Source of the DNA: Chloropicon primus
Taxonomy: Eukaryota > Chlorophyta > Chloropicophyceae > Chloropicales > Chloropicaceae
Length of the DNA stretch: 64,000 nt
Reading direction: 5' to 3'
Assembly (NCBI GenBank): GCA_023205875.1
Contig: CP060754.1
Span: 1,674,001 to 1,738,000 of the forward strand
Made by a program: the position numbers and the translations under genes. The notes beneath the pieces were generated by a model, which was given only the letters and a program-made list of their open reading frames with translations, made no database searches and was not told where the DNA came from. Below are positions 1 through 64,000 of the stretch, piece by piece (the first letter of the stretch is position 1; every line of letters begins with the position of its first letter).

Positions 1-196
1 GGTGGATGAATCAATCGTTGAAGGAAACACCTTCGAGGTGCGCGAGGGAGGGGGAGAGACACGCTCGGAAGGGTCAGAGATCGATAGGACTTCTCCACAC
101 CTTTAAGGGGATACCACCTTTGCCTAGGTTTGATCCTCCGCGAGAAGGTGCTGGATCATCATCAACGTCGTCGTCTGTCGTCGTTGCTGATCTAGG

Positions 197-1422
197 ATGA
201 TGAGGATGATGATGAAGGCAGCTGTTGCAAGGGCGAGGAGGGAAGGTGGTGGAGGTCTGGAGCTCAAGGTGGAGTCCGTGCCTCGACCGGTGCCGGACCA
301 CGCTAAGGATGAGGCGCTTGTGAAGGTCACGCGGGCAGGAGTGTGCAACACGGACTTGGAGATCATGAGAGGCTACATGGGCTTTGAGGGTATCCTGGGC
401 CACGAGTTCGTGGGCGTCGTGGAGGATGCGCCCCCCGGGAGGCGAGAGGAGTTCCTTGGCAAGCGGGTGTGCGCTGACATCAACGTGACTTGCGACGACG
501 GGGGGGTCTGCGGTGTTTGCTGCATCAAGGAGGAGGGACACGAGCTGGTGGCGAGGCGGAGAAGGAACCACTGTCCGCGTCGGACTGTGATGGGGATCTT
601 GGGGAGAAGCGGTTGGTAAGCGCGCCCAGTGCTTGGATCGAGAAATGTTCTTCCGCAGTCTGACTCTTGTGTCCCGTATCTCGTCTTCTTAGCTTTGCGG
701 AGTACATCGTTCTGCCCTGCAGGAACCTCCACGTCGTGGACGACAACGTCTCGAACGAGGAGGCCTGCTTCAGCGAGCCTCTCGCAGCCGCGCTGAGGAT
801 TGTCGAGCAGCAACTCGCCTCATGCGCTGATGAGAGGGTCGCCGTCCTGGGGGACGGTAAGTTGGGCCTGCTCATCGCAGCCGCACTCGTGACCTCCTTG
901 AGGCAGCAAAAGCGGGGGATGTCCGGGGCGGGGACGAAGGTCTTCGTGTTCGGGAGGCACAGGAAGAAGCTCCAGATGCTGCAAACGCTGTCGACGGGCG
1001 GCGGTGGAGTGGAAGTTGAGCTCGTAGACACCAGCACTCCCGAGGGTCAGTCGACCTTGACCGATGCTGCGGCCTCAATGGACTGCGTGGTGGAGGCAAC
1101 AGGAAGCCCCAACGGTTTCGACCAGGCATGCGGTCTCCTCCACCCCCTCGGCACGCTTGTCCTGAAAAGCACGTGCGCGGCTGGTGTAGAGAAAGGATTG
1201 AACTTGGCAATGATCGTTATTGACGAGCTCAGGGTCGTGGGAAGTCGCTGCGGGCCAACTGATTTGGCTCTGAAGGTCCTCGCCGACCAGGGCCCCTTAG
1301 GTTTTAAGCACACCTTCCCTCTTGGGGAGCTCGTGGAGGCCGTGTACAAGCTGGACGACATCCAGGAGGCATTCGAGAAGGCGGGGGAGCGGGGAAGCTT
1401 GAAGGTCGTTGTAGAAATGTAA
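197..1422 (+). CDS. Zinc-type alcohol/threonine dehydrogenase-like MDR oxidoreductase (2 exons)
   Basis: Medium-chain dehydrogenase/reductase, predicted to oxidise an alcohol with NAD(P). Exons 197-615 and 693-1422 flank a 77-bp GT-AG intron (GTAAGC donor); joining restores the family segment GRSGCFAEY, where the unspliced frame stops. The product is 382 residues. Seen: catalytic zinc ligands in GVCNTD (C50) and GHE (H69, E70), a cysteine-rich lobe (C105, C108, C109, C126) for the structural zinc, and a Rossmann motif LGDGKLG. The structural-zinc loop is longer than usual, with about 12 extra residues between CGVC and NHCP, so zinc binding there is unsure. Several ATGs crowd the start; the one at 215 (MKAAV) matches the family N-terminus best. 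It ends 29 bp from the convergent OS-9 gene. Family is firm; substrate is unknown. Confidence 0.85.
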
Positions 1423-1451
1423 TCAAATGATTTGTGTTGTACAAGAAGAGC

Positions 1452-2693
1452 TCAACTGGTGGCGATAGGGTTACAATTGATGTTGTGGATGTTTGCCTCC
1501 TTCTGCTGGAACTCCTTATGGGAGCACAGAGAGGCCGAGGCGAACTCCACCAAGTACTGACAGCTGCTCGTCTCCGTCACGGTCTTCAGGGAGTCCTTCT
1601 GCGTTGGCGAGCAAGAAAAATTCACGATAGTCTTCCTGTTCATCCCCGTCAAGTCGCACTTTGTTCCCTCGTCATAGACGAATTGCAGCGTCCTTTGGCC
1701 CTTCTTCATGAAGGACTCCATGGTCCTGTTCGCGTTGAAGGTGCCCAAGTTGTAGCTGCTCAAGATGACGTTGTGCTCGGAGTGGTACTGCCTGATGTGA
1801 GTGAGGGGGCAAAGCTCGTACGTCCACCAGCCATCGGCCTTCTTGTGGCAGTCGTTCACGGTGGCATCCCCAAGAAGGTTGCGCACCCGCTTCTCGAAGG
1901 CGGCCTCCGCGTCCACGACTTCGTCGTCCTCTTCTGGTGTGCCGTCGTCCTCGCCCTCGTCCGCCGGCGCCTCGACCTGCTGGACGACCGGAACGCGGCA
2001 CTCCAACTTCACTCCCTCAAAGTTGGTCACCACGACCCTTCTGAACCCCTCCCAGCTCTCTGAGGTCGAGTCCGGCCTCAAGACCGGCGTCGAGCTCGAG
2101 ACTCCCACGACGAAGTGGTTATCCCTCTCGAAGGTGTCGAGCCTGTCCCCTTTGAGGTCACCGATGTCAACCCCAGTCTCCTTCTTCACAGCGTGGTTTT
2201 GCACGTAAACTTTGACGTTCCCCTTCTCAATGGCTTTCTTCAGGTTCTTCACAAGATCTTCTCGCAGCTCCTCCTTCGACTCCTCCGCCTCCACCGCCTC
2301 CTGCGCGATACCCTCGCCCTCCTCCACGGCCACCTCCTGTTCGGCCGGGGGCTCCGCCTCCACCGCCTCCTGCGCGATACCCTCGCCCTCCTCCACGGCC
2401 GCCTCCTGTTCGGCCGTGGGCTCCGCCTCCACCGCCTCCTGGGCGATACCCTCCCCCTCCTCCTCCTCCTCCTCCTCCCCGTGTGGTGCCTGTGCCCGTG
2501 TCTCCTCTGGATGCACTTCTACTTCCTCCTCGGGAACCGCCCCTTGCAATTCCGCCATGGCCTCCACAGGCACCGCACCCGAGTGTTCCTCCACCTCGTG
2601 AGCCTCCTGCACCTCCGCCCTCGCCGGTACCGCGACAAAGACGAGGGCCAGGACCAAGACAATCGCCACGACACTCCACCTCGACGACGCCAT
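1452..2693 (-). CDS. OS9: OS-9-like ER lectin (MRH domain), ERAD substrate receptor
   Basis: The 413-residue product starts with a clear signal peptide (MASSRW, a run of Val/Leu/Ala, then ARAE). Next comes an acidic Glu/Ala-rich stretch with a 23-residue unit repeated nearly three times (EEGEGIAQEAVEAE core). The C-terminal half is a mannose-6-phosphate receptor homology domain with the OS-9 signature DGWWTYELC and HIRQYH, paired cysteines, and a late FSC. OS-9/Yos9 proteins read trimmed mannose on misfolded ER glycoproteins and pass them to the Hrd1 ubiquitin ligase. I chose the ATG at 2693 because it begins the signal peptide; the frame is open upstream but low in complexity. No HDEL-type tail is visible; the protein ends NPIATS. 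It shares a 180-bp divergent spacer with the Mut7 gene. Confidence 0.88.
   Translation of the reverse strand: MASSRWSVVAIVLVLALVFVAVPARAEVQEAHEVEEHSGAVPVEAMAELQGAVPEEEVEVHPEETRAQAPHGEEEEEEEGEGIAQEAVEAEPTAEQEAAVEEGEGIAQEAVEAEPPAEQEVAVEEGEGIAQEAVEAEESKEELREDLVKNLKKAIEKGNVKVYVQNHAVKKETGVDIGDLKGDRLDTFERDNHFVVGVSSSTPVLRPDSTSESWEGFRRVVVTNFEGVKLECRVPVVQQVEAPADEGEDDGTPEEDDEVVDAEAAFEKRVRNLLGDATVNDCHKKADGWWTYELCPLTHIRQYHSEHNVILSSYNLGTFNANRTMESFMKKGQRTLQFVYDEGTKCDLTGMNRKTIVNFSCSPTQKDSLKTVTETSSCQYLVEFASASLCSHKEFQQKEANIHNINCNPIATS
2281..2455 (-). repeat. 69-bp in-frame tandem repeat inside the OS-9-like gene
   Basis: About 2.5 copies of a 69-bp unit (23 codons) lie head to tail with only a few base changes. 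They encode EEGEGIAQEAVEAE plus a variable P(T/P)AEQE(A/V)AV tail. The unit length is a multiple of three, so copy-number change would keep the frame. It sits in the acidic linker between signal peptide and lectin domain. Confidence 0.85.
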
Positions 2694-2873
2694 CCTGAGA
2701 GAGAGAGAGAGAGAGAAGGGAAGGACGAGGAGGAGGACGAGAGCGGCGAGGAGGAGGAGGAGGAGGAGGAGACGATGCGGGTGTGTGGTGTGTTGAGGGG
2801 TGGCGGTGTTGTGTGGAGGAGGAGGATGGGGTGACAGGATAGTTGTTTGTTTGTTTGTTTGATTGATTGATTG
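2694..2873. promoter_or_regulatory. Bidirectional promoter spacer between OS-9-like and Mut7-like genes
   Basis: The 180 bp separate two divergent start codons. It holds a GA run (about 2699-2717), GAGGAG-rich sequence, and (TTTG)n/(ATTG)n runs just before the right-hand ATG. No TATA box is evident. Promoter function is inferred from position alone. Confidence 0.4.
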
Positions 2874-4370
2874 ATGATTGACTTGAAGGTGTGCGAGAGG
2901 GGTCCTGACGGTTACCTGCAGCTCTCGGAGGGAAGAGGAGTGCGTTTCATTGACACGGATGAAGGTCTGGAGACGTTCTTCAGCTGCCAAGTGGGGGTGC
3001 TCTGCTTATGCGCCTTGGATGCGGAGTGGCCACCGGTGTTCTCGAACGATGGGACCAGGAGGAGGAGGGGACACACACAGGCAGCGACCCTGGCTCAGCT
3101 CGCCCTCGTGGACGAATCTCGCGCGCACCACTTCGTGGTGATAGACCTCATGAAGATATCTCCCGCTTTCGTGAAGCAACACATCATCCAAGCAATCTTC
3201 GAGTGCAGCGACGTCGTCAAAGTAGGGTACTCGCTCTGGCAGGACGTCAAAGCAGTTGTGGTGTCCACCACCTCCTCCTCTACCGAGGGAGGTCATCATC
3301 ACCAAAACCACCAGGAAGAGCTCAACGGGCTGAGAGAGATGTCCAAAGGAACAAGTTGGGTCGACCTTCAGAGGTACCACGGCGAGTTCATCAATCCTCG
3401 GGGTTCGGCGCTGGGGCTGACGGACCTCACAAGTGTGCTCCTGGGGTGCCCACTGAATAAGGCGCTCCAATGCAGTGCTTGGGGGGACAGACCATTGCGC
3501 CAGGATCAATTGGAGTACGCGGCGTTGGACGCTGCTTGTCTCCTCGATGCGTTTGGAAAGACGGTGGACCGGGTCCTCAAGGGAAAGGGGGAGGCACCGC
3601 TCAATCCAATGGATGCCGCCAAGGGCCTGGAGAGGGCCTTGAACGCAAAGTACGAGGAGCGGGCGAGCAGGAATAGGAGCCAGAATGGCAGGGGCCAAGG
3701 CAAGAAGAAGAAGAAGAAGAAGAAGCAAGGTCGCGCCAGGGGAGAGGTCGAAAGCCACGAAGGCGACGACTTGGATCGTGCAGATGAAGTTGCAGTGTTG
3801 TTGCAGGAGGGCTGCGAGGAGATCAAATCGATGATTTCAGGTTGGTTTGTGAAGAGAGAGGAGCCTCCAAAATTTATATGTGACGAGATGCTTGGCGGAC
3901 TTGCGAAGCAACTGCGAAGCTGTGGGTTGGACTGCGAGTTGGCCGTTCGACCCACGTCTAACTGCGACTACGTCAGGGAGATGGTCGAGACGGCTGAGAG
4001 GGAGGACAGAATCCTCCTCACGAGCTCAGTGCGGCTCTACCAACGAAGGCTCACGGAACAGGTCGTTTTAGTGAGGACGAGAGGACGGCGTGAGCAACTG
4101 CAGCAAATCTTGGCCGCTTTTGCTGTCTCAGTCCCAGACTCTAACCTCTTCACGCGGTGCATCCTTTGTAACGGGAGGTTCGAGCGGTGCACAGAGGAAG
4201 CCAAGCTGGAATCGATCGCTCCCGCGATCCGAAGGAAGCACGAGGCTTTCTTCGAGTGCGTGCGATGCAAGAAAGTGTATTGGGAGGGCAAAAAATACGA
4301 AACTGCTTTTCAAGGGCTCAAGGGCTCATTGGAGAAACTCACCCTGGGAGCAGGGAAGGACGCACGCTAG
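2874..4370 (+). CDS. Mut7/EXD3-like 3'-5' exonuclease with Mut7-C RNase domain
   Basis: The 498-residue protein combines an N-terminal DEDDy 3'-5' exonuclease with a C-terminal Mut7-C domain. Exo I is seen as LDAEW near residue 48, exo II as VGYSLWQD, and exo III as EYAALDAA with the tyrosine form. A Lys-rich linker (a run of eight lysines near residue 280) and an acidic patch follow. Mut7-C shows FICDEMLGGLAKQLR, a PIN-like nuclease start, and a zinc ribbon with CILC and CVRC pairs. Relatives (C. elegans mut-7, human EXD3) act in small-RNA or RNA 3'-end metabolism; the role here is inferred. The first true ATG in frame is at 2874; the open frame's first codon, at 2871, is TTG. Confidence 0.88.
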   Translation: MIDLKVCERGPDGYLQLSEGRGVRFIDTDEGLETFFSCQVGVLCLCALDAEWPPVFSNDGTRRRRGHTQAATLAQLALVDESRAHHFVVIDLMKISPAFVKQHIIQAIFECSDVVKVGYSLWQDVKAVVVSTTSSSTEGGHHHQNHQEELNGLREMSKGTSWVDLQRYHGEFINPRGSALGLTDLTSVLLGCPLNKALQCSAWGDRPLRQDQLEYAALDAACLLDAFGKTVDRVLKGKGEAPLNPMDAAKGLERALNAKYEERASRNRSQNGRGQGKKKKKKKKQGRARGEVESHEGDDLDRADEVAVLLQEGCEEIKSMISGWFVKREEPPKFICDEMLGGLAKQLRSCGLDCELAVRPTSNCDYVREMVETAEREDRILLTSSVRLYQRRLTEQVVLVRTRGRREQLQQILAAFAVSVPDSNLFTRCILCNGRFERCTEEAKLESIAPAIRRKHEAFFECVRCKKVYWEGKKYETAFQGLKGSLEKLTLGAGKDAR

Positions 4371-4426
4371 CTGTCAAGAGGTAATATATACGATACGATT
4401 ATGGCTCCATGATTCTTGTTTTCAGC

Positions 4427-5365
4427 TTATTGGTACAGTTGGATGAGCTGGTCGCTCACCGCGGCCGGAGTGAGGACGCCGAGGTCCGTGATCAGGAGAG
4501 TGATGTTCTCGGGCGGCGTGTAGTCGTTCAGAGGCACGACGAGCTCGCTACTTCCTATTTCGACCTTCTCCGTGGCCATGGAGAGATCCCTCTGGTGAAG
4601 GGGATAAAGCCTCGAGAACTTGTAACTCTCCGCGGCAACGTACACGGGCTTCCCCTTCACTCCAGCGAGCAGGGTCATCTGGTACGTCCCCACCTTGTTG
4701 ATGATCCCGCCACTCTCCACGACGGCCTCCGCGCCGATCAAGACCATGTCGACCTCCTCGAGCCTGTGCGCGACCTGCGCATCCAGGATCATGGTGACCT
4801 GGATGTTCGCCCTCTCCAGAGCCTTGTACATTCGGAGCCCCTCCGTCCCGGGTTTCGACTCCACGACGATGACCGTGAAGAACTTTCCTTTGCTCGCCGC
4901 CGTCTCCAGCAAGTTCAGAATGACCGAGCTGCACCCGAGGACCATGACCACGCAGCCGCCGTGAAGGAACCTCTCCCCGAGCTCGGCTATCTTGGCCTTC
5001 GAGGCCAAGGATATCTCCGCAAATTTGTTGCCTCTGTCTATCAGGTGCTGCTTCAGGGCCTCGAAGTCGCTCACGTCCAGGGCCGTCGTCCTCGTCACGA
5101 ACCGGAGAAAGAGCTCGCTCGCCGCGGACACCGATATTGCCGTGGGATAGCTGCGCTTCAACTCCTCCGTCGAGGCGTGGAGGTCCTTCTCAAGCCCCAT
5201 CACCGTCGTCGCCGTCGACCGCTGTATCGCTCGGGTCAGCGTCCTTATCACGGCCACCGCCACAGTCACTTCCGTGCTCTTCTGCAGCTCCTCGTGCAAG
5301 TGCCGCGTCACCGTCCCCTGCACCGCCTGTCCCGCCATCCCACTCATAGCCCCCACGGCTGCCAT
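4427..5365 (-). CDS. EIF2B1: Translation initiation factor eIF2B subunit alpha
   Basis: The 312-residue product matches eIF2B-alpha along its length. Seen motifs include AVIRTL near the N-terminus, SELFLRFVTR, a Rossmann-like core with VIVVESKPGTEG, VLIGAEAVVESGGIINKVGT, YVAAESYKF and the C-terminal ITDLGVLTPAAVSDQL. The family forms the regulatory core of the decameric exchange factor for eIF2 and senses phosphorylated eIF2. The ATG at 5365 gives a length close to the human 305 residues; the frame is open to an ATG at 5437 but that stretch is Gly/Arg-rich and unlike the family. It is divergent from the SPC2 gene and convergent with the Mut7 gene 56 bp away. Confidence 0.92.
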   Translation of the reverse strand: MAAVGAMSGMAGQAVQGTVTRHLHEELQKSTEVTVAVAVIRTLTRAIQRSTATTVMGLEKDLHASTEELKRSYPTAISVSAASELFLRFVTRTTALDVSDFEALKQHLIDRGNKFAEISLASKAKIAELGERFLHGGCVVMVLGCSSVILNLLETAASKGKFFTVIVVESKPGTEGLRMYKALERANIQVTMILDAQVAHRLEEVDMVLIGAEAVVESGGIINKVGTYQMTLLAGVKGKPVYVAAESYKFSRLYPLHQRDLSMATEKVEIGSSELVVPLNDYTPPENITLLITDLGVLTPAAVSDQLIQLYQ

Positions 5366-5779
5366 GCTGCTCCCTCCCTCCCTCGCTCTGTTCGCCAAGT
5401 CCCGGTCCCCGCAATTCCCTCCGCCGCCCCGAGTCAAAGGAGATCACGCGCTCTTCGACCCGCCAAGCTTCCCCCCCCTCTCTCGCACCCCTCGGCCTCC
5501 GCCACGCCGTCCTTCCCCTGCCTCAAACGTCCGCCACCGTCGTCGCCCCTGAGTGAGTGAACCCTAAGCGGTTACTTCAGAGCGCGCGCGCGAGACAGAG
5601 ACAGAGAGAGAGACAGAGACAGAGAGAGAGGAGAGAGCGGAGGAGGAGGGCGAAGTCCGCTTGTGTTGTTGAGGAGGCGAGGCGCTCTTCTTCTTCTTCT
5701 TCTTTTTCTTCTTCTTTGCGTTGGCAGGAGGCGGTTGGTGGTTTGGGTTTTGATCGACATCGACTCCACACGGCATACG
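5366..5779. promoter_or_regulatory. Divergent spacer, eIF2B-alpha / SPC2
   Basis: This 414-bp gap between divergent start codons is low in complexity: a pyrimidine-rich left part, a (GACAGA)n/(GA)n run at about 5592-5635, and a (TTC)n run at about 5687-5718. I see no gene in it. Promoters for both neighbours must lie here by position. Confidence 0.4.
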
Positions 5780-6448
5780 ATGGCGGAAGGGGAGAAGGGG
5801 GAGGGGGCAGAAGTGGTGGAGGACAAGGTTGAGAAGAAGGTGTTGCCGAACAAGTGGGACATGGGTTCGGTGAAGCACACCCTCGACGAGGTGATCGCGG
5901 ACGTGGTCACGAGGGACTGCGAGTATCCGGAGGACTTCACGGCGAGTAATGTGCGGAACGTGCTGTCTCTTTTGGCTTGCCTCATGGCGCCAGCGTCGCA
6001 CTTCGTGCCCCCGTACATGGAGAAGAACGAGGTGTACTTCCTTTCGAGTGAGATGAAGACCTCGAAAAACTTGTTCGTGCTCGCTTGCGTGGTGGTGTTT
6101 GGAGTAAACTTCTTGGCCCTGCTGGCGTTCCAGTTCATGTACGAGAGGGAGGCGATCCTGTTCACGAGGCAGAAGGAGGGGTCCTACTCGACGAGCGGCT
6201 TGAGGGTCTCGACGGTGATGAACAGGTTCGACGACGTGTACAAGATCACCCTCGAGGAGAGGAAGGCGGGGGGCAACACGGGGAGCAAGGAGAAGCTCTT
6301 TGGGAAGGACCCGATGACTTTCGAGAAGAGCGTGACAAAGTGGATCGACGAGGACGGGGTCATCGTGCAGGACGTCGTTGCCAGCGACGTCGCAAAGTTC
6401 GTGAGGGCGTTCGAAAAATCGGCCTACAAGTCAAAGAAGTCAAAGTAG
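5780..6448 (+). CDS. SPCS2: Signal peptidase complex subunit 2 (SPC25/SPCS2)
   Basis: The 222-residue protein has the family layout: a soluble N-terminus with NKWDMGSVKHTLDEV (human has KWDGSAVKNSLDD at this point), two close membrane spans (VRNVLSLLACLMA and LFVLACVVVFGVNFLALLAF), then a C-terminal domain with RFDDVYKITLE, EKSVTKWIDEDG and a lysine-rich tail (KSKKSK). SPC2 is an accessory subunit of the ER signal peptidase that aids contact with the Sec61 channel. The ATG at 5780 gives the family length; the frame is open upstream over a (TTC)n run encoding a spurious leucine stretch. Confidence 0.88.
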   Translation: MAEGEKGEGAEVVEDKVEKKVLPNKWDMGSVKHTLDEVIADVVTRDCEYPEDFTASNVRNVLSLLACLMAPASHFVPPYMEKNEVYFLSSEMKTSKNLFVLACVVVFGVNFLALLAFQFMYEREAILFTRQKEGSYSTSGLRVSTVMNRFDDVYKITLEERKAGGNTGSKEKLFGKDPMTFEKSVTKWIDEDGVIVQDVVASDVAKFVRAFEKSAYKSKKSK

Positions 6449-6554
6449 GGGGGGCGAACGCGTCCAGCGACAATCGCATCTGATATTGTTTGTAAAAGTA
6501 ATATGTTGTACCGATACGGGTTTTAAGCTTCGCCGTCGTCCGTGCGGGCAGCCC

Positions 6555-7499
6555 TCAGTCCCAGTCGGAGTTGATGTCGTAAGGAAGAAAGTCCTGGCCC
6601 TCGCCAAGCCCCTCCTCGTCGTCGTCCCCCACGAAATCAAAACTCTCGTAGTCGTCCGCATCGCCGTTGCCGTAGGGAGACTGCTGCTGTCTCTCGAATT
6701 CGACGTAGTCCCCCCCTCGCCCTTCGTACCCACGGCCCCGGTCCGAGAAACCGTAACTTCCCGGACCCCGAGGCTGCTGGTTCTGCGCCCTGCCTCTGCC
6801 ACCGCCATACGACCCCGCGGCGCTGGACGAGTAGTACGACTCGCTCACGTTGCCGTACCCATCGGTCCCGTAGTAACGGTCCTCGGCGTCGTAGTCGTCG
6901 CCCGAAGTCTCTTGGCCAGGCAAAACGCTTCCGCCACCCCTCCTCCTCTCCTTTTCCATCTCCCTGTCCACCCTCGCTTGGATCTCCTCGTTCACTTGGC
7001 CCCTGAGGTTGACGGCCTCCGCCGCAAAGGTCGCCGCCGCTGCCGCGGTCAGAATCTGGCCGAAGAGGAGCAGGGGGTCCAGCCTCCACCCCTGGAAGAT
7101 GAGGATCCCCCCGCAGAGCAAGGCCACGGAGGCGAACATGATGTCGTAGTCCTTGCTGACTTCGGGTCGGACCACTCGCACCTGGTAGAGCGCCAGCCCC
7201 GAGGCCACCATCCCCGAACCCAGGATCATGGCCGGCCCGAAGTCCACGTTCACCAGCGCCCTCGTCACCTCCCTGCACTTTCGCAGCCGCCCTCCAGACT
7301 GCTTGACCTTCCTCGCGCGACGACGTCTTGGCCCCGCGACGCAGGCGCACAAGGCCACGCCACCTGCCGGCACCCTCCTCTCCCGAAACGTCCTCGGCAA
7401 GGCCAACGCCGTCGACCCTGAAGGTGTCAACCACGACGACGACGACGACGAAGAGGAGGATACCCCGCACGCCCCTTGTATCCCCTTTCCCCTCAGCAT
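6555..7499 (-). CDS. ycf66: Plastid-targeted Ycf66 family membrane protein
   Basis: The 314-residue protein carries about 65 N-terminal residues rich in Ser, Ala and Arg and poor in acids, as in a chloroplast transit peptide. Then come three membrane spans typical of Ycf66: one around FGPAMILGSGMVASGLALYQ, one at MFASVALLCGGILIFQG, and one at DPLLLFGQILTAAAAATFAA. The last 140 residues are hydrophilic and rich in Tyr, Gly, Asp and Arg. In cyanobacteria and some plant plastids Ycf66 is a small membrane protein of poorly known role; here it is nuclear, so it would have moved from plastid to nucleus (inference). The start at 7499 is the first ATG of an open frame. Confidence 0.8.
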   Translation of the reverse strand: MLRGKGIQGACGVSSSSSSSSSWLTPSGSTALALPRTFRERRVPAGGVALCACVAGPRRRRARKVKQSGGRLRKCREVTRALVNVDFGPAMILGSGMVASGLALYQVRVVRPEVSKDYDIMFASVALLCGGILIFQGWRLDPLLLFGQILTAAAAATFAAEAVNLRGQVNEEIQARVDREMEKERRRGGGSVLPGQETSGDDYDAEDRYYGTDGYGNVSESYYSSSAAGSYGGGRGRAQNQQPRGPGSYGFSDRGRGYEGRGGDYVEFERQQQSPYGNGDADDYESFDFVGDDDEEGLGEGQDFLPYDINSDWD

Positions 7500-8240
7500 G
7501 GTCTCCCCCTCTCCCAGAGTCGCTCTCTCTCTCTCTCAAGGACCGAGTCGCTCTCTCGCTCTCTGCTTTGCTTTTTTCCGGCAAACCTCATCCAGAAGCA
7601 TGAAGCTACACTTGTTTCTTTCAAAAAGCATGGTGAAGGGCGAGGAGGAAGAGGAAGGAGGGAGGAGGAAGTTCCCATGAGGAGATCCTTTCCTTTCCAT
7701 CTTGTTCTTGTTCTTGTCTTGTCTTTCTCTTGTCTTGTCTTTCTCTTGTCTTTCTCTTGTCTTGTCTTCCTCCTCCTCCGGGTGGATTGGGGAAGGAGGA
7801 CGAGTACGAGGACGAGGACGAGTAAGATTCCTTGCCTCCCTGCCTCCCTGCCTCTCGTGCTCCCTGCCTCTCGGCTGTGCTGTGTCTTGTGTCTCCTTAT
7901 TCAAACTGGAGGATCGGGACGAAGGAGGGGAAGGGAGGGATCCAGGAGCCAGCCAGAAGCGGCAGGAGGACAAAGACACCGCCTTGGCCTTGGCCTTGGA
8001 CACGACGGACCTGGGACCTGGGCCTGGGAAGACGAGGAGGGACCGGCAGGGGGATCCAGCAAGAAGCGGCGATAGGATGGGGACACCTTGTGGGTACGAC
8101 GACGGAGTCGAGGCATGAAACAAGGGAGGGGAGGGGAAGCGAGGAAGGTGGGCGACGGCCACGAGGAGTGTTGTCGTGCCAGGATCTGGAACCGAGACGT
8201 GCGCTTTGGGTGCGGTGTCCAATAAGAATATACATGGGGG
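7500..8240. promoter_or_regulatory. Divergent spacer, Ycf66 / FAM135; simple repeats only
   Basis: The 741 bp hold CT runs at about 7526-7565, repeats of TCTTG/TTTCTCTTG at about 7700-7770, and scattered GAGGACGAG-like sequence. Frames of 100-230 codons cross it on both strands, but all are low complexity and match nothing. Promoters and 5' UTRs are expected here. Confidence 0.4.
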
Positions 8241-10694
8241 ATGAGCTGCTTTAGACTGGGAAAGCAGACCAGCTCGTCGGAGGGCGGTGCGTCCGTGTCC
8301 GGCGCGACGGATCGGGAGGCACCAAGAACTTGCAGCGAGCTCGTGCTCCTGGTGGGGCTACACAACTTCTTCAACCTCGACCTGCTGCACAGGGGCTGGT
8401 TCAAAGTTAGCGTGGACGTGAGGGTTGTGGACGGGGGGCTTCTGGGAAGCTCCTCGCGCGACAGGAGCCTGCAGCGGTCAGAATGCGAGGTTGACCTCGC
8501 CATGGACACCCAGGGCCACAACAGCGCGAGCACGAGCCCCGAGAAGGGGGACTCGCACGCGTCGGCGTACGCCAAGGGATCGGGGGGCTCTGCGCCCTCG
8601 ATGTACAGGGACAAGAACCTGAAGACCTTCTGTGCCCCGTTCTACATCGAGTACATCGAACAGGACGTCCTTATTCAGAAGACGGTCTTGTACAGGATCA
8701 CCCTGAAGAACCACGAGCTGCTGGAGAGGGCAAAGATCGAGCTGAACTTCACGCTCCACCACGCCGCCCTTTCCGAGGACACGAAACCGAGCTCGAGCTC
8801 CTTCATGGCGGCGGCGAGCGAGAAGATCACGCTGAGCAACCTTTACAACGTCCAGCAGTACTTTGTGCCCCTCCACTTCGAGAAGAGCTTCTTGTCCCTG
8901 ACGAACGTGAGCATCTTCGCTTCCCTGGGTGGGCTGATCTCGGGCAAGAGGAAGTCGTCGCTCTCGTGCGCGATCGACCGGAGCTCCCTGGATAGCCTGG
9001 ACGCGGACAGCTGGTCCAGCTTCCTTTCGTTGAAGTCGAACCCGACGCCTTCCAAGGAGCAGGAGCACCACTTCGGGTCGACGATCACGGAGGAGGACTT
9101 GAGGAAGGAGCCCCCGGAGGTCCTGGAGGGCCTCATCTGCAAGCTCCAGGAGACCCTGAGCCAGCTGTTCGTGCTGGAGAGCGTGGGAAAGAGCAAGCAG
9201 ATGTCCGGGAACATCAGCGAGTTCAGGCAGAACCTGATGAACCTGCCTACGCTGGAGAGCAAGGACCCGACGAAGCTCGCCAAGGAAGTCATGAAGATCC
9301 TGATCGAGCTCAGGAAGCTGTGCAGGTTTGCGATCATGCAACACACGTCCCCGGCTCAGAACATGGTTTCCTTCCTTTTCGAGCACTGGAGGGCGTCCCG
9401 GTTCAGGGTCTGGTCCAAGCACATCAAGCACCAGGTGGACAGGTACGAGAGGAAGGTCTTGAGGCCGGCGTCCTCCTCCCTGAGCAACGAGAACTCGTCC
9501 TCGTCTCGCAAGGACTCGTGCAAGAGCGACGGGCCAAGGTCGCGGAAGGTCAGCAAGATGGACATCATGCACCAGATGCAGTACACCGACGAAAGGTTCG
9601 CGGCGGAGGCTTGCCCAACCATCTACACGGACCAGCCGTGCAGTTTCGATTACGAGCCTAGCGAGGAGGCCCCGATCTTGGACATCCTTCGACTCCACGA
9701 GTTCCCGGAGGTCATCAACGTCGAGAGCAACATCGGGACGTCCAAGTTCATGGACTTCCTCAACTCCGAGGAGGGCCGGCCGAAGCACATCATCTTCTTC
9801 GTCCACGGCTTCATGGGCGGCCCCCAGGACCTGCGGTACTTCCACAGCTTCCTCAAGCTGAGGTACCCCCACGTCATCTGCCACTACTCCAAGGAGAACT
9901 TCAAGAAGACCGACTCGAGCTTCGAGGACATGGGGGGGAGGCTCGCCGCGGAGGTCCTCCAGGTGGTGGAGAGGCTCATGCCGCCCCTCGCGCAGAACGG
10001 GGGCCCGGGCGCGGCCGAAGGCCGGGCGACTTCTTGGGAGGACTACGGCGGGCTGAGAATAAGCTTCGTGGGGCACTCGATCGGGAACATCATCATCAGG
10101 GCGGCTCTGGCCATGCCCCAGATGAAGGTGCTGAGGAAGTTCCTGTGGACGTTCCTCTCCGTGAGCGGCCCCCACACCGGGTTCCAGGGCGTGAATGCCG
10201 TGCAGAAGGCCGCCCTCGTGTTCCTGACCAAGTTCAGGAAGGTGAGGTCCATCTGCGAGCTCAGCATGTGCGACCAGAGGAACCACGAGGACTCGTTCCT
10301 GTACAAGCTGTCCAAGAAGCCTACCTTTGCCCACTTCAAGTACGTCCTGCTGCTGGGCTCCAAGCAGGACGGCTACGTCCCGCCAGGGTCCGCCACGATG
10401 ACCAAGATGGTGAACGTCGACAGGGACGGGAAGCTGCACGGGGACCTCGTAGACAACTTCATCTCGGAGATCAGCAACAGCGCGAGCCTTTCCGCCAGCG
10501 CGAGGTCCGCCCACGCGTACAGGTACGTCGTGGACTTCCAGAAGCTGAGGGCCCACAGCGTCGCGCAGAGGGTGATAGGGCGGGCAGCCCACGTGGAGCT
10601 CCTGTGCTCCCCGACTTACATCCCCATGTTCACCTGGTGCCTCCTCACCCCCGAGATGTTCGGCCAACCGGACAAGATCGTGATCGACATCTAG
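8241..10694 (+). CDS. FAM135-family putative serine esterase (DUF676)
   Basis: The 817-residue intronless protein has an N-terminal FAM135-type region (LVLLVGLHNFFNLDLLHRG, then a domain with KTFCAPFYIEYIEQ) and a C-terminal alpha/beta hydrolase of the DUF676 type. In the hydrolase I see the oxyanion segment FVHGFMGG near residue 520, the nucleophile elbow GHSIGN near residue 610, and a likely acid in GSKQDGYVP near 710. A Ser/Lys-rich linker divides the halves. FAM135 proteins are lipase-like with no settled substrate. The start is the first ATG of the frame. A long antisense open frame over this gene is a by-product of GC-rich codon use. Confidence 0.82.
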   Translation: MSCFRLGKQTSSSEGGASVSGATDREAPRTCSELVLLVGLHNFFNLDLLHRGWFKVSVDVRVVDGGLLGSSSRDRSLQRSECEVDLAMDTQGHNSASTSPEKGDSHASAYAKGSGGSAPSMYRDKNLKTFCAPFYIEYIEQDVLIQKTVLYRITLKNHELLERAKIELNFTLHHAALSEDTKPSSSSFMAAASEKITLSNLYNVQQYFVPLHFEKSFLSLTNVSIFASLGGLISGKRKSSLSCAIDRSSLDSLDADSWSSFLSLKSNPTPSKEQEHHFGSTITEEDLRKEPPEVLEGLICKLQETLSQLFVLESVGKSKQMSGNISEFRQNLMNLPTLESKDPTKLAKEVMKILIELRKLCRFAIMQHTSPAQNMVSFLFEHWRASRFRVWSKHIKHQVDRYERKVLRPASSSLSNENSSSSRKDSCKSDGPRSRKVSKMDIMHQMQYTDERFAAEACPTIYTDQPCSFDYEPSEEAPILDILRLHEFPEVINVESNIGTSKFMDFLNSEEGRPKHIIFFVHGFMGGPQDLRYFHSFLKLRYPHVICHYSKENFKKTDSSFEDMGGRLAAEVLQVVERLMPPLAQNGGPGAAEGRATSWEDYGGLRISFVGHSIGNIIIRAALAMPQMKVLRKFLWTFLSVSGPHTGFQGVNAVQKAALVFLTKFRKVRSICELSMCDQRNHEDSFLYKLSKKPTFAHFKYVLLLGSKQDGYVPPGSATMTKMVNVDRDGKLHGDLVDNFISEISNSASLSASARSAHAYRYVVDFQKLRAHSVAQRVIGRAAHVELLCSPTYIPMFTWCLLTPEMFGQPDKIVIDI

Positions 10695-11377
10695 GTGATG
10701 ATGATTTGGGTGGGTGGGTGCTGGGGTTGGGGTTGGGTGGGTCGTTGGGTTGGGTGGGTGTTCGAAAAGACCTGCAGAGAGATCCAGAGAGAGAGAGGAC
10801 TGCTGTGTTTGGACAGCAAGCTCGAACAAAAACTGCTGCTGCTGCTCAAAATGGATCACCGCGCGGAAACGCGGGCATGCGGGTGTTATATTAATAATAT
10901 TACCTAAAAGAAAACATTTGTTTGTGTTATATTACGATTCCTTTTCACCTCTTTCTTTCCACTCCCCGCAAGGCCAGCGCCAGACCTTGCCTCCCTTCCC
11001 TTGGGATGACGCCCCCCCCCCCCTGTAATTCTAGGACCGAACAAAAACCTCGGAGTGATTATTTATTTTTTTCGCAGCATCCCATTTTTCAGCGTTACAT
11101 GTTCTGGGTTGCTGGGAAGCAGGCTTACCGGCAACGCTCAGACGGGCATCAGGACGGGCGCGGGCGACGGCAGCACGTGTTTTGGTCAGTCCCCAGTCCA
11201 CGCAGGGCTTGGATTTCGGGCGATCAGCGGTCGGGCGACCGTCATTGATCACATCGTCATTGATCACGTTATCGGTTTTTTCCAGGGCAGCTGCTGCTGA
11301 CTTTGGTCTTCCTCCTCACCGTTATCCTCTTCGATCGCGCGCTCGTCTGTCTCTCCGCGGGGGTAGGGAAGCGGGGG
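10695..11377. other. Gene-free gap between FAM135 and the AP2 gene
   Basis: The 683 bp contain a GGGTTGGGT-type run (10710-10760), a poly-C tract near 11010-11022, and a short direct repeat CATCGTCATTGATCAC near 11250. An open frame runs back from the AP2 start to TTG codons only. I see no gene; the 3' UTR of FAM135 and the AP2 promoter are expected. Confidence 0.4.
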
Positions 11378-13448
11378 ATGGCAGCGGCGGACGCGGCGCC
11401 CTTGCCGGTGGTGGATCTGGCGGTCCCCGAGGGCGGCAACGCCTCCGTCGAGGGTGATCGCGGGGCGGCGATGTACTCGTCGGCCCCGGCCCACCACCTG
11501 GCCTCGGACGAGCACAGCCTGGACGGGCGGGACCGCGTGGCGGAGGACGATCCTGCGGAGGACGCTGTGGTCTCCCGTGGGAAGCCTGCGCCGAAGATCT
11601 ACCAGACGCAGTACCCCGTCCTGCCGTACGCCGCGGCGGCGCCGCCCCCGACGGGCACGGCGGACGCGATGTCGCCGTGCAAGCCCAGCGGCGGGGCGAG
11701 GGAGAACAGCCTGGGCAACAGCTGCACCTCGATCGCGAGGGAGGCCGGGGGGAGCATCTTCGACGCGCTGCAGGGCGGACCCCTCGCGGGCGACTCGATC
11801 GACGGCGACTCGATCGACCCGGCCCAGGACTTCACCGCCTTCCTGGACACGGTGTGCACGCTGCCGGTTGGCTCGTGCGACGAGCCCCCTTCTTCGACCA
11901 TGGTGGAATTCTCCATGTCCATCCCGCTCCCGGGGGAGGGCGGGGACAAGGGCAGGGTCGCCCACCCCGGGGTGTACCAGGGGGGGATTCAGAAGAAGAG
12001 CTCCAACAACCCCCTGCACGGGGCCCTGCAAGCGGCGGTGAGGAACGCCTCGTCGTCCCACCAGACGTTCCAGTACGAATCCCTCCGCGAGGGGTCGATG
12101 CCAGGCGGCCAGGACGACATGTGCACCCCCCAGTCTCAGTTCCGGCGAGACGACCATTCGATGCCCCAGCTGGAGAGGAGGCACACCTCGTACGTGCCCG
12201 AGGTGTACCACGGGTCCCCGATCGGCATGGCTCCGTACGAGCAGGTCCAGCAGCACCCCTACCACCACCCGTCCCAGATGTACGACGAGACCCAGGTGTG
12301 GCAGAAGATGCAGCAGATGCAAGGCGTCAGGAGAACGTGAGTGCCAAAAACTCTGGCAGTTTTTCTTTTTTTTGCTGGCTGACCGACGGCCGTTACAGCA
12401 CGGACTGACATTCTGCATTCTGCATTCTCTCTCTCTCTCTCCCTCTCTCTCCCTCTCTCTCTCTCTCCCGTCGTCGTCGTCGCCACTGGCGCCAGGATGT
12501 CCGCCAACACCCACAGCAGCAGCCACTTGACATACAGCAGGGAGGACCTGAGCAGGCACCTGGGTGGAAGCAGCAAAAACAACAACAGCAACAGCAGTGC
12601 TTCGGGCAAGAGGGACCAGCACGCCAGCCCAAGCAACAACAACTCCAACAACAGCAACAGCAGCGGCGGGGCGAGGGGACCCAGGGGAAGCAGCAGTAGG
12701 TACCGGGGCGTCACCCAGCACAGGAGGACGAAGAGGTGGGAGGCTCACGTCTGGGACAAGGGCAAGCAGGTCTACCTCGGAGGATTCGAGTCCGAGCACC
12801 GCGCGGGGAGGGCCTACGACGTCGTGGTCCTCAAGACCAGAGGGCCGGACAAGTGCCAGACGAACTTTCCGATCGAGGAGTACAAGAGCGTCATCCCGTG
12901 GCTCGGGTCCGTGACCAGGGACGAGCTGGTCCTCCTGCTCAGAAGGAGGAGCAAGGGCTTCAGCAGGGGATCGAGCAAGTACATTGGCGTCACCAAGCAC
13001 AAGTGCGGGAAGTGGGAGGCCCGCATATCAAACTCGAACAAGTCCATGGGGAGCGAGAAGAAGAAGGAGGGCGAGGGCGCGGCGGGGGACGGGCACCAGG
13101 AGGACGCCCCGCCACCCGGACAGGGCACGACGGCCCGAAAGTACACGTACTTGGGTGAGTCATCATCGGACTGCGGTGTGTTGGGATCATTCACCTCGGT
13201 TTTTGTTTGGACGGACCTCCGTACTGACCCTTTCAAACCTCTTCTCCTGTTTTGCAGGCCTCTTCGATTCGGAGCTGGAAGCCGCGAGGACTCACGACAA
13301 GGCAGCTGTCACGTTGTTTGGGCTGCACGCCAACACCAATTTTCCCATACAGAACTACCCCGACGAATTGATGATCCACAAGCCTGGCAAGAAGGAGATT
13401 GGCATGCTCGAGCTCTTCAGCAACCTCCAGGCTCAGGAGATCATGTAA
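11378..13448 (+). CDS. Two-AP2-domain transcription factor (AINTEGUMENTA/AP2 type), 3 exons
   Basis: Exons 11378-12336, 12496-13154 and 13258-13448 join in frame to 602 residues. Both introns (159 and 103 bp) start GTGAGT and end CAG. Residues about 387-447 form AP2 repeat 1 (SRYRGVTQHRRTKRWEAHVW, then YLGGFESEHRAGRAYD). Repeat 2, about 480-560, starts SKYIGVTKHKCGKWEARI and is completed only across intron 2 (YLGLFDSELEAARTHDKAAV); it holds a Lys/Glu/Gly-rich insert of about 30 residues between its beta-strands and helix. Plant relatives are DNA-binding regulators of growth; the target here is unknown. The N-terminal 380 residues are low complexity, with Asn/Ser runs near 335-375. Intron 1 contains a CT microsatellite. 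The first ATG is at 11378. Confidence 0.88.
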
Positions 13449-13563
13449 TGCATCACTTCCCATCGCCATCGCCATCATCCCATCGCCATCGTCCCATCGC
13501 CATCGCCACCAAATCCCAAAAAGATCTTGGGAGATCCAGATCGTAATCCGTTTTGGGGGCACG

Positions 13564-15732
13564 ATGGCTCCTCCTCCTCCTCGTCGTCGAGAGTTTGGGG
13601 TGGCGATGGCTGGCCTGGCGCTTGCGGCTCTCTTCTTCGAGGCAGCGGCGGTCGGCGAGAGGCAGAGAGCCGCCGCCTCGAAGAAGAGAGCCGTGCTCGT
13701 CGGGTCGATCAATATAGACATCACCATCCCCATCGCGAGACTCCCGGATCGAGAGGAAACCATCGTGTCGTCGGAGCCAGCCGTGTCCCTCGCCACGGGA
13801 GGGAAGGGCGCGAACCAGGCGATCGCGCTCGCAAAGATCGCGGATGAGGATGAGGTCGAAGTGGAGTTCGTCGGCGTCCTGGGGACGGACGACTACAAGT
13901 TGGAACTAGAGCTGGCGCGGTGGGGGATCAGGCACGACAGGTGCTTCTCGTCCGGCCTTCCGAGCGGGCAAGGGTACGTGATGCTCGACAGGAGCGGCGC
14001 GGCGACGAGCATTGTTGTCTCGGGGGCGAACGGGGACTGGCTCGGGGGGGACACGGCCAGGCGGAGAAAGGACTTGGCCGAGCGATTCGACGAAGTTCTG
14101 CTGGATGGCTCGGTGCTGATGATGCTGCAGCAGGAGATTCCCAAGGACGTCAACGAGGAGGCCGTCTCGGCAGCGAGAAGGCACGGCGTGCCCATACTCT
14201 TGGATGCCGGCGGGGAGGATCGGCCCATTGACGACGCCATGCTGGCGTCGGTGGATTTCTTTTGCCCAAACGAGTCCGAGCTGAGAAGGTTAACGGGGCA
14301 AAACCGCACCGGCAGCGAGGAGGAGGTCGTGGAAGCGGCGAGATCGCTGCAGCAGCGCGGGGCTGCCAACGTTCTCGTGACGCTTGGGGAGCGGGGGATC
14401 ATCCTGGTCACGGGCGAAGGGCGGGTGGTGAAGCAGCCGGCCATGCCCGCTGTGGTGGTCGACGCGACCGCGGCCGGGGACGCGGCTCGCGCAGCTTTCG
14501 CCTCCGCAGTCTTCTTGGAGGGTCTCACGCTCGAGGAGGGTCTCCTCAAGGCCGCGGCAGCCGGATCACTCGCAGTCTCTAAGCAGGGGGCCGTGCCATC
14601 ACTCCCCGGACGGGGGGAGCTCGCTGAGCTGCTGGCGCACGGGAGGGGCAGCTCCGAGGCGAAGCTTCAGAAAGTTGCTGTCCACTTGGTGGACGCGATG
14701 CAGGAGCAGCTCGAAACGATGCTCGAGGCCCTCCGGAGGCGCGTGAGGGGCTGGCTCCGCGAGAACCAGGGCAGCGACCTCAGATTCGCGTCGAGACTGA
14801 ACAGCATGCGCCTCGCCGGTCAGCCAGGGGGAACTCTGGATCTCGTGAAAAGGCAAGCGGGGCTGGGGTTGGATTACGTGTTCTTCAACTATCCGCAGCA
14901 CCTCGAGGGGTTGGGGAAGGGCGAGGTTCTCCGAGCCCTGAAGGAGGCAGGCCTCCGGGCGGGGGCCATCTGCATCCGGTTCCCGCTCGAGGTTTACGGC
15001 TTGGGATCTTTCACGCACCCCTCCGAGGACGTGAGGGAGCGCGCTCGGCAAATTGTCGAGCAAGCTTGCGGGTGGGCCCGAGCTTTGGGTGCGGAGGACG
15101 TGGTCGTTTGGCCACAGACGGACGGCTACGATTACTACTTTCAAGCGAATTACACGGCTATGTGGCAGAGGCAGGTCGAGTCGTTCCGCAAAGTCGCGGA
15201 TTCGTCAGCCTGCAAGCGTGTTAAAATCTCCTTGGAGTGGAAACCGACCGACGAGAGGTCCAGGTTTTCGAACGTCCCAAGCACGGCCGCGGCGCTCCTG
15301 CTGGTCCGGGAGGTGGGCAGGGAAAACATGGGGTTGACGCTCGATGTGGGGCACATGATCCTCGCCGGGGAGAATCCGGCGCAGAGCGTCGAGCTGGTCG
15401 GGAGGGCAAACAAACTTTTTGGTATCCAGCTCGGCGACGCGTACTCCCGCTTGGGGGCGGAGGACGGGCTGGCCTTTGGCTCCACCAACCCCATCGCGGC
15501 GCTGGAACTCATGTACTGGCTCCAGGAAGTCGACTACCGGGGAATCTATTACTTTGACACGTTCCCCGAGAACGAGGACCCCAAGCGCGAGTGCCAACAC
15601 AACATCAGACGAGCGAGGCACCTTTACAAGAGAGCACGGGAAGCCAGGCGGCAGGGCACCCTACCCCAACTCCAACGTGCCCACGATGCTTTGAGCATCC
15701 TCCAACTCCTCCAAGACTCCTTGGGAGTCTAA
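13564..15732 (+). CDS. Fusion of ribokinase-like (PfkB) sugar kinase and xylose-isomerase-like TIM barrel
   Basis: The single-exon 722-residue product has two enzyme halves. Residues about 43-360 are a PfkB kinase: VGSINIDIT, ATGGKGANQAIALA, CPNESELRRLTG, and the anion-hole/catalytic segment DATAAGDAARAAF, where the usual GAGD reads AAGD with the base Asp kept. A helical linker (361-402) leads to a TIM barrel of the sugar phosphate isomerase/epimerase (AP endonuclease 2) type, with likely metal ligands in LEWKP (near 555), LDVGHM (near 593), QLGD (near 622) and FDTF (near 663). The N-terminus has a hydrophobic stretch (AMAGLALAALFFEAAAV) that could target an organelle or the ER. Kinase and isomerase would act on one sugar in succession; the sugar is unknown. 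Confidence 0.85.
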   Translation: MAPPPPRRREFGVAMAGLALAALFFEAAAVGERQRAAASKKRAVLVGSINIDITIPIARLPDREETIVSSEPAVSLATGGKGANQAIALAKIADEDEVEVEFVGVLGTDDYKLELELARWGIRHDRCFSSGLPSGQGYVMLDRSGAATSIVVSGANGDWLGGDTARRRKDLAERFDEVLLDGSVLMMLQQEIPKDVNEEAVSAARRHGVPILLDAGGEDRPIDDAMLASVDFFCPNESELRRLTGQNRTGSEEEVVEAARSLQQRGAANVLVTLGERGIILVTGEGRVVKQPAMPAVVVDATAAGDAARAAFASAVFLEGLTLEEGLLKAAAAGSLAVSKQGAVPSLPGRGELAELLAHGRGSSEAKLQKVAVHLVDAMQEQLETMLEALRRRVRGWLRENQGSDLRFASRLNSMRLAGQPGGTLDLVKRQAGLGLDYVFFNYPQHLEGLGKGEVLRALKEAGLRAGAICIRFPLEVYGLGSFTHPSEDVRERARQIVEQACGWARALGAEDVVVWPQTDGYDYYFQANYTAMWQRQVESFRKVADSSACKRVKISLEWKPTDERSRFSNVPSTAAALLLVREVGRENMGLTLDVGHMILAGENPAQSVELVGRANKLFGIQLGDAYSRLGAEDGLAFGSTNPIAALELMYWLQEVDYRGIYYFDTFPENEDPKRECQHNIRRARHLYKRAREARRQGTLPQLQRAHDALSILQLLQDSLGV

Positions 15733-15890
15733 TCTAACGCTCACAATTCCATACGATTGTAATGGTACCAGGAGTACGATTCTACGATTGGTACGGAGTG
15801 TACTCGGTGTTGGTCCTCCTCCTCCTGGCCCTGGTCCTCCAAGACTCCTTGCCAAGCCAAGGAGTTCTAATCTAACGCTCACAATTCCAT
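15707..15890. repeat. Direct repeat spanning the end of the kinase/isomerase gene and its 3' flank
   Basis: Two copies of a block (TCCAAGACTCCTTG ... TAATCTAACGCTCACAATTCCATA) lie at about 15709-15754 and 15836-15890. The first copy contains the stop codon of the fusion gene. Copies differ by a short insertion, and a CCTCCT/GGTCCTCC run lies between them. It looks like a local tandem duplication. Confidence 0.7.
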
Positions 15891-16106
15891 ATTTGGTCCT
15901 CCTGGTCCTCAACCTTTCCCTTTCCCCCTGGAAATGTTTAAGAGCGAGGGACGGCGGCTGCAGGAAGAAGCAGAAGGCGGATCGAAAGGGGGGCAGAGCC
16001 TTTGGCGTTCGTTTGGTTTGTCCTTGGCTTGGTTTTTTGACGAACAGCGGCGGGGAAGGGGACTTGAAGGGAAGAGGGGAGGGAGCTTGTGCGGGAAGAC
16101 GAGACT
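15733..16106. other. Intergenic gap before the UTP5/WDR43 gene
   Basis: The 374 bp contain the second copy of the direct repeat noted above, GGTCCTCCT-rich sequence, and purine-rich sequence up to the next ATG. I see no gene. Confidence 0.4.
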
Positions 16107-18376
16107 ATGGTAGCGACGGCGCCGACGAACGGACCTTCGTCCTCCATGGACGTGTCGTCGAGCGGGACGACTGCGTGTGTCTCGCGGATATTGCCTGCAG
16201 GGATAAGCGTGACCAGGCGTGTCAAGGGAAAGCTGGTGGGAGTGGAGATCCCGGCGAAGAAGTTGGACATCGGCGACGACAGAGTGACCACCGTTCGCGT
16301 GCTTGCCGAGGATAGCGTAAGTATGCGGAGCCTCGTCCTCGAGAGACTGAGAGAGAGAGAGAGAGTTCGGCTGGGAAGGGGACGGCGTTCGTGCGGGAAC
16401 TCCACGCCTCGTATCTGACAAAAAAGCGGAAGCGGTTAACTCAAACGTCATGGACCGTTCTCTCGTTAGCTCAGATGAAAGCATTGCTGTGCAATTGGTC
16501 ATACTTCTTTACTGCAAGTCTCTTTCTCTCGCCATGGGATGGAGCCACGGGCAGTGCACTATGACACACACACACACAACACAACTCGTCCTTCCAGCAC
16601 GCGCCCCCTACCCGACTTGCTGGTGCACGTCGAATGCCCAAAGAGATCGATTCCTCTGACACTCGCTGGTTTTTTTCCCCCTAAACTCGACTTTTTGACT
16701 CGCAGGGCAAGTGCATGTGCTTCTATGGAACTAGCGGTGGGGCTTGTGGCCGTATTAGCATCTCTGCAGCAGGGAAGAAGAAGTTCTCGTTGGATTGGAA
16801 GGCGGGGGGGGATGAGGAGACCAGTGGCGGCGTCTCTTCTATCTCCTGCGACTCGGAGGGCACTTTGCTCTTCGTGGCTCGGGCGAACGGAACCGTGTCG
16901 CGAACGGGAGCCAAAGACGGGGACCAAGCCGAATCGTACTCCGTGGAGGAAGGGGGTGACTTGGTGGGCGTGAGGGTGCTTAGTGATGACAAGTACGCGT
17001 ATTTATCATCTGGGAAGGAAGTTTTGCTGTACAGCTTCGCAAAGGAGAAAGCGATAGGCACTCTCTTGCCTTCGCACGATTCTAGAATAGTTGAAATAGC
17101 AACTTGCTTGGACGAGAAGGTCTTGCTGGGGGCGGGAGCGGGCGTCGTAGACGTTTGGAAGGTGAACAGAAGGCCAGCAGCAAAGCCCGCGAGTTCCGCT
17201 TGCACGATAAACCTGCCCTCTGGGAGCGAAATTACTGCCTGCAGCGTCCACAAGACTGAGCCGCTTGTCGCCCTGGTGACCAAGAGCAAGGAAACAGGCC
17301 ACGGCCTTGTTTATTTATACAGCGTGAGCATGAAGACCGCAAAGAAGGGGTCGAACGACGAGTCGGTGCTTTTGGCGACTCTGGAGTGCGGCTCCGCCGA
17401 GGTTGTGGGCTCGGAGTTCTGCCAGGAGGGAGGAAAGTGCATCATCGCGCTTGCCGCTTCCGAAGACGGCGAGGTGTCCTTCCACGACGTAGAGTTCGAC
17501 ACCGAGGAGAGCGGAAAGGTCATCAACCTTGGGGGAGGATCTGCCGAGGGATCTCCCAGCACCAACAAAGCTGGAGCGAAAAAGAGGAAGCAATTGGATG
17601 CAGAACAACCGCAACAGAATGGTAAAGACTCTGGAGAGGAAGAAGAGGCAGGGCCCAGCCCCCACGACAGCACCCCCTTGGAAGTCAGGGTGTCGCAAAT
17701 GGCCATCAACAGCGGCAAAAAGGGCGCTCCACCTGCCGGGCAGAATGGTGCTTCTCGCGGACAGGCCAAGGGAAACCAGCTGAACGCAGACTCCACCGTT
17801 GTCCTCCTATCTCAGGCACTGCAGAGCAGCGATAAGCAGCTTCTGGAGCAGTGCCTGCAGATCAGGCAGGAGCAAGTGATCAGTAACACCGTGAAGCAGC
17901 TAAGGAGCGACCAGGTGGGCAAGCTGGTGCCCCTTTTGGTGGAAAGGATCAATTCCTCGAGCACGAGAGCCATGCAAGTGGCGTGCTGGCTGAGGCACCT
18001 TGTTAGGAACCACTTGACGTACATCATCTCGGCTCCAACGATGAAGAGGCACCTCAGTGTCCTCTACCAGAGCCTGGAGGAAAGGCAGAGCTCGCACAAT
18101 GCTCTCCTCGGGCTTCACGGCAGGCTTGAGCTCCTGACAAGTTACATCAAGACAATGAGGCAGAGGCAGGCCGAAGCCGCGCAAAACGCTGCGGATGGCT
18201 CAGCCCAGGACTACTACAGCGACCCCTCGGTGGTTCACGTGCACGAGTCTGACCAAGTAGAAACGATATCACTTGTACCGCAGGTTCCTGCGGACTTGGT
18301 CATGGAGGAACAGAGCGACGAGGACAGCGAGGAGGACGAAGACATGGAAGAAGGAAGTGAGGAGGAAGAGGACTGA
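16107..18376 (+). CDS. UTP5: UTP5/WDR43-like SSU processome protein (WD40 + Utp12 domain), 2 exons
   Basis: Exons 16107-16316 and 16706-18376 (intron 389 bp, GTAAGT...CAG) give 626 residues. The first half has WD40-like blades of weak consensus (for example CDSEGTLLFVARANGTVS). A Lys/Glu-rich linker follows, and then the Utp12 domain: LLSQALQSSDKQLLEQCL, KLVPLLVERI, AMQVACWLRHLVRNHLTY and LHGRLELL. The C-terminal tail is almost wholly Asp/Glu, as in WDR43. UTP5 belongs to the t-UTP group that links Pol I transcription to early 18S processing in the nucleolus. UTP12/UTP4-type paralogues are a less likely alternative. It converges on the ArfGAP gene 71 bp away, with AATAAA between them. Confidence 0.8.
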
Positions 18377-18447
18377 AGACCACTAAGTCTTGCCTGAAAA
18401 TAAAACCATAAGAGAAATAATATTTGATTCATAAAGTCTTTCTTTTA

Positions 18448-19866
18448 TCAACCGTAACGGTTCTGCATATCCCTTGCAAAGTCGAATATCTTGCTCTTTG
18501 CCTTGCTGGCCAAGCCCTTGAGGTTCTCCACATCCATCTTGGCCTGCATCGACAGCTTTCCAATCAGCTCCTCGGCGCCCATATCAGACCTTGGGCTAGA
18601 GCCTCCCGATCCGTGGCCGTAATAGTCCGCAGACGAGATCGCGGTCGCGCCATGGAATTTCGACAGCCTCTGCTGCTTCTCCATCTCGTCCTCCTTGCTG
18701 GTCCCGTGGTACTGCTGGGAGGAGATGGATTTGGCCCCGCTGAACCTCTTCTGAGCCTCGTCAGAACTGGCCATGGATGATCCCGCTCCCATCATCTTGT
18801 TCTGCTGCTTCTTCATGCCCATTCCCATGCCGATACCCCTCGTGGACCTTGCCGGCTTGCGACCTCCCGTGCCCCCGCCGGCCGGCTTGTTCGCCATGAG
18901 CTTCGACAAGCTGATGTGCCCGTCGCTTCCTCTCAGATCGACCTTTGGGGCTTCCTCCTCCGCTTCCTCCTCCTGGTGCGCGAACCTGCTGCTACTAGTG
19001 GCTTGGGACACCGTCTCCACGACCGGGGCTTCTGGGGACTTGTTAACAAGCTTCACGGGCTCCTCCACCACCACCTTGGGGGCCTCCTCCGGGGCCTGAG
19101 TGAAAAGGTTGTCGTCCACCTTGCTTGTGATCTTCTTTGCGCCAAGCCCTCCCAGCCCTCCCTTTTTCCTGGTGGCCCCGAGGCCGCCCTTCGCTGGCCT
19201 CCTGGCCGAGGTTGGCCTCCTTGCGCCCGAGGTGCGGGCCGCTCCCAAGGCCGTCTTCGGCTTGGGCTTCGCAGCCGCTGGGGCGGCTTCGGCAGGCGCG
19301 TGCGAGGTGGAAGTCTCGTCCGCTCCCTCGCCGTTGGAGGAGGGCGCCGCCAGCTTCCTCTGGACCTCCTTGGCGAGAGCCTTCTTGTACTGCTCGGCCG
19401 CTCTGCACGTGTACTTCTCCTGCAGCGCCGCAGCCGTGCTGCCTCCCACGCCAGCTCCGCTCACGGACTGGGAGGCGTGCTTTGCGAAGAAGTCCCTCGC
19501 CCTCTTGTTGCCGCCGCTGCACTCGTACACAAAGAGCTGCTCCTGGGTCCAATGGTCCAGCTCGCAGGACTTCACTTGACTGATGTGGACGCCCATTTGC
19601 CTGCACCACACACACACACAAAAAAAAAAAAATGAAGGGGGGTCCCGTCAGCTCGAAGTCCCGCCCACGGAGATATCGGTTCTCCCCCACGCGTCCACGT
19701 CGCCTTACCTGTGCAGGGCCGCGCAGTCCATGCATATCAACACCCCAAAGCGCCAAGAACACCACTTGGGGTTCGCTTTGTTGCAGTCAAAGCACTTCCT
19801 GTTCTCCGTCTTCGAGAGCAAGCGCGGGAAGAGGACGTCCCTATCGAGCTCGTACTGTCCCTCCAT
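18448..19866 (-). CDS. ArfGAP of the Glo3/ARFGAP2-3 (AGD8-10) type, 2 exons
   Basis: On the minus strand exon 1 is 19866-19709 and exon 2 19600-18448, with a 108-bp intron (GTAAGG...TGCAG) that includes a CA run and a poly-A tract. The join falls in the arginine-finger codon and gives CAALHRQMGVHISQVKS. The 436-residue protein has the ArfGAP zinc finger C-x2-C-x16-C-x2-C (CFDC ... CMDC) and the ISQVKSCELDHW segment. The C-terminal half is disordered, with Lys/Ala/Gly repeats and short motifs (KRFSGAKSISSQQYHG, LSKFHGATAISSADYYG) that match the Glo3-motif region. It should activate GTP hydrolysis on Arf1 at COPI vesicles. An upstream in-frame ATG at 19920 is possible. Confidence 0.87.
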
Positions 19867-20629
19867 GATCGTCTGTACAGAATGCCTCGTCCTTCCGAAG
19901 CCTGGCAAAGTCAACCCCACACCACGAAGAAAGAAGAAAGAAGAAAAACGACGGTTCCCTCTCCGTTCTCAAGGTCTCAATCCAATCCCTCTCTGAGAGT
20001 GACGCCACCAATTGTCGCAAAAGCCAAGCAAGCAAGAGAACCCAGAGAACCCTGGCGTGACTCTTCTCGAACAAGGCGAGGCAAGGCAAGGCAAGACCTC
20101 TTTCCCGAACAATCCCAATCCCAATCGATCGTCTCCTCCCTCTCTTTCCTCTCTTTCCTCTCTCTCTTCTCTCTCTCTCCAAGGAAAACCCTAGCCATCG
20201 TGTTTAGGTGTAAGGGTTCGTGGAGGAGTGTACCGATCTCGTGGCTCGCAAGAGAAGAGAGAGATGAGATTGAGCGGAGAGGATCACATCATCACGCGAG
20301 CGCCACAAAGAGGGAAGGCGAGGCGACCCAAGGGAGGGAAGGTAAGGGGGGAGGAACGCGGACCAAGGGGGGGGGGGCATGGAAGGAAGGGCGTCTCTCT
20401 TTCTCTTGTTGTTCGAAGGGGGTGGGGGCAAGTTTGGTTCGTGTGGGCGTGTGTCTTGGGTGGAACCACACGGAAGGAAGGGGGGACTCCTCCCGTCTCG
20501 GTTTTCTACACCGTGTGAGCGTGTGCGACGGAGGTCCGCAGCGAGGGAACAGGCGACTGATGGAAATCTATCTCTCTATCTGTCTCTCCCGACTCTCCTG
20601 GTGGTTTCGTGCTCGATGGCAAAAGGAAG
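19867..20629. promoter_or_regulatory. Divergent spacer, ArfGAP / one-helix protein
   Basis: The 763 bp are low complexity, with GGCAAGGCAAGGCAAG near 20085, TCTCTTTCC runs at about 20138-20183, and G-rich tracts near 20348-20380. No frame with recognisable content was seen. Promoters are expected here. Confidence 0.4.
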
Positions 20630-21330
20630 ATGGTCGCGGCGTTTGTGAGCGTAGGTGCGAAAGGAACCAGCGTGAGGAAGGTCAGCTATGGCGCGAGTGT
20701 GAAAGCAAGGACGACCTCCTGCGCGGCCAGTACGAGCAACAGGGTACTGGCCATGGCCGCCAAGCCAGTCACCACGAGGTATGCAACTTGAGAACCCGAG
20801 AGACACGGGGTGCAGGCCTCTGGCCCGTGACCTCTTGGGTAGACAGCGAGGTCCTTTTTCTTTTCCTTCCTTTGAGCTTTTTTTGACCACTGGCAATCTT
20901 GCTGTCTTCCCTTGCAGTGAGCAAACCAGCAAACAGCTACCTACAGTGGAGCAGCAGCGGTCGGCCGCGAGAGAGATGATCTCTTATTTCAAGGAGAAGA
21001 ACGTGGAAGCGTAAGTGTCCCCCCCCCCCGTGTTGTTTCCCCCCTGAGGCGGAGTGCCTGGGAAAGACGAAAGCTTCCTCGAGGTTCTGACGCGTCTTTG
21101 CTTTGTTTTGGCTCTCGTTCTGCACGAACCCAAACCAACGTTTTCATGGACACAGTGAGTTTGAGAAGAACAAGCAGTTGGGCTGGGTGCCAAAGGCTGA
21201 GATTTCCAACGGGCGATGGGTGATGTTTGGACTTTTGGTGGGCATTCTGACGGAATATTCTACCGGAGTGAACTTCATTGAGCAAATCAAGCTTCTGCTT
21301 GTCAACCTGTCCATCGTGGATTTTGACTAG
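20630..21330 (+). CDS. Plastid one-helix LHC-like (HLIP/OHP/LIL family) protein, 3 exons
   Basis: Exons 20630-20778, 20918-21010 and 21156-21330 join to 138 residues. The introns are 139 and 145 bp (GTATGC and GTAAGT donors, CAG ends). The first 48 residues are Ser/Ala/Val/Lys-rich with no acids, as in a transit peptide. The mature part has a charged helix (QRSAAREMISYFKEKNVEAEFEKN), a GWVPKAE segment, and one chlorophyll-binding-type helix: ISNGRWVMFGLLVGILTEY, with N, R and E at the places used by HLIPs. These proteins bind chlorophyll and carotenoid and protect or assemble photosystems. The extended C-terminus after TEYSTGVN is longer than in cyanobacterial HLIPs. Close family member not decided. 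Confidence 0.75.
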
Positions 21331-21562
21331 GTTTTGCCCAGGAGAGCTAAGGGAGCTTTTGGCTTGCCGGTAACTGACAAGAGTTGGTTTGTGTAAAATA
21401 AACGAGGTCCTTCTTGTCATCTTTCTTGCCCCATATCTCGTCCCCTGGATTGCTTGCTTCGATCAAAGGAAGTCAAAACCAAATCTTCACTCGTTGTTGT
21501 TCTTAACAGTTGAAAAGTAGAAAATTGCATTAACACAAAACACTTATGCGCGAACTTGCATT

Positions 21563-24500
21563 TTAGTTTGTGGGTGGGTATGCTGTAGGTGGCGCACCGC
21601 CATATGCAGTCACTGGTTCACCGACATCAACCTGTTTGGTGTCCTTGATCATCTTCTTCTGCTTGTTGATCTTCTTGATGTACATCACAAGCGCTACGAG
21701 TGCGCACAGGGCAACAAAACCACCAACTGCTCCACCAATGGCAATCATGGTGTCATCACCACCAGAGGCACCCGAGAGAATCTCGACAACCGTTGAAGGT
21801 GGTGGTGGCGGTGGTGGAGGTGGGTTCTCCTTCTCTGGCGCTGGCTCTTGGAAGTTGAACACTGGTGGAGGTGGGGAAGGTGGTGGTGGAGGTGGGTATG
21901 CTGGCGGAGAGTACTGGACGATGAGGTACTCTCCCATGGCCTGGGACTTGCAAGTGACCTCCGAGTCAGTCTCTTCCACAATCTCCGTGCAAGGCTCCGA
22001 ATAGCCTCTTGGGCACGTCGTCCAGCCCTTCTTCACCTCAGATGTGTAACCAACCAAGTCACCAGAAATTGGGTCAACAAACATGCAGGTCCTCTTCTTC
22101 GTAGGATCCTTGGTCGTGGTTGGGAAAGTGATGTTAACATCAGCACCATTCGTAACCACGCCAATCCTGTTCTGAGAGATATCAGCCACACCGCTAATCA
22201 CTTCAACATTTGCAGCACCTGGCTCCAAGCTGATGCTCGAAATACCACCAAGGGATTTCACCAACAAGGTTGGATCTTTCTGGTAGTTCACCTTGTTCGT
22301 AATTGGGTTTGGACACTTGCTGCTCGAGGCGCACTTGTCACCAAAGTCGTCAGAAAACTGCACCTTGAAAGCTGGATCATCACTGGTGGTTTCCGTCTCC
22401 TGCAAAAGATTACGACGGGCTGTTCCTCCCAGTGCGGCGGCTCCGCCCAACACTTTTCCTCCAAGGGTGTTGTCATCATCCTTTGAGCCAATAATATCGA
22501 AAGCAGGGGTCGACAAAACCTTTGGCTTATCCAATCCGATAACGAAGTCACTGACAAGAGACTCTGTCACAGTAGCGATAGTCGTTTCGGTCTTCTCCTT
22601 CAGTTTTGCAGCAGCTTGGGCTTCCTGGGCTGTCACTGTGGCCAGTGGTGGAGGCGCAGGTGCAGGCGTTGTTGGCGCAGGTGTTGTTGGGGTGTCAGGT
22701 GAAGGTGTTGTTGGGGTGTCAGGTGAAGGTGTTGTTGGGGTGTCAGGTGAAGGCGTTGTTGGAGCAGGTGTAGGCGTTGTTGGAGCAGGTGTAGGGGTCG
22801 TGCTTCCTCCGCCCAGATCCACTTCAAAGGAAAGCTGAAGGGCCTGCGAAAGAGCATCCATTGTGTTCTGTGCCAAGTCCTCGTCAATATCACCCATCTG
22901 GGTGGAGGCCAGGAGGGTATCAACAGCAGTGGACACTGTATTAGCAGTTGCAGTCTCCTTTGACTTGGTGATTTCCTTCACAAGGTCGGTCACAGCGCCT
23001 CGTTGCTCTTTTGCTTCAGCGACATCCTCGGTGCTCGTGACACTCAAAGCATCCTTTGCAAGAGCAGCAAGATCTTCGTTCTTCTTTGCAGCCTCGGCCT
23101 TCACCTTCTCTGCCTCCTCTGCAGTTACTGTGGTCAGACCTGCTTCATACGTTGCTGCCATCTTACTCGCTGCTTCGAGGGTCGTAGAAATATCTCCACT
23201 CTGCTTAGCAGATTCGAGCTCGTTCTCGAGACTTGTCGTCAAAGCCGTGTCCAACTTGATTTCCTTGGTCTTAACCTCAACTTGGAAGGTTTGGCAGACC
23301 TGACTCTCGTAAGGGTCCACAGCACAGATGTAGAGCTCTTGCGAAGGCGCCTTCAAAGAGCTGAACACTCTCTTTGCGACTGGACTCTTCTCGAGTCTCA
23401 CCTTCTTGCCATTCCTCACCACACCCATGTGATACTCGAGGGTCTCGTCATCCTTGAAACCCTTTCCTTCCAAAGTGAACTTGGTCTGACCCAGGGCAAA
23501 ACCAGATGCAGGAGTAACGCTGATACAACCCGTACCTGTGGAAATGGTACAAGACGGTCTTGCATTAATTGGCACGGCCACTCTAGCAACACTCTTGCTA
23601 ACTACTCCGGCAACAGCTCTTTGGAAAGTAACTGTGAATGTCTGTGTCTGGCCAGAGACAAGCTTGGTCGCAGGAACGACCACCTTTCGGGTCACGTCAG
23701 GAAGGGTCGTCGTAACGCCTCCGCTCTGCATCGCCCAACTGTAGGTAACATCCTTGAAAGAGGTTGTTTGCGTGGCCTCGAGAACCAACCTCTTGCCAGG
23801 GTTGAGCTTCAATGGACAAGAAGGATCTGGGCAGACCACACCGTCGTGCACAAATCCAACTTTTCCTGTTGGTCTATCAACACTTGCCTCAACCACATTG
23901 ACAGTAAGAGATCTTGCTTTTGACCTCGTTCCCTTTGCGACAGTCACCCCGAAAGTGTAGGTTACTCCTCCCTCCAACATTCTTCCTGTTCCTCCTGATA
24001 CAGTTGGCTCAACAGTGTAATGGGTTCCATTCACTGCAGCCTTGTTCTTTCCACTGAAGCACGGCTTCGAGTCACTCCTCTTGCAAGTCCACTTGAAAAC
24101 CTTTGCTCCCTCGGAGTCGCTTGGATCATCAGGGTCAAAGGATCTTCCGGCGTTCAACACGAGTGCTTTGTCGTTCTGGAAGTCTCCGTTAGGGCCGACA
24201 AGGACCGCAACAAGGGGACTCTGCAAGGTTTGCAACTTGACCTTCACGGACGCCTTTGCGCCAGTCTTCGCTGTAGCAGTTAGAGTCATGCCGTAGGTAG
24301 CCCCTCCGACCATACCAGGTGCTCTTGCAGGAACACGCAAATCTTTCCTTGTGGCATTGAAGCCCTTGAATGTTTTTGCAGGATCATCAAAGCTCCATTG
24401 GTATGCGATGGAATCGCATACGGTGTCCTTGTCAACCTGGACCGCGACCTTCACACCCCGTGAAACCCGGAAGCGCTTTGTGGACCCTCCAGTGACCTTA

Positions 24501-27500
24501 ATTACGGGCACTGGGTCACTCAACCTCGAGAGTACGTGATGAGCTGACACGCTACCCATGAAATTAGTTGCCACAGCAGAGATATTGTACTTCTTTCCAG
24601 ATTCAAGGAGGGATCCTGGAATTGTCATGAACTCGTCGTACTGGAAGGGAGTTCCAATGAAGCCGACACACTCCTTCGTGAACAAGCATCCCGCGTCGTT
24701 ATGCGACGCCACAGCAGAGTGGTTCTCCACAAGTTCGACAAGGCTTGCATCCACAGGGGAACCATCCAATGTTTCAATCTTCCAGGTCAAAGCCATACCT
24801 CTCGAGAAGATGTCCGCGGGGAAAGCAATGACCTCTACATCCATGACGTCTCCATTGCAGTCAGCTCCGACTTCAGTGGGGCCAATAACATCCACTAGAG
24901 GTAGGTAGGGGTCAACTGCAGCCAGCACTTTCACTGCTGCAGTGGTATTGAACCCAGTCGAGGAGTACAAGTTGTTGACCATGTTTTGGACGCCCTCAGT
25001 GGCCTCTGGGAGGAACGCGATAGTATCTCCCGGAGTCATGGTGGCGCCCCATCCAAGGTATACCTCGAATACCTGGAGACCAGTCTGATGTTCCACGTAG
25101 CAACCCTCGCCAAAAAGAGTGCCTACTGTATCTTCTGCGTTCGCAAATAGACTTGCACAACTTTCGTACATATACTCTCCAAGCTCATCAGTTTGTGATT
25201 CAGTGTTCATCGTAATGACCACCGTGGTACCCGTGTCGGTGAACTTGGCCTCTTTCATGACTGCACTGTCTGCCATGCACATACCCTTTCCGATGGATTT
25301 GGCAGAAATTCCCACGGTACCAGCCGCCGAACTTGCACACTGGTAGAACATCAAATCTTCGGGGCCCTCCTTACACACCTGGTCCAAAGAAGCATCGCAT
25401 CCTCCTGATGCTGGGAATGACGTGTTTCTGTCGGGCAGGTCGCATATTCTCTGGTTGTAGTACGCAAGGTCCTCCTTAATGTAAGCATTATCGCAATAGT
25501 CCACGCACTTACCCATGCAAGAGCTGCATTCGTCGTATCCATTGTTCTTATAGCACTTGCAGGTCGTGGGACAATAGTCCCATTCATTTTCCCCATCACT
25601 ATCCCCCATTCCACAGCTGTTACCACCAGTGCACTGCTCGTCGAAGAAGCAAACTTCGCCAACGGCTTGTGTTGCATTGTATTCTACACCATGTGTCCAG
25701 TACCAATCGAGATGATCAGGAGCTTTGACCTCATTCTCCTTGGTTGGGGTGTAGTACTGCAAGCACATGTCGGTCGTATCGTCGCTCATGCATTCATGGC
25801 GGCAAAGATCCATCACAGGGCAAAGCACGTTTGGACGGTAAGCCACCTCTCTTGACCACTGAACAGTTTCGTATGCCTCTCGGCACTTCTCATAAGCGAC
25901 GTCCTTGCCTTCGCCCTTGCTCAACCACATGTCCTTGCACATGTCGAATACAAACCGGGGAAGGTCGTACTTGGCCACTGAAGAAAAGTCAGCTTCCTTG
26001 AATTTGTTTCTGCAAACATCGCAGTCTTGGCAGACATTTTGACAGCTGTCAGATATCTTGCAAATTCTCCTTCCACCGGCATTCTCAATGTAGTGGCAGG
26101 CAAACAAGTCGTCGCTTGCATCGTTGCAAATCTGTTCGTAATCCTCAACCGATTTGCAAGTTCCCGACAATCCAGACTGTCCTCCAATTGATCCACCAAG
26201 TTGCAGCAACTGTCTCAGAGGAGAACTTGACTGAAGACTTCGCCTCGAAGGGCCATCCTCCTCCTCGTTATCTCCTTCTCTGGCTCTCTGCCACGTATCA
26301 ATGCTCGACAAAATTGTCAAGTCGCTGACATAGTGCTGAATGGCTTGTGGGCACGAGTCCACAAATGCGTCAGAGATCTCTACAATGTCAAGGAAGGCTG
26401 TCAAGTTACCCGCGCAAGAGAATGGGTCTGCTGCGTTGTTCACCATGTCCACAATAACATTCGAGGAGTTCAGCGCTGCACAGGTAGCTTCCACACCCGC
26501 CCAAGCATCGAACATAGGCTTGCACTCAGGGACAGCACAAGAATCATAGGACGTGGAATTCAGGCCCTTCCAATCAATGGTAGTGCCGCAAGCGCCATCG
26601 GTCTGGCAGATCGCCAAAGATGGGTGCAGAAGTGTGCAGCCATACGACAGCACGCCAGTGGCAGGCTCAATCCAAGACTCCTTGCACGTGCAATTCTTCG
26701 ATGCACCTTCCAAGAGACCTTGGTATGGTTGATATTCTTCAGGAAGGCCACCATCACGGCCCTCGTCATCACCGCCTCCCAAGAACAACTCCAGGTCAGT
26801 CACGAAGCGACAGGACGGGTTCGCGTTACATGGCGCTTCCTCTGAGATGTGAGAGCATTCGTCGATGAATAGCTCGCACGAGGACTCCCAGCCGCAACCC
26901 TTGTCGAAAGTACACTTGTCTGGATTTTTGATTGGACAGCAAACGTCTCCCTTTGGACAAGTCTGCTCCTGACAAGATTTCTCAACCCTGCAAAACGACA
27001 TAATATCCGGATCACTTCCACAAGTCTCGACATCAATATCTTCGCAAGGGTCATTGGGCGAGATGCAGAAACCGTCTTGGTAAGAAGCACCTACCCACTC
27101 GCAATCCAATGATGAAGCGCAGACTGCACCAGAAAGAGGGGCACACGGGTCCTCCTTGATCTTGCACTTTGAATCGAAGAAGCACCCATCCTTAAGTGCG
27201 CAATTCTCCTCAGTGTTCGACTTGCCTTCCAGGCAGCACCTGTCTCTTGGATCGCACGCAGCCTCGGCCTTGTTGCAAGTCTCGCGGACAGAGCAAATGG
27301 AGTCCCCGCCCTCATTGGTGATTCTGTTGCATGCACGGCGGGACTTCCTTCCGGCAAGGCATGGATCTTGCTTCAAGTAGCAAGTTCCAGTATCTTCCTG
27401 GAACGCGCACTCCCTCAGAAGAGAACAGCCAAATGCATCGTAATCGTACTCGCTGCAATCCAGCATCTCACCCTTCAGGTAGCAGTCGAAGCCAGACTTG

Positions 27501-30500
27501 CACCCAGGAATCTTGCCACAGCCCTCATCAGCTCGTGTGAATCCTTCAGGGCAACATTGGCTAGACTCGTCACACCTGAGCGACTCCCAATCACGCAACT
27601 GTTCAACATCGTTCAAGAGGTATGCTTCACAAATCTTCGTGAAGGTCTTTGGACCGAATTCGGCCCTGCCACTCCTTGTCAGGCCTTGGAATGTTTCAAT
27701 GACATACTCGCAAGCATGGGCCTCGTCCCCGGAGTCACGGCATGCCTCTTCAACATCCTGACTAAGAATCTCAGGATTAGCAACGATATCCGCTTCGAGT
27801 TCTTGGCACCTGCTTTCGCCGTTAAGCCTGTCAAGCATGTAGTGTCTGCATTCTGACACGGTCACTTCTGCTCCCATGGTGTAACCTTCCTGGGCCATGT
27901 CTCCATATCTTGTTCTGAAGCCCGCAATGAGTTCGCAAGCCTCATCGTCTTCTTGGCACACGTCAGCCTCTGCTGCGGTGATGACAGAGCTGCAATCGCA
28001 AACACCAAATGGGCATGGACAAGGCTTTTCTCCGACAGTCAACTTGTCCACCAATCTATCCTTGATGGCATCGCAGACCAGGTCCTGTTTGGGGCTTAAG
28101 TCGAACTCGTCCCCACCTGCATCAAATCTTTGTGCAACTTCATCCTTTGCATCCTCCTTTGGTCCATAATGAACATTGCACCTCTCGTAGTACGAGCAGT
28201 AGGAAAGAGACTGGCACCCGTACTTATCTTCAGTAAGGTCGTGACAATCTTGCTTCAGCCCGCAGTAAGAATTCTCTGCCCTATCTTCGCTCTCGATGTC
28301 ACTCAACGAATCTTTGCAAATTTCGTAGTAGTTCAAAGCTGTGGTCTGGTTATATCCTTGGATGGCAGCAGAGATCAGAGTCCTCAGGACACCCTGATAG
28401 CATTCGTCACACCTGTCACAAATCTCGAACGATTCCGTTGCCTTGCTGAAAGCATACGAATCGAAATTATCCAAACACTCAAAAACTTCCCTCGCATTCG
28501 CCCTCATGCCCACGTTCGCCTTATCCTTCTTGGCTTTCTCTACGCATGCTTGAGGCATCGTCTGAAGAGAAGTGATCTTGCGCAGGCACTGCTCAACATC
28601 AATTTCTTCGACATCCAGGCCACACCTGTTATCTTCGAAGCAAGACGAACCAACATATTGGAATTCAGAGACGTACCTTTGGCATCCCGCTTCCTCGACC
28701 GTGCCATTGTTGGACTGAGGCTGTCTGAACTCAGACGAGTTGAACGCCTGCCCTGGAATTGCACTCAATTGCATCAGGGCCCTTGCGTTCCTTGCGTTCC
28801 TGCCCAACACCACGAGCTCAGCTTTTCCGCTGGCAAAGTTCACGTATTCGAGAAGTCTCCTACCCACGAATGAAGGAGGCAAATCACTACCCTGTGGAAC
28901 GTCACCACCTGGGAAACCTCCACTGGTTGGGTCGCCACCTGGGAAACCTCCGCTGGTTGGGTCGCCACCTGGGAATTCCCCTCCTGGCAATTTAACGACG
29001 TCGCTCTCAGCAAAGCAAGTAGACACCAATTTAAAGATGTCTCTCTGAGTTGAGCCAAAGAGGTACCCGAAGTCCGATTCTCCGCCGTTTCGGTAACCGG
29101 ACAGAAAATCGGTGCAGAGTCCCCAAACATTGTCGTCGTAAAATGTAAGCGAGCTCAGCAAATCCATACAGGTTGGGTTTGCGGCTTTAGTCTGCATCGT
29201 GGCACAGTCCGTTGCACTTGGGTCCTGAACCCCGCAGGCCGTTCCGAAGTTCTTGAAGAAGTCCATGACCCCCTGTGGGCAGTTTCCAGGTCCACCGTTG
29301 TTGCCTCCAGGGAGTCCTCCGTCGTTGTTGCCTCCAGGGAATCCTCCGTCGTTGTTGCCTCCAGGGAATCCTCCGTCGTTGTTGCCGCTCCCGGGGAATC
29401 CATCACTCTCGTCCTCGTCACCAAAGCACTGGTTCAGCAAAGAAAAGATTTCTTGGTTTTCTGGTGCGTAGATCAAAGTGAAGCAGTTCTCCCAGTCATC
29501 ATCACCAACTGACGACACTGAAGTAAGGAGAGATCCGCAAGTCGGGTTCGTGAGAGCCCTAGACTGTACAGAGCCACAGTCTGCTGTGCTTGGGTCCTGA
29601 ACCCCGCAGTTCGACTTGAAGTTCTTGAAGAAGTCTGTGATTGTCTGTGGGCAGGCGCCAGATCCACCGTTGTTGCCTCCAGGGAATCCTCCGTCGTTGT
29701 TGCCTCCAGGGAATCCTCCGTTGTTGTTGCCTCCAGGGAATCCTCCGTCGTTGTTGCCTCCAGGGAATCCTCCGTCGTTGTTGCCTCCAGGGAATCCTCC
29801 GTTGTTGTTGCCCCCAGGGAATCCTCCATCATCACCACCACTGAAGCACTTGCTAACAAGGTTGAAGATCTCCTGGTTTCCTGGTGTGAACAAGACGCTT
29901 GCGCAAGCGGTGAAGTCCAAGTCTTCAGATAGTGTCTCCTGAAGGCTGGTTGCACACACCGTATTTCCGATAACGCTAGCCTCTAGAGTGGAACAGTCAG
30001 TCGTGCTTGGGTTCTGAATCCCACAATCGGTCTTGAAGTTCCTGAAGAAGTCTGTGACCCCCTGTGGGCAGACTCCAGATCCACCGTTGTTGCCTCCAGG
30101 GAATCCACCGTTGTTACCATCGCTTGGTGTACCGTCTTGATTAAAGCATGACGTAACAAGCTGGAAGACATTCTGGTTTTCTGGTTGGAACAGAACGCTG
30201 GCACAAGAAGTCCAAGCGTTGTCGTCAAGATTAGCAAGGGTCTGAAGTCTGTTGCCGCAAGCTGGGTTTTCAGGGGAGAAGACAGCAGCTGTGAAAGACG
30301 AGCAGTCTGCTGTACTTGGGTCCTGAACCCCGCAGTCCGACTTGAAGTTCTTGAAGAAGTCTGTGACTCCCTGTGGGCAGACGTCAGATCCACCTGGGAA
30401 TCCACCGTTGTTGCCTCCAGGGAATCCACCGTTGTTGTTGCCTCCAGGGAATCCTCCGTTGTTGTTGCCTCCAGGGAATCCACCGTTGTTGTTGCCTCCA

Positions 30501-33500
30501 GGGAATCCTCCGTTGTTGTTGCCTCCAGGGAATGCGGCATTTGGATCATGCACCAAAAGCTCTGGTACTCCAAAGGCACAGATGGAGTCGGCTGCAGGCT
30601 CAGGGCACTCTAGGAACGGCTCGCCGTCTGGGTAACACTCATCGATGTACTGGAACAAGCGACCAGCAACCTTACTGACTTCGGACAAGTCCCCATAGCA
30701 CTCTTCGCCCTTCAAGTAGACATTTATCATCAAGTCGCCAAAGGCGAGTCGGCATTGTGGTTTGTCTTCAATCTCCCATTCCAAGTCACCGCACTCGGGC
30801 GAGGCCGAAATATTTTGGAAACAGGCAGTTCCCATATCCTTGAAAAGGTTTCTGAAACGGTTGTGCTCTGGAGTACCCTGAACAATGCCGCATGCAGCAA
30901 CAGGAGATGCATCTTCATCCTCTTCTGGCTCTGTGAAGTAGTCCTCTAGCTCGTCTCCTGCGCAAACAAGACCCATCTGCACAAGTGCCAAATCTTGCAA
31001 CTCGGTGCTGGAATCAATGATCACATCTGCCAAGCAGTTACCTCTTGGGAGCTTGTCGTCAAGGTCAGCAATCGCTGTTTTGCACTCCTCGGAGAGTTCC
31101 TCGAAATCAGAATTATAGCGGTCACAGCCCTGGACGGCGGCTTCCTCAAGGTCAGTCTTGGTCCAGGTCTCGTTGCAAGCTGTCTTCACGCCAGACAGAA
31201 GCTGAGTCAAGACCTTCTTCGCACTGCTGCAAGTCTTGGCATCATCCAGCACAATGCTGTTTGAGCGCATACAAGTCTGTTTCTGTTCGGGCGTGGAGGA
31301 TGGCGGGCACATGTGTGCCCTCTTGCATATTCCAGCCACGCTAGTGACGTAATCCAAATCCATCGTTGACGCTTTTCCGATGGTCTTGCACACCTCCATC
31401 AATTCCCCACCCGCGTGTGCGTGAGGATCGTCGTGAGTCATCCATTCGCAATGCTCTGAGGAGTTACAGGAGTCCTTGTCAGTGTGGTGACAGTCAATAT
31501 GCTCGTTTTGGAGACACTCCTGATGGAAGTTGCACTGGTCGCTAGAGTCGCACTCCTCTTTGGTGTCCTTCTGGCAGCAAGGATCATACTGGTCACAGTA
31601 ATTCTCCCAATCAATCTGGCAAGACTCGACCATTTCGCAAGCTTCCTTTCCATCTATCTTGACGCTGCGGCAGGCCTCCTCGTCGTGGTAGCCCATGCTG
31701 CAGTCATAATTGAAGCGGTCGTAAAGGCCGTTGTTGAAATCCTTCTTGAGCCTGCATTCGCTGGACACCTGGCAATTGGACTTCTTTCCACACTCAGCGA
31801 CGAGCTCCCAACCCTTTTTAGAGCTTGGGACATAACACTCATTATAATGGTCCTGCTGATTGCTGTGATCTCTCTCGCACTTTCCTCTCATTCTGCATCT
31901 CCTATCGCCATTTGCGTCAGTGAGCTTCTCACAGTCTACTCCTCCGTCGTAACAGTACCTGAAGCTGCAAGAAAAGCCCTCTTCCATATTGTTCGTAGTC
32001 TCGTTGTAATAGCTGTACCTGTAGGCCAAGCAATTCACGTTTGCATTGCATTCAGCCTCGGTCTTGAAGCCTCCGTGCTCGCACATGCTCGTGTTATGCT
32101 GGTCATACATCTCGTAATCAGAGAACCTTGGAGCACAGTTGTACCTGTAGTTGCACTCTGAGTAGGAATTGCACGTATCATCCTCGTACTCGCAGCATCT
32201 CACCGGTTCCTTAGTACCCTCGTCGTCCTCCGAGTCAGAATGTTCGTCCTCCGAGTCGGATGGGTTGCAACTCGCGAGGGCCTGGTATTCTGAAATAAGG
32301 ATCGACAAATCGTTGAGGGAAGCGGCGACATCCGAACTCGCATCTTCGAGAAGCGACCCCACTTCCTTGCTGCAAGACTCGATCTCTGCCTTGGACAGTT
32401 CCGGTATGCTGCTCAAGAGAAGTGCACACTGGTAGTTCATCTCCGCCTTAATTTCGATGCTTTCGCAAGTCTCCTTTTCGACGTCATCAACCTGGCAAGC
32501 AATCTCGAAGTCTGACGCAAATTGGACCAACTCATTGACAGGGCAGTCCGTGTTGTTTTCGGTGTCGGGGCCCATGTCGGGGTACATGTCGGAGCCCATG
32601 TCGGGGTACATGTCGGAATACGAGCCGTCACCCATACCGCCCCCTGGGTACATGTCATGAGGGTATCCATCACCATGGTGGTTATCGTTGGGGCAGATGC
32701 CATACTCGTGGTCCAGTTCGCACTCAAAGGTGGCGTTCCACGCGTCAACCGTGAATTGGTGGTTTTGGCCAAGAGGCCACTTGGGGCTACTGTTCGTCCA
32801 TTCAGATTTCCTGAGGAAGCAGTTTTCAGCGCTTTCGCAGGTATTGACGTCCTTGCTGCTTCTGCACAGCAAACGAGCAGTTTCCTCCTCGGTGTAGTTC
32901 CTCATGGCGAACTTGTTCATCAAGCAATACTCTCCATCAAGGTTAACATCCTTGCAAGGACCATACATGTCAAGGCCAGACGTTCTGTTCTGGGCATAGA
33001 AGCATTGCCAAAGATGAGACGCAAGCTGTGTGTGGTTCCTGCGGCCGTCAAACGAGGATGCCACCTGCCCACAGTATCCAATCTTCACCTGGCCGTACTC
33101 CTGACCCTGCCCTGCTCTTACATAACCGACAATCGCGTCCCTGCATTTGACGCTCTTCTCCCCTGCCTTAACGAGGGTCTGGCAGCCATCCTGTGTGAAG
33201 TCCTGAAGCCCACAGTCGTCAATGATAGCATCTGTCTTCACCAGGGTGACATTGAGTTCCCGATCGCACTTTTGATCATCCCAAATAGGGTGCACTTCAA
33301 CGGGGCCCACAGTACCGTTATACAGGCAGAATTCGTAAGGATTCGCGTTATCACCGTAGTAGACACAATTGCCTCCCAACTGCATGTTCTTTCTGCTGAA
33401 GCACCTGTCAATCAGCGACCAGACGTTTTGGTGAACTTCGCTGCCATTCACTTGTGTATAGAAGAGTGCTGAACCGCAAGGATCGATACTTGGAAGCTTA

Positions 33501-36500
33501 TGGATGCCCAATAACGATGTCTGGCACTCCGGATTGACTTCGACAAGAGATTTGAACTCCTCACACGTCGCACTCTGCAAGTCTGCATGACTGAAGCAAG
33601 TATCGCCGACGCTATCAGTCCAGTTCAAAATCGCAGTCTTTGCACAACGTTCTGGGATGTACGAGACGTTGTTGTACTCCAAGTATTGCTTGCCAAAAAG
33701 GCAGGGGTACCTGTTCGAGTTCTCGCAATAAGTAACTGGACTACCGCTATCTCCATCCTCGGACGCCCAGACGGTATCCGAGCAATGTTCTACGTGGTCC
33801 TTAATCTCTACATGGAACAGGGACGAGTTGCGAATTCCGGCATGAGCAGGAATCTCGAAATCCAGTTCCTCGTCAAAGAAGTCACCGCAAACCTCGGGAA
33901 TATCCAGACCGCCCTCAAGGATATCCTTCCAAAGCTTAAGGCAAGCTGCCGCGTTTGCCGCGTTACTTCCGTTTGGGTCCACAGACTCAGCGTAAACATC
34001 GCACGAAGTCTCGTTGGTGAGGGAGGTGATGCCGCAAAAGCTGGTGAAGTTCCCAATAAAGTCTCTCATCGCCTCCACAGGGCACTCGCCCTCAGGGCCG
34101 AAACTAGAGCCATCAAGCGGGATGGTGCCAAAGAGGCACAGTCCCTCGAGGTAATCCGGAATGTCATCAGATGGTCCATCGTGGTCCAGAAGTTTCCTAA
34201 GACTCGAGGCAGCATTGCTGCCAGAAGCTTCTCTGAGGAAGATTTGCCCAATCTTTGCGGATGCCCCCCTCGCCCTGGAGTATTCTTGGAGTCTGCGACC
34301 AAAGCCAGCAGGGAAATCACCACCCTGTGGGAGACCGGAGTGGTCGCCGCCATGGAATCCTCCGCTGGTTGGGTCGCCACCTGGGAACCCATCATCATCC
34401 TGGTCATTCTCATTATCAAAGCAGCGTTGCATCAATCCAAAGGTCGCCTGGTTCTCTGGCTGGAACAGAACATTGAGGCAGTTCTGCCAATCACTGTCAC
34501 CGTACGAGTCAAGCGACGTAAGCAAGTTTGCACAGGTTGGATTTGTGAAGAGACTAGCCGTCAGAGTGCCACAGTCCGTTGTACTTGGGTCCTGAACCCC
34601 GCAGGTCGTTCCGAAGTCCTTGAAGAAGTCTGTGATCCCCTGTGGGCAGACTCCAGATCCACCGTTGTTGCCTCCAGGGAGACCTCCGTCGTTGTTGCCT
34701 CCAGGGAATCCTCCACTGGTTGGGTCGCCACCAGGGAATCCTCCGCTGGTTGGGTCGCCACCTGGGAACCCATCATCATCCTGGTCATTCTCATTATCAA
34801 AGCAGCGTTGCATCAATCCAAAGGTCGCCTGGTTCTCTGGCTGGAACAGAACATTGAGGCAGTTCTGCCAATCACTGTCACCGTACGAGTCAAGCGACGT
34901 AAGCAAGTTTGCACAGGTTGGATTTGTGAAGAGACTAGCCGTCAGAGTGCCACAGTCCGTTGTACTTGGGTCCTGAACCCCGCAGGTCGTTCCGAAGTCC
35001 TTGAAGAAGTCTGTGATCCCCTGTGGGCAGACTCCAGGTCCACCGTTGTTGCCTCCAGGGAGTCCTCCGTCGTTGTTGCCTCCAGGGAATCCTCCGTTGT
35101 TGTTGCCTCCAGGGAATCCTCCGTTGTTGTTGCCTCCAGGGAATCCTCCGTCGTTGCTGCCACTGTCCTCATCATCCTCAAAGCACTGAGAAATCAAACC
35201 AATGATCTGCTGGCTCTTAGGCTGGCTCAGCACGCTGCCACAAGCCTGAGTAACGTGGTCAGGAATATCACTGACGCTCTGAAGGAGGCTTTGACACTGT
35301 GGATTGGTGTAAACCATCGACCGGAGACTTTGGCAGTTAGAAACGCCGCCGCAGTCTTCCTCGAAGTCGTCAAAGAAATCCCTGAGGAAGCTCGGGCAAG
35401 AGCCTGAATCGAATTCATCGGAACCACCGTTGCACGGGCTTATCACACCCTGAGGAAAACAAGAGTCCAGAACAGACCCTGTGCGTCTAACCAATTGAGC
35501 CAAGCTTCTCCTTTCCTCGTCCGCATCAGTGAAGCAGTGCTGCCCCAGGAAGGAAGTGGAGCGTTCGGTTATGTTTGCGACCTCAATGAATTGACGTCTG
35601 CATAGCCTGTCACCCTCAACGTTGTCTCTCAATTCCCTGCAAGGGTTGTCGCTGTCCAAGGCATCCTCCAAGTCACAGTCGTTTGCCATGTCCTCGAAAA
35701 GTTCCCAAAAGCCTTCTGGTGCTTCGCAACCATACGATGAGCCGGGATAATCGGGCTCGTCGTCGTTGTCATCAAAGCAACTCGCCATAAGCTGGAAGAT
35801 CTCAGCGTTTCCTGGCTCGGTCAGCACGTTGGCGCAGGCGCCCCAAGCGTTCTCGGGAACATTACGAACGGACTCCAGTCTGCTGGCGCATAGCGTGTTG
35901 GAGAAAGCGACATTAGTTAAAGTCGCACAGGTTGTTCCGCTGGGGTAATTGATGCCACAGTCAGACTTGAAGTTGGCAAAGAACTCGGTGACTGCGTATG
36001 GGCAATCTGTAACGTTGCCGCTCCCGGGGAATCCATCACTCTCGTCCTCGTCACCAAAGCACTGGTTCAGCAAAGAAAAGATTCCTTGGTTTTCTGGTGC
36101 GTAGATCAAAGTGAAGCAGTTCCCCCAGTCATCATCACCAACTGACGACAGTGAAGTAAGGAGAGATCCGCAAGTCGGGTTCGTGAGAGCCCTAGACTGT
36201 ACAGAGCCACAGTCTGCTGTGCTTGGGTCCTGAACCCCGCAGTTCGACTTGAAGTTCTTGAAGAAGTCTGTGATTGTCTGTGGGCAGGCGCCAGATCCAC
36301 CGTTGTTGCCTCCAGGGAATCCTCCGTCGTTGTTGCCTCCAGGGAATCCTCCGTTGTTGTTGCCTCCAGGGAATCCTCCGTTGTTGTTGCCTCCAGGGAA
36401 TCCTCCGTCGTTGTTGCCTCCAGGGAATCCTCCGTCGTTGTTGCCTCCAGGGAATCCTCCGTCGTTGTTGCCTCCAGGGAATCCTCCGTTGTTGTTGCCT

Positions 36501-37426
36501 CCAGGGAATCCTCCGTTGTTGTTGCCTCCAGGGAATCCTCCGCTGGTTGGGTCGCCACCTGGGAACCCATCATCATCCTGGTCATTCTCATTATCAAAGC
36601 AGCGTTGCATCAATCCAAAGGTCGCCTGGTTCTCTGGCTGGAACAGAACATTGAGGCAGTTCTGCCAATCACTGTCACCGTACGAGTCAAGCGACGTAAG
36701 CAAGTTTGCACAGGTTGGATTTGTGAAGAGACTAGCCGTCAGAGTGCCACAGTCCGTTGTACTTGGGTCCTGAACCCCGCAGGTCGTTCCGAAGTCCTTG
36801 AAGAAGTCTGTGATCCCCTGTGGGCAGACTCCAGATCCACCGTTGTTGCCTCCAGGGAGACCTCCGTCGTTGTTGCCTCCAGGGAATCCTCCACTGGTTG
36901 GGTCGCCACCAGGGAATCCTCCGCTGGTTGGGTCGCCACCTGGGAAACCTCCGCTGGTTGGGTCGCCACCTGGGAAACCTCCGCTGGTTGGGTCGCCACC
37001 TGGGAATTCCCCTCCTGGCAATTTAACGACGTCGCTCTCAGCAAAGCAAGTAGACACCAATTTAAAGATGTCTCTCTGAGTTGAGCCAAAGAGGTACCCG
37101 AAGTCCGATTCTCCGCCGTTTCGGTAACCGGACAGAAAATCGGTGCAGAGTCCCCAAACATTGTCGTCGTAAAATGTAAGCGAGCTCAGCAAATCCATAC
37201 AGGTTGGGTTTGCGGCTTTAGTCTGCATCGTGGCACAGTCCGTTGCACTTGGGTCCTGAACCCCGCAGGCCGTTCCGAAGTTCTTGAAGAAGTCCATGAC
37301 CCCCTGTGGGCAGTTTCCAGGTCCACCGTTGTCGCCACCTGGGAATTCCCCTCCTGGAAATTGGCCGCTTGCTCCCGCAATAAGCGAGGCAGCAAGAAGT
37401 GCTAGAAAAGCAACAGCTTTATTCAT
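21563..37426 (-). CDS. Giant modular cell-surface protein: Cys-rich modules, REJ-like region, GAIN/GPS-like segment, single membrane span
   Basis: One intronless frame encodes 5287 residues. It opens with a signal peptide (MNKAVAFLALLAASLIAGASG). At least 11 copies of a roughly 85-95-residue module follow, in two blocks (about 38-1130 and 2432-2812), with cysteines in CPQG, CGVQ, DC, NPTC, a C after Trp, and CF. They are joined by GGFPGGNN or GGFPGGDPTS spacers. Long Cys-rich stretches without spacers fill 1130-2290 and 2850-3900. Residues about 4170-4720 resemble the polycystin REJ region (beta-sandwich units, then a CISVTPASGFALGQTKF-type segment). A Thr/Pro stalk (4876-4926), a GPS-like end (two Cys pairs, then VTCKSQAMGEYLIVQY), a poly-Pro stretch, one helix (about 5223-5245) and a short tail finish it. 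The GPS cleavage triad His-Leu-Thr is not seen. Adhesion or recognition is inferred; whole-protein function is unknown. Confidence 0.85.
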   Translation of the reverse strand: MNKAVAFLALLAASLIAGASGQFPGGEFPGGDNGGPGNCPQGVMDFFKNFGTACGVQDPSATDCATMQTKAANPTCMDLLSSLTFYDDNVWGLCTDFLSGYRNGGESDFGYLFGSTQRDIFKLVSTCFAESDVVKLPGGEFPGGDPTSGGFPGGDPTSGGFPGGDPTSGGFPGGDPTSGGFPGGNNDGGLPGGNNGGSGVCPQGITDFFKDFGTTCGVQDPSTTDCGTLTASLFTNPTCANLLTSLDSYGDSDWQNCLNVLFQPENQATFGLMQRCFDNENDQDDDGFPGGDPTSGGFPGGNNNGGFPGGNNNGGFPGGNNDGGFPGGNNDGGFPGGNNDGGFPGGNNNGGFPGGNNNGGFPGGNNDGGFPGGNNGGSGACPQTITDFFKNFKSNCGVQDPSTADCGSVQSRALTNPTCGSLLTSLSSVGDDDWGNCFTLIYAPENQGIFSLLNQCFGDEDESDGFPGSGNVTDCPYAVTEFFANFKSDCGINYPSGTTCATLTNVAFSNTLCASRLESVRNVPENAWGACANVLTEPGNAEIFQLMASCFDDNDDEPDYPGSSYGCEAPEGFWELFEDMANDCDLEDALDSDNPCRELRDNVEGDRLCRRQFIEVANITERSTSFLGQHCFTDADEERRSLAQLVRRTGSVLDSCFPQGVISPCNGGSDEFDSGSCPSFLRDFFDDFEEDCGGVSNCQSLRSMVYTNPQCQSLLQSVSDIPDHVTQACGSVLSQPKSQQIIGLISQCFEDDEDSGSNDGGFPGGNNNGGFPGGNNNGGFPGGNNDGGLPGGNNGGPGVCPQGITDFFKDFGTTCGVQDPSTTDCGTLTASLFTNPTCANLLTSLDSYGDSDWQNCLNVLFQPENQATFGLMQRCFDNENDQDDDGFPGGDPTSGGFPGGDPTSGGFPGGNNDGGLPGGNNGGSGVCPQGITDFFKDFGTTCGVQDPSTTDCGTLTASLFTNPTCANLLTSLDSYGDSDWQNCLNVLFQPENQATFGLMQRCFDNENDQDDDGFPGGDPTSGGFHGGDHSGLPQGGDFPAGFGRRLQEYSRARGASAKIGQIFLREASGSNAASSLRKLLDHDGPSDDIPDYLEGLCLFGTIPLDGSSFGPEGECPVEAMRDFIGNFTSFCGITSLTNETSCDVYAESVDPNGSNAANAAACLKLWKDILEGGLDIPEVCGDFFDEELDFEIPAHAGIRNSSLFHVEIKDHVEHCSDTVWASEDGDSGSPVTYCENSNRYPCLFGKQYLEYNNVSYIPERCAKTAILNWTDSVGDTCFSHADLQSATCEEFKSLVEVNPECQTSLLGIHKLPSIDPCGSALFYTQVNGSEVHQNVWSLIDRCFSRKNMQLGGNCVYYGDNANPYEFCLYNGTVGPVEVHPIWDDQKCDRELNVTLVKTDAIIDDCGLQDFTQDGCQTLVKAGEKSVKCRDAIVGYVRAGQGQEYGQVKIGYCGQVASSFDGRRNHTQLASHLWQCFYAQNRTSGLDMYGPCKDVNLDGEYCLMNKFAMRNYTEEETARLLCRSSKDVNTCESAENCFLRKSEWTNSSPKWPLGQNHQFTVDAWNATFECELDHEYGICPNDNHHGDGYPHDMYPGGGMGDGSYSDMYPDMGSDMYPDMGPDTENNTDCPVNELVQFASDFEIACQVDDVEKETCESIEIKAEMNYQCALLLSSIPELSKAEIESCSKEVGSLLEDASSDVAASLNDLSILISEYQALASCNPSDSEDEHSDSEDDEGTKEPVRCCEYEDDTCNSYSECNYRYNCAPRFSDYEMYDQHNTSMCEHGGFKTEAECNANVNCLAYRYSYYNETTNNMEEGFSCSFRYCYDGGVDCEKLTDANGDRRCRMRGKCERDHSNQQDHYNECYVPSSKKGWELVAECGKKSNCQVSSECRLKKDFNNGLYDRFNYDCSMGYHDEEACRSVKIDGKEACEMVESCQIDWENYCDQYDPCCQKDTKEECDSSDQCNFHQECLQNEHIDCHHTDKDSCNSSEHCEWMTHDDPHAHAGGELMEVCKTIGKASTMDLDYVTSVAGICKRAHMCPPSSTPEQKQTCMRSNSIVLDDAKTCSSAKKVLTQLLSGVKTACNETWTKTDLEEAAVQGCDRYNSDFEELSEECKTAIADLDDKLPRGNCLADVIIDSSTELQDLALVQMGLVCAGDELEDYFTEPEEDEDASPVAACGIVQGTPEHNRFRNLFKDMGTACFQNISASPECGDLEWEIEDKPQCRLAFGDLMINVYLKGEECYGDLSEVSKVAGRLFQYIDECYPDGEPFLECPEPAADSICAFGVPELLVHDPNAAFPGGNNNGGFPGGNNNGGFPGGNNNGGFPGGNNNGGFPGGNNGGFPGGSDVCPQGVTDFFKNFKSDCGVQDPSTADCSSFTAAVFSPENPACGNRLQTLANLDDNAWTSCASVLFQPENQNVFQLVTSCFNQDGTPSDGNNGGFPGGNNGGSGVCPQGVTDFFRNFKTDCGIQNPSTTDCSTLEASVIGNTVCATSLQETLSEDLDFTACASVLFTPGNQEIFNLVSKCFSGGDDGGFPGGNNNGGFPGGNNDGGFPGGNNDGGFPGGNNNGGFPGGNNDGGFPGGNNGGSGACPQTITDFFKNFKSNCGVQDPSTADCGSVQSRALTNPTCGSLLTSVSSVGDDDWENCFTLIYAPENQEIFSLLNQCFGDEDESDGFPGSGNNDGGFPGGNNDGGFPGGNNDGGLPGGNNGGPGNCPQGVMDFFKNFGTACGVQDPSATDCATMQTKAANPTCMDLLSSLTFYDDNVWGLCTDFLSGYRNGGESDFGYLFGSTQRDIFKLVSTCFAESDVVKLPGGEFPGGDPTSGGFPGGDPTSGGFPGGDVPQGSDLPPSFVGRRLLEYVNFASGKAELVVLGRNARNARALMQLSAIPGQAFNSSEFRQPQSNNGTVEEAGCQRYVSEFQYVGSSCFEDNRCGLDVEEIDVEQCLRKITSLQTMPQACVEKAKKDKANVGMRANAREVFECLDNFDSYAFSKATESFEICDRCDECYQGVLRTLISAAIQGYNQTTALNYYEICKDSLSDIESEDRAENSYCGLKQDCHDLTEDKYGCQSLSYCSYYERCNVHYGPKEDAKDEVAQRFDAGGDEFDLSPKQDLVCDAIKDRLVDKLTVGEKPCPCPFGVCDCSSVITAAEADVCQEDDEACELIAGFRTRYGDMAQEGYTMGAEVTVSECRHYMLDRLNGESRCQELEADIVANPEILSQDVEEACRDSGDEAHACEYVIETFQGLTRSGRAEFGPKTFTKICEAYLLNDVEQLRDWESLRCDESSQCCPEGFTRADEGCGKIPGCKSGFDCYLKGEMLDCSEYDYDAFGCSLLRECAFQEDTGTCYLKQDPCLAGRKSRRACNRITNEGGDSICSVRETCNKAEAACDPRDRCCLEGKSNTEENCALKDGCFFDSKCKIKEDPCAPLSGAVCASSLDCEWVGASYQDGFCISPNDPCEDIDVETCGSDPDIMSFCRVEKSCQEQTCPKGDVCCPIKNPDKCTFDKGCGWESSCELFIDECSHISEEAPCNANPSCRFVTDLELFLGGGDDEGRDGGLPEEYQPYQGLLEGASKNCTCKESWIEPATGVLSYGCTLLHPSLAICQTDGACGTTIDWKGLNSTSYDSCAVPECKPMFDAWAGVEATCAALNSSNVIVDMVNNAADPFSCAGNLTAFLDIVEISDAFVDSCPQAIQHYVSDLTILSSIDTWQRAREGDNEEEDGPSRRSLQSSSPLRQLLQLGGSIGGQSGLSGTCKSVEDYEQICNDASDDLFACHYIENAGGRRICKISDSCQNVCQDCDVCRNKFKEADFSSVAKYDLPRFVFDMCKDMWLSKGEGKDVAYEKCREAYETVQWSREVAYRPNVLCPVMDLCRHECMSDDTTDMCLQYYTPTKENEVKAPDHLDWYWTHGVEYNATQAVGEVCFFDEQCTGGNSCGMGDSDGENEWDYCPTTCKCYKNNGYDECSSCMGKCVDYCDNAYIKEDLAYYNQRICDLPDRNTSFPASGGCDASLDQVCKEGPEDLMFYQCASSAAGTVGISAKSIGKGMCMADSAVMKEAKFTDTGTTVVITMNTESQTDELGEYMYESCASLFANAEDTVGTLFGEGCYVEHQTGLQVFEVYLGWGATMTPGDTIAFLPEATEGVQNMVNNLYSSTGFNTTAAVKVLAAVDPYLPLVDVIGPTEVGADCNGDVMDVEVIAFPADIFSRGMALTWKIETLDGSPVDASLVELVENHSAVASHNDAGCLFTKECVGFIGTPFQYDEFMTIPGSLLESGKKYNISAVATNFMGSVSAHHVLSRLSDPVPVIKVTGGSTKRFRVSRGVKVAVQVDKDTVCDSIAYQWSFDDPAKTFKGFNATRKDLRVPARAPGMVGGATYGMTLTATAKTGAKASVKVKLQTLQSPLVAVLVGPNGDFQNDKALVLNAGRSFDPDDPSDSEGAKVFKWTCKRSDSKPCFSGKNKAAVNGTHYTVEPTVSGGTGRMLEGGVTYTFGVTVAKGTRSKARSLTVNVVEASVDRPTGKVGFVHDGVVCPDPSCPLKLNPGKRLVLEATQTTSFKDVTYSWAMQSGGVTTTLPDVTRKVVVPATKLVSGQTQTFTVTFQRAVAGVVSKSVARVAVPINARPSCTISTGTGCISVTPASGFALGQTKFTLEGKGFKDDETLEYHMGVVRNGKKVRLEKSPVAKRVFSSLKAPSQELYICAVDPYESQVCQTFQVEVKTKEIKLDTALTTSLENELESAKQSGDISTTLEAASKMAATYEAGLTTVTAEEAEKVKAEAAKKNEDLAALAKDALSVTSTEDVAEAKEQRGAVTDLVKEITKSKETATANTVSTAVDTLLASTQMGDIDEDLAQNTMDALSQALQLSFEVDLGGGSTTPTPAPTTPTPAPTTPSPDTPTTPSPDTPTTPSPDTPTTPAPTTPAPAPPPLATVTAQEAQAAAKLKEKTETTIATVTESLVSDFVIGLDKPKVLSTPAFDIIGSKDDDNTLGGKVLGGAAALGGTARRNLLQETETTSDDPAFKVQFSDDFGDKCASSSKCPNPITNKVNYQKDPTLLVKSLGGISSISLEPGAANVEVISGVADISQNRIGVVTNGADVNITFPTTTKDPTKKRTCMFVDPISGDLVGYTSEVKKGWTTCPRGYSEPCTEIVEETDSEVTCKSQAMGEYLIVQYSPPAYPPPPPPSPPPPVFNFQEPAPEKENPPPPPPPPPSTVVEILSGASGGDDTMIAIGGAVGGFVALCALVALVMYIKKINKQKKMIKDTKQVDVGEPVTAYGGAPPTAYPPTN
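28890..28985 (-). repeat. 30-bp coding tandem repeat (GGFPGGDPTS) in the giant gene, inner array
   Basis: About three copies of a 30-bp unit encode the ten-residue spacer GGFPGGDPTS. The same unit recurs at 36885-37005 near the gene's 5' end. Confidence 0.85.
28923..29301 (-). repeat. Inner copy of a roughly 379-bp block repeated near the gene's 5' end (36954-37332)
   Basis: Reading base by base I saw no difference between this block and the one 8,031 bp to the right. It encodes a whole Cys-rich module (CPQGVMDFFKNF form) plus spacer edges. Such identity across third codon positions means recent duplication or gene conversion, not selection on protein alone. Confidence 0.8.
29655..29835 (-). 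repeat. 24-bp coding tandem repeat (GGFPGGNN), about 7 copies
   Basis: Units of 24 bp encode GGFPGGNN followed by N or D (AAC/GAC changes). Copies differ at single bases. Sister arrays lie at 29285-29400, 30395-30535, 35040-35155 and 36297-36550. Confidence 0.88.
30395..30535 (-). repeat. 24-bp coding tandem repeat (GGFPGGNNN), about 6 copies
   Basis: This array opens the second block of Cys-rich modules. All but the outermost units carry the NNN form, so the array looks freshly homogenised. Confidence 0.85.
34354..34767 (-). repeat. Module-plus-spacer block present three times in the giant gene
   Basis: This block and 36532-36945 show no difference by eye over about 414 bp. A third copy at 34735-35037 matches over its first 303 bp and then diverges at CCAG(A/G)TCC. 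Each encodes one Cys-rich module (CPQGITDFFKDF form) with its acidic tail (ENDQDDDGFPGG). Confidence 0.8.
36297..36550 (-). repeat. 24-bp coding tandem repeat (GGFPGGNN), about 10 copies
   Basis: This is the longest spacer array in the giant gene. Third-block residues alternate N and D. It separates two Cys-rich modules near the N-terminus. The length in multiples of 24 bp keeps the frame under copy-number change. Confidence 0.88.
36885..37005 (-). repeat. 30-bp coding tandem repeat (GGFPGGDPTS), outer array
   Basis: About four copies of the 30-bp spacer unit lie between the first and second Cys-rich modules. Confidence 0.85.
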
Positions 37427-38109
37427 GGTATCCGCGCCGCTATCTCCTTGCGTAGATAAGCTGAAGAAGAAGTGTCGTATTCTTTGTCAGAAAAGTTCCA
37501 AGATAAACGATGAAAAGTGGTGCTCAAAGTACATAGTCCAACACTGACTCAATGCAAGACCAAAGTCTCGTGGCTTGGAAGCGCCTTCTCACCTCGAGGA
37601 AGACCTTTACCCGCTGAGCGCTTCCTCTACGTCAGCAAAGATCACGCCTTGGTGTCCTCGTCTCGTCAAGACGCCAAGGCCCCTTTGTTGGAAAAGAAGC
37701 GAACCCTGTCGTGTTCCAGACAGAACCTCCTTCTTCCCCTCTCTTCCCCTCTTGTGCGCTTGTCTCGCCAAAGACAAACCCACAATAAGCGAAGTCCAAA
37801 GCAAGCGCCCCGCCGCTCCTCCTCTGCGCGCTTGGCTTGGCTTTGGGGAAAAAAAAGAGCGCGCGTCTCTTCCCCTGGCAAGACGAAGAAAGACAAAGGA
37901 ATAAAAAAAAGGTCGCAAAGCCCTGATCCCTCCTTGGGGACGGGGTTCCTTCCTTGGGGACGGGGTTCCTTCCTTGGGTTCCCCAACTCCCAAGGACCTT
38001 TGCCCTAACAAAAGGCCAAGACGAACCACAAGACAGGAGACAAAGAAGATTGCCCTAACCTAACCTAACCTAACCTAGAAAGAAAGAAAGAAAGATACTC
38101 TCTCTTGCA
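37427..38109. promoter_or_regulatory. Divergent spacer upstream of the giant gene
   Basis: The 683 bp hold no recognisable gene. Notable are a twice-repeated CCTTGGGGACGGGGTTCCTT block at about 37935-37975, a (CCTAA)n run at about 38054-38077 and a (GAAA)n run at 38078-38095. Promoters for the giant gene and its rightward neighbour should lie here. Confidence 0.4.
38054..38077. repeat. Short (CCTAA)n microsatellite
   Basis: Nearly five units of CCTAA stand next to a GAAA run. It resembles insect-type telomere sequence but is far too short, and lies amid genes, so I read it as a simple repeat. Confidence 0.7.
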
Positions 38110-39678
38110 ATGCCAGCACGTGGCCTTGCTCCACGATCCAGGCTGTGGATGGAAAACTTCACTCCATTGCTCTCCAACGCTCTCCGCCTAGGCTTCGCTC
38201 TCACTCACTCTCAATCGAGACTGACGATGGCGACGGCACGGTGCTGCTGGGCGAGGGAGCGCACGAGTCACAATGTGGCGAACACCTCCACTTCCGACGA
38301 AGGGTGCCGGACTCGGGGGTTCGGACGAAAGGGAACGAAGGATCGGACCAGGAGGAGCCAGAGAGGAGGAGGAGGGTGCTCCCTCGGAGTGGTGAGGAGT
38401 GGTGGTGGTGGTGGTGGTGGGTGGGGGAGGCCTCCTTCGGGGGCGTGCGCCCTGGGAGGGGAGGGGGCGGAGGCTGGAGGTGACGGCGGTCCGGGGTTCC
38501 GGCTGTGGCTGAAGCGCATCGGGATCGCGGGTGCCATCTTTGCCTGGGTGCCAGCCTCGATGAGGGCGGAGGGCAACAGCATTGGGGTCTTGGGCGACGG
38601 GGAGGGCGAGGAGGGGGACCTGGGGACGGACGACATGTTCAGAATGAAGAGACTTCTGAGGAACACGCTGAGGGACGTCGTGAGGCTGCACGAGAGGCTG
38701 GATGATCTGAAGGAGAAGGAGGGAAGCAGCAGCTTTAGCCCTGCTGGGGGGCCGGATGGCATCGGAGGGGGTTCCCAGGTCCGGGCGTCGGTGAGAGGAA
38801 GCTTCATCATCGACGAGGACGGGGGGGAGGGGCTGGACGGCCCAGAGAGGGAGAATCGTCTTCGCCAAGTCGGCATTGGGAACGAGAGCGCGCTCGCGGT
38901 GACGGTGACCTCGACCCCGCAGCCCGGGAACACCTTGAGGGTGGAGCTCGCGACGGAGAACCCGGCCCAAGGGTCCAAGCTCGAGCTGCGGAAGGTTCAC
39001 CTGGAGTCTTCGATAAGCAAGTCGGCAGTCGTGAAGTGCTCGCCTCTCGGAGGAAGCGCGAGCGACTTGCTCATGGTCTTGCACCCCTTGCTCGGTTCCG
39101 GTCTGTCGAGCGTGACCCGAAGTGGGAGCACCTTCCTGAACAGCTGCAGGGGGATCCTGTTGTCCGGATCTTGGACCTCCAACAGCCTAGGGGCCTCCGT
39201 CCTCCACTCTTTTCATTCTTTCACCGAGTCGAAAGCGGTGGCGAACCGGCCCACTCACACCATTGGCCAAGTCCTCGTGAAAGTGCTTGACAACCTCGTG
39301 GTTTGCGCTTCCACAAAACTGAGTTCAACGTATCAGCGGTTAGACGTAGAGATGGGAAGCGCACAGAAAAGCTTGGGCTACACGCACGAGGTGTCCCACT
39401 CCCTGACGGCGGCGGCTACGCTGAGTTCGAGCGTTCTGCTGTCGGGCTGGGCCACCATGTCGCACCAGAAGACCCTGGACGAGTGGTGGGTCGGCGCGAC
39501 CAACCTCGCGGGCCAACGCAACGGCTGGGGGGTCAGCATCTCCTCCCCCCGGCAGTCCGGGGCTGTGCAAGTGGAGGCCTTCGTGAAGCACGCGCTTGGA
39601 GGGGTTGAGCTCTCGCCCGGGTTGGTGTACCTGCCGGCAAGCAACAGGAAAATACTGATGCTAAACGCGCAGGTATAG
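38110..39678 (+). CDS. Unidentified protein, probably plastid-targeted, with beta-rich C-terminus
   Basis: I do not recognise this 522-residue product. The first 110 residues are rich in Arg, Ser and Gly with few acids, which suits a transit peptide; ATGs at 38110, 38149 and 38227 are all possible. A hydrophobic stretch (LKRIGIAGAIFAWVPASM) lies near residue 140. A charged helix (MFRMKRLLRNTLRDVVRLHERLDDLKEK) follows. From about 255 on, alternating polar/apolar segments (for example NTLRVELATE, KLELRKVHLES, GAVQVEAFV) suggest a beta-barrel or beta-sandwich, which would fit an envelope or lipid-binding protein. That is inference. The gene is divergent from the giant gene and ends 57 bp from TRM7. 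Confidence 0.7.
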   Translation: MPARGLAPRSRLWMENFTPLLSNALRLGFALTHSQSRLTMATARCCWARERTSHNVANTSTSDEGCRTRGFGRKGTKDRTRRSQRGGGGCSLGVVRSGGGGGGGWGRPPSGACALGGEGAEAGGDGGPGFRLWLKRIGIAGAIFAWVPASMRAEGNSIGVLGDGEGEEGDLGTDDMFRMKRLLRNTLRDVVRLHERLDDLKEKEGSSSFSPAGGPDGIGGGSQVRASVRGSFIIDEDGGEGLDGPERENRLRQVGIGNESALAVTVTSTPQPGNTLRVELATENPAQGSKLELRKVHLESSISKSAVVKCSPLGGSASDLLMVLHPLLGSGLSSVTRSGSTFLNSCRGILLSGSWTSNSLGASVLHSFHSFTESKAVANRPTHTIGQVLVKVLDNLVVCASTKLSSTYQRLDVEMGSAQKSLGYTHEVSHSLTAAATLSSSVLLSGWATMSHQKTLDEWWVGATNLAGQRNGWGVSISSPRQSGAVQVEAFVKHALGGVELSPGLVYLPASNRKILMLNAQV

Positions 39679-39735
39679 GTTGAAATACACAAACAATAAT
39701 AATGCAATACAATTAGCGCGCGCGAGTCAGCCAAG

Positions 39736-40683
39736 TCAGTCCCTCCCCCGCTTAATTAGCTCCAGAGCTCTCTTGTAAGGCGGCGCAATGGGCGGCTGCA
39801 CCGGGGCGAGGGAGGCCTCGCTCTGCCCGCCGAGCACGACCGCGTCGGGGTCCCACCCTTGCAGATCCCCGCACGCCACGAACGGGACAATGACCTTGGG
39901 CTTGGTGGCGTCCGACCAGGAGTCCAAGTCCTTGGACGTGATCTCGCCCTCCAACACCCTTCTCAGCATCTCTGGCTCAAACCCAGCGGGGGGGGAGTAC
40001 TTCTGGCACACAACGAAGGCCTCGATCGAGGCGTTCCTGCTCGATCTGGGCTTGGACACGGTGACCAGGGGGAAGAACATCTTGAGCTGACTGTAAAGCA
40101 GCTGGACGTTCTTGCCCCTGAACACCTTTGCAATAAAAGTGCCACCCTCTTTGAGAACGTGAGTCACAATCGTCAGCGCGGCGAGTATGAGTTGGGACTG
40201 CACGAACTCGTCCAGGTCGTGGAGCCCAGTGACGTCTGGCGCACCATCGCTCACTACGAGATCGGCCTTCTCCCCCTCGAAGTGCCGAATGACCTCGGTG
40301 GCCGTCTCGGTCGAGGTTATGTCCCCCTGGATCTGCACCACTCCCTCCACGGGCGCCATGGGCTGCAAGTCCACCGCCACGATCACCGGCTCCTTCTCCT
40401 CGTCCCCTACCGGGCCCTTGGCTTCCGACCCTGCCCCCCTCACCTTGCATCCGTCCCCAACACCTCCCCCATCCCTCTTGTTGTGCGCGAGGAAGAGTCT
40501 CCTGCTGAGGACCTGCGACCAGGACCCCGGCGCCGCACACAGGTCCACCGCCCGCTTCACTCCCTTGAATATGTCAAAGTCCTCGTCGATCTGGAGCAAC
40601 TTGAATGCGGACCGAGCCCTCCATCCCTCCTCCTTCGCCTTCCTGTAATAGATGTCCCTCTTGTCCTTCGACTTCCGTCCCAT
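39736..40683 (-). CDS. FTSJ1: tRNA 2'-O-methyltransferase TRM7/FTSJ1 (RrmJ family)
   Basis: The 315-residue enzyme starts [20 protein letters not shown], as TRM7 does. The SAM-binding motif is [14 protein letters not shown]. The catalytic tetrad can be placed in RSAFKLL (Lys), SDGAPDVTG (Asp), TFIAKVF (Lys) and IEAFVVC (Glu). TRM7 methylates the ribose of anticodon-loop residues 32 and 34 of several tRNAs. A roughly 30-residue insert between the first motifs ([20 protein letters not shown]) is longer than in yeast. The ATG at 40683 opens the conserved region; the frame runs upstream over a poly-Ser stretch that I take as 5' UTR. Confidence 0.92.
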
Positions 40684-40963
40684 CCTCTCACTCTTTCCCT
40701 CAACCCGCGCGCCTTGCCTTCTCCTCTGCTGTCGATCGATCCACAAAAGAGGAGGACACGAGGCAGAGAACGAGGACGAAGACGAGGAGGAGGGAGGCAC
40801 TCAAAGGGACAAGCGTTGCGTCGACTCAGAGGAGTCTCGCTCTCGCTCTCGGTCGAACACGAACGACGACGACGGGGAAGGTGGGAGGACGCGGAAAGAG
40901 ACAGACCTACCTCCTGACCTGATGAGAGAGAGAGGGAGAGGGAGAGAGAGAGGGAGAGGTGGG
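40684..40963. promoter_or_regulatory. Divergent spacer, TRM7 / signal peptide peptidase
   Basis: The 280 bp between start codons are rich in GACGAC and end in GAGAGAGGGAGAGG repeats (about 40922-40960). Promoter role follows from position only. Confidence 0.35.
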
Positions 40964-42443
40964 ATGGGGAGGACGACGAGGAGGGCAACCTGGACGGGTG
41001 GGGTGGTCATGGCCGTGGCCTTGATGATGGCGCTGGCGTGCCTGGCGAGGGCAGACGATGGGCCTGGTGGGGAAGGGAGTGGTGGAGATGACCACGCGAA
41101 GAGGAAGCCACACTTTGTGTTCGACTCGAGCATCGTGCTCATCTTCACTGTCGCGACGGGGACTCTCGTGCTCGCAGGATTGTCTGCGCGCCTGCAAGCA
41201 AGGTGAGCCCCTCCTACAGCATTTGCTTTTCAATTTGTCGGCTGGGCGGGGAACTCAACTCTCGAGGTCGCGTCCTCTTAGGAGGAGGACGCGAAAATAA
41301 TCCCGCGCCCACGCGCCCTCGTCCAGATGACTTTGCTTTCGCCTGCTTTGCCTGCTGGAAGCCCCGGCGGTTTGCTGACAACCTCCCCTGCTCCCTCTTG
41401 TTTCACTTTCGTGTTTCCCCTTCAGGAAGGAGATGGCCAGGCTGAGGCAGAAGCTGACCAGTGGTCTGGGGGAAGGCGGTGGAGCGCCAGCCGAGGAGGA
41501 GGAGCCCACCCTGGTTTTGAGCGAGAAGATGGCCGTCTTCATCGTCATCCAGGCGACTTGCGGTCTCCTGATCATGTACTTCCTTCTCAGCAACATCTTC
41601 TTCAAGATAATCCTCGTCTTCTATGCCCTGATCTCCACGCAGGCCATCTGGGTCCAGGCCACATTCCTGTTCGAGTACCTGAGCACAAAGCGTAGAATGC
41701 CATGGATGGAGAGGAGCATCAACTTGCCGCTGCTCGGAAGCTGCCAGGTCTACCAGCTCGCCTGCCTCGTTCTCGGGCTCGCGGTGAGCGTGACGTGGGC
41801 CGTCGTGAGGACCCGGGCCAACTGGGCTTGGGTGCTGCAAGACGTGTCTGGGATCTGCATCATTCTCACCATTCTGGCTTTTCTCAAGCTGCCCAACTTG
41901 AAGATAGCGTGCATATTGCTGCCGCTGATCATGATGTACGACGTCTTCTTCGTTTACATCCAGCCCCTTATCTTCCACAACGAGTCGGTCATGAAGAAAG
42001 TGGCGACCGGTGGATCGACGCACGAGATCCTCCCCATGGCCTTGATCCTTCCGAACCTGGGAACGCCTGGGGCCTACTCCATGCTGGGGTACGGGGACAT
42101 CGCTTTGCCTGGCCTGCTCCTGGTGTACGCGGCCAGCTTCGACGAGGTGCACAGGCTGGGGGGGGCCCTGAAGTCCTACTTTTGGATGGAGCTGGCGGGT
42201 TACGTGCTTGGGCTCCTGTGTACTTACGGCGCGCTTGCCCTGGACATCGGGGGGCAGCAAGGTCAACCGGCGCTTTTGTATCTCGTCCCAACGACTCTGG
42301 TCCCGATCCTGGTCGCCAGCCACGTCAGGGGGCACCTTGGGGACATGTTTTACTCCAACTTGGCCTTCTTGGACGACGCCCAGGGCGGCGTCTCGGGTCA
42401 CGGGGGCGGCGCGGAAGACAGGGAGCTCCTCCTGGCAGACTGA
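40964..42443 (+). CDS. SPP: Signal peptide peptidase-like intramembrane aspartyl protease, 2 exons
   Basis: Exons 40964-41202 and 41426-42443 (223-bp intron, GTGAGC...CAG) give 418 residues. A signal-peptide-like start (VVMAVALMMALACLARA) is followed by about nine membrane spans. The catalytic pair is clear: MMYDVFFVY in one span and LGYGDIALPGLL in the next, with the QPALLYLVP motif after it. The family cuts leftover signal peptides and other type II segments inside the ER membrane. There is no PA domain, so it is closer to SPP/SPPL3 than to SPPL2. The C-terminus lacks a KKxx-type signal (ends LLLAD). Confidence 0.9.
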
Positions 42444-42530
42444 TGCAAGAAGAGCGAGAAGAGAAACAAATTGTAAAACTGTAAAAATACACTACAAAAC
42501 GATTCTAATTCTTATCCTTTCACTGGGTTA

Positions 42531-43562
42531 TCACCGCGTCGTCTCCTCAAAGTTGTGCTTGAGCTTCAGGACGTTGCCGACTCTCCTCACCTCCTTCACG
42601 GCGAGCTCCAGCCTCTCCCCCAAGTCGGTGGTCGTCATGGCTCGGGCCCGAGTTTCCGGGGAGGACTCCAGGAGGCCCGCGAAGGAGGCCCTCGTGCACC
42701 TCTGGAGGACTCTGTCCTCGCCCTCCCCGAGAATCCACTGCCTGGCCTTCGTCCAGCGCTCGAGCCGGCCCTCGGTGCAGTAGCGCAGCGTTCCGTCCAG
42801 CGCCTCCATGAGGGAGGCGAGCGCGTCCTTGCAGTCCTCCAGGGCGTTCTCCGTGGCAGGACTCCCCCCTTCCTCGCCGGCCTGCTGCTTCTCCAGGGAC
42901 CGGAGCATGACAAAGTAGGCCCAGCGGTCGGGGAGCGGCAGGCTCTTCGCAAGCGTCAGCCTCGCCTGCCCGTCCTCCGGCCTGTCGTCCGTCACCAGCC
43001 CCCGCGTGCTGGCCACGACGACCCTCTCGACCGCCTGGAGCTCCAGCAGGACCAGCCGGGACTTGTCCCTCCTCTTCGCCTTGCGGACTCTCGCGTAGAC
43101 GGACTTGGAGCCCCTCGCTATGTCGGACATGTGGCCCTCGTGGGTGACCACGATGCCGCGAACGCCATCGACTCCGCCGCCGAGGGCCTCGACGGCCTCC
43201 TCCCACTGCTTCACGCACACGTTGACCTGGAACATCTCCCCCGGCAGGATCACCTGGGGCGGCATCGCCTCCTTCCCCTTCCCGCGCAGCACCACGCACG
43301 CCGTCTCCCTCTCGCCCTCTCCCCCTCGGTGCTCCGGCACCCGCTCCCGGTACACTCCCGACAGCTCGTCCCTCTGCGGGCAGACTTTGGCGATAAAGTC
43401 CTCCGCGGACTCGGACCTCGACGACGGCGACGACGACGACGAGAAGGCCCTCGACCTCGTCGACGACGAGAAAGAGCCTCGACCTCGACCTCGACCGTTC
43501 TGAGGCCTGGCCCGCAGCAGCCCCCTTTCGACCCCCGGTCTCGCCCTCCAAATGACCCCCAT
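42531..43562 (-). CDS. LON-substrate-binding-domain-like protein, probably organellar
   Basis: The 343-residue product has a Ser/Arg-rich, acid-poor first 50 residues (transit-like). The middle resembles the LON N-terminal domain: QVILPGEMFQVNV, a RGIVVTHEG strand, then RLVLLELQAVERVVV. The C-terminal helices read RASFAGLLESSPETRARAMTTTDLGERLELAV, close to the SFxxxxLLxxxxxxRQxLLExxxxxxRL pattern of that domain. No ATPase or protease part is present. Stand-alone LON-domain proteins exist in plastids and in CRBN-like ligase adaptors; which applies is not clear. Call made from remembered pattern, so moderate. Confidence 0.55.
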   Translation of the reverse strand: MGVIWRARPGVERGLLRARPQNGRGRGRGSFSSSTRSRAFSSSSSPSSRSESAEDFIAKVCPQRDELSGVYRERVPEHRGGEGERETACVVLRGKGKEAMPPQVILPGEMFQVNVCVKQWEEAVEALGGGVDGVRGIVVTHEGHMSDIARGSKSVYARVRKAKRRDKSRLVLLELQAVERVVVASTRGLVTDDRPEDGQARLTLAKSLPLPDRWAYFVMLRSLEKQQAGEEGGSPATENALEDCKDALASLMEALDGTLRYCTEGRLERWTKARQWILGEGEDRVLQRCTRASFAGLLESSPETRARAMTTTDLGERLELAVKEVRRVGNVLKLKHNFEETTR

Positions 43563-43959
43563 ACCTCCCGAGCGAATGGTCTATCGAAAGAGCGCGAGAA
43601 TATCTCCAACCTGTGTCTCTCCCCTTGCCCAGTTCTCCCCCCTCGACCCCGTCAGACACCCTTCAACACAAGCCGTTCCTCCCGTCCAGTCGCCACCTTG
43701 GGCGCCCCTCGTCCTCGTCAGAAGGATTTCGATTTTTGAGGATGTGATTGATTGAGGTGTAAAGTTTACATCTATTTTAGGCGGCGGCTCGGCTTTTTTG
43801 GCGGCGGGGGGATTAACAAGGGATTTGTACACGAGGAGGAAAAGAGGGGAAAAGAGCGGAGAGCGGAGGGGTTCACTGGAGTTGGCGAGCGCGTCGACCG
43901 TCGCGAGAGAGAAGAGAACGAGGCGAGAGAAGCGAGAGGGAGGAGAGAACAAGGCGAAG
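43563..43959. promoter_or_regulatory. Divergent spacer, LON-like / uL3
   Basis: The 397 bp are gene-free. The right third is strongly purine-rich (GAGAGAAGAG and GGAGGAAAAG) up to the uL3 ATG, likely its 5' UTR. The sequence around 43740-43760 is AT-richer than its surroundings. Confidence 0.4.
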
Positions 43960-45123
43960 ATGTCTCACTGTAAGTTCGAGCACCCAAGGCACGGTTCCCT
44001 TGGCTTCTTGCCCAAGAAGCGTTGCCGCAGAGGAAAGGGAAAGGTGAAGTCCTTCCCGAAGGACGACAAGACCAAGAAGCCCCACTTCACGGCGTTCATG
44101 GCGTACAAGGCGGGTATGACGCACATCACTCGTGACGTCGTGAAGCCGGGTTCCAAAATCCATAACAAGGAGGCTTGCGAGGCTGTGACCATCTTGGACT
44201 GCCCACCTATGGTCGTCGTCGGAGTCGTCGGATACGTCAAGACCTTCAATGGCATCCAGACCTTGAAGACGGTGTTCGCGGAGCACTTGAGCGAGGAGGT
44301 CAAGAGAAAGTTCTACAAGAACTTCTACAAGTCGAAGAAGAAGGCCTTCACCAAGTATGCCAAGAAATACGCCGACGGAAAGAAGGAGATCGAGGCCGAC
44401 TTGAACGAGATGAAGAAGAAGTGCTGCGTCATTCGCGTGCTCGCCCACACCCAGATTCGCAAGATCCCAATGGGACAGAAGAAGGCACACATGATGGAGA
44501 TCCAGATCAACGGAGGAAGCACCGCCGAGAAGGTCGACTTCGCCGTCTCCTTCTTCGAGAAGACCGTCCCTGTGGACGCCGTCTTCAGCAAGGACGAGAT
44601 GATCGACACCGTTGGAGTGACCAAGGGTAGAGGTACCGAGGGTGTTGTCACCAGATGGGGAGTGACTAGGTTGCCAAGAAAGACGCACAGAGGTCTCAGG
44701 AAGGTCGCTTGCATCGGAGCCTGGCACCCTGCCAGAGTCGGATTCAGTGTGCCTAGGTCGGGTCAGCACGGTTTCCACCATAGGACCGAGATCAACAAGA
44801 AGATCTACAAGTTGGGCAAGGTCGGAGAGGACACCTTCAAGTGCACCACCGCCTTCGACCCCTCCGACAAGGACATCAACCCTCTCGGAGGATTCCCAAA
44901 CTACGGTGTCGTCAAGAACGACTACCTCATGCTCAAGGGAGCTATCGTGGGTACCAAGAAGAGGTGCGTCACCCTCAGAAGGAGCTTGCTCAACCAGACC
45001 TCCAGAAACGCTTTGGAGAAGGTCGAGCTCAAGTTCATCGATACCGCCTCCAAGTTCGGACACGGAAGGTTCCAGACCGCCGAGGAGAAGCTCAAGGTCA
45101 TGGGAAGGCCAGCCAAAAACTAA
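43960..45123 (+). CDS. RPL3: 60S ribosomal protein uL3 (RPL3)
   Basis: The 387-residue protein equals yeast L3 in length and matches it throughout: [39 protein letters not shown], the W-finger and basic loop in [27 protein letters not shown], and [17 protein letters not shown]. uL3 lines the peptidyl transferase centre. Codon use is strongly biased (AAG, GTC, AAC), more so than in neighbours, as expected for a highly expressed gene. The frame extends upstream but the conserved start fixes the ATG at 43960. Confidence 0.97.
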
Positions 45124-45414
45124 AGGGGAGGAGGAGCGGCGCGCGTCGTCCTCTTGCGCTCTCGAGTTTTTTTTTCGGCGAGCCGGAAGGGCACCAGCTA
45201 AAACCTTTTTTCGTTTCAATATATAGTTTAGACATAAATACCACGCAACCAACTGCGTCGTCGGCAAAACGAAAAGATCATAAACAGTAATAGTACAGGT
45301 GGTTTTAGAGCAAAAGCCCCCGGCCGTCCGTCGTGTTGCGGCGGAAAATAATAATACTCAACTCTTTTGAGCGACCTCAGGTCTTTTGGGTGGTGGTCTG
45401 TGCGTCCGGCCTTC

Positions 45415-46386
45415 TCACCCGTTCGCCAGGGCCTCCTTCAACTTCTTCTTCTGCTCGTCGTTCAGGGGCCTCGTCGGGAACCTCACGTTGAACTTTATCC
45501 GCAAGTTTCCTTTGCTTCCTCCCCTCATCGGCATCCCCTCGCCGGCAACCACTTTCTGGTACCCTGGCGTGACAATCTCGCTCATGTCGACCCTCAGGTT
45601 GCGGCCGTCCAGCGTCGGGATCGACAGGGCGAAGCCGCAGAGGGCCTGGGACAGCGCGACGTCCTGAGTGTACACCAAGTCGTTCCCGTCCCTCTTGAAG
45701 TGGGCGTGGGGCTTCTCGTCGATCACGAAGACGACGTCTCCCGCAAGGCCCCCGCTGGGCTGGTCCCCCTTCCCCTCGAAGGTGATCTTGGTCCCCTTCT
45801 TCCAACCGGGCTTGACCTCCACCGTCACCGTCTCTTGCTGCTGCCGGCCGTTGACTGTCCTGGTGATCTTGTAGGACTTGGTGACCCCCTTGTAGAGGTC
45901 CTCGAGGGAGAAGGGAATGTTGTTCATGGCCGGGCTCGGCTTCCTCCTGCTCGTGGACCTCCTCATTCCCGGACCCCCGAACGGGTGCCCGCCTCCGCCG
46001 CCCATCCCCCCCCCAAACATGCTGAAGAGGTCCTCCACCCCCCCGCCACCCCCCATGCCGCCGAATTGGGCTCCGAACACCTCGCTGAACAAGTCCTCCG
46101 GGCTTCGGAAGTTGAAGTTCGCCCCCCCGCCCCTCGCGAAGCCGCCCCCTCCCATCCCGTTCTTCAGGCCATCCTCCCCAAACTTGTCGTAAATCCCCCT
46201 CTTCTCCTTGTCGCTCAGCACGTCGTACGCTTCCGAGATCTTCTTAAACTTCTCCTCGGCCTCCTGCCTGTTGTCCTTGTTCTTATCAGGGTGCCACTTC
46301 ATCGCAAGCTTCCTGTACGCCTTCTTCAGCTCATCCTCCGACGCCGTCCTCGACACACCCAATTCCGCGTAATAGTCCCGCGCCAT
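45415..46386 (-). CDS. Class B DnaJ/HSP40 co-chaperone (DNAJB1/Sis1 type)
   Basis: The 323-residue protein has an N-terminal J domain with the HPD motif (MKWHPDKNK), a Gly/Phe-rich region ([27 protein letters not shown]) and two C-terminal beta domains ([50 protein letters not shown]). The zinc-finger domain of class A is absent. It ends EALANG with no EEVD-like or CaaX tail, so it is probably cytosolic or nuclear. It should deliver clients to Hsp70 and stimulate its ATPase. It shares a 387-bp divergent spacer with the UBX gene. Confidence 0.93.
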
Positions 46387-46773
46387 TCTCCCTCTCTCTC
46401 TCCTTCAACACAAACGCAAACCAACCCCGTCCTCGTCCTCGTCCTCGTCGTCTCCCCTCGCCGCTTCTCTCTTCCCGCCTTCTAGAAAAAGAAAGAAAGA
46501 TCAGAGCGATCGAGCGATCGAGCGATCGAGTCGAGCGATCAGAGCGGAGCGGAGCGAGGGAGGTGTGCGTGTGGGGGGGTTCTTTTCGGGGGCGAGGGGG
46601 CGACGAGGGAGGGGACTGGACTGGGCTGCGGGAAGGAGGATCTCGTGGGCTTTCCGTCAAGTGCTCGATCCAAGGAAACGGACGCGTGGGCGAGTGTTTT
46701 TGGAGGAACGCGAAAAGAGGGGAGGACAGGGAATAGTGACAAGACGTGCGTGTGCGTGAGACGAGGTGAGGAG
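46387..46773. promoter_or_regulatory. Divergent spacer, DnaJ / UBXN7-like
   Basis: The 387 bp hold a run of GAGCGATC units at about 46505-46550 and a G-rich tract near 46572. I see no clear heat-shock-element array (nGAAnnTTCn). Promoter role is inferred from the head-to-head genes. Confidence 0.4.
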
Positions 46774-47934
46774 ATGGAGGAGGACAATTGCGCTGTGTTC
46801 ATGTCCGTGACGGGATCGACGGTCGAGCAGGCCAGGCAGTACTTGGAGATGTCCAACCAGGACGTGGACCGGGCCGTGGAGCTTTTCTTCGCCATGGGGA
46901 CGGCCACGACGACGACGACGACCGCGACGGGGGGGGGTTCGGGACCAGCAGCAGGGTCCGGGGGGAGCGGCGAGGGGGACGGCGTGCGGGATCCGATAGA
47001 CATAAAGCAGGACACCCTGTACGGGGACGAGTTTACGCAGTTCGACGAGAGGGCCCACCGGAGGACGGAGAAGAGGCTTCTCGAGGAGCACGAGAGGGCT
47101 GCCGCGGCCTTCACCAAGTTCGAGTCTCCGACGACGACGACGAGCGGCCGGGGCGCGGGGACGAGCGGCAAGAAGGACGGCGGTGCCGGCGCCCTCGAGG
47201 CCCTCTTCGAGCCGCCCACGGACCTCCTGTTCGAGGGAAGCGACCTCGACGCCGCGCGCGCTCAGGCCACGGTCGATCACAAGTGGATCCTCGTCAACAT
47301 CCAGTCCGCCTCGGAGTTCGCGTCCCACTGCCTCAACAGGGACACCTGGTCCGACCCCGTCGTGAAGGAGGCGGTCAAGTCGAGCTTCCTCATGATGCAG
47401 ATGTACGACACGAGCGACGCGGGGAAGAAGTTTCTCATGTGGTACCGCGTGTCCAAGCTGCCCTGCGTCGCGGTCCTCGATCCCCTCACCGGATCGAAAA
47501 TGTACTCCAAGGAGGGCCAGTTCGTGGAGCCCCAGACGCTCTTGGACGACCTCCTGCCCTTCCTGGACTCCTCCCCCATGAAGTTCGAGGGTGGCGGGGG
47601 GAAGAGGGAGGCCACGGAGGCGACGACGACGACGGCGGCGGAGGAGGAGGTCGTGGTGGTGGAGGAGGAGCCCCCCGCGGGCCACTCGGACGCCGTGACC
47701 GTGGTGGTCACCCTGGTGGACGGTTCCAGGGCCAAGCGGAGGTTCCTCAAGGGTAGCACGCTGAACCAGGTCTTCCTGTACTGCAAGTCCCAAGTCCCGG
47801 AGGCGAGGACCGGGAGGACGTTTAGGCTCGTGTCCAGGATTCCGGGCTTGAGGCTGGACGACCCGAGCAAGACTCTCGAGGAGGCCGAGGTCGGCGGCCA
47901 GGTCCTGATGATGGACTGGACGAAGAAGAACTAG
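46774..47934 (+). CDS. UBXN7: UBXN7/PUX7-type protein: UBA, UAS and UBX domains
   Basis: The 386-residue protein has an N-terminal UBA-like domain (VTGSTVEQARQYLEMSNQDVDRAVELFF, residues about 12-42). A UAS thioredoxin-like domain follows (HKWILVNIQSASEFASHCLNRDTWSD, then YRVSKLPCVAVLDPLTG). A UBX fold closes it (VTVVVTLVDGSRAKRRF ... VLMMDWTKKN). Such adaptors bring ubiquitylated clients to p97/Cdc48. The p97-contact loop, FPR in most UBX domains, reads IPG here, so p97 binding may be altered. The middle has simple Thr and Gly runs. The conserved UBA fixes the ATG at 46774. Confidence 0.87.
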   Translation: MEEDNCAVFMSVTGSTVEQARQYLEMSNQDVDRAVELFFAMGTATTTTTTATGGGSGPAAGSGGSGEGDGVRDPIDIKQDTLYGDEFTQFDERAHRRTEKRLLEEHERAAAAFTKFESPTTTTSGRGAGTSGKKDGGAGALEALFEPPTDLLFEGSDLDAARAQATVDHKWILVNIQSASEFASHCLNRDTWSDPVVKEAVKSSFLMMQMYDTSDAGKKFLMWYRVSKLPCVAVLDPLTGSKMYSKEGQFVEPQTLLDDLLPFLDSSPMKFEGGGGKREATEATTTTAAEEEVVVVEEEPPAGHSDAVTVVVTLVDGSRAKRRFLKGSTLNQVFLYCKSQVPEARTGRTFRLVSRIPGLRLDDPSKTLEEAEVGGQVLMMDWTKKN

Positions 47935-48551
47935 AAGAAGAAGCCAATCTCTCTCCCTTTGCTTGTAATACGAAAGGATCGTTGCCAATCACACAGAAGG
48001 AAAGGGACAACGAAGGCGAGCGAGTGAGGATGGAAGAGAAGAGAGAGAACCCGTGGCTTGAACACGGCGAGCTCTGCTGAAAGGAAAGACAATCCAGTTG
48101 TGGACTTGTCGGTTTAAAAATTGTGAATACGTCTTGAATGGGAACCAAGCACGGAACTCACTAGTAAAAGGCGAGTAAGTTGTTCGTGTTGCTTCGAACC
48201 CGACGCGCACACCCAGATAGAGTGTATGCCTCCCTCTCGTCCAACGCACTGGCTTAGACCTGCACACCGCGGGGATCGGGCCAAGGAACGCGAATTCCCG
48301 GCGAAAAAGCGCAAAACGTGTTTCATGAAGTGAAGCTGAAACGGAAAAGCGAAACGGCGACGTCGAGCTGGACGACGAGGACGAGGACGACGAGCGCGAC
48401 GAGGGCGAGGTGAGTCGTTCGCTCGAGGGAAACGTTCGACCGACGAAAGGCCTCCTTCGCTTCGACTTCCTTTCCCACGCGGCGGGGCGAAATCCCCTGA
48501 AACGAAACGGCCCAGAACACAACTTCATTTGCTGACAGCTGCACACGCTCT

Positions 48552-48606
<55 letters not shown>

Positions 48607-48658
48607 GTCTGTCTCTCTCTTGTGCCTCTTTCCATCGCAGCTCGCTGGCTGACTCGAG
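47935..48658. other. Intergenic gap before the SLC4 gene
   Basis: The 724 bp contain no supported gene. A minus-strand frame of 185 codons (47989-48546) is Ser/Arg-rich and matches nothing. Two short stretches recall tRNA T-arms but lack acceptor stems. The right end has a long CT microsatellite and TTTCCATCGCAG, which could be a 5' UTR splice acceptor. Confidence 0.4.
48554..48619. repeat. (CT)n microsatellite upstream of the SLC4 gene
   Basis: About 24 CT units are followed by CTGT units and more CT. It lies 40 bp before the start codon. Confidence 0.9.
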
Positions 48659-50407
48659 ATGATGGCGGCGACGACGACGACGAGGACGACGATGCTGGTG
48701 ACGACGTCGAGGTCGTCCCCACCCGGAAGGTCGTCGACCTCGCGACGGAGGGCTCCGGCCAGCAGCAGGGGAGGGGTCCAAGTCCAAGCCCCGCCCCGCC
48801 ACGCTTCGAGGCCCGGGGCGTCCGTCGGCAGGCGCGATGGACGAGCACCCGGCCGGGTGAGGGCGAGCGCGGCCGCCGAGGAGATCCCGGAGTCCGAGCT
48901 CTCGATCGTGGAGACGCCTTTCGTGGGGCTGAAGCGCGACTTGAAGCAGAGGCTTCCCTTTTACGTCTCCGACTACACGGAGGGCCTCAACCTCAAGTGC
49001 CTGGCGAGCACCCTGTTCATGTTCTTCGCCTGCCTGGCTCCTGCGGTCGCCTTCGGGTCCCTCCTGAACGTGAAGACGCAGGGCGCGATGGGGGCCCTGG
49101 AGATGCTCGTGAGCACCTCCATCTGCGGCATGGTGTACGCCCTGTTCTCCGGGCAGCCGGTCACCATCATCGGCTCCACCGGCCCGGTCCTGGCCTTCAC
49201 GGCGATCATGTACTCGACCTGCCAGCAGATGGCCCTGCCGTTCCTCTCGACGTACGCCTGGGTGGGGCTCTGGACGAGCGGCATCCTCGGCCTCTGCGCG
49301 GTGACCTCGACCAGCAACCTGGTGATCAGGTACCTCACCCGCTTCACCGACGAGATTTTCGCGGGGCTGATCTCCGTCATCTTCGTCGTGGAGGCGATGA
49401 AGAACATCGTGAGCCTGCTCTTCAACTCGGGCGTGAGCAGCAGCGCGGCGCTCCTGTCGATCATGACCGCCATCTCGACGTGCGCCTTCGCCCTGTCGCT
49501 CGCGGGGCTCAGGAGCAGCTCCTACTTCAACAAGAAGGCCAGGGACCTGGTGGCGAACTTCGGGCCGACCATCTCCATCGTCGCGTGCACGATCGCCTGC
49601 ACCTGGCTGGCGACGAGGTACGGCATCGGCCTCGAGTACCTCACGCTCCCCTCGCAGATCGCCCCGAGCACCCCGAGGCCCTGGGTGGTGAGCCTCATGG
49701 ACACGCCCGTGTGGGCCAGGTGGGCCTCCAGCCTTCCCGCGGTCATGGTCTCCATCCTCATGTTCTTCGACCAGAACATCACCACCAGGCTGGTGAACAG
49801 CAAGGACAACAAGATGAAGAAGGGGTACGGCTACCACGTGGACCTGCTGATCGTGGCCGCCAACACGCTCGTGTTCTCCATGCTTGGCATGCCCTGGCTC
49901 GTTGCGGCGACCGTGAGGAGCGTCAACCACCTCAAGTCCCTCACCACCTTCGAGGACGTGAAGGAGGGCGACGTCGAGACGACCAAGGTCGTTGGAGTGA
50001 CGGAGACGAGGGTGACGAACTTTGCCATCCACGCCTGCATCGGAGCGAGCGTGCTGTACGCGAGGGACCTCTTGGCCAAGATTCCACAGTGTGTCCTCAT
50101 GGGGCTCTTCCTGTACCTCGGACTCTCCGCCATCAAGGGCAACGAGTTCCTGGAGAGAATCGAGCTTTTCTTCATGGACAAGAAGAAGATGCCAAAGGTG
50201 CCATACGTCACGGATATCTCGCTGGGAGCGACCAAAAAGTTCACCTTGCTCCAAATCGCTTCCCTGCTCGCGCTAGTTGCTCTCAAGGAAAGCAAGTACG
50301 GAATCCTCTTCCCTGTTGTCATTGCCGCCCTCCAAATTATTTTGGTCTTGGCCGTGCGCGCAAAGTGGTTCACCGAGAAAGAGATCGCGGTGCTGGACAG
50401 GGAGTGA
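48659..50407 (+). CDS. SLC4-family anion (bicarbonate/borate) transporter with plastid transit-like N-terminus
   Basis: The 582-residue protein has about 70 leading residues of Thr, Ser, Arg and Pro with almost no acids, typical of a chloroplast transit peptide. The SLC4 membrane domain follows directly: RLPFYVSDYTEGLNLK, CLAPAVAFG, the family signature GQPVTIIGSTGPVLAF, then about 12-14 spans and the late VLMGLFLYLGLSAIKGNEFLERI. The large cytoplasmic N-terminal domain of animal SLC4 is absent, as in plant BOR proteins. Borate or bicarbonate is the usual cargo; in a plastid envelope bicarbonate import for carbon concentration is the attractive reading (inference). The first codons are ATG ATG. 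Confidence 0.85.
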   Translation: MMAATTTTRTTMLVTTSRSSPPGRSSTSRRRAPASSRGGVQVQAPPRHASRPGASVGRRDGRAPGRVRASAAAEEIPESELSIVETPFVGLKRDLKQRLPFYVSDYTEGLNLKCLASTLFMFFACLAPAVAFGSLLNVKTQGAMGALEMLVSTSICGMVYALFSGQPVTIIGSTGPVLAFTAIMYSTCQQMALPFLSTYAWVGLWTSGILGLCAVTSTSNLVIRYLTRFTDEIFAGLISVIFVVEAMKNIVSLLFNSGVSSSAALLSIMTAISTCAFALSLAGLRSSSYFNKKARDLVANFGPTISIVACTIACTWLATRYGIGLEYLTLPSQIAPSTPRPWVVSLMDTPVWARWASSLPAVMVSILMFFDQNITTRLVNSKDNKMKKGYGYHVDLLIVAANTLVFSMLGMPWLVAATVRSVNHLKSLTTFEDVKEGDVETTKVVGVTETRVTNFAIHACIGASVLYARDLLAKIPQCVLMGLFLYLGLSAIKGNEFLERIELFFMDKKKMPKVPYVTDISLGATKKFTLLQIASLLALVALKESKYGILFPVVIAALQIILVLAVRAKWFTEKEIAVLDRE

Positions 50408-50488
50408 GACCTGCTTCCCCTGGCATTCTCAAGCTGTTGTTAAACTAGATCAAATAAAAATGAAGAACCTTTTATACATTACCATCAC

Positions 50489-52183
50489 TCAAAACAACTT
50501 CGTCACCTCCTTGTACGTCCCAAGCTGCCCGCAGTCCTCCAGAAGCAGGAGGTAGCTAAGCTCCGGCATCTGCACGAGCTTGAGGGACTCGTTCGCACGG
50601 TTCAGGACGAAGGGGTGGCAGTTGCTGTGGCATACCTTCTTCAGCATCAGCTGCACCCGCGTGAGGAGGGGTTTGTGCACGAGCACGATCCTCGCCATCG
50701 CGGTCATTGCTGCGCAAACCAGTTTGAGGGTCTCGCTGTCCCTTGTAGCCTTGTCCTGCCACACGCGGGCCCTCTCGTGAACTACCGTCTCTAGGGTGTC
50801 CACCATCTGGTAAGCAAAGTCCTCGAAGAACGGCGTGGGCGGATTCTCGGAGAGAATGACCCCAATCTCTCTCAGCAGCCTTGTCTTCACCTTCTGCAAA
50901 TTGCAGTGCATGGCCGCTGAGTGGGGTCCTTCCAGAATCAGCACGTTCAAAAGCGCCTTTTTCAGCATCACCAGCATTTTGGGCTTCAACCTGAGCGCGT
51001 TGGATATGAAAGTCAAGCCTGCTTCCACCAAGATCTCCCCAAAGGCTGTGCTGGGATAAAAGCTGCCACTCGACACCCGGTTCAGGACGAGGGTGATGAT
51101 GGAGCAAAGGTTCCCAACAAGTCCCTGCGGGGACTCAAGAATGTAATCGAACACAGCGTTCAAAAGCTCCGGCATCAGGTTGTCCACCACCTTCGCCCCC
51201 TTGTCGCCCCGGAACGCCGCCGCCCTCTCCCGCCCCTGGGTCAGGCTCAACTCCATGATGTCCTGCACGAGCTTGGCTCGAGAGTGGGGGACATCAAGCG
51301 TGTGAGGGATGTCAGATATGTTGGGCGAGAGCATGTTGAAGATGTCCTCCACGCGCATCATACTCTCCGCGCTTCTCCCGTGCTCTTTCTCCACAATGGA
51401 GCGAAGAAGCTCCATGTTGGCCCTGTCCTCCACCATGGCTCGGTATCCGCAAGCGTCGTCGTCCATCAGCAGCGCCAGGCAAGGAGCGTCCAGGATGCTC
51501 TGAACCAAAGGAATGCACATGTTACTCGACACCATCGACTCCAGGAAGCAGGATAGCCCTTCGATGGGCGCGAAGGCTTCTGGTTGCAGCACGGCGGCCT
51601 TCAGAGCCGTGGGCCAGCCCTCGCAGATCAAGTCACAATACGTCTTCAAGAGATGTTCCCTGTACTCCCCGGTGCACAGCTCGAAGACTTTCGCGGAGAC
51701 GCCCGCATCCCGGTAATGGCGCTGAAATAATCGACCGAAGAGGGCGCTCAAGCACCTTCTGGTATCGAAGAGGTAGTCACTTCCCCGGCACTGCCTCTCC
51801 AGGACGAACTCCAAGATCACGATGAGCACGAAGCAGTGCCCGGGGCTCGTGGCCCCAGGTGCAGGTCCGCGGTCGCCGGCGAGCTGTGTGATTTTCTTGG
51901 ACAGGTTCCGTAGGATCCCCAGAGATATGGCCTCGACCCGCTGGTGAACGTCGTCATCCCCGCCGAAAGCGGTCACTGTCATCGAAAGAGAGCCCAGCCT
52001 CCTGATCCCCTGGACAAGTCTGCTCGTCGCTGCCACGTCTGAGCCCAACCTCGAGAAGTCGGCCTCTGCCTGGAGCGCTATACCTTCCACCTCACCCAGG
52101 ACCGGCGGCGAGGACGACGGCCCGGCACCGGCCTCGTCCACACTGCGCGACGCCATCCCGCCTCTCTCGCTCTCTGCCACCAT
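50489..52183 (-). CDS. AP5Z1: AP-5 complex subunit zeta (AP5Z1-like)
   Basis: The 564-residue protein is an all-helical solenoid. Segments recall human AP5Z1: SILDAPCLALLMDD (human LLDLPCLTAVLD), GSFYPSTAFGEILVEAGLTF followed by LRLKPKMLVMLKKALLNVL (human LYPAPGY ... LKPSLVVELARDLLEFL), and the ending RANESLKLVQMPELSYLLL (human RATELLTLLKMPSVAQFVL). AP5Z1 is shorter here than the 807-residue human form. AP-5 works in retrieval from late endosomes with SPG11 and SPG15. The match is from memory, not a search. The first true ATG is at 52183; a second at 52156 is possible. It lies only 49 bp downstream of the TLD gene's stop, on the same strand. Confidence 0.7.
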   Translation of the reverse strand: MVAESERGGMASRSVDEAGAGPSSSPPVLGEVEGIALQAEADFSRLGSDVAATSRLVQGIRRLGSLSMTVTAFGGDDDVHQRVEAISLGILRNLSKKITQLAGDRGPAPGATSPGHCFVLIVILEFVLERQCRGSDYLFDTRRCLSALFGRLFQRHYRDAGVSAKVFELCTGEYREHLLKTYCDLICEGWPTALKAAVLQPEAFAPIEGLSCFLESMVSSNMCIPLVQSILDAPCLALLMDDDACGYRAMVEDRANMELLRSIVEKEHGRSAESMMRVEDIFNMLSPNISDIPHTLDVPHSRAKLVQDIMELSLTQGRERAAAFRGDKGAKVVDNLMPELLNAVFDYILESPQGLVGNLCSIITLVLNRVSSGSFYPSTAFGEILVEAGLTFISNALRLKPKMLVMLKKALLNVLILEGPHSAAMHCNLQKVKTRLLREIGVILSENPPTPFFEDFAYQMVDTLETVVHERARVWQDKATRDSETLKLVCAAMTAMARIVLVHKPLLTRVQLMLKKVCHSNCHPFVLNRANESLKLVQMPELSYLLLLEDCGQLGTYKEVTKLF

Positions 52184-52232
52184 GCCGGAAGAAGTGGACA
52201 ACTTTTTATATTAATAAGAAAAAGATTTTTAA

Positions 52233-53618
52233 CTAGGCCTGCTCGTGGTGGGCCTGGTACTTGCCAGCGAAACCCAGTATCATCTGATCGGCTTTGAACT
52301 TTTCGTTGTGAAGGACGCCCTTGCTTGGATTCCCTTCGCTTTCCTCCTTTTCTTGGTCCAAGACGTCCTGGGGAGCCCACACTTCCACTTGGTCCACGGC
52401 AAACTTTCCTCCTTCAGAAGTGCAATGGTGGAGCGGCAAGTTGTTGAAAGTGGCGCTCGGATACGAGTGACCTACATCAAGGTTTGAGTCCAAGAAGAGC
52501 GCAAAGTTCTTGACCTGGCCGCCAAACCCCAAGCCGTTTGGATTGATGCCACTCACGCAGCCTGAGGCACAGGGACGAAAGAAACAGTCGTCAGTCAGTA
52601 CGTGTTCGCGCGAAACACCAGGATAACACAAAGTGAAGAACGCTTCCTTACCGCTCGCGAGGTACTGAAAGTTGTTGTTGAATCCGGTGCAGTTGTACAC
52701 CCTCGCGACGGGGTGGAGTGAGAAGACGCTGGAACCTCCGCCGCCGTCCTCCTCCCCGAAAAACTTGGCTGCTTTGTACCACGTCGCGCCCCCGAGCCCA
52801 CCGACGACAGCCCCCTCCTTCGTCTTGATGAGAATGAGGGTTCGCTGCCTTTCCTCCACCTGCTTTAGCATGCTCGGCCAAGCCTTTCCGAGCTTGTCGC
52901 TGTGGAAAACCTGGACCCAGGTACTGCCCGTGCCCAGTACCTTGCTCAGGAAGAAAGCCCTGGGGGGCGTGAGCAGACTCCTCTCCCGGTCGAGAGAATA
53001 ACGCAACGCAGGCTTCGGGAGAGCCCTCGGAACAGGGTCGCACACTGCGCTCAGGCAATCCAGTGCCGAGGGAACGACTCTGGTTATCTTCACGAACGCA
53101 TCGAAGCTCAACGACTGCTCCAGGACCGAGCTGCTGTCCGTCTGCCGGTCTGTCATGTACACCTTCCCCCCCGAAAGAATGACATCAATCGTGTGCTCCA
53201 AAGAGTCCAAAAGATCCCTTCGTCCGGCGTCATCGCCCTGGCCCCCGGGCGCGAAGCAGCCGAGAATCTTGAGAACAACCTTGTCCTTTTCCTCGGGTTG
53301 CTCTGTCAAGGCGTCGTAAATCGCTCTTTTGGGCCCCTTGCCCTCGTACCTCGCCAGAGCCTTCACGTACTCGGGCCAGCCCACCACAGCATCCTCGCTG
53401 CCATAGGCGTGACGAAAGAGTTTCCGGATCACGTCTCTCGGCAGCGCCCCGGAGAGGTCGTGGATGCTGACGAGCGACTTCTCGAAATCCTCGTAGGAGA
53501 AGGCAGGAGCCCCTCTGGCAATCCGTTTGAACCCCTTCTCCGCCTCCGTCCTCGTCGCAGGCTTCAAACTCCGCAGAATCCTCTCCGCTTCCACCTCGCT
53601 CGAAGACGTCGTCCCCAT
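52233..53618 (-). CDS. MEAK7: MEAK7-like TLD-domain protein (2 exons, in-frame 90-bp intron)
   Basis: Exons on the minus strand are 53618-52652 and 52561-52233. The 90-bp intron (GTAAGG ... CCTCAG) has no stop in frame, so the unspliced frame is also open, but splicing yields QYLASGCVSGINPNGLGFGGQ, which fits the TLD fold; the retained form would insert 30 residues there. The 431-residue product starts MGTTSS, a good N-myristoylation signal as in MEAK7. An EF-hand-like helical half follows, then TLDc with KVLGTGSTWVQVFHSD, NNNFQYL and LGFGGQVKNFALFLD. MEAK7 is a lysosome-bound partner of mTOR; TLD proteins also bind V-ATPase. The frame extends upstream only from a GTG. Confidence 0.83.
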   Translation of the reverse strand: MGTTSSSEVEAERILRSLKPATRTEAEKGFKRIARGAPAFSYEDFEKSLVSIHDLSGALPRDVIRKLFRHAYGSEDAVVGWPEYVKALARYEGKGPKRAIYDALTEQPEEKDKVVLKILGCFAPGGQGDDAGRRDLLDSLEHTIDVILSGGKVYMTDRQTDSSSVLEQSLSFDAFVKITRVVPSALDCLSAVCDPVPRALPKPALRYSLDRERSLLTPPRAFFLSKVLGTGSTWVQVFHSDKLGKAWPSMLKQVEERQRTLILIKTKEGAVVGGLGGATWYKAAKFFGEEDGGGGSSVFSLHPVARVYNCTGFNNNFQYLASGKEAFFTLCYPGVSREHVLTDDCFFRPCASGCVSGINPNGLGFGGQVKNFALFLDSNLDVGHSYPSATFNNLPLHHCTSEGGKFAVDQVEVWAPQDVLDQEKEESEGNPSKGVLHNEKFKADQMILGFAGKYQAHHEQA

Positions 53619-54402
53619 CACCGCACCGTGCGAGCTGTCATCCTCCACGCCACTCCCCCTGGGCTGGCTTGCAGGTTTTTCCTCTTCCTCCTCGCGTGAT
53701 CACGTGTTGTGTCCAAGCCCTCCCTCGCGAACGAAACGAACACCTATCGATCGAACGAATGAACGATCGAACGATGTCTTCCCCTCTCAGTCCAGTCCAG
53801 TCCAGTCCTCCCTGTCGTCGTCTGGCGTTTGGTGGTTTGTTGATCGACAGGCCGCTCGCGCGCTCTCTGTGAGCTTCTCGAGGGAGGGGAGGGGCTTTAC
53901 TTCACTCGGAAAATGTTTTGACCGAAAAAATGCCGAGAATCCTGTCCACGTTTTTCTTAATCCCTCGCAAGGTTTGGTGGGGTCCTTCGTCCTTCCCCTT
54001 GGCCTTGGCCTTGGACCTTGCTTCTCGCTTCTCGCTTCTCGCTTCTCGCGGTCTCTTGTGTTGGGTTGTCTTCCACTTGGTTTGTCTTCACTTGAACCAA
54101 CGAGAGAGGAGAGGAGAGGAGGGGTCAAGGATTGACTTCACTTCACTTCACTTCACTCACGGAGGGACACAGGGGTGACACTTGGGTGGGAAGTGTTAGT
54201 GTTGGTGTTAGTGTTAGTGTTCTTGTCCAACCGAACCGACACGACAGGGACGCGAGGACCTTTTGTGCAGGGGTGAACCTTGTCGGACTCGAGCGTCTCC
54301 TGACATTGCGGACGGCAGTGCGAGCGAAAGAGAGGGAGAGGGAGAGGGACTCGGAACTCGGAAGTGTACGAAGCATTGGAGTTGGAGGTGCGTTGTTGAA
54401 GA
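53619..54402. promoter_or_regulatory. Divergent spacer, TLD / small EF-hand gene
   Basis: The 784 bp hold short simple repeats: GAACGATCGAACGA near 53758, CAGTCCAGTCCAGTCC near 53790, TTCTCGCTTCTCGC at about 54021-54048, TTCACTTCACTTCAC near 54130 and GTGTTAGTGTTGG units at about 54195-54222. No gene is supported. Confidence 0.4.
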
Positions 54403-55005
54403 ATGTCTTTCTTTGGGCTGACACTTCTCGGGAGCGGGAGCTGCTTTGAGCGCGTGGCCGTTCAAGCGCTCAAGCTCCACGAGGTGGAGAACGAGAAATT
54501 CGAGGCCGCTTTCAAGCTTTATTCTGGAGAGAGCGAGAGACTCCTCGAGGCTACTTTGCCTCAGGGTGAGGAGAAGGAGAGCTACATGCTTCGGAACAAA
54601 ATCTTGACGTGCATCAAGCACGCCCTCAGCGAGAGGGAGCTCTCGCAGACGGAGGTGGCCGCAATCTTGACCCACTTCGACACGGACTCTTGCGGCCTGA
54701 TAACTCAGGATGAGTTCATGAGGAGTGTGAAGAAGATGAAGGAGATAACTCAAAAGAGCGTCAAGGCGACGCACTACACGAGCAACAAGAAATTCAGGGA
54801 AGACAGGCATAGACACAGGAGGGCTGACCAGGATCCTCAGCAGTACTTCATGCAGCCCCTCACCAACAGCCAGGAAATTGGGTGGCACGCCGCGGCCGCG
54901 GTTCCACCGAACCAGACCAAGGCGAAGAAGTACTTCCCACTGAGGTCCACGGAGATCACCGAGTGCGAAGGAAGAGGAGTCAACGACTACTACGGTCTCG
55001 GCTAG
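54403..55005 (+). CDS. Small EF-hand protein, possibly axonemal
   Basis: The 200-residue product starts MSFFGLTLLG. It has one good EF-hand loop (DTDSCGLITQDE, residues about 92-103) preceded by a helical half that could be a degenerate partner. After it come a Lys/Arg-rich linker, then short aromatic motifs (QQYFMQP, EIGWHAA, NDYYGLG). The MxFFGL start and W/Y-containing short motifs recall small microtubule-inner proteins of cilia such as the TEX49/FAP sets; this is a resemblance, not a proven match. If right, it would hint at flagellar genes in this organism. Confidence 0.7.
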   Translation: MSFFGLTLLGSGSCFERVAVQALKLHEVENEKFEAAFKLYSGESERLLEATLPQGEEKESYMLRNKILTCIKHALSERELSQTEVAAILTHFDTDSCGLITQDEFMRSVKKMKEITQKSVKATHYTSNKKFREDRHRHRRADQDPQQYFMQPLTNSQEIGWHAAAAVPPNQTKAKKYFPLRSTEITECEGRGVNDYYGLG

Positions 55006-55259
55006 ATCCTTCGCTTCTGCGGGGTTTGCGAGGAACATTTTTATACAGAAAGAATTCATTAGCATAAAGACGAGGGAGGGAGGGGGCTGTGAGCGTGACT
55101 CGCGGACGCCCTCCTCCGAAGCCCAGCCCTCCTGAAAGATGTTGTAATAATAAGCGGAACACTTTGGACGAAAGAAGCGGAGAACACGGACAGTGGAAAG
55201 CAAAATAGTAATAGAAATATATTCTCCTCAAAGCGGGTTGTTGAAGATGTTGTTGCTGT

Positions 55260-56297
55260 TTACTCGAGGTGTCCGTGGTGGGCCTTCTTGATCTTCGCGA
55301 TGGCCTTACCGGGGTTCAGTCCCTTGGGGCACACCTTGGCGCAGTTCATGATGGTCTTGCACCTATAGAGCTTGAAGGCGTCGTCAAGCTGCTTTACCCT
55401 TTCGTCCGTCTGCTGGTCCCTGCTGTCTATGATCCACCTGTACGCCTGGAGGAGGACCGCGGGGCCGAGGTACTTGTCCGAATTCCACCAGTACGATGGG
55501 CAACTCGTCGAGCAGCAAGCGCAGAGAATGCACTCGTACAATCCGTCCAGCTTGGCCCTGTCCTCCTTGCTCTGGTACACCTCCTTGCCGTCCACCTTCT
55601 CGGCCTCCCCGCTCTCCAGCCAGGGCTTGACCGACTTGTACTGGGAGTAGAAGTTCGCCATGTCGACCACGAGGTCCTTCACCACGAACATGTGGGGCAG
55701 GGGCGCTATGGTGCTCTGCGCATTCGCCGCGCCGCTCTCGCTCTTCTCGATCCTCGTCAGGCAAGCAAGGCCGTTGGTGCCGTCGATGTTCATCGCGCAA
55801 GAACCGCAGATGCCCTCCCTGCAAGACCTCCTGAAGCTCAGGGTGGAATCCTGCTCGTCCTTGATCTTCAGCAGCACGTCCAGTATCATTGGCCCGCAGT
55901 CGTTCAGGTCGACCGTGTACGTCTGCATACGAGGCTTGTCGCCCTGGTCGGGGTCCCACCTGTAAACCTTAAACTCCTTCAAGTCCTCCTCGTGGACCAG
56001 CTCCGGCATGGCAGAGCTCGCGCTCGCGCTGCTGCTCCTCACCTGCAACCTCTGGCTCGTCGACGCCGCGAACGAGCCGAGGCCAAGCATGTCCTTCGAC
56101 GCCCTCGCCGTCGCCAAGGCCTTGGTGGAAAAGAACAAAGGCGCCTGCGACGCCATTCCGCCACCCCACAAACTTGCGGAAGCCTCCGTCCACCCCGGCA
56201 ACTGGTTCGACACCTCCAAGGCGGCGAGCCATCCCCCCTGTCCTCCCCCCTTCCCCTTCCACACCACCCTCAGCGCACTCCTCGCCCCTGCGTTCAT
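55260..56297 (-). CDS. SDHB: Succinate dehydrogenase iron-sulfur subunit (SDHB), mitochondrial
   Basis: The protein carries all three iron-sulfur signatures: 2Fe-2S in [10 protein letters not shown], 4Fe-4S in [15 protein letters not shown], and 3Fe-4S in [15 protein letters not shown]. Other landmarks are FKVYRWDP and YRWIIDSRD. It passes electrons from SDHA to ubiquinone in complex II. Two starts are possible: 56297 (345 residues) and 56156 (298 residues, [20 protein letters not shown]). The second gives a typical presequence and a length nearer the usual 270-300; I give the longer bound. SDHB is nuclear here as in most eukaryotes. Confidence 0.95.
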
Positions 56298-56732
56298 CCT
56301 CTCCTCTCTCTCTCTCTCTTGGGCTCGCCGCTCGCCACGTCGTTGTCACGGCCCGCCCCCTCAATAGAAATTCAATATTGCCCCGCTCGAGGAAAAAGCG
56401 AGACGTCCTCTCGGAGATTTTTTTATGAACAAACCCTGGCCTTGCAGGAAAAGGGGAGCATCATCAGTCATCATCATCATGATGGGTGAGGTTGTCCAGT
56501 CCAACCCAACACTGGATGGAACACACACACACACAAACACACACCGATGGGGCGTCCAACCATGACCCAGCAGATGATGAGGTGGGACGCCTGGATCGGT
56601 GTGTGTTTGCGGGGTGAAAGGTGGTGGTGGGGAAGGAAAGGAGGTTAAACTCTCGGCGAACCAAGAGAAAAGATACAACCTGCAGATGTTATAGATAGAA
56701 TACAAGGCAGATAGAATACAAGAAATGCTACA
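56298..56732. other. Gap between SDHB and the SBP2-like gene
   Basis: The 435 bp are gene-free. They include ATCATCATCATGATGG near 56472, a (CA)n run at about 56521-56545, and an inverted-looking pair (GATGGGGCGTCCAACC / GGTGGGACGCC). The stretch next to the SBP2-like stop is AT-rich (GATAGAATACAAG twice). Confidence 0.4.
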
Positions 56733-58382
56733 TTATCCGAGTTCACAACATTGTTTCGAGGATGCCACCGAGGGCACGAACAAGGGTGCGGAGGGGTTGA
56801 GCCCCAAAGCCGCTCCCGCTCCCGCTCCCTCCGCGCTCAAGTCGGAGGACATCTGCAGCATCTTCTTGTACAGGTCCTCGCAGCCCGAATAGTCCAGGAC
56901 GCTGCACATGCTCATCCTCACGCCCCTCTTCACCAAGCGGCCGAGCTTGGACCGCGAGAGCGCGAACACGACCCTGACCTCCCTCTCCGCGCAAGTCCTC
57001 AGGATCTCCTTCGTCGTTTCGACGATGTCCGGCACGCCCGTCTCGATGTTGGGGACCAGAATCAAGGCCTTGCACTTGCTCTTCAGAGACTTCCTCACCT
57101 CATTCAGGCCGAACACCGCCCTCTTTCTTGACTTGTTCTTGGTGGGGTTCTCCCTGTACGCCCGCTTCTGCAAGAACAGGAGCCTCTCCACGAGTTGGGT
57201 CACGCAAGCGTTCAGCTCCTTGCTGATCCGATTCTGGAACGGAGGTCCGTCCTTGCCGAGCAAATCGCCGAGAAGCAGATCCCGGAACGCGGAGTCCAGC
57301 GGCCCGACGGCCTCCTCGCGGACCACCGTGGGCACGCTCTTCCCCGCGGACGACTTGAGGTCCAGGAACTGCTTGGACTTGTGGAGCTTCCCCGCGCAGT
57401 GATCCTCGTACGCGGCTTGATTCGGGCACTCCACGTTGCAAATTTCACACCTCACGGTGGCGCCTTGGGCCTTACCCTCGCCCCCCTCGCTTTCCTCCTC
57501 CTCCTTGTCTTCAGCGCCACCATCCACGAGGTCCTCGTACTTGGCTCTCAAGACATCCAAGGCGGCCTGGCACTCCGCCAAGCTCTCATCCAGGGCCGCG
57601 GCCTTCGCTGTCCCGGCTTCGATCCTGCTCAGCAAGTCCGCGTCCTCAGACTCGCCGCCTCCCGCTCGCTCCTGCAGGTCACGCACCTCCTTCCTCTTGG
57701 CCTCCAACTCGGTTCGAATCGTTTCCCCCCGCTTCTCTGCGGCTTGGATCATCTCGCTCGACCGGACCAGGAGGACGCCCAGCTTCACCTTGCTCACCTT
57801 CTGCTTCTTGCCGCTCACTCTTTCCTTGGACCTCCTCACCACGTACCGGTCCCCAGACGCCAAGTTCGTGTTCAGCACGAGCATCTTCCCCCTTCCCCTT
57901 CCCTTGGGCCCAGGAACTTGGTCCACGGGACTCCTGCCGCCCTTGGAGGAGTCCAACCGCTTCCACTTCCCCCTGGCGCCGCCCTGCTGCTGCCCTGCCC
58001 CGGCTGCGGGCCTGGGTCGCAGGAACTCAGTGAGCGAGAACGAGTCCTGGTACCTCTTCTGCTTCCCTCTGCCCGGAGCCGGCGCGCTCGTCCCGGGACT
58101 GGGCTCCACTGAAGCCAAGTCCCTCGCATCCTTGCTGTTCAGGCCCCCGTGCTTGGCCGTCAGGTGCGCCTCGAGGGCCGAGTAAGACTGGAAGTATCGC
58201 GAACACGCGAGGCAACGGACCTTGTTGGTGACCTCATTAAACTTGGATTTCCTCGCTTCCCGCGCCACATCTATGCGCAAGGACGATCCCGGCACTTCCT
58301 TGGCGATGCCATCACCAGAACCTCGGGGTCTCGGTGCCCCCTTGCCCCCCTTCGCACCCAGAGCCTGGGCGTACGACGCCAT
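56733..58382 (-). CDS. SECISBP2: SBP2-like SECIS-binding protein with two C2H2 zinc fingers
   Basis: The last 150 of 549 residues form an L7Ae/L30e/Gadd45 RNA-binding domain of the SBP2 kind: ELNACVTQLVERLLFLQKRAY, KRAVFGLNEVRKSLK, CKALILVPNIE, VRVVFALSRSKLGRLVKRG and SVLDYSGCEDLYKKML. Two zinc fingers precede it: VRCLACSRYFQSYSALEAH near residue 60 and VRCEICNVECPNQAAYEDH near 330, divided by a basic stretch and a coiled coil. SBP2 binds SECIS elements and recruits the selenocysteine tRNA factor to recode UGA. Zinc fingers are not part of animal SBP2. If the call holds, this organism makes selenoproteins, so UGA stops elsewhere deserve care. The ATG at 58382 begins MASYAQALG. Confidence 0.8.
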   Translation of the reverse strand: MASYAQALGAKGGKGAPRPRGSGDGIAKEVPGSSLRIDVAREARKSKFNEVTNKVRCLACSRYFQSYSALEAHLTAKHGGLNSKDARDLASVEPSPGTSAPAPGRGKQKRYQDSFSLTEFLRPRPAAGAGQQQGGARGKWKRLDSSKGGRSPVDQVPGPKGRGRGKMLVLNTNLASGDRYVVRRSKERVSGKKQKVSKVKLGVLLVRSSEMIQAAEKRGETIRTELEAKRKEVRDLQERAGGGESEDADLLSRIEAGTAKAAALDESLAECQAALDVLRAKYEDLVDGGAEDKEEEESEGGEGKAQGATVRCEICNVECPNQAAYEDHCAGKLHKSKQFLDLKSSAGKSVPTVVREEAVGPLDSAFRDLLLGDLLGKDGPPFQNRISKELNACVTQLVERLLFLQKRAYRENPTKNKSRKRAVFGLNEVRKSLKSKCKALILVPNIETGVPDIVETTKEILRTCAEREVRVVFALSRSKLGRLVKRGVRMSMCSVLDYSGCEDLYKKMLQMSSDLSAEGAGAGAALGLNPSAPLFVPSVASSKQCCELG

Positions 58383-58714
58383 CGTCAAGGACAGTGGAGA
58401 ACAACTTGTGGCCACCACTGGTCCCCCTGCTGAACCCGTCTCCCAACCTTTCAGAGGTGAGGTGGGCGGCGCGTGAGGTGCAAGTGAAGGAAGACCGTGC
58501 TTGTGGGCACCAGCATCGGATCGCTGACGGGGTTCGTCGCCCACGATCCTGCCCCCTTCAAGGCTGACAAACCCTTCCCTCCTCCCCCGAGGGGATCGAT
58601 CTATTTTTTTGGAAGGGAGAGGGAGAGACCGCTCGCACATGGGTTTGCCAGCAGCAGGGGTAGGGGCAGGGTCGTCGTAATAATGATACAGTATTACAGC
58701 CCACCGAACCTGGG
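58383..58714. other. Gap between SBP2-like and MULE-derived genes
   Basis: The 332 bp show no gene. The SBP2 frame stays open upstream to 58640, but only as Pro/Gly/Arg-rich sequence that I take as 5' UTR. Confidence 0.4.
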
Positions 58715-59482
58715 TTACTTGTGCTTCTTGGCACGTTCTACGTCGCGGACGGCCTTGTCCACGTCAACCTCGCAAGGTTGTTTCCTCTTGTTGTTATTGT
58801 TGTTGTTCTTCTTGTTGTCCTCGGCTCCACCGCACTCGGCCTGAGTCTTCTTGCATTCCTTGAGAACCCTGGACAGCAAAGTTCCCGTTGGAGCCGAGTT
58901 CATGTACTCCTCGAGAACCCCCCTGATGTCCTTGGGCTTGGCCCCCGAAGTCCCGCGCACCGTCGACTCGCACAACCTCGCCAGCTGCTTGACCGTGTAG
59001 TTGGTGACCTTCTTGCCCTGCTTGGCCTCGCTGCACGTGTGCTTGACGTAGTTCGATTCCATCCACTTGCCATTCTTCCGGAAGGTGAAGGCGTGGACGT
59101 AACTGCAGTTCATGCACACGAAGGAAAGCCGCTCCTTCTGCCGCTCCTTCTGCTTGCAAAATCTCCCAGCAGCCTCGTTCACCTCCGCCGCTGCAATCTT
59201 GCAAGCCTCCTTGTTCTCGAACTGCAGAGGCTCCCTGCCAGCCCCATTGCCGCCCTTCAAGTTTGAGAGGCCGTTCCAAAACAGCTTTGCCTCCTTCAGC
59301 GTCTTGATTGCGTGGTGCCCGTTCTTGCTGGCAGCCTCGGCCAAGCTCGCCCTCTCCCCCAGCTCTCGCTTGTACTGCGCCTTGCGGTCGCTTTGCTCCG
59401 CCCTCTTCGCAGCGTCGTCCTTCTTCTTTGGTTTCGGCGCGCAAATCGTCGCGTCCTTCTTGTCCGTCGCGGACACCACCAT
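58715..59482 (-). CDS. Host gene with MULE-transposase-type zinc DNA-binding domain
   Basis: The 255-residue protein is Lys-rich at both ends. Its middle has the MuDR/FAR1-type layout: a strand-rich segment with zinc ligands (FVCMNCSYVHAF, then GKWMESNYVKHTC, i.e. C-x2-C ... H-x-C). A helical part then reads VTNYTVKQLARLCEST and GAKPKDIRGVLEEYM, as in the domain next to MULE transposase catalytic cores. No catalytic DDE domain follows, no terminal inverted repeats were seen, and the frame is intact, so it looks domesticated (inference). A poly-Asn/Lys run (KKNNNNNNKRKQ) lies near the C-terminus. The first true ATG is at 59482; the frame's earlier codon is GTG. DNA binding is likely; target unknown. 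Confidence 0.72.
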   Translation of the reverse strand: MVVSATDKKDATICAPKPKKKDDAAKRAEQSDRKAQYKRELGERASLAEAASKNGHHAIKTLKEAKLFWNGLSNLKGGNGAGREPLQFENKEACKIAAAEVNEAAGRFCKQKERQKERLSFVCMNCSYVHAFTFRKNGKWMESNYVKHTCSEAKQGKKVTNYTVKQLARLCESTVRGTSGAKPKDIRGVLEEYMNSAPTGTLLSRVLKECKKTQAECGGAEDNKKNNNNNNKRKQPCEVDVDKAVRDVERAKKHK

Positions 59483-59859
59483 CGCGGCTTCTCCTCTCAC
59501 GGGCGTCTCGAGGGGGAGGCTTCAACGTTGCAAGTGACAGTTCGTGTAATCCGGATCCGGGAGGTCTTCACTCTCACCTTACCCCCGACTTTCTACTTTT
59601 GGTGAGGCGTCCTTGGGCGAGGACATCCCTGGTGCTCTCGATCGCCTCCTGGCACTGCCCCTCACCACCTCCCGTCGACCAAAAGTGCCCGCGCGCCGCT
59701 CCCTTGTCCCCACTCCTCTTGAAATTTGCTCGTCCTGCGCTACCTCCTGCTGCTTCTGCTTCTCTCTCTCTCGAGTGGGCCTTGCTTGGGTGGGTGGGTG
59801 TCGTGAGTGTTGTGGGAAGATGCTCTACGATTACAAGTTTAAGCGTTTTCGTTTCACTA
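59483..59859. other. Gap between MULE-derived and ARID-ARM genes
   Basis: The 377 bp contain a short CT run near 59760 and no supported gene. Both neighbours are on the minus strand, so this holds the promoter of the left one and the 3' end of the right one. Confidence 0.4.
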
Positions 59860-61947
59860 CTAGGATGTCTTCTGCCTCTTGCACGAGGCATTCTTAAGAA
59901 CCATGAGAACCTTGCTGAGCATGCCCTGGGACCTTGGGTTGTCGCCAAAGAGGGAAGCGTTCAGGAGGGTGCCCGTGTGCTGGAACAACGCCGCGCGGCC
60001 CTCTGGGTGGCCTGCCAACACCTTGAGGATGGATATGGCTTCCGTGTTCATCGTTCCACCACCGACGCCACCAGTGCCCGTGCCCAGCCTCACCAACGTT
60101 TCTATGCACCACCTCTGCTTCACCACGACCCCTTGCATGGTGTTCCCTGGAAGGTTGACGAGCCTGTGCAGAGCGGAGACGGCTGCTATCTGGAGTTTCT
60201 CCTTCTTCAGATGGCTTGTCAGCCAGGCCACCAATCCGAGCTTGATGGCCTCCTCTTGGATCACTTGGGCGTTCTCCGTTCCCAAGCTCAGTTGGCTGAG
60301 CAAATCGCAGCCCAAGATGGCTCCTTTGATCCTGTGACTGAGCTCCTCCTCCTCGTTCTCCTTTTCCAAGTCGCTCTCGTTGTCTGACGAGTCGCTCTCC
60401 TCGTCATCGGAAGGAGGCATCATGATGGGCCCGCCGAGAAGGATCGCCACCTGCTGCATGAGGCCTTTGCCAAGCATTCCGAGCTTCGGCAGGGACATGG
60501 ACGCTGCGATGTTCGCAAGGGTGTCCAGGGAAGCAAATCTTAGGAGGATCCCATCCGTGCCGTGGCGAAAGAGAAGGTCCTCACCAAGGCACCTCACCAG
60601 GGCGCCCACGCAGTACGGATTCGCAGCCATAAACTCTGCATTGCCCCGAGCAAAAGACAGGTTTCTAATTATTCTACACGCTGCGACCGCCTGGGTCGTC
60701 CTGGAGAGGCTCTCCTCCGGGGGAGCAAACAAATTGTAGGAATCCAAGGTCCACCACTGCGGGGCCTTGCCCTCCTCCCGAGCCCCCGCCGCTGGGGCGG
60801 GCCTTTTCCCTTGCTGCTGGGGCGGTCTGGGGGAGCCTTGGGCCCCCTGCTTCTTGCTCCCTGCCGCTGCACCACCGGCCGGGGCCTTGCTCTGCTGCTG
60901 AGGTGGCGCCGACTTGCCACCACTGCTCATGCTGCCAGCACCAGCTCCCCTGAAGTTGGGCCCGACAGCATACTCGGCGACGCCGAGGTTCACGATATGA
61001 AGGAGCGCTTCCACCAAACCAGGGAGCTTGGGCAGACACACTTCGTACCTTGCGTCGTACACTATTACTGCAAGAGCGTTGAGTGACCACGCCATTCCCC
61101 TTGGGTTCGATGAGGTCAATGCCTTCATGATCTGGTCCCAGTTCTTTAACTCGAAGTTTGGGGGGACCACGAAGTAGGGGCCTATGCTCGGCGCTATCCT
61201 CTTCAAGATTTCCGTCACTTGCGCCATCGCAATCGCCCTCGAGCTGTTCTGAGCCGGCGGAATGTGACGATGCGACATGACGGGGGCGCTGGGGGTGTGA
61301 GAGGAAATGCTGGGGCGGTTCACGGTCTTGGGAGGGTTAAGCACCGGCGGCCCCGGGACCGCCTGCATGAGAACCTCTTCCCTCGTGAAAAGCACGTTCC
61401 TCAGCATATTCAACTCCTTGTCGGGGTTGTCCCAAAAAGTGTACTCGTAGTCCAGCAGGAACTTCTCGTAGTGAATTCTCAGCATATACGCCGCGTTCGT
61501 CACCGTCGTGGGAACCCTCATGTGGTAGGCCACAAACTTCCAGCTGCCCTTCTTGTGGATCGTCTTGTGGTAACCCCCACACATGATGACAGATCTGTAG
61601 AGCTGGGGCAGGTTGACCTCCTCCTTCCCCATGCGAGGGATTCTGTAAGACCCGCTTCCGATCTCCATGCCGCTCGACTTGATCAGGATGAAGCGCCGCA
61701 GGCTGGTGAGGAATCTCACGTCCTCTGCGTTCCCAGGTGGCAAGGCCTTCCCGGTCTCTGTGATACAAATCACGTTGCCTCCCACCGCCGGCTGCTGCGC
61801 GTCGCTCAGCATCGCTCCCCCAGCAGAACCCGCGGTCAGGGTCTGCACCATCCCCGCTTCTCCAGGATCCCCAGCCGCAGCCGCAGCCGCACCCCCCGTC
61901 CCCGTCCCCTCCTTCTGCCCCTCTCCCTCCCCCATCCCTCCCCCCAT
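59860..61947 (-). CDS. ARID plus armadillo-repeat SWI/SNF subunit (ARID1/2- or LFR-like)
   Basis: The 695-residue product has an ARID DNA-binding domain at about residues 75-170 (RFLTSLRRFILIKSSG, NLPQLYRSVIMCGGYHKTI, WKFVAYHM, AAYMLRIHYEKFLLDYE). After a linker comes an armadillo-like region (WSLNALAVIVYDA; a Gln/Ala/Pro-rich insert; WWTLDSYNLFAPPEESLSRTTQAVAACRIIRNLSF; LRFASLDTLANIA; ISILKVLAGHPEGRAALFQHTGTLLNA). That second half resembles the ARM core of BAF250/BAF200 and plant LFR, which scaffold SWI/SNF remodellers. An acidic loop (DDEESDSSDNESDLEKENEEEE) splits the repeats. The start is set at the first ATG, 61947; upstream frame is Gly/Arg-rich and begins only at GTG. Confidence 0.83.
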   Translation of the reverse strand: MGGGMGEGEGQKEGTGTGGAAAAAAGDPGEAGMVQTLTAGSAGGAMLSDAQQPAVGGNVICITETGKALPPGNAEDVRFLTSLRRFILIKSSGMEIGSGSYRIPRMGKEEVNLPQLYRSVIMCGGYHKTIHKKGSWKFVAYHMRVPTTVTNAAYMLRIHYEKFLLDYEYTFWDNPDKELNMLRNVLFTREEVLMQAVPGPPVLNPPKTVNRPSISSHTPSAPVMSHRHIPPAQNSSRAIAMAQVTEILKRIAPSIGPYFVVPPNFELKNWDQIMKALTSSNPRGMAWSLNALAVIVYDARYEVCLPKLPGLVEALLHIVNLGVAEYAVGPNFRGAGAGSMSSGGKSAPPQQQSKAPAGGAAAGSKKQGAQGSPRPPQQQGKRPAPAAGAREEGKAPQWWTLDSYNLFAPPEESLSRTTQAVAACRIIRNLSFARGNAEFMAANPYCVGALVRCLGEDLLFRHGTDGILLRFASLDTLANIAASMSLPKLGMLGKGLMQQVAILLGGPIMMPPSDDEESDSSDNESDLEKENEEEELSHRIKGAILGCDLLSQLSLGTENAQVIQEEAIKLGLVAWLTSHLKKEKLQIAAVSALHRLVNLPGNTMQGVVVKQRWCIETLVRLGTGTGGVGGGTMNTEAISILKVLAGHPEGRAALFQHTGTLLNASLFGDNPRSQGMLSKVLMVLKNASCKRQKTS

Positions 61948-62375
61948 CCCTCTCTCTCCTCTCCCCTTCGTGCGGACGTCCCCCCCTCCCCTCGCCCCCC
62001 GTTCCTCCTTCCCTTCCCTCCCGTGTCCCCCTCCCCTCCCCTTCAAGAGAATCCCTCTCCTCGCCCTCACCCTCACCCTCGTGCGCTCCCCCTCGTGCGC
62101 TTGATCGCGATCCCTTGGTTCCGCTTTGGCCCTCGCGCTCTTCTTCTTCCCTCCATTTTGAAGGTTCCCGTTGAGGCGAAGGAAAAAGGAAAAAAAGGTT
62201 TGAAGAGAAAAGAGCGACAGAGCGACAGACACAGACGACCACGACGAGGACGACCACGACCACAGACGACGAGGACGACGAGGACGAGGACGAGGACGAG
62301 GGCGACGAGGAGGAGGAGGGCGAGGGCGAGGGCACAGGGAGGGAGGGAGTTTTTGTTTTTTGTGGGGGAGAGAGG
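61948..62375. promoter_or_regulatory. Divergent spacer, ARID-ARM / SPC24
   Basis: The 428 bp are pyrimidine-rich on the left (CCCTCCC runs) and made of GACGACGAGGACGAG units on the right (about 62230-62330). No gene is supported. Confidence 0.4.
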
Positions 62376-63102
62376 ATGGTAGGACTTGCGGATATGTCTT
62401 CCGTGTCGAGGGAGAATATAGAGGTCATGGACGCGCTCATTGGGAACTTCACGTTGTACGACGACGTGAACAAGGTGTATGACATACTGAAGGGGCACAG
62501 GAAGCTGAGCATGCTGTGCGAGGAGAAGGATGCGAGTGCGAAGGAGTCCATCAAGCAGCTTCAGAAGCAGGTGGAAGGACTCGAGAGGGAGAGGGAGGAC
62601 CTCGTGGCGCAGAACGAGGAGGAGAAGAGGCACGAGAACGACAAACTCAAGCGACAGGTAAGTCCCCCGCAAGGACACGGAGGAGAGCGTGCAAGAAAAG
62701 ACACGCACGCACGCGCGTGCAGCGGCTGACTGACCGACGAAATCGTTCTCTCCCCAGCTCGCGAAAGCGGAGGCCGAGGCCGAGGCCATGGAGGAAAACA
62801 TCAAGGAGCTGCAGGTCGAGAGAGACGAGCTGAAGGCTAGCCTTGTTCAGACGGAAGACAAGTACATGGATAGAACAAAGCAGCTCAGCGAGCAAGAGCA
62901 TCGGGTGAAGCACGAGCTGAGTCTCTTCGCTCACATCTCCAAGATCAACTGGACGGCAACTGACGAGGTGGGAGGCAAGAACGAAATCAGGGGAGTGATC
63001 TCCAAGACAAATCAGGGTGACCTGAACACGTTCTGCTTCGATACGAAGAAGACGTCGAGATTCCACATCGCAAACAAGCTGTGGGACGCCATGGACGAGT
63101 GA
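62376..63102 (+). CDS. SPC24: Kinetochore NDC80-complex subunit SPC24, 2 exons
   Basis: Exons 62376-62657 and 62758-63102 (100-bp intron, GTAAGT...CCCAG) give 208 residues. Residues about 45-145 are a continuous coiled coil broken by the exon junction (KLKRQ/LAKAEAEAEA). The C-terminal globular part reads HISKINWTATDEVGGKNEIRGVI, FCFDTKK, then FHIANKLWDAMDE, matching the SPC24 fold that pairs with SPC25 and docks on the inner kinetochore. Other small coiled-coil proteins are possible but the KINW and LWD motifs favour SPC24. Confidence 0.82.
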
Positions 63103-63247
63103 AGCAACGAACTGATACTGTATAAAATGAGCCCAACGAAAACAAAAAAATTTGTACATAGTGCCCTTTACCTACCAGACACTCGTCAGGGCTTGCTGCC
63201 CACAAAAAAATAAGGACCTTGAAACTCCTTGCCCCCGCGGCGCCAAA

Positions 63248-64000
63248 TCAGCAAGGGCCAAAAAGAACGTTCATGAGGAAAGGATCGCGGTGGATTCCCT
63301 CCTTGAACTCTTCGTACGTGATCTTCCCGTCGTGATTCATGTCAAACCTCTCAAACAGGTCGCCCAAGATATCCCCCAGAAGAGAGTGGCTGCGGACGAC
63401 GGCGCTGTGAAGACCCTCCGATCCTTGCTCCGCGGGGGGGCTCGTGCTTGTGATGTAAATATCTTCTTCGCCTCCCTTCCTCTTCTTGTCGGCATGCGAA
63501 TTCGCGAAAGATGTGAGCATTTCATTCTTCAGCCTCATGGAAGCCAGCATGTCGTACAGCTCCTCCCGAGAGATCCAACCCGAGTCGTCCACGTCGTATA
63601 TCTTGAAACACATTTTGATCCGATCCTCCCCGGCGCCCGCTTGCATGGCGCCAAGGCCAACGATGAACTCCCTGAAGTCGACAGCGCCGTCGCCGTTGGT
63701 GTCGAACAGCTGAAACATGCGATTCAGAACAGGGGGGCAAGAGCTGGATCCCTCGCCCTTGGGATCCGAAGCCGGCGAGGCCACGTGGGCCGTGGCGCTC
63801 GGCGGCAGCCTGGACACCATCACCCTCTGGAAACTCTCGAAATCGATGTCGGTGGTCTTGCCGCAAACCCTCTTGAACTCCGTCTTGAGCTCTTGCAGCT
63901 GCTGCGGGCTGAAGTGTATCGAGGTGATGTCGTCCTCAATGGCACAACTGCCTCCCAGACTGGCGATCGTGTTGTGAAGCTTGGAGATCTTTGCCCTGTG
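63248..64000 (-). CDS. EF-hand calcium sensor (calcineurin B/NCS/calaxin type), 5' end beyond the window
   Basis: The frame is open to the right edge, so the start lies outside; at least 250 residues are visible. Reading from the edge I see FSPQQLQELKTEFKRV, the usual opening of a degenerate first EF-hand. Three hands follow: FDTNGDGAVDFREF, YDVDDSGWISREEL and FDMNHDGKITYEEF. A Lys-rich 45-residue insert containing EEDIYITS parts hands 3 and 4. The end, GIHRDPFLMNVLFGPC, resembles the close of calaxin/EFCAB1 and CBL proteins. Partner unknown. It converges on SPC24 145 bp away. Confidence 0.8.
   Translation of the reverse strand, partial: HRAKISKLHNTIASLGGSCAIEDDITSIHFSPQQLQELKTEFKRVCGKTTDIDFESFQRVMVSRLPPSATAHVASPASDPKGEGSSSCPPVLNRMFQLFDTNGDGAVDFREFIVGLGAMQAGAGEDRIKMCFKIYDVDDSGWISREELYDMLASMRLKNEMLTSFANSHADKKRKGGEEDIYITSTSPPAEQGSEGLHSAVVRSHSLLGDILGDLFERFDMNHDGKITYEEFKEGIHRDPFLMNVLFGPC

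Follow-up and report, generated by a model that had tools for sequence, protein, structure and literature searches.

The window analysed here is a 64,000-bp stretch of contig C1 (1,855,637 bases) of the Chloropicon primus RCC138 genome (17,584,162 bases in 20 contigs). The host, a tiny ocean green alga, fits the expectation of a "tiny alga" in the first-pass annotation, which was made from the sequence alone. The window contains a giant REJ gene, whose 5287 codons are open from ATG to stop without interruption, as annotated; its minus-strand orientation is added here. The encoded protein contains 281 cysteines (5.3% Cys). Its features, from a hydrophobic N-terminus to a single C-terminal membrane helix, are listed in Table 1.

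Table 1. Features of the giant REJ gene, in window coordinates
Feature	Residues	Position	Strand	Basis or remark
Whole open frame (giant REJ surface protein)	1-5287	21563..37426	-	5287 aa + stop, from ATG; uninterrupted
Signal-peptide-like N-terminus	1-21	37364..37426	-	hydropathy and sequence reading
6-Cys module 1	39-128	37043..37312	-	profile; 270/270 nt identical to module 17
First [FL]PGG spacer block between modules		34247..37042	-	27- and 30-nt tandem units
6-Cys module 2	201-277	36596..36826	-	profile; 231/231 nt identical to modules 7 and 8
6-Cys module 3	381-457	36056..36286	-	profile; 228/231 nt identical to module 16
6-Cys module 4	475-551	35774..36004	-	profile
6-Cys module 6	677-749	35180..35398	-	profile
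6-Cys module 7	800-876	34799..35029	-	profile; nt-identical to modules 2 and 8
6-Cys module 8	927-1003	34418..34648	-	profile; nt-identical to modules 2 and 7
Second-kind Cys repeat, B1 and B2	1744-1814, 1950-2011	31394..32197	-	profile; units are seeds
Second [FL]PGG spacer block		28817..30571	-	motif count; 27-/30-nt tandem units
6-Cys module 14	2350-2428	30143..30379	-	profile
6-Cys module 15	2453-2528	29843..30070	-	profile
6-Cys module 16	2592-2668	29423..29653	-	profile; 228/231 nt identical to module 3
6-Cys module 17	2716-2805	29012..29281	-	profile; 270/270 nt identical to module 1
Second-kind Cys repeat, B3-B5	3291-3351, 3397-3458, 3496-3556	26759..27556	-	profile; units are seeds
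Cys-rich + REJ region	3937-4661	23444..25618	-	conserved in Ostreobium P0003, E 3.9e-41
REJ domain PF02010	4338-4752	23171..24415	-	E 1.2e-30
Six predicted helices, GAIN subdomain A-like	4727-4867	22826..23248	-	low-confidence model; overlaps REJ match end
Thr/Pro stalk	4876-4930	22637..22801	-	within stretch absent from P0004; aligned in P0002
GAIN subdomain B-like beta-sandwich	~5002-5175	21902..22423	-	low-confidence model, structure matches
GPS triad position, A5163-M5164-G5165 replacing HL(S/T)	5163-5165	21932..21940	-	alignment, model
Pro-rich juxtamembrane stalk	5174-5213	21788..21907	-	sequence, alignment
Single C-terminal membrane helix	~5227-5249	21680..21748	-	hydropathy (peak near 5228-5246), alignment
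38-residue tail		21566..21679	-	33/38 identical in P0002

Gene model

The same frame is public as the NCBI entry "REJ domain-containing protein [Chloropicon primus]" (P0004, 5158 aa), which has 0 mismatches to it but derives from the same assembly and hence is not an independent one. The P0004 model starts at M44 and removes residues 4845-4930. The removed stretch (window 22637-22894) is 258 bases long and in frame, with GT at its start and AG at its end, and was therefore probably taken for an intron. However, the homologue P0002 retains it in frame as a Thr/Pro stalk that is identical at 35 of 53 aligned residues. We therefore take the stretch to be coding and the gene to lack introns, as the first-pass annotation had proposed. 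The longer, 5287-codon model is preferred because P0002 keeps the stalk and because only this model has the signal-peptide-like start, MNKAVAFLALLAASLIAGASG, a call made from hydropathy and sequence reading. A chance open frame is excluded by P0002, which is 61% identical over the last 1287 residues, and mis-assembly is unlikely since the frame also stands in the public record, albeit from the same assembly.

Cysteine-rich modules and spacers of the outer region

A profile of the 6-Cys module finds 18 stretches in the giant protein, 11 of them strong (98-123 bits) and seven weak. This bears out the earlier count of 11 or more Cys-rich modules, although the profile was seeded with seven modules and 10 of the 11 strong copies are identical to a seed, only module 16 being detected independently. 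The strong copies comprise eight distinct protein sequences; the Cys spacing of module 2, for instance, is 14-9-12-17-18. Spacers, described in the first-pass annotation as Gly/Phe/Pro/Asn, are likewise present: of 48 [FL]PGG motifs, 28 fall within residues 1-1060 and the other 20 within 2281-2880.

Modules 1 and 17 lie 8 kb apart despite their full nucleotide identity, and module pairs other than 1/17, 2/7/8, and 3/16 are far diverged. Among the 28 pairs formed by seven modules of the giant gene and one from contig C7 (see below), pN is lower than pS in 27 and equal to it, to two decimals, in one. Together, identical distant modules and diverged pairs with pN below pS suggest that modules were recently copied, or converted, inside the gene, probably on top of selection for the module protein.

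The AlphaFold2 model of the 6-Cys module is all-helical (pLDDT 89.3, pTM 0.76). No credible Pfam match and no clear match among PDB chains were found for the module, elicitin (PF00964) being at most a tentative sequence match; it may represent a new extracellular domain, the lack of a PDB match being no proof of a new fold. Single-module searches of the C. primus genome identified two further places, on contigs C7 and C11, of which a second query matched C7 only. At C7:264861-265100, an ABC transporter frame holds one module, scoring 80 bits against the profile and placed after the membrane domain and before the last helices; in our reading, the transporter would be of ABCG type, with the module in an outer loop. 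At C11:646682-646918, a single diverged module (32 bits) occurs in a 775-aa protein whose N-terminus is signal-like and which has one C-terminal helix and long stretches rich in Pro. The profile finds no 6-Cys module in P0002, which covers only giant residues 3321 onward, or in P0003 from Ostreobium quekettii. What is new here is the 6-Cys helical module, which recurs in an ABC transporter frame and in a second stalked protein.

REJ domain and membrane-proximal region

Cys repeats of a second kind (B1-B5) occur both between and after the module arrays; these units were their profile's own seeds, and their scores hold by construction. The REJ-type region reported by the first-pass annotation is recovered by an HMM search for PF02010 at 106.9 bits, against a gathering score of 25, and the match is full (profile positions 12-449 of 452). 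The Pfam search of the giant protein returned no PLAT, channel, filamin, or IQ match.

The first-pass annotation had described a GAIN/GPS-like end, and the order of six predicted helices followed by a beta-sandwich, in a low-confidence model, together with the Cys...Cys-x3-triad layout, is in keeping with it; in contrast, Pfam finds no GPS match (PF01825) in the giant protein, and C5 (described below) is the only one of the REJ giants to have one. The best listed structure matches of the sandwich are adhesion-GPCR GAIN domains (Foldseek E 0.18, model pLDDT 41.3). A GAIN-like fold lacking the cleavage triad is thus the most fitting reading of the membrane-proximal region; it rests on predicted fold rather than on a sequence match, and the model and its structure matches support it without proving it. 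The triad position itself reads AMG in the giant protein and in P0002, KLG in P0003, and HLS in C5; the giant protein thus lacks the triad, as first described. The Thr/Pro stalk and the single membrane helix with a short tail, both noted earlier, were also found.

Relatives and other REJ giants of the genome

Protein searches returned P0002, P0003, P0004, and P0005. The P0002 match extends back to residue 3321, and 91 of 91 aligned cysteines are conserved. Relatives, including the one from Ostreobium, retain the membrane-proximal part, whereas the outer parts of the giant protein diverge most. Among the five REJ giants, P0003 matches only the C1 giant, and P0005 matches none. An eight-row REJ tree, drawn by midpoint and with long branches, groups P0003, P0002, and the C1 giant together with support of 96/96; three of its five inner branches are open.

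The gene does not stand alone: the C. primus genome has at least five REJ giants. The other four measure 6356 (C2), 6516 (C9), 6700 (C5), and 6301 aa (C19) from the first ATG, and the five occupy 0.53% of the streamlined 17.6-Mb genome. C5 (G000:C5:541329-561431) combines filamin repeats, REJ, a GPS with HLS over cut-off, PLAT, and several helices, with an IQ-like motif scoring just below its cut-off, and on these domains is classed as polycystin-1-like. Its host's vegetative cells lack flagella. The large ectodomain, REJ, and the GAIN/GPS position are shared by the giant protein with C5 and polycystin-1, yet the families of C5's filamin repeats, GPS, PLAT, and IQ-like motif are all unmatched in it. 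C2, C9, and C19 resemble the giant protein in that REJ lies towards the C-terminus, where each also has one strong helix (in C19 with three weaker internal hydrophobic peaks); C2 and C9 share in addition a signal-like start and a Pro-rich stalk. They differ in their low Cys content (0.8-1.1% versus 5.3%) and in their outer domains, which are laminin-G and cadherin-like in C2 and cadherin-like/filamin-type in C9 and C19. Hits of some giants name GEX2, a plant gamete adhesion protein; these overlap the filamin-type repeats, and nothing is drawn from the name. The genome also contains a PKD2-type channel candidate at C11:583190-583846 and weaker PKD_channel matches on C5, C13, C4, and C2.

Comparison with known systems

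The first-pass annotation held that REJ and GAIN together precede an 11-span or channel domain. This does not apply to sea-urchin SpREJ1, SpREJ8, and SpREJ9, which have one predicted membrane segment and a GPS, the latter found in every SpREJ except SpREJ10 (PMC1934368), so that ending in one helix is, by itself, no novelty. The giant protein shares with these three REJ (partial in SpREJ8 and SpREJ9), the GPS region, and one predicted membrane helix; however, SpREJ1 has 1450 aa and C-type lectin domains, and the passages of that paper describing SpREJ proteins mention neither 6-Cys arrays nor a Pro-rich stalk (PMC1934368). Of the PKD1 family traits, the giant protein has no PLAT match and one C-terminal helix rather than 11; some SpREJ proteins lack these traits too (PMC1934368). 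An Ectocarpus REJ and GPS protein has 6-7 helices, is male-gamete specific, and shows signs of positive selection (PMC4700764).

The Ostreobium PKD/REJ-like protein P0003 shares an upstream Cys-rich part, REJ, a GAIN-like end (with KLG at the triad position), and one C-terminal helix, but it is far shorter (1341 aa), has a Pro/Glu-rich stalk, and aligns to 62% of the query at 26% identity. With adhesion-GPCR GAIN domains, such as that of uncleaved BAI2, the likeness is the juxtamembrane sandwich fold of the low-confidence model; the seven-helix part of these receptors is absent from the giant protein, in which the triad is lost. Among the open-access titles and abstracts found in searches on REJ in green algae or Chloropicon, none describes the giant protein, and REJ is unmentioned in the main texts of the two Chloropicon genome papers. 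The giant protein is a real, unusual member of the wider REJ group, and its most original aspects are the 6-Cys module, which is assigned to no known family, and the loss of the cleavage site.

In this picoplankton alga, a polycystin-1-like REJ receptor occurs alongside single-span ones, and the split between cleaved sensors and uncleaved tethers could therefore be studied outside animals. In a lineage in which sex is unobserved, the giants are also candidates for surface proteins involved in cell recognition.

Proposed function

We favour, at a probability of about 0.6, the reading that the giant protein is a type I single-pass surface receptor or adhesin with an uncleavable GAIN-like base, which may bind a partner cell, wall or glycans of the alga itself, or a different organism; a putative mating role is thus possible as one option. 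In this model, the 6-Cys helical modules, set in two arrays and linked by flexible FPGG spacers, would form a multivalent outer head, with the long Cys-rich part as a disulfide-braced arm. REJ and the GAIN-like domain would serve as the base, and the Pro-rich stalk would pass through wall or glycocalyx. The conserved tail might dock a cytosolic partner and so signal. Loss of the GAIN triad would leave the outer part covalently attached to the membrane, binding or pull being transmitted as tension rather than leading to shedding.

The alternatives partly overlap with this reading, mating being among its ligand options. The best placed of them, though unlikely, is a structural tether that pins the membrane to the wall or glycocalyx, with REJ/GAIN as a rigid foot and no specific partner recognition. 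REJ and GAIN domains, however, are typical of receptors, the 33/38 identity of the tail exceeds what we would expect of a passive anchor, and the module in the transporter frame is left unexplained. A tether would nevertheless suit the PPPPPPSPPPP stalk adjoining the membrane, the long Pro-rich stretches of the C11 module protein, and the three-layered Chloropicon wall (PMC6731263).

A gamete recognition receptor, like SpREJ1 or the Ectocarpus male-gamete protein, would be a special case of the receptor/adhesin reading and is a slightly less probable one. REJ proteins function in sea-urchin sperm (PMC1934368), the Ectocarpus precedent is male-gamete specific with positive-selection signs (PMC4700764), and in Chloropicon meiosis genes are present together with nearly all of the flagellar genes (PMC6731263). 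The divergence of the outer parts is consistent with this role, but fast-evolving outer regions are usual in many surface proteins. Moreover, sex is reported as unobserved in Chloropicon (PMC6731263), and a HAP2 family search of C. primus reached 12.2 bits, below the cut-off, although the control genomes likewise gave none above it.

A wider proposal is doubtful: that a chlorophyte class of REJ receptors abandoned GAIN cleavage and turned into tension bearers under covalent lock, with an outer head of new 6-Cys helical domains whose copies are homogenised by intragenic recombination, yielding strain-specific head sizes, and which serve self or partner recognition in a picoplankton alga whose sex was never seen.

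It is improbable that the giant protein is a polycystin-like sensor in which a PKD2-type channel partner admits calcium when gated by binding or shear. REJ and GAIN are parts of polycystin-1, and the genome has PKD_channel matches above cut-off (best on C11, E 2.2e-34); however, C5 is the better polycystin-1 candidate with its REJ, GPS, PLAT, and several helices, and the giant protein has neither a PLAT nor a channel match. Finally, an annotation or assembly artefact (several genes fused, or an intron mistaken for a stalk) is very improbable. Assembly can be confused by blocks that are almost identical and as much as 8 kb apart, and the public model cuts 258 bases, but the frame is one and uninterrupted, its spacer repeats have unit lengths divisible by three, and P0002 keeps the stalk in frame. 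Moreover, the assembly is described as telomere-to-telomere, with the exception of a single end of chromosome 1, on which the giant gene lies (PMC12301720).

Base composition and neighbouring frame

GC content is ~51-54% within 21563-37426 versus ~57-62% in the flanks, and GC3 of the giant gene is 0.57 versus 0.72-0.79 in the four other REJ giants. A signal peptide peptidase-like frame (PF04258) lies at window 41433-42443, ~4 kb past the start of the giant gene.
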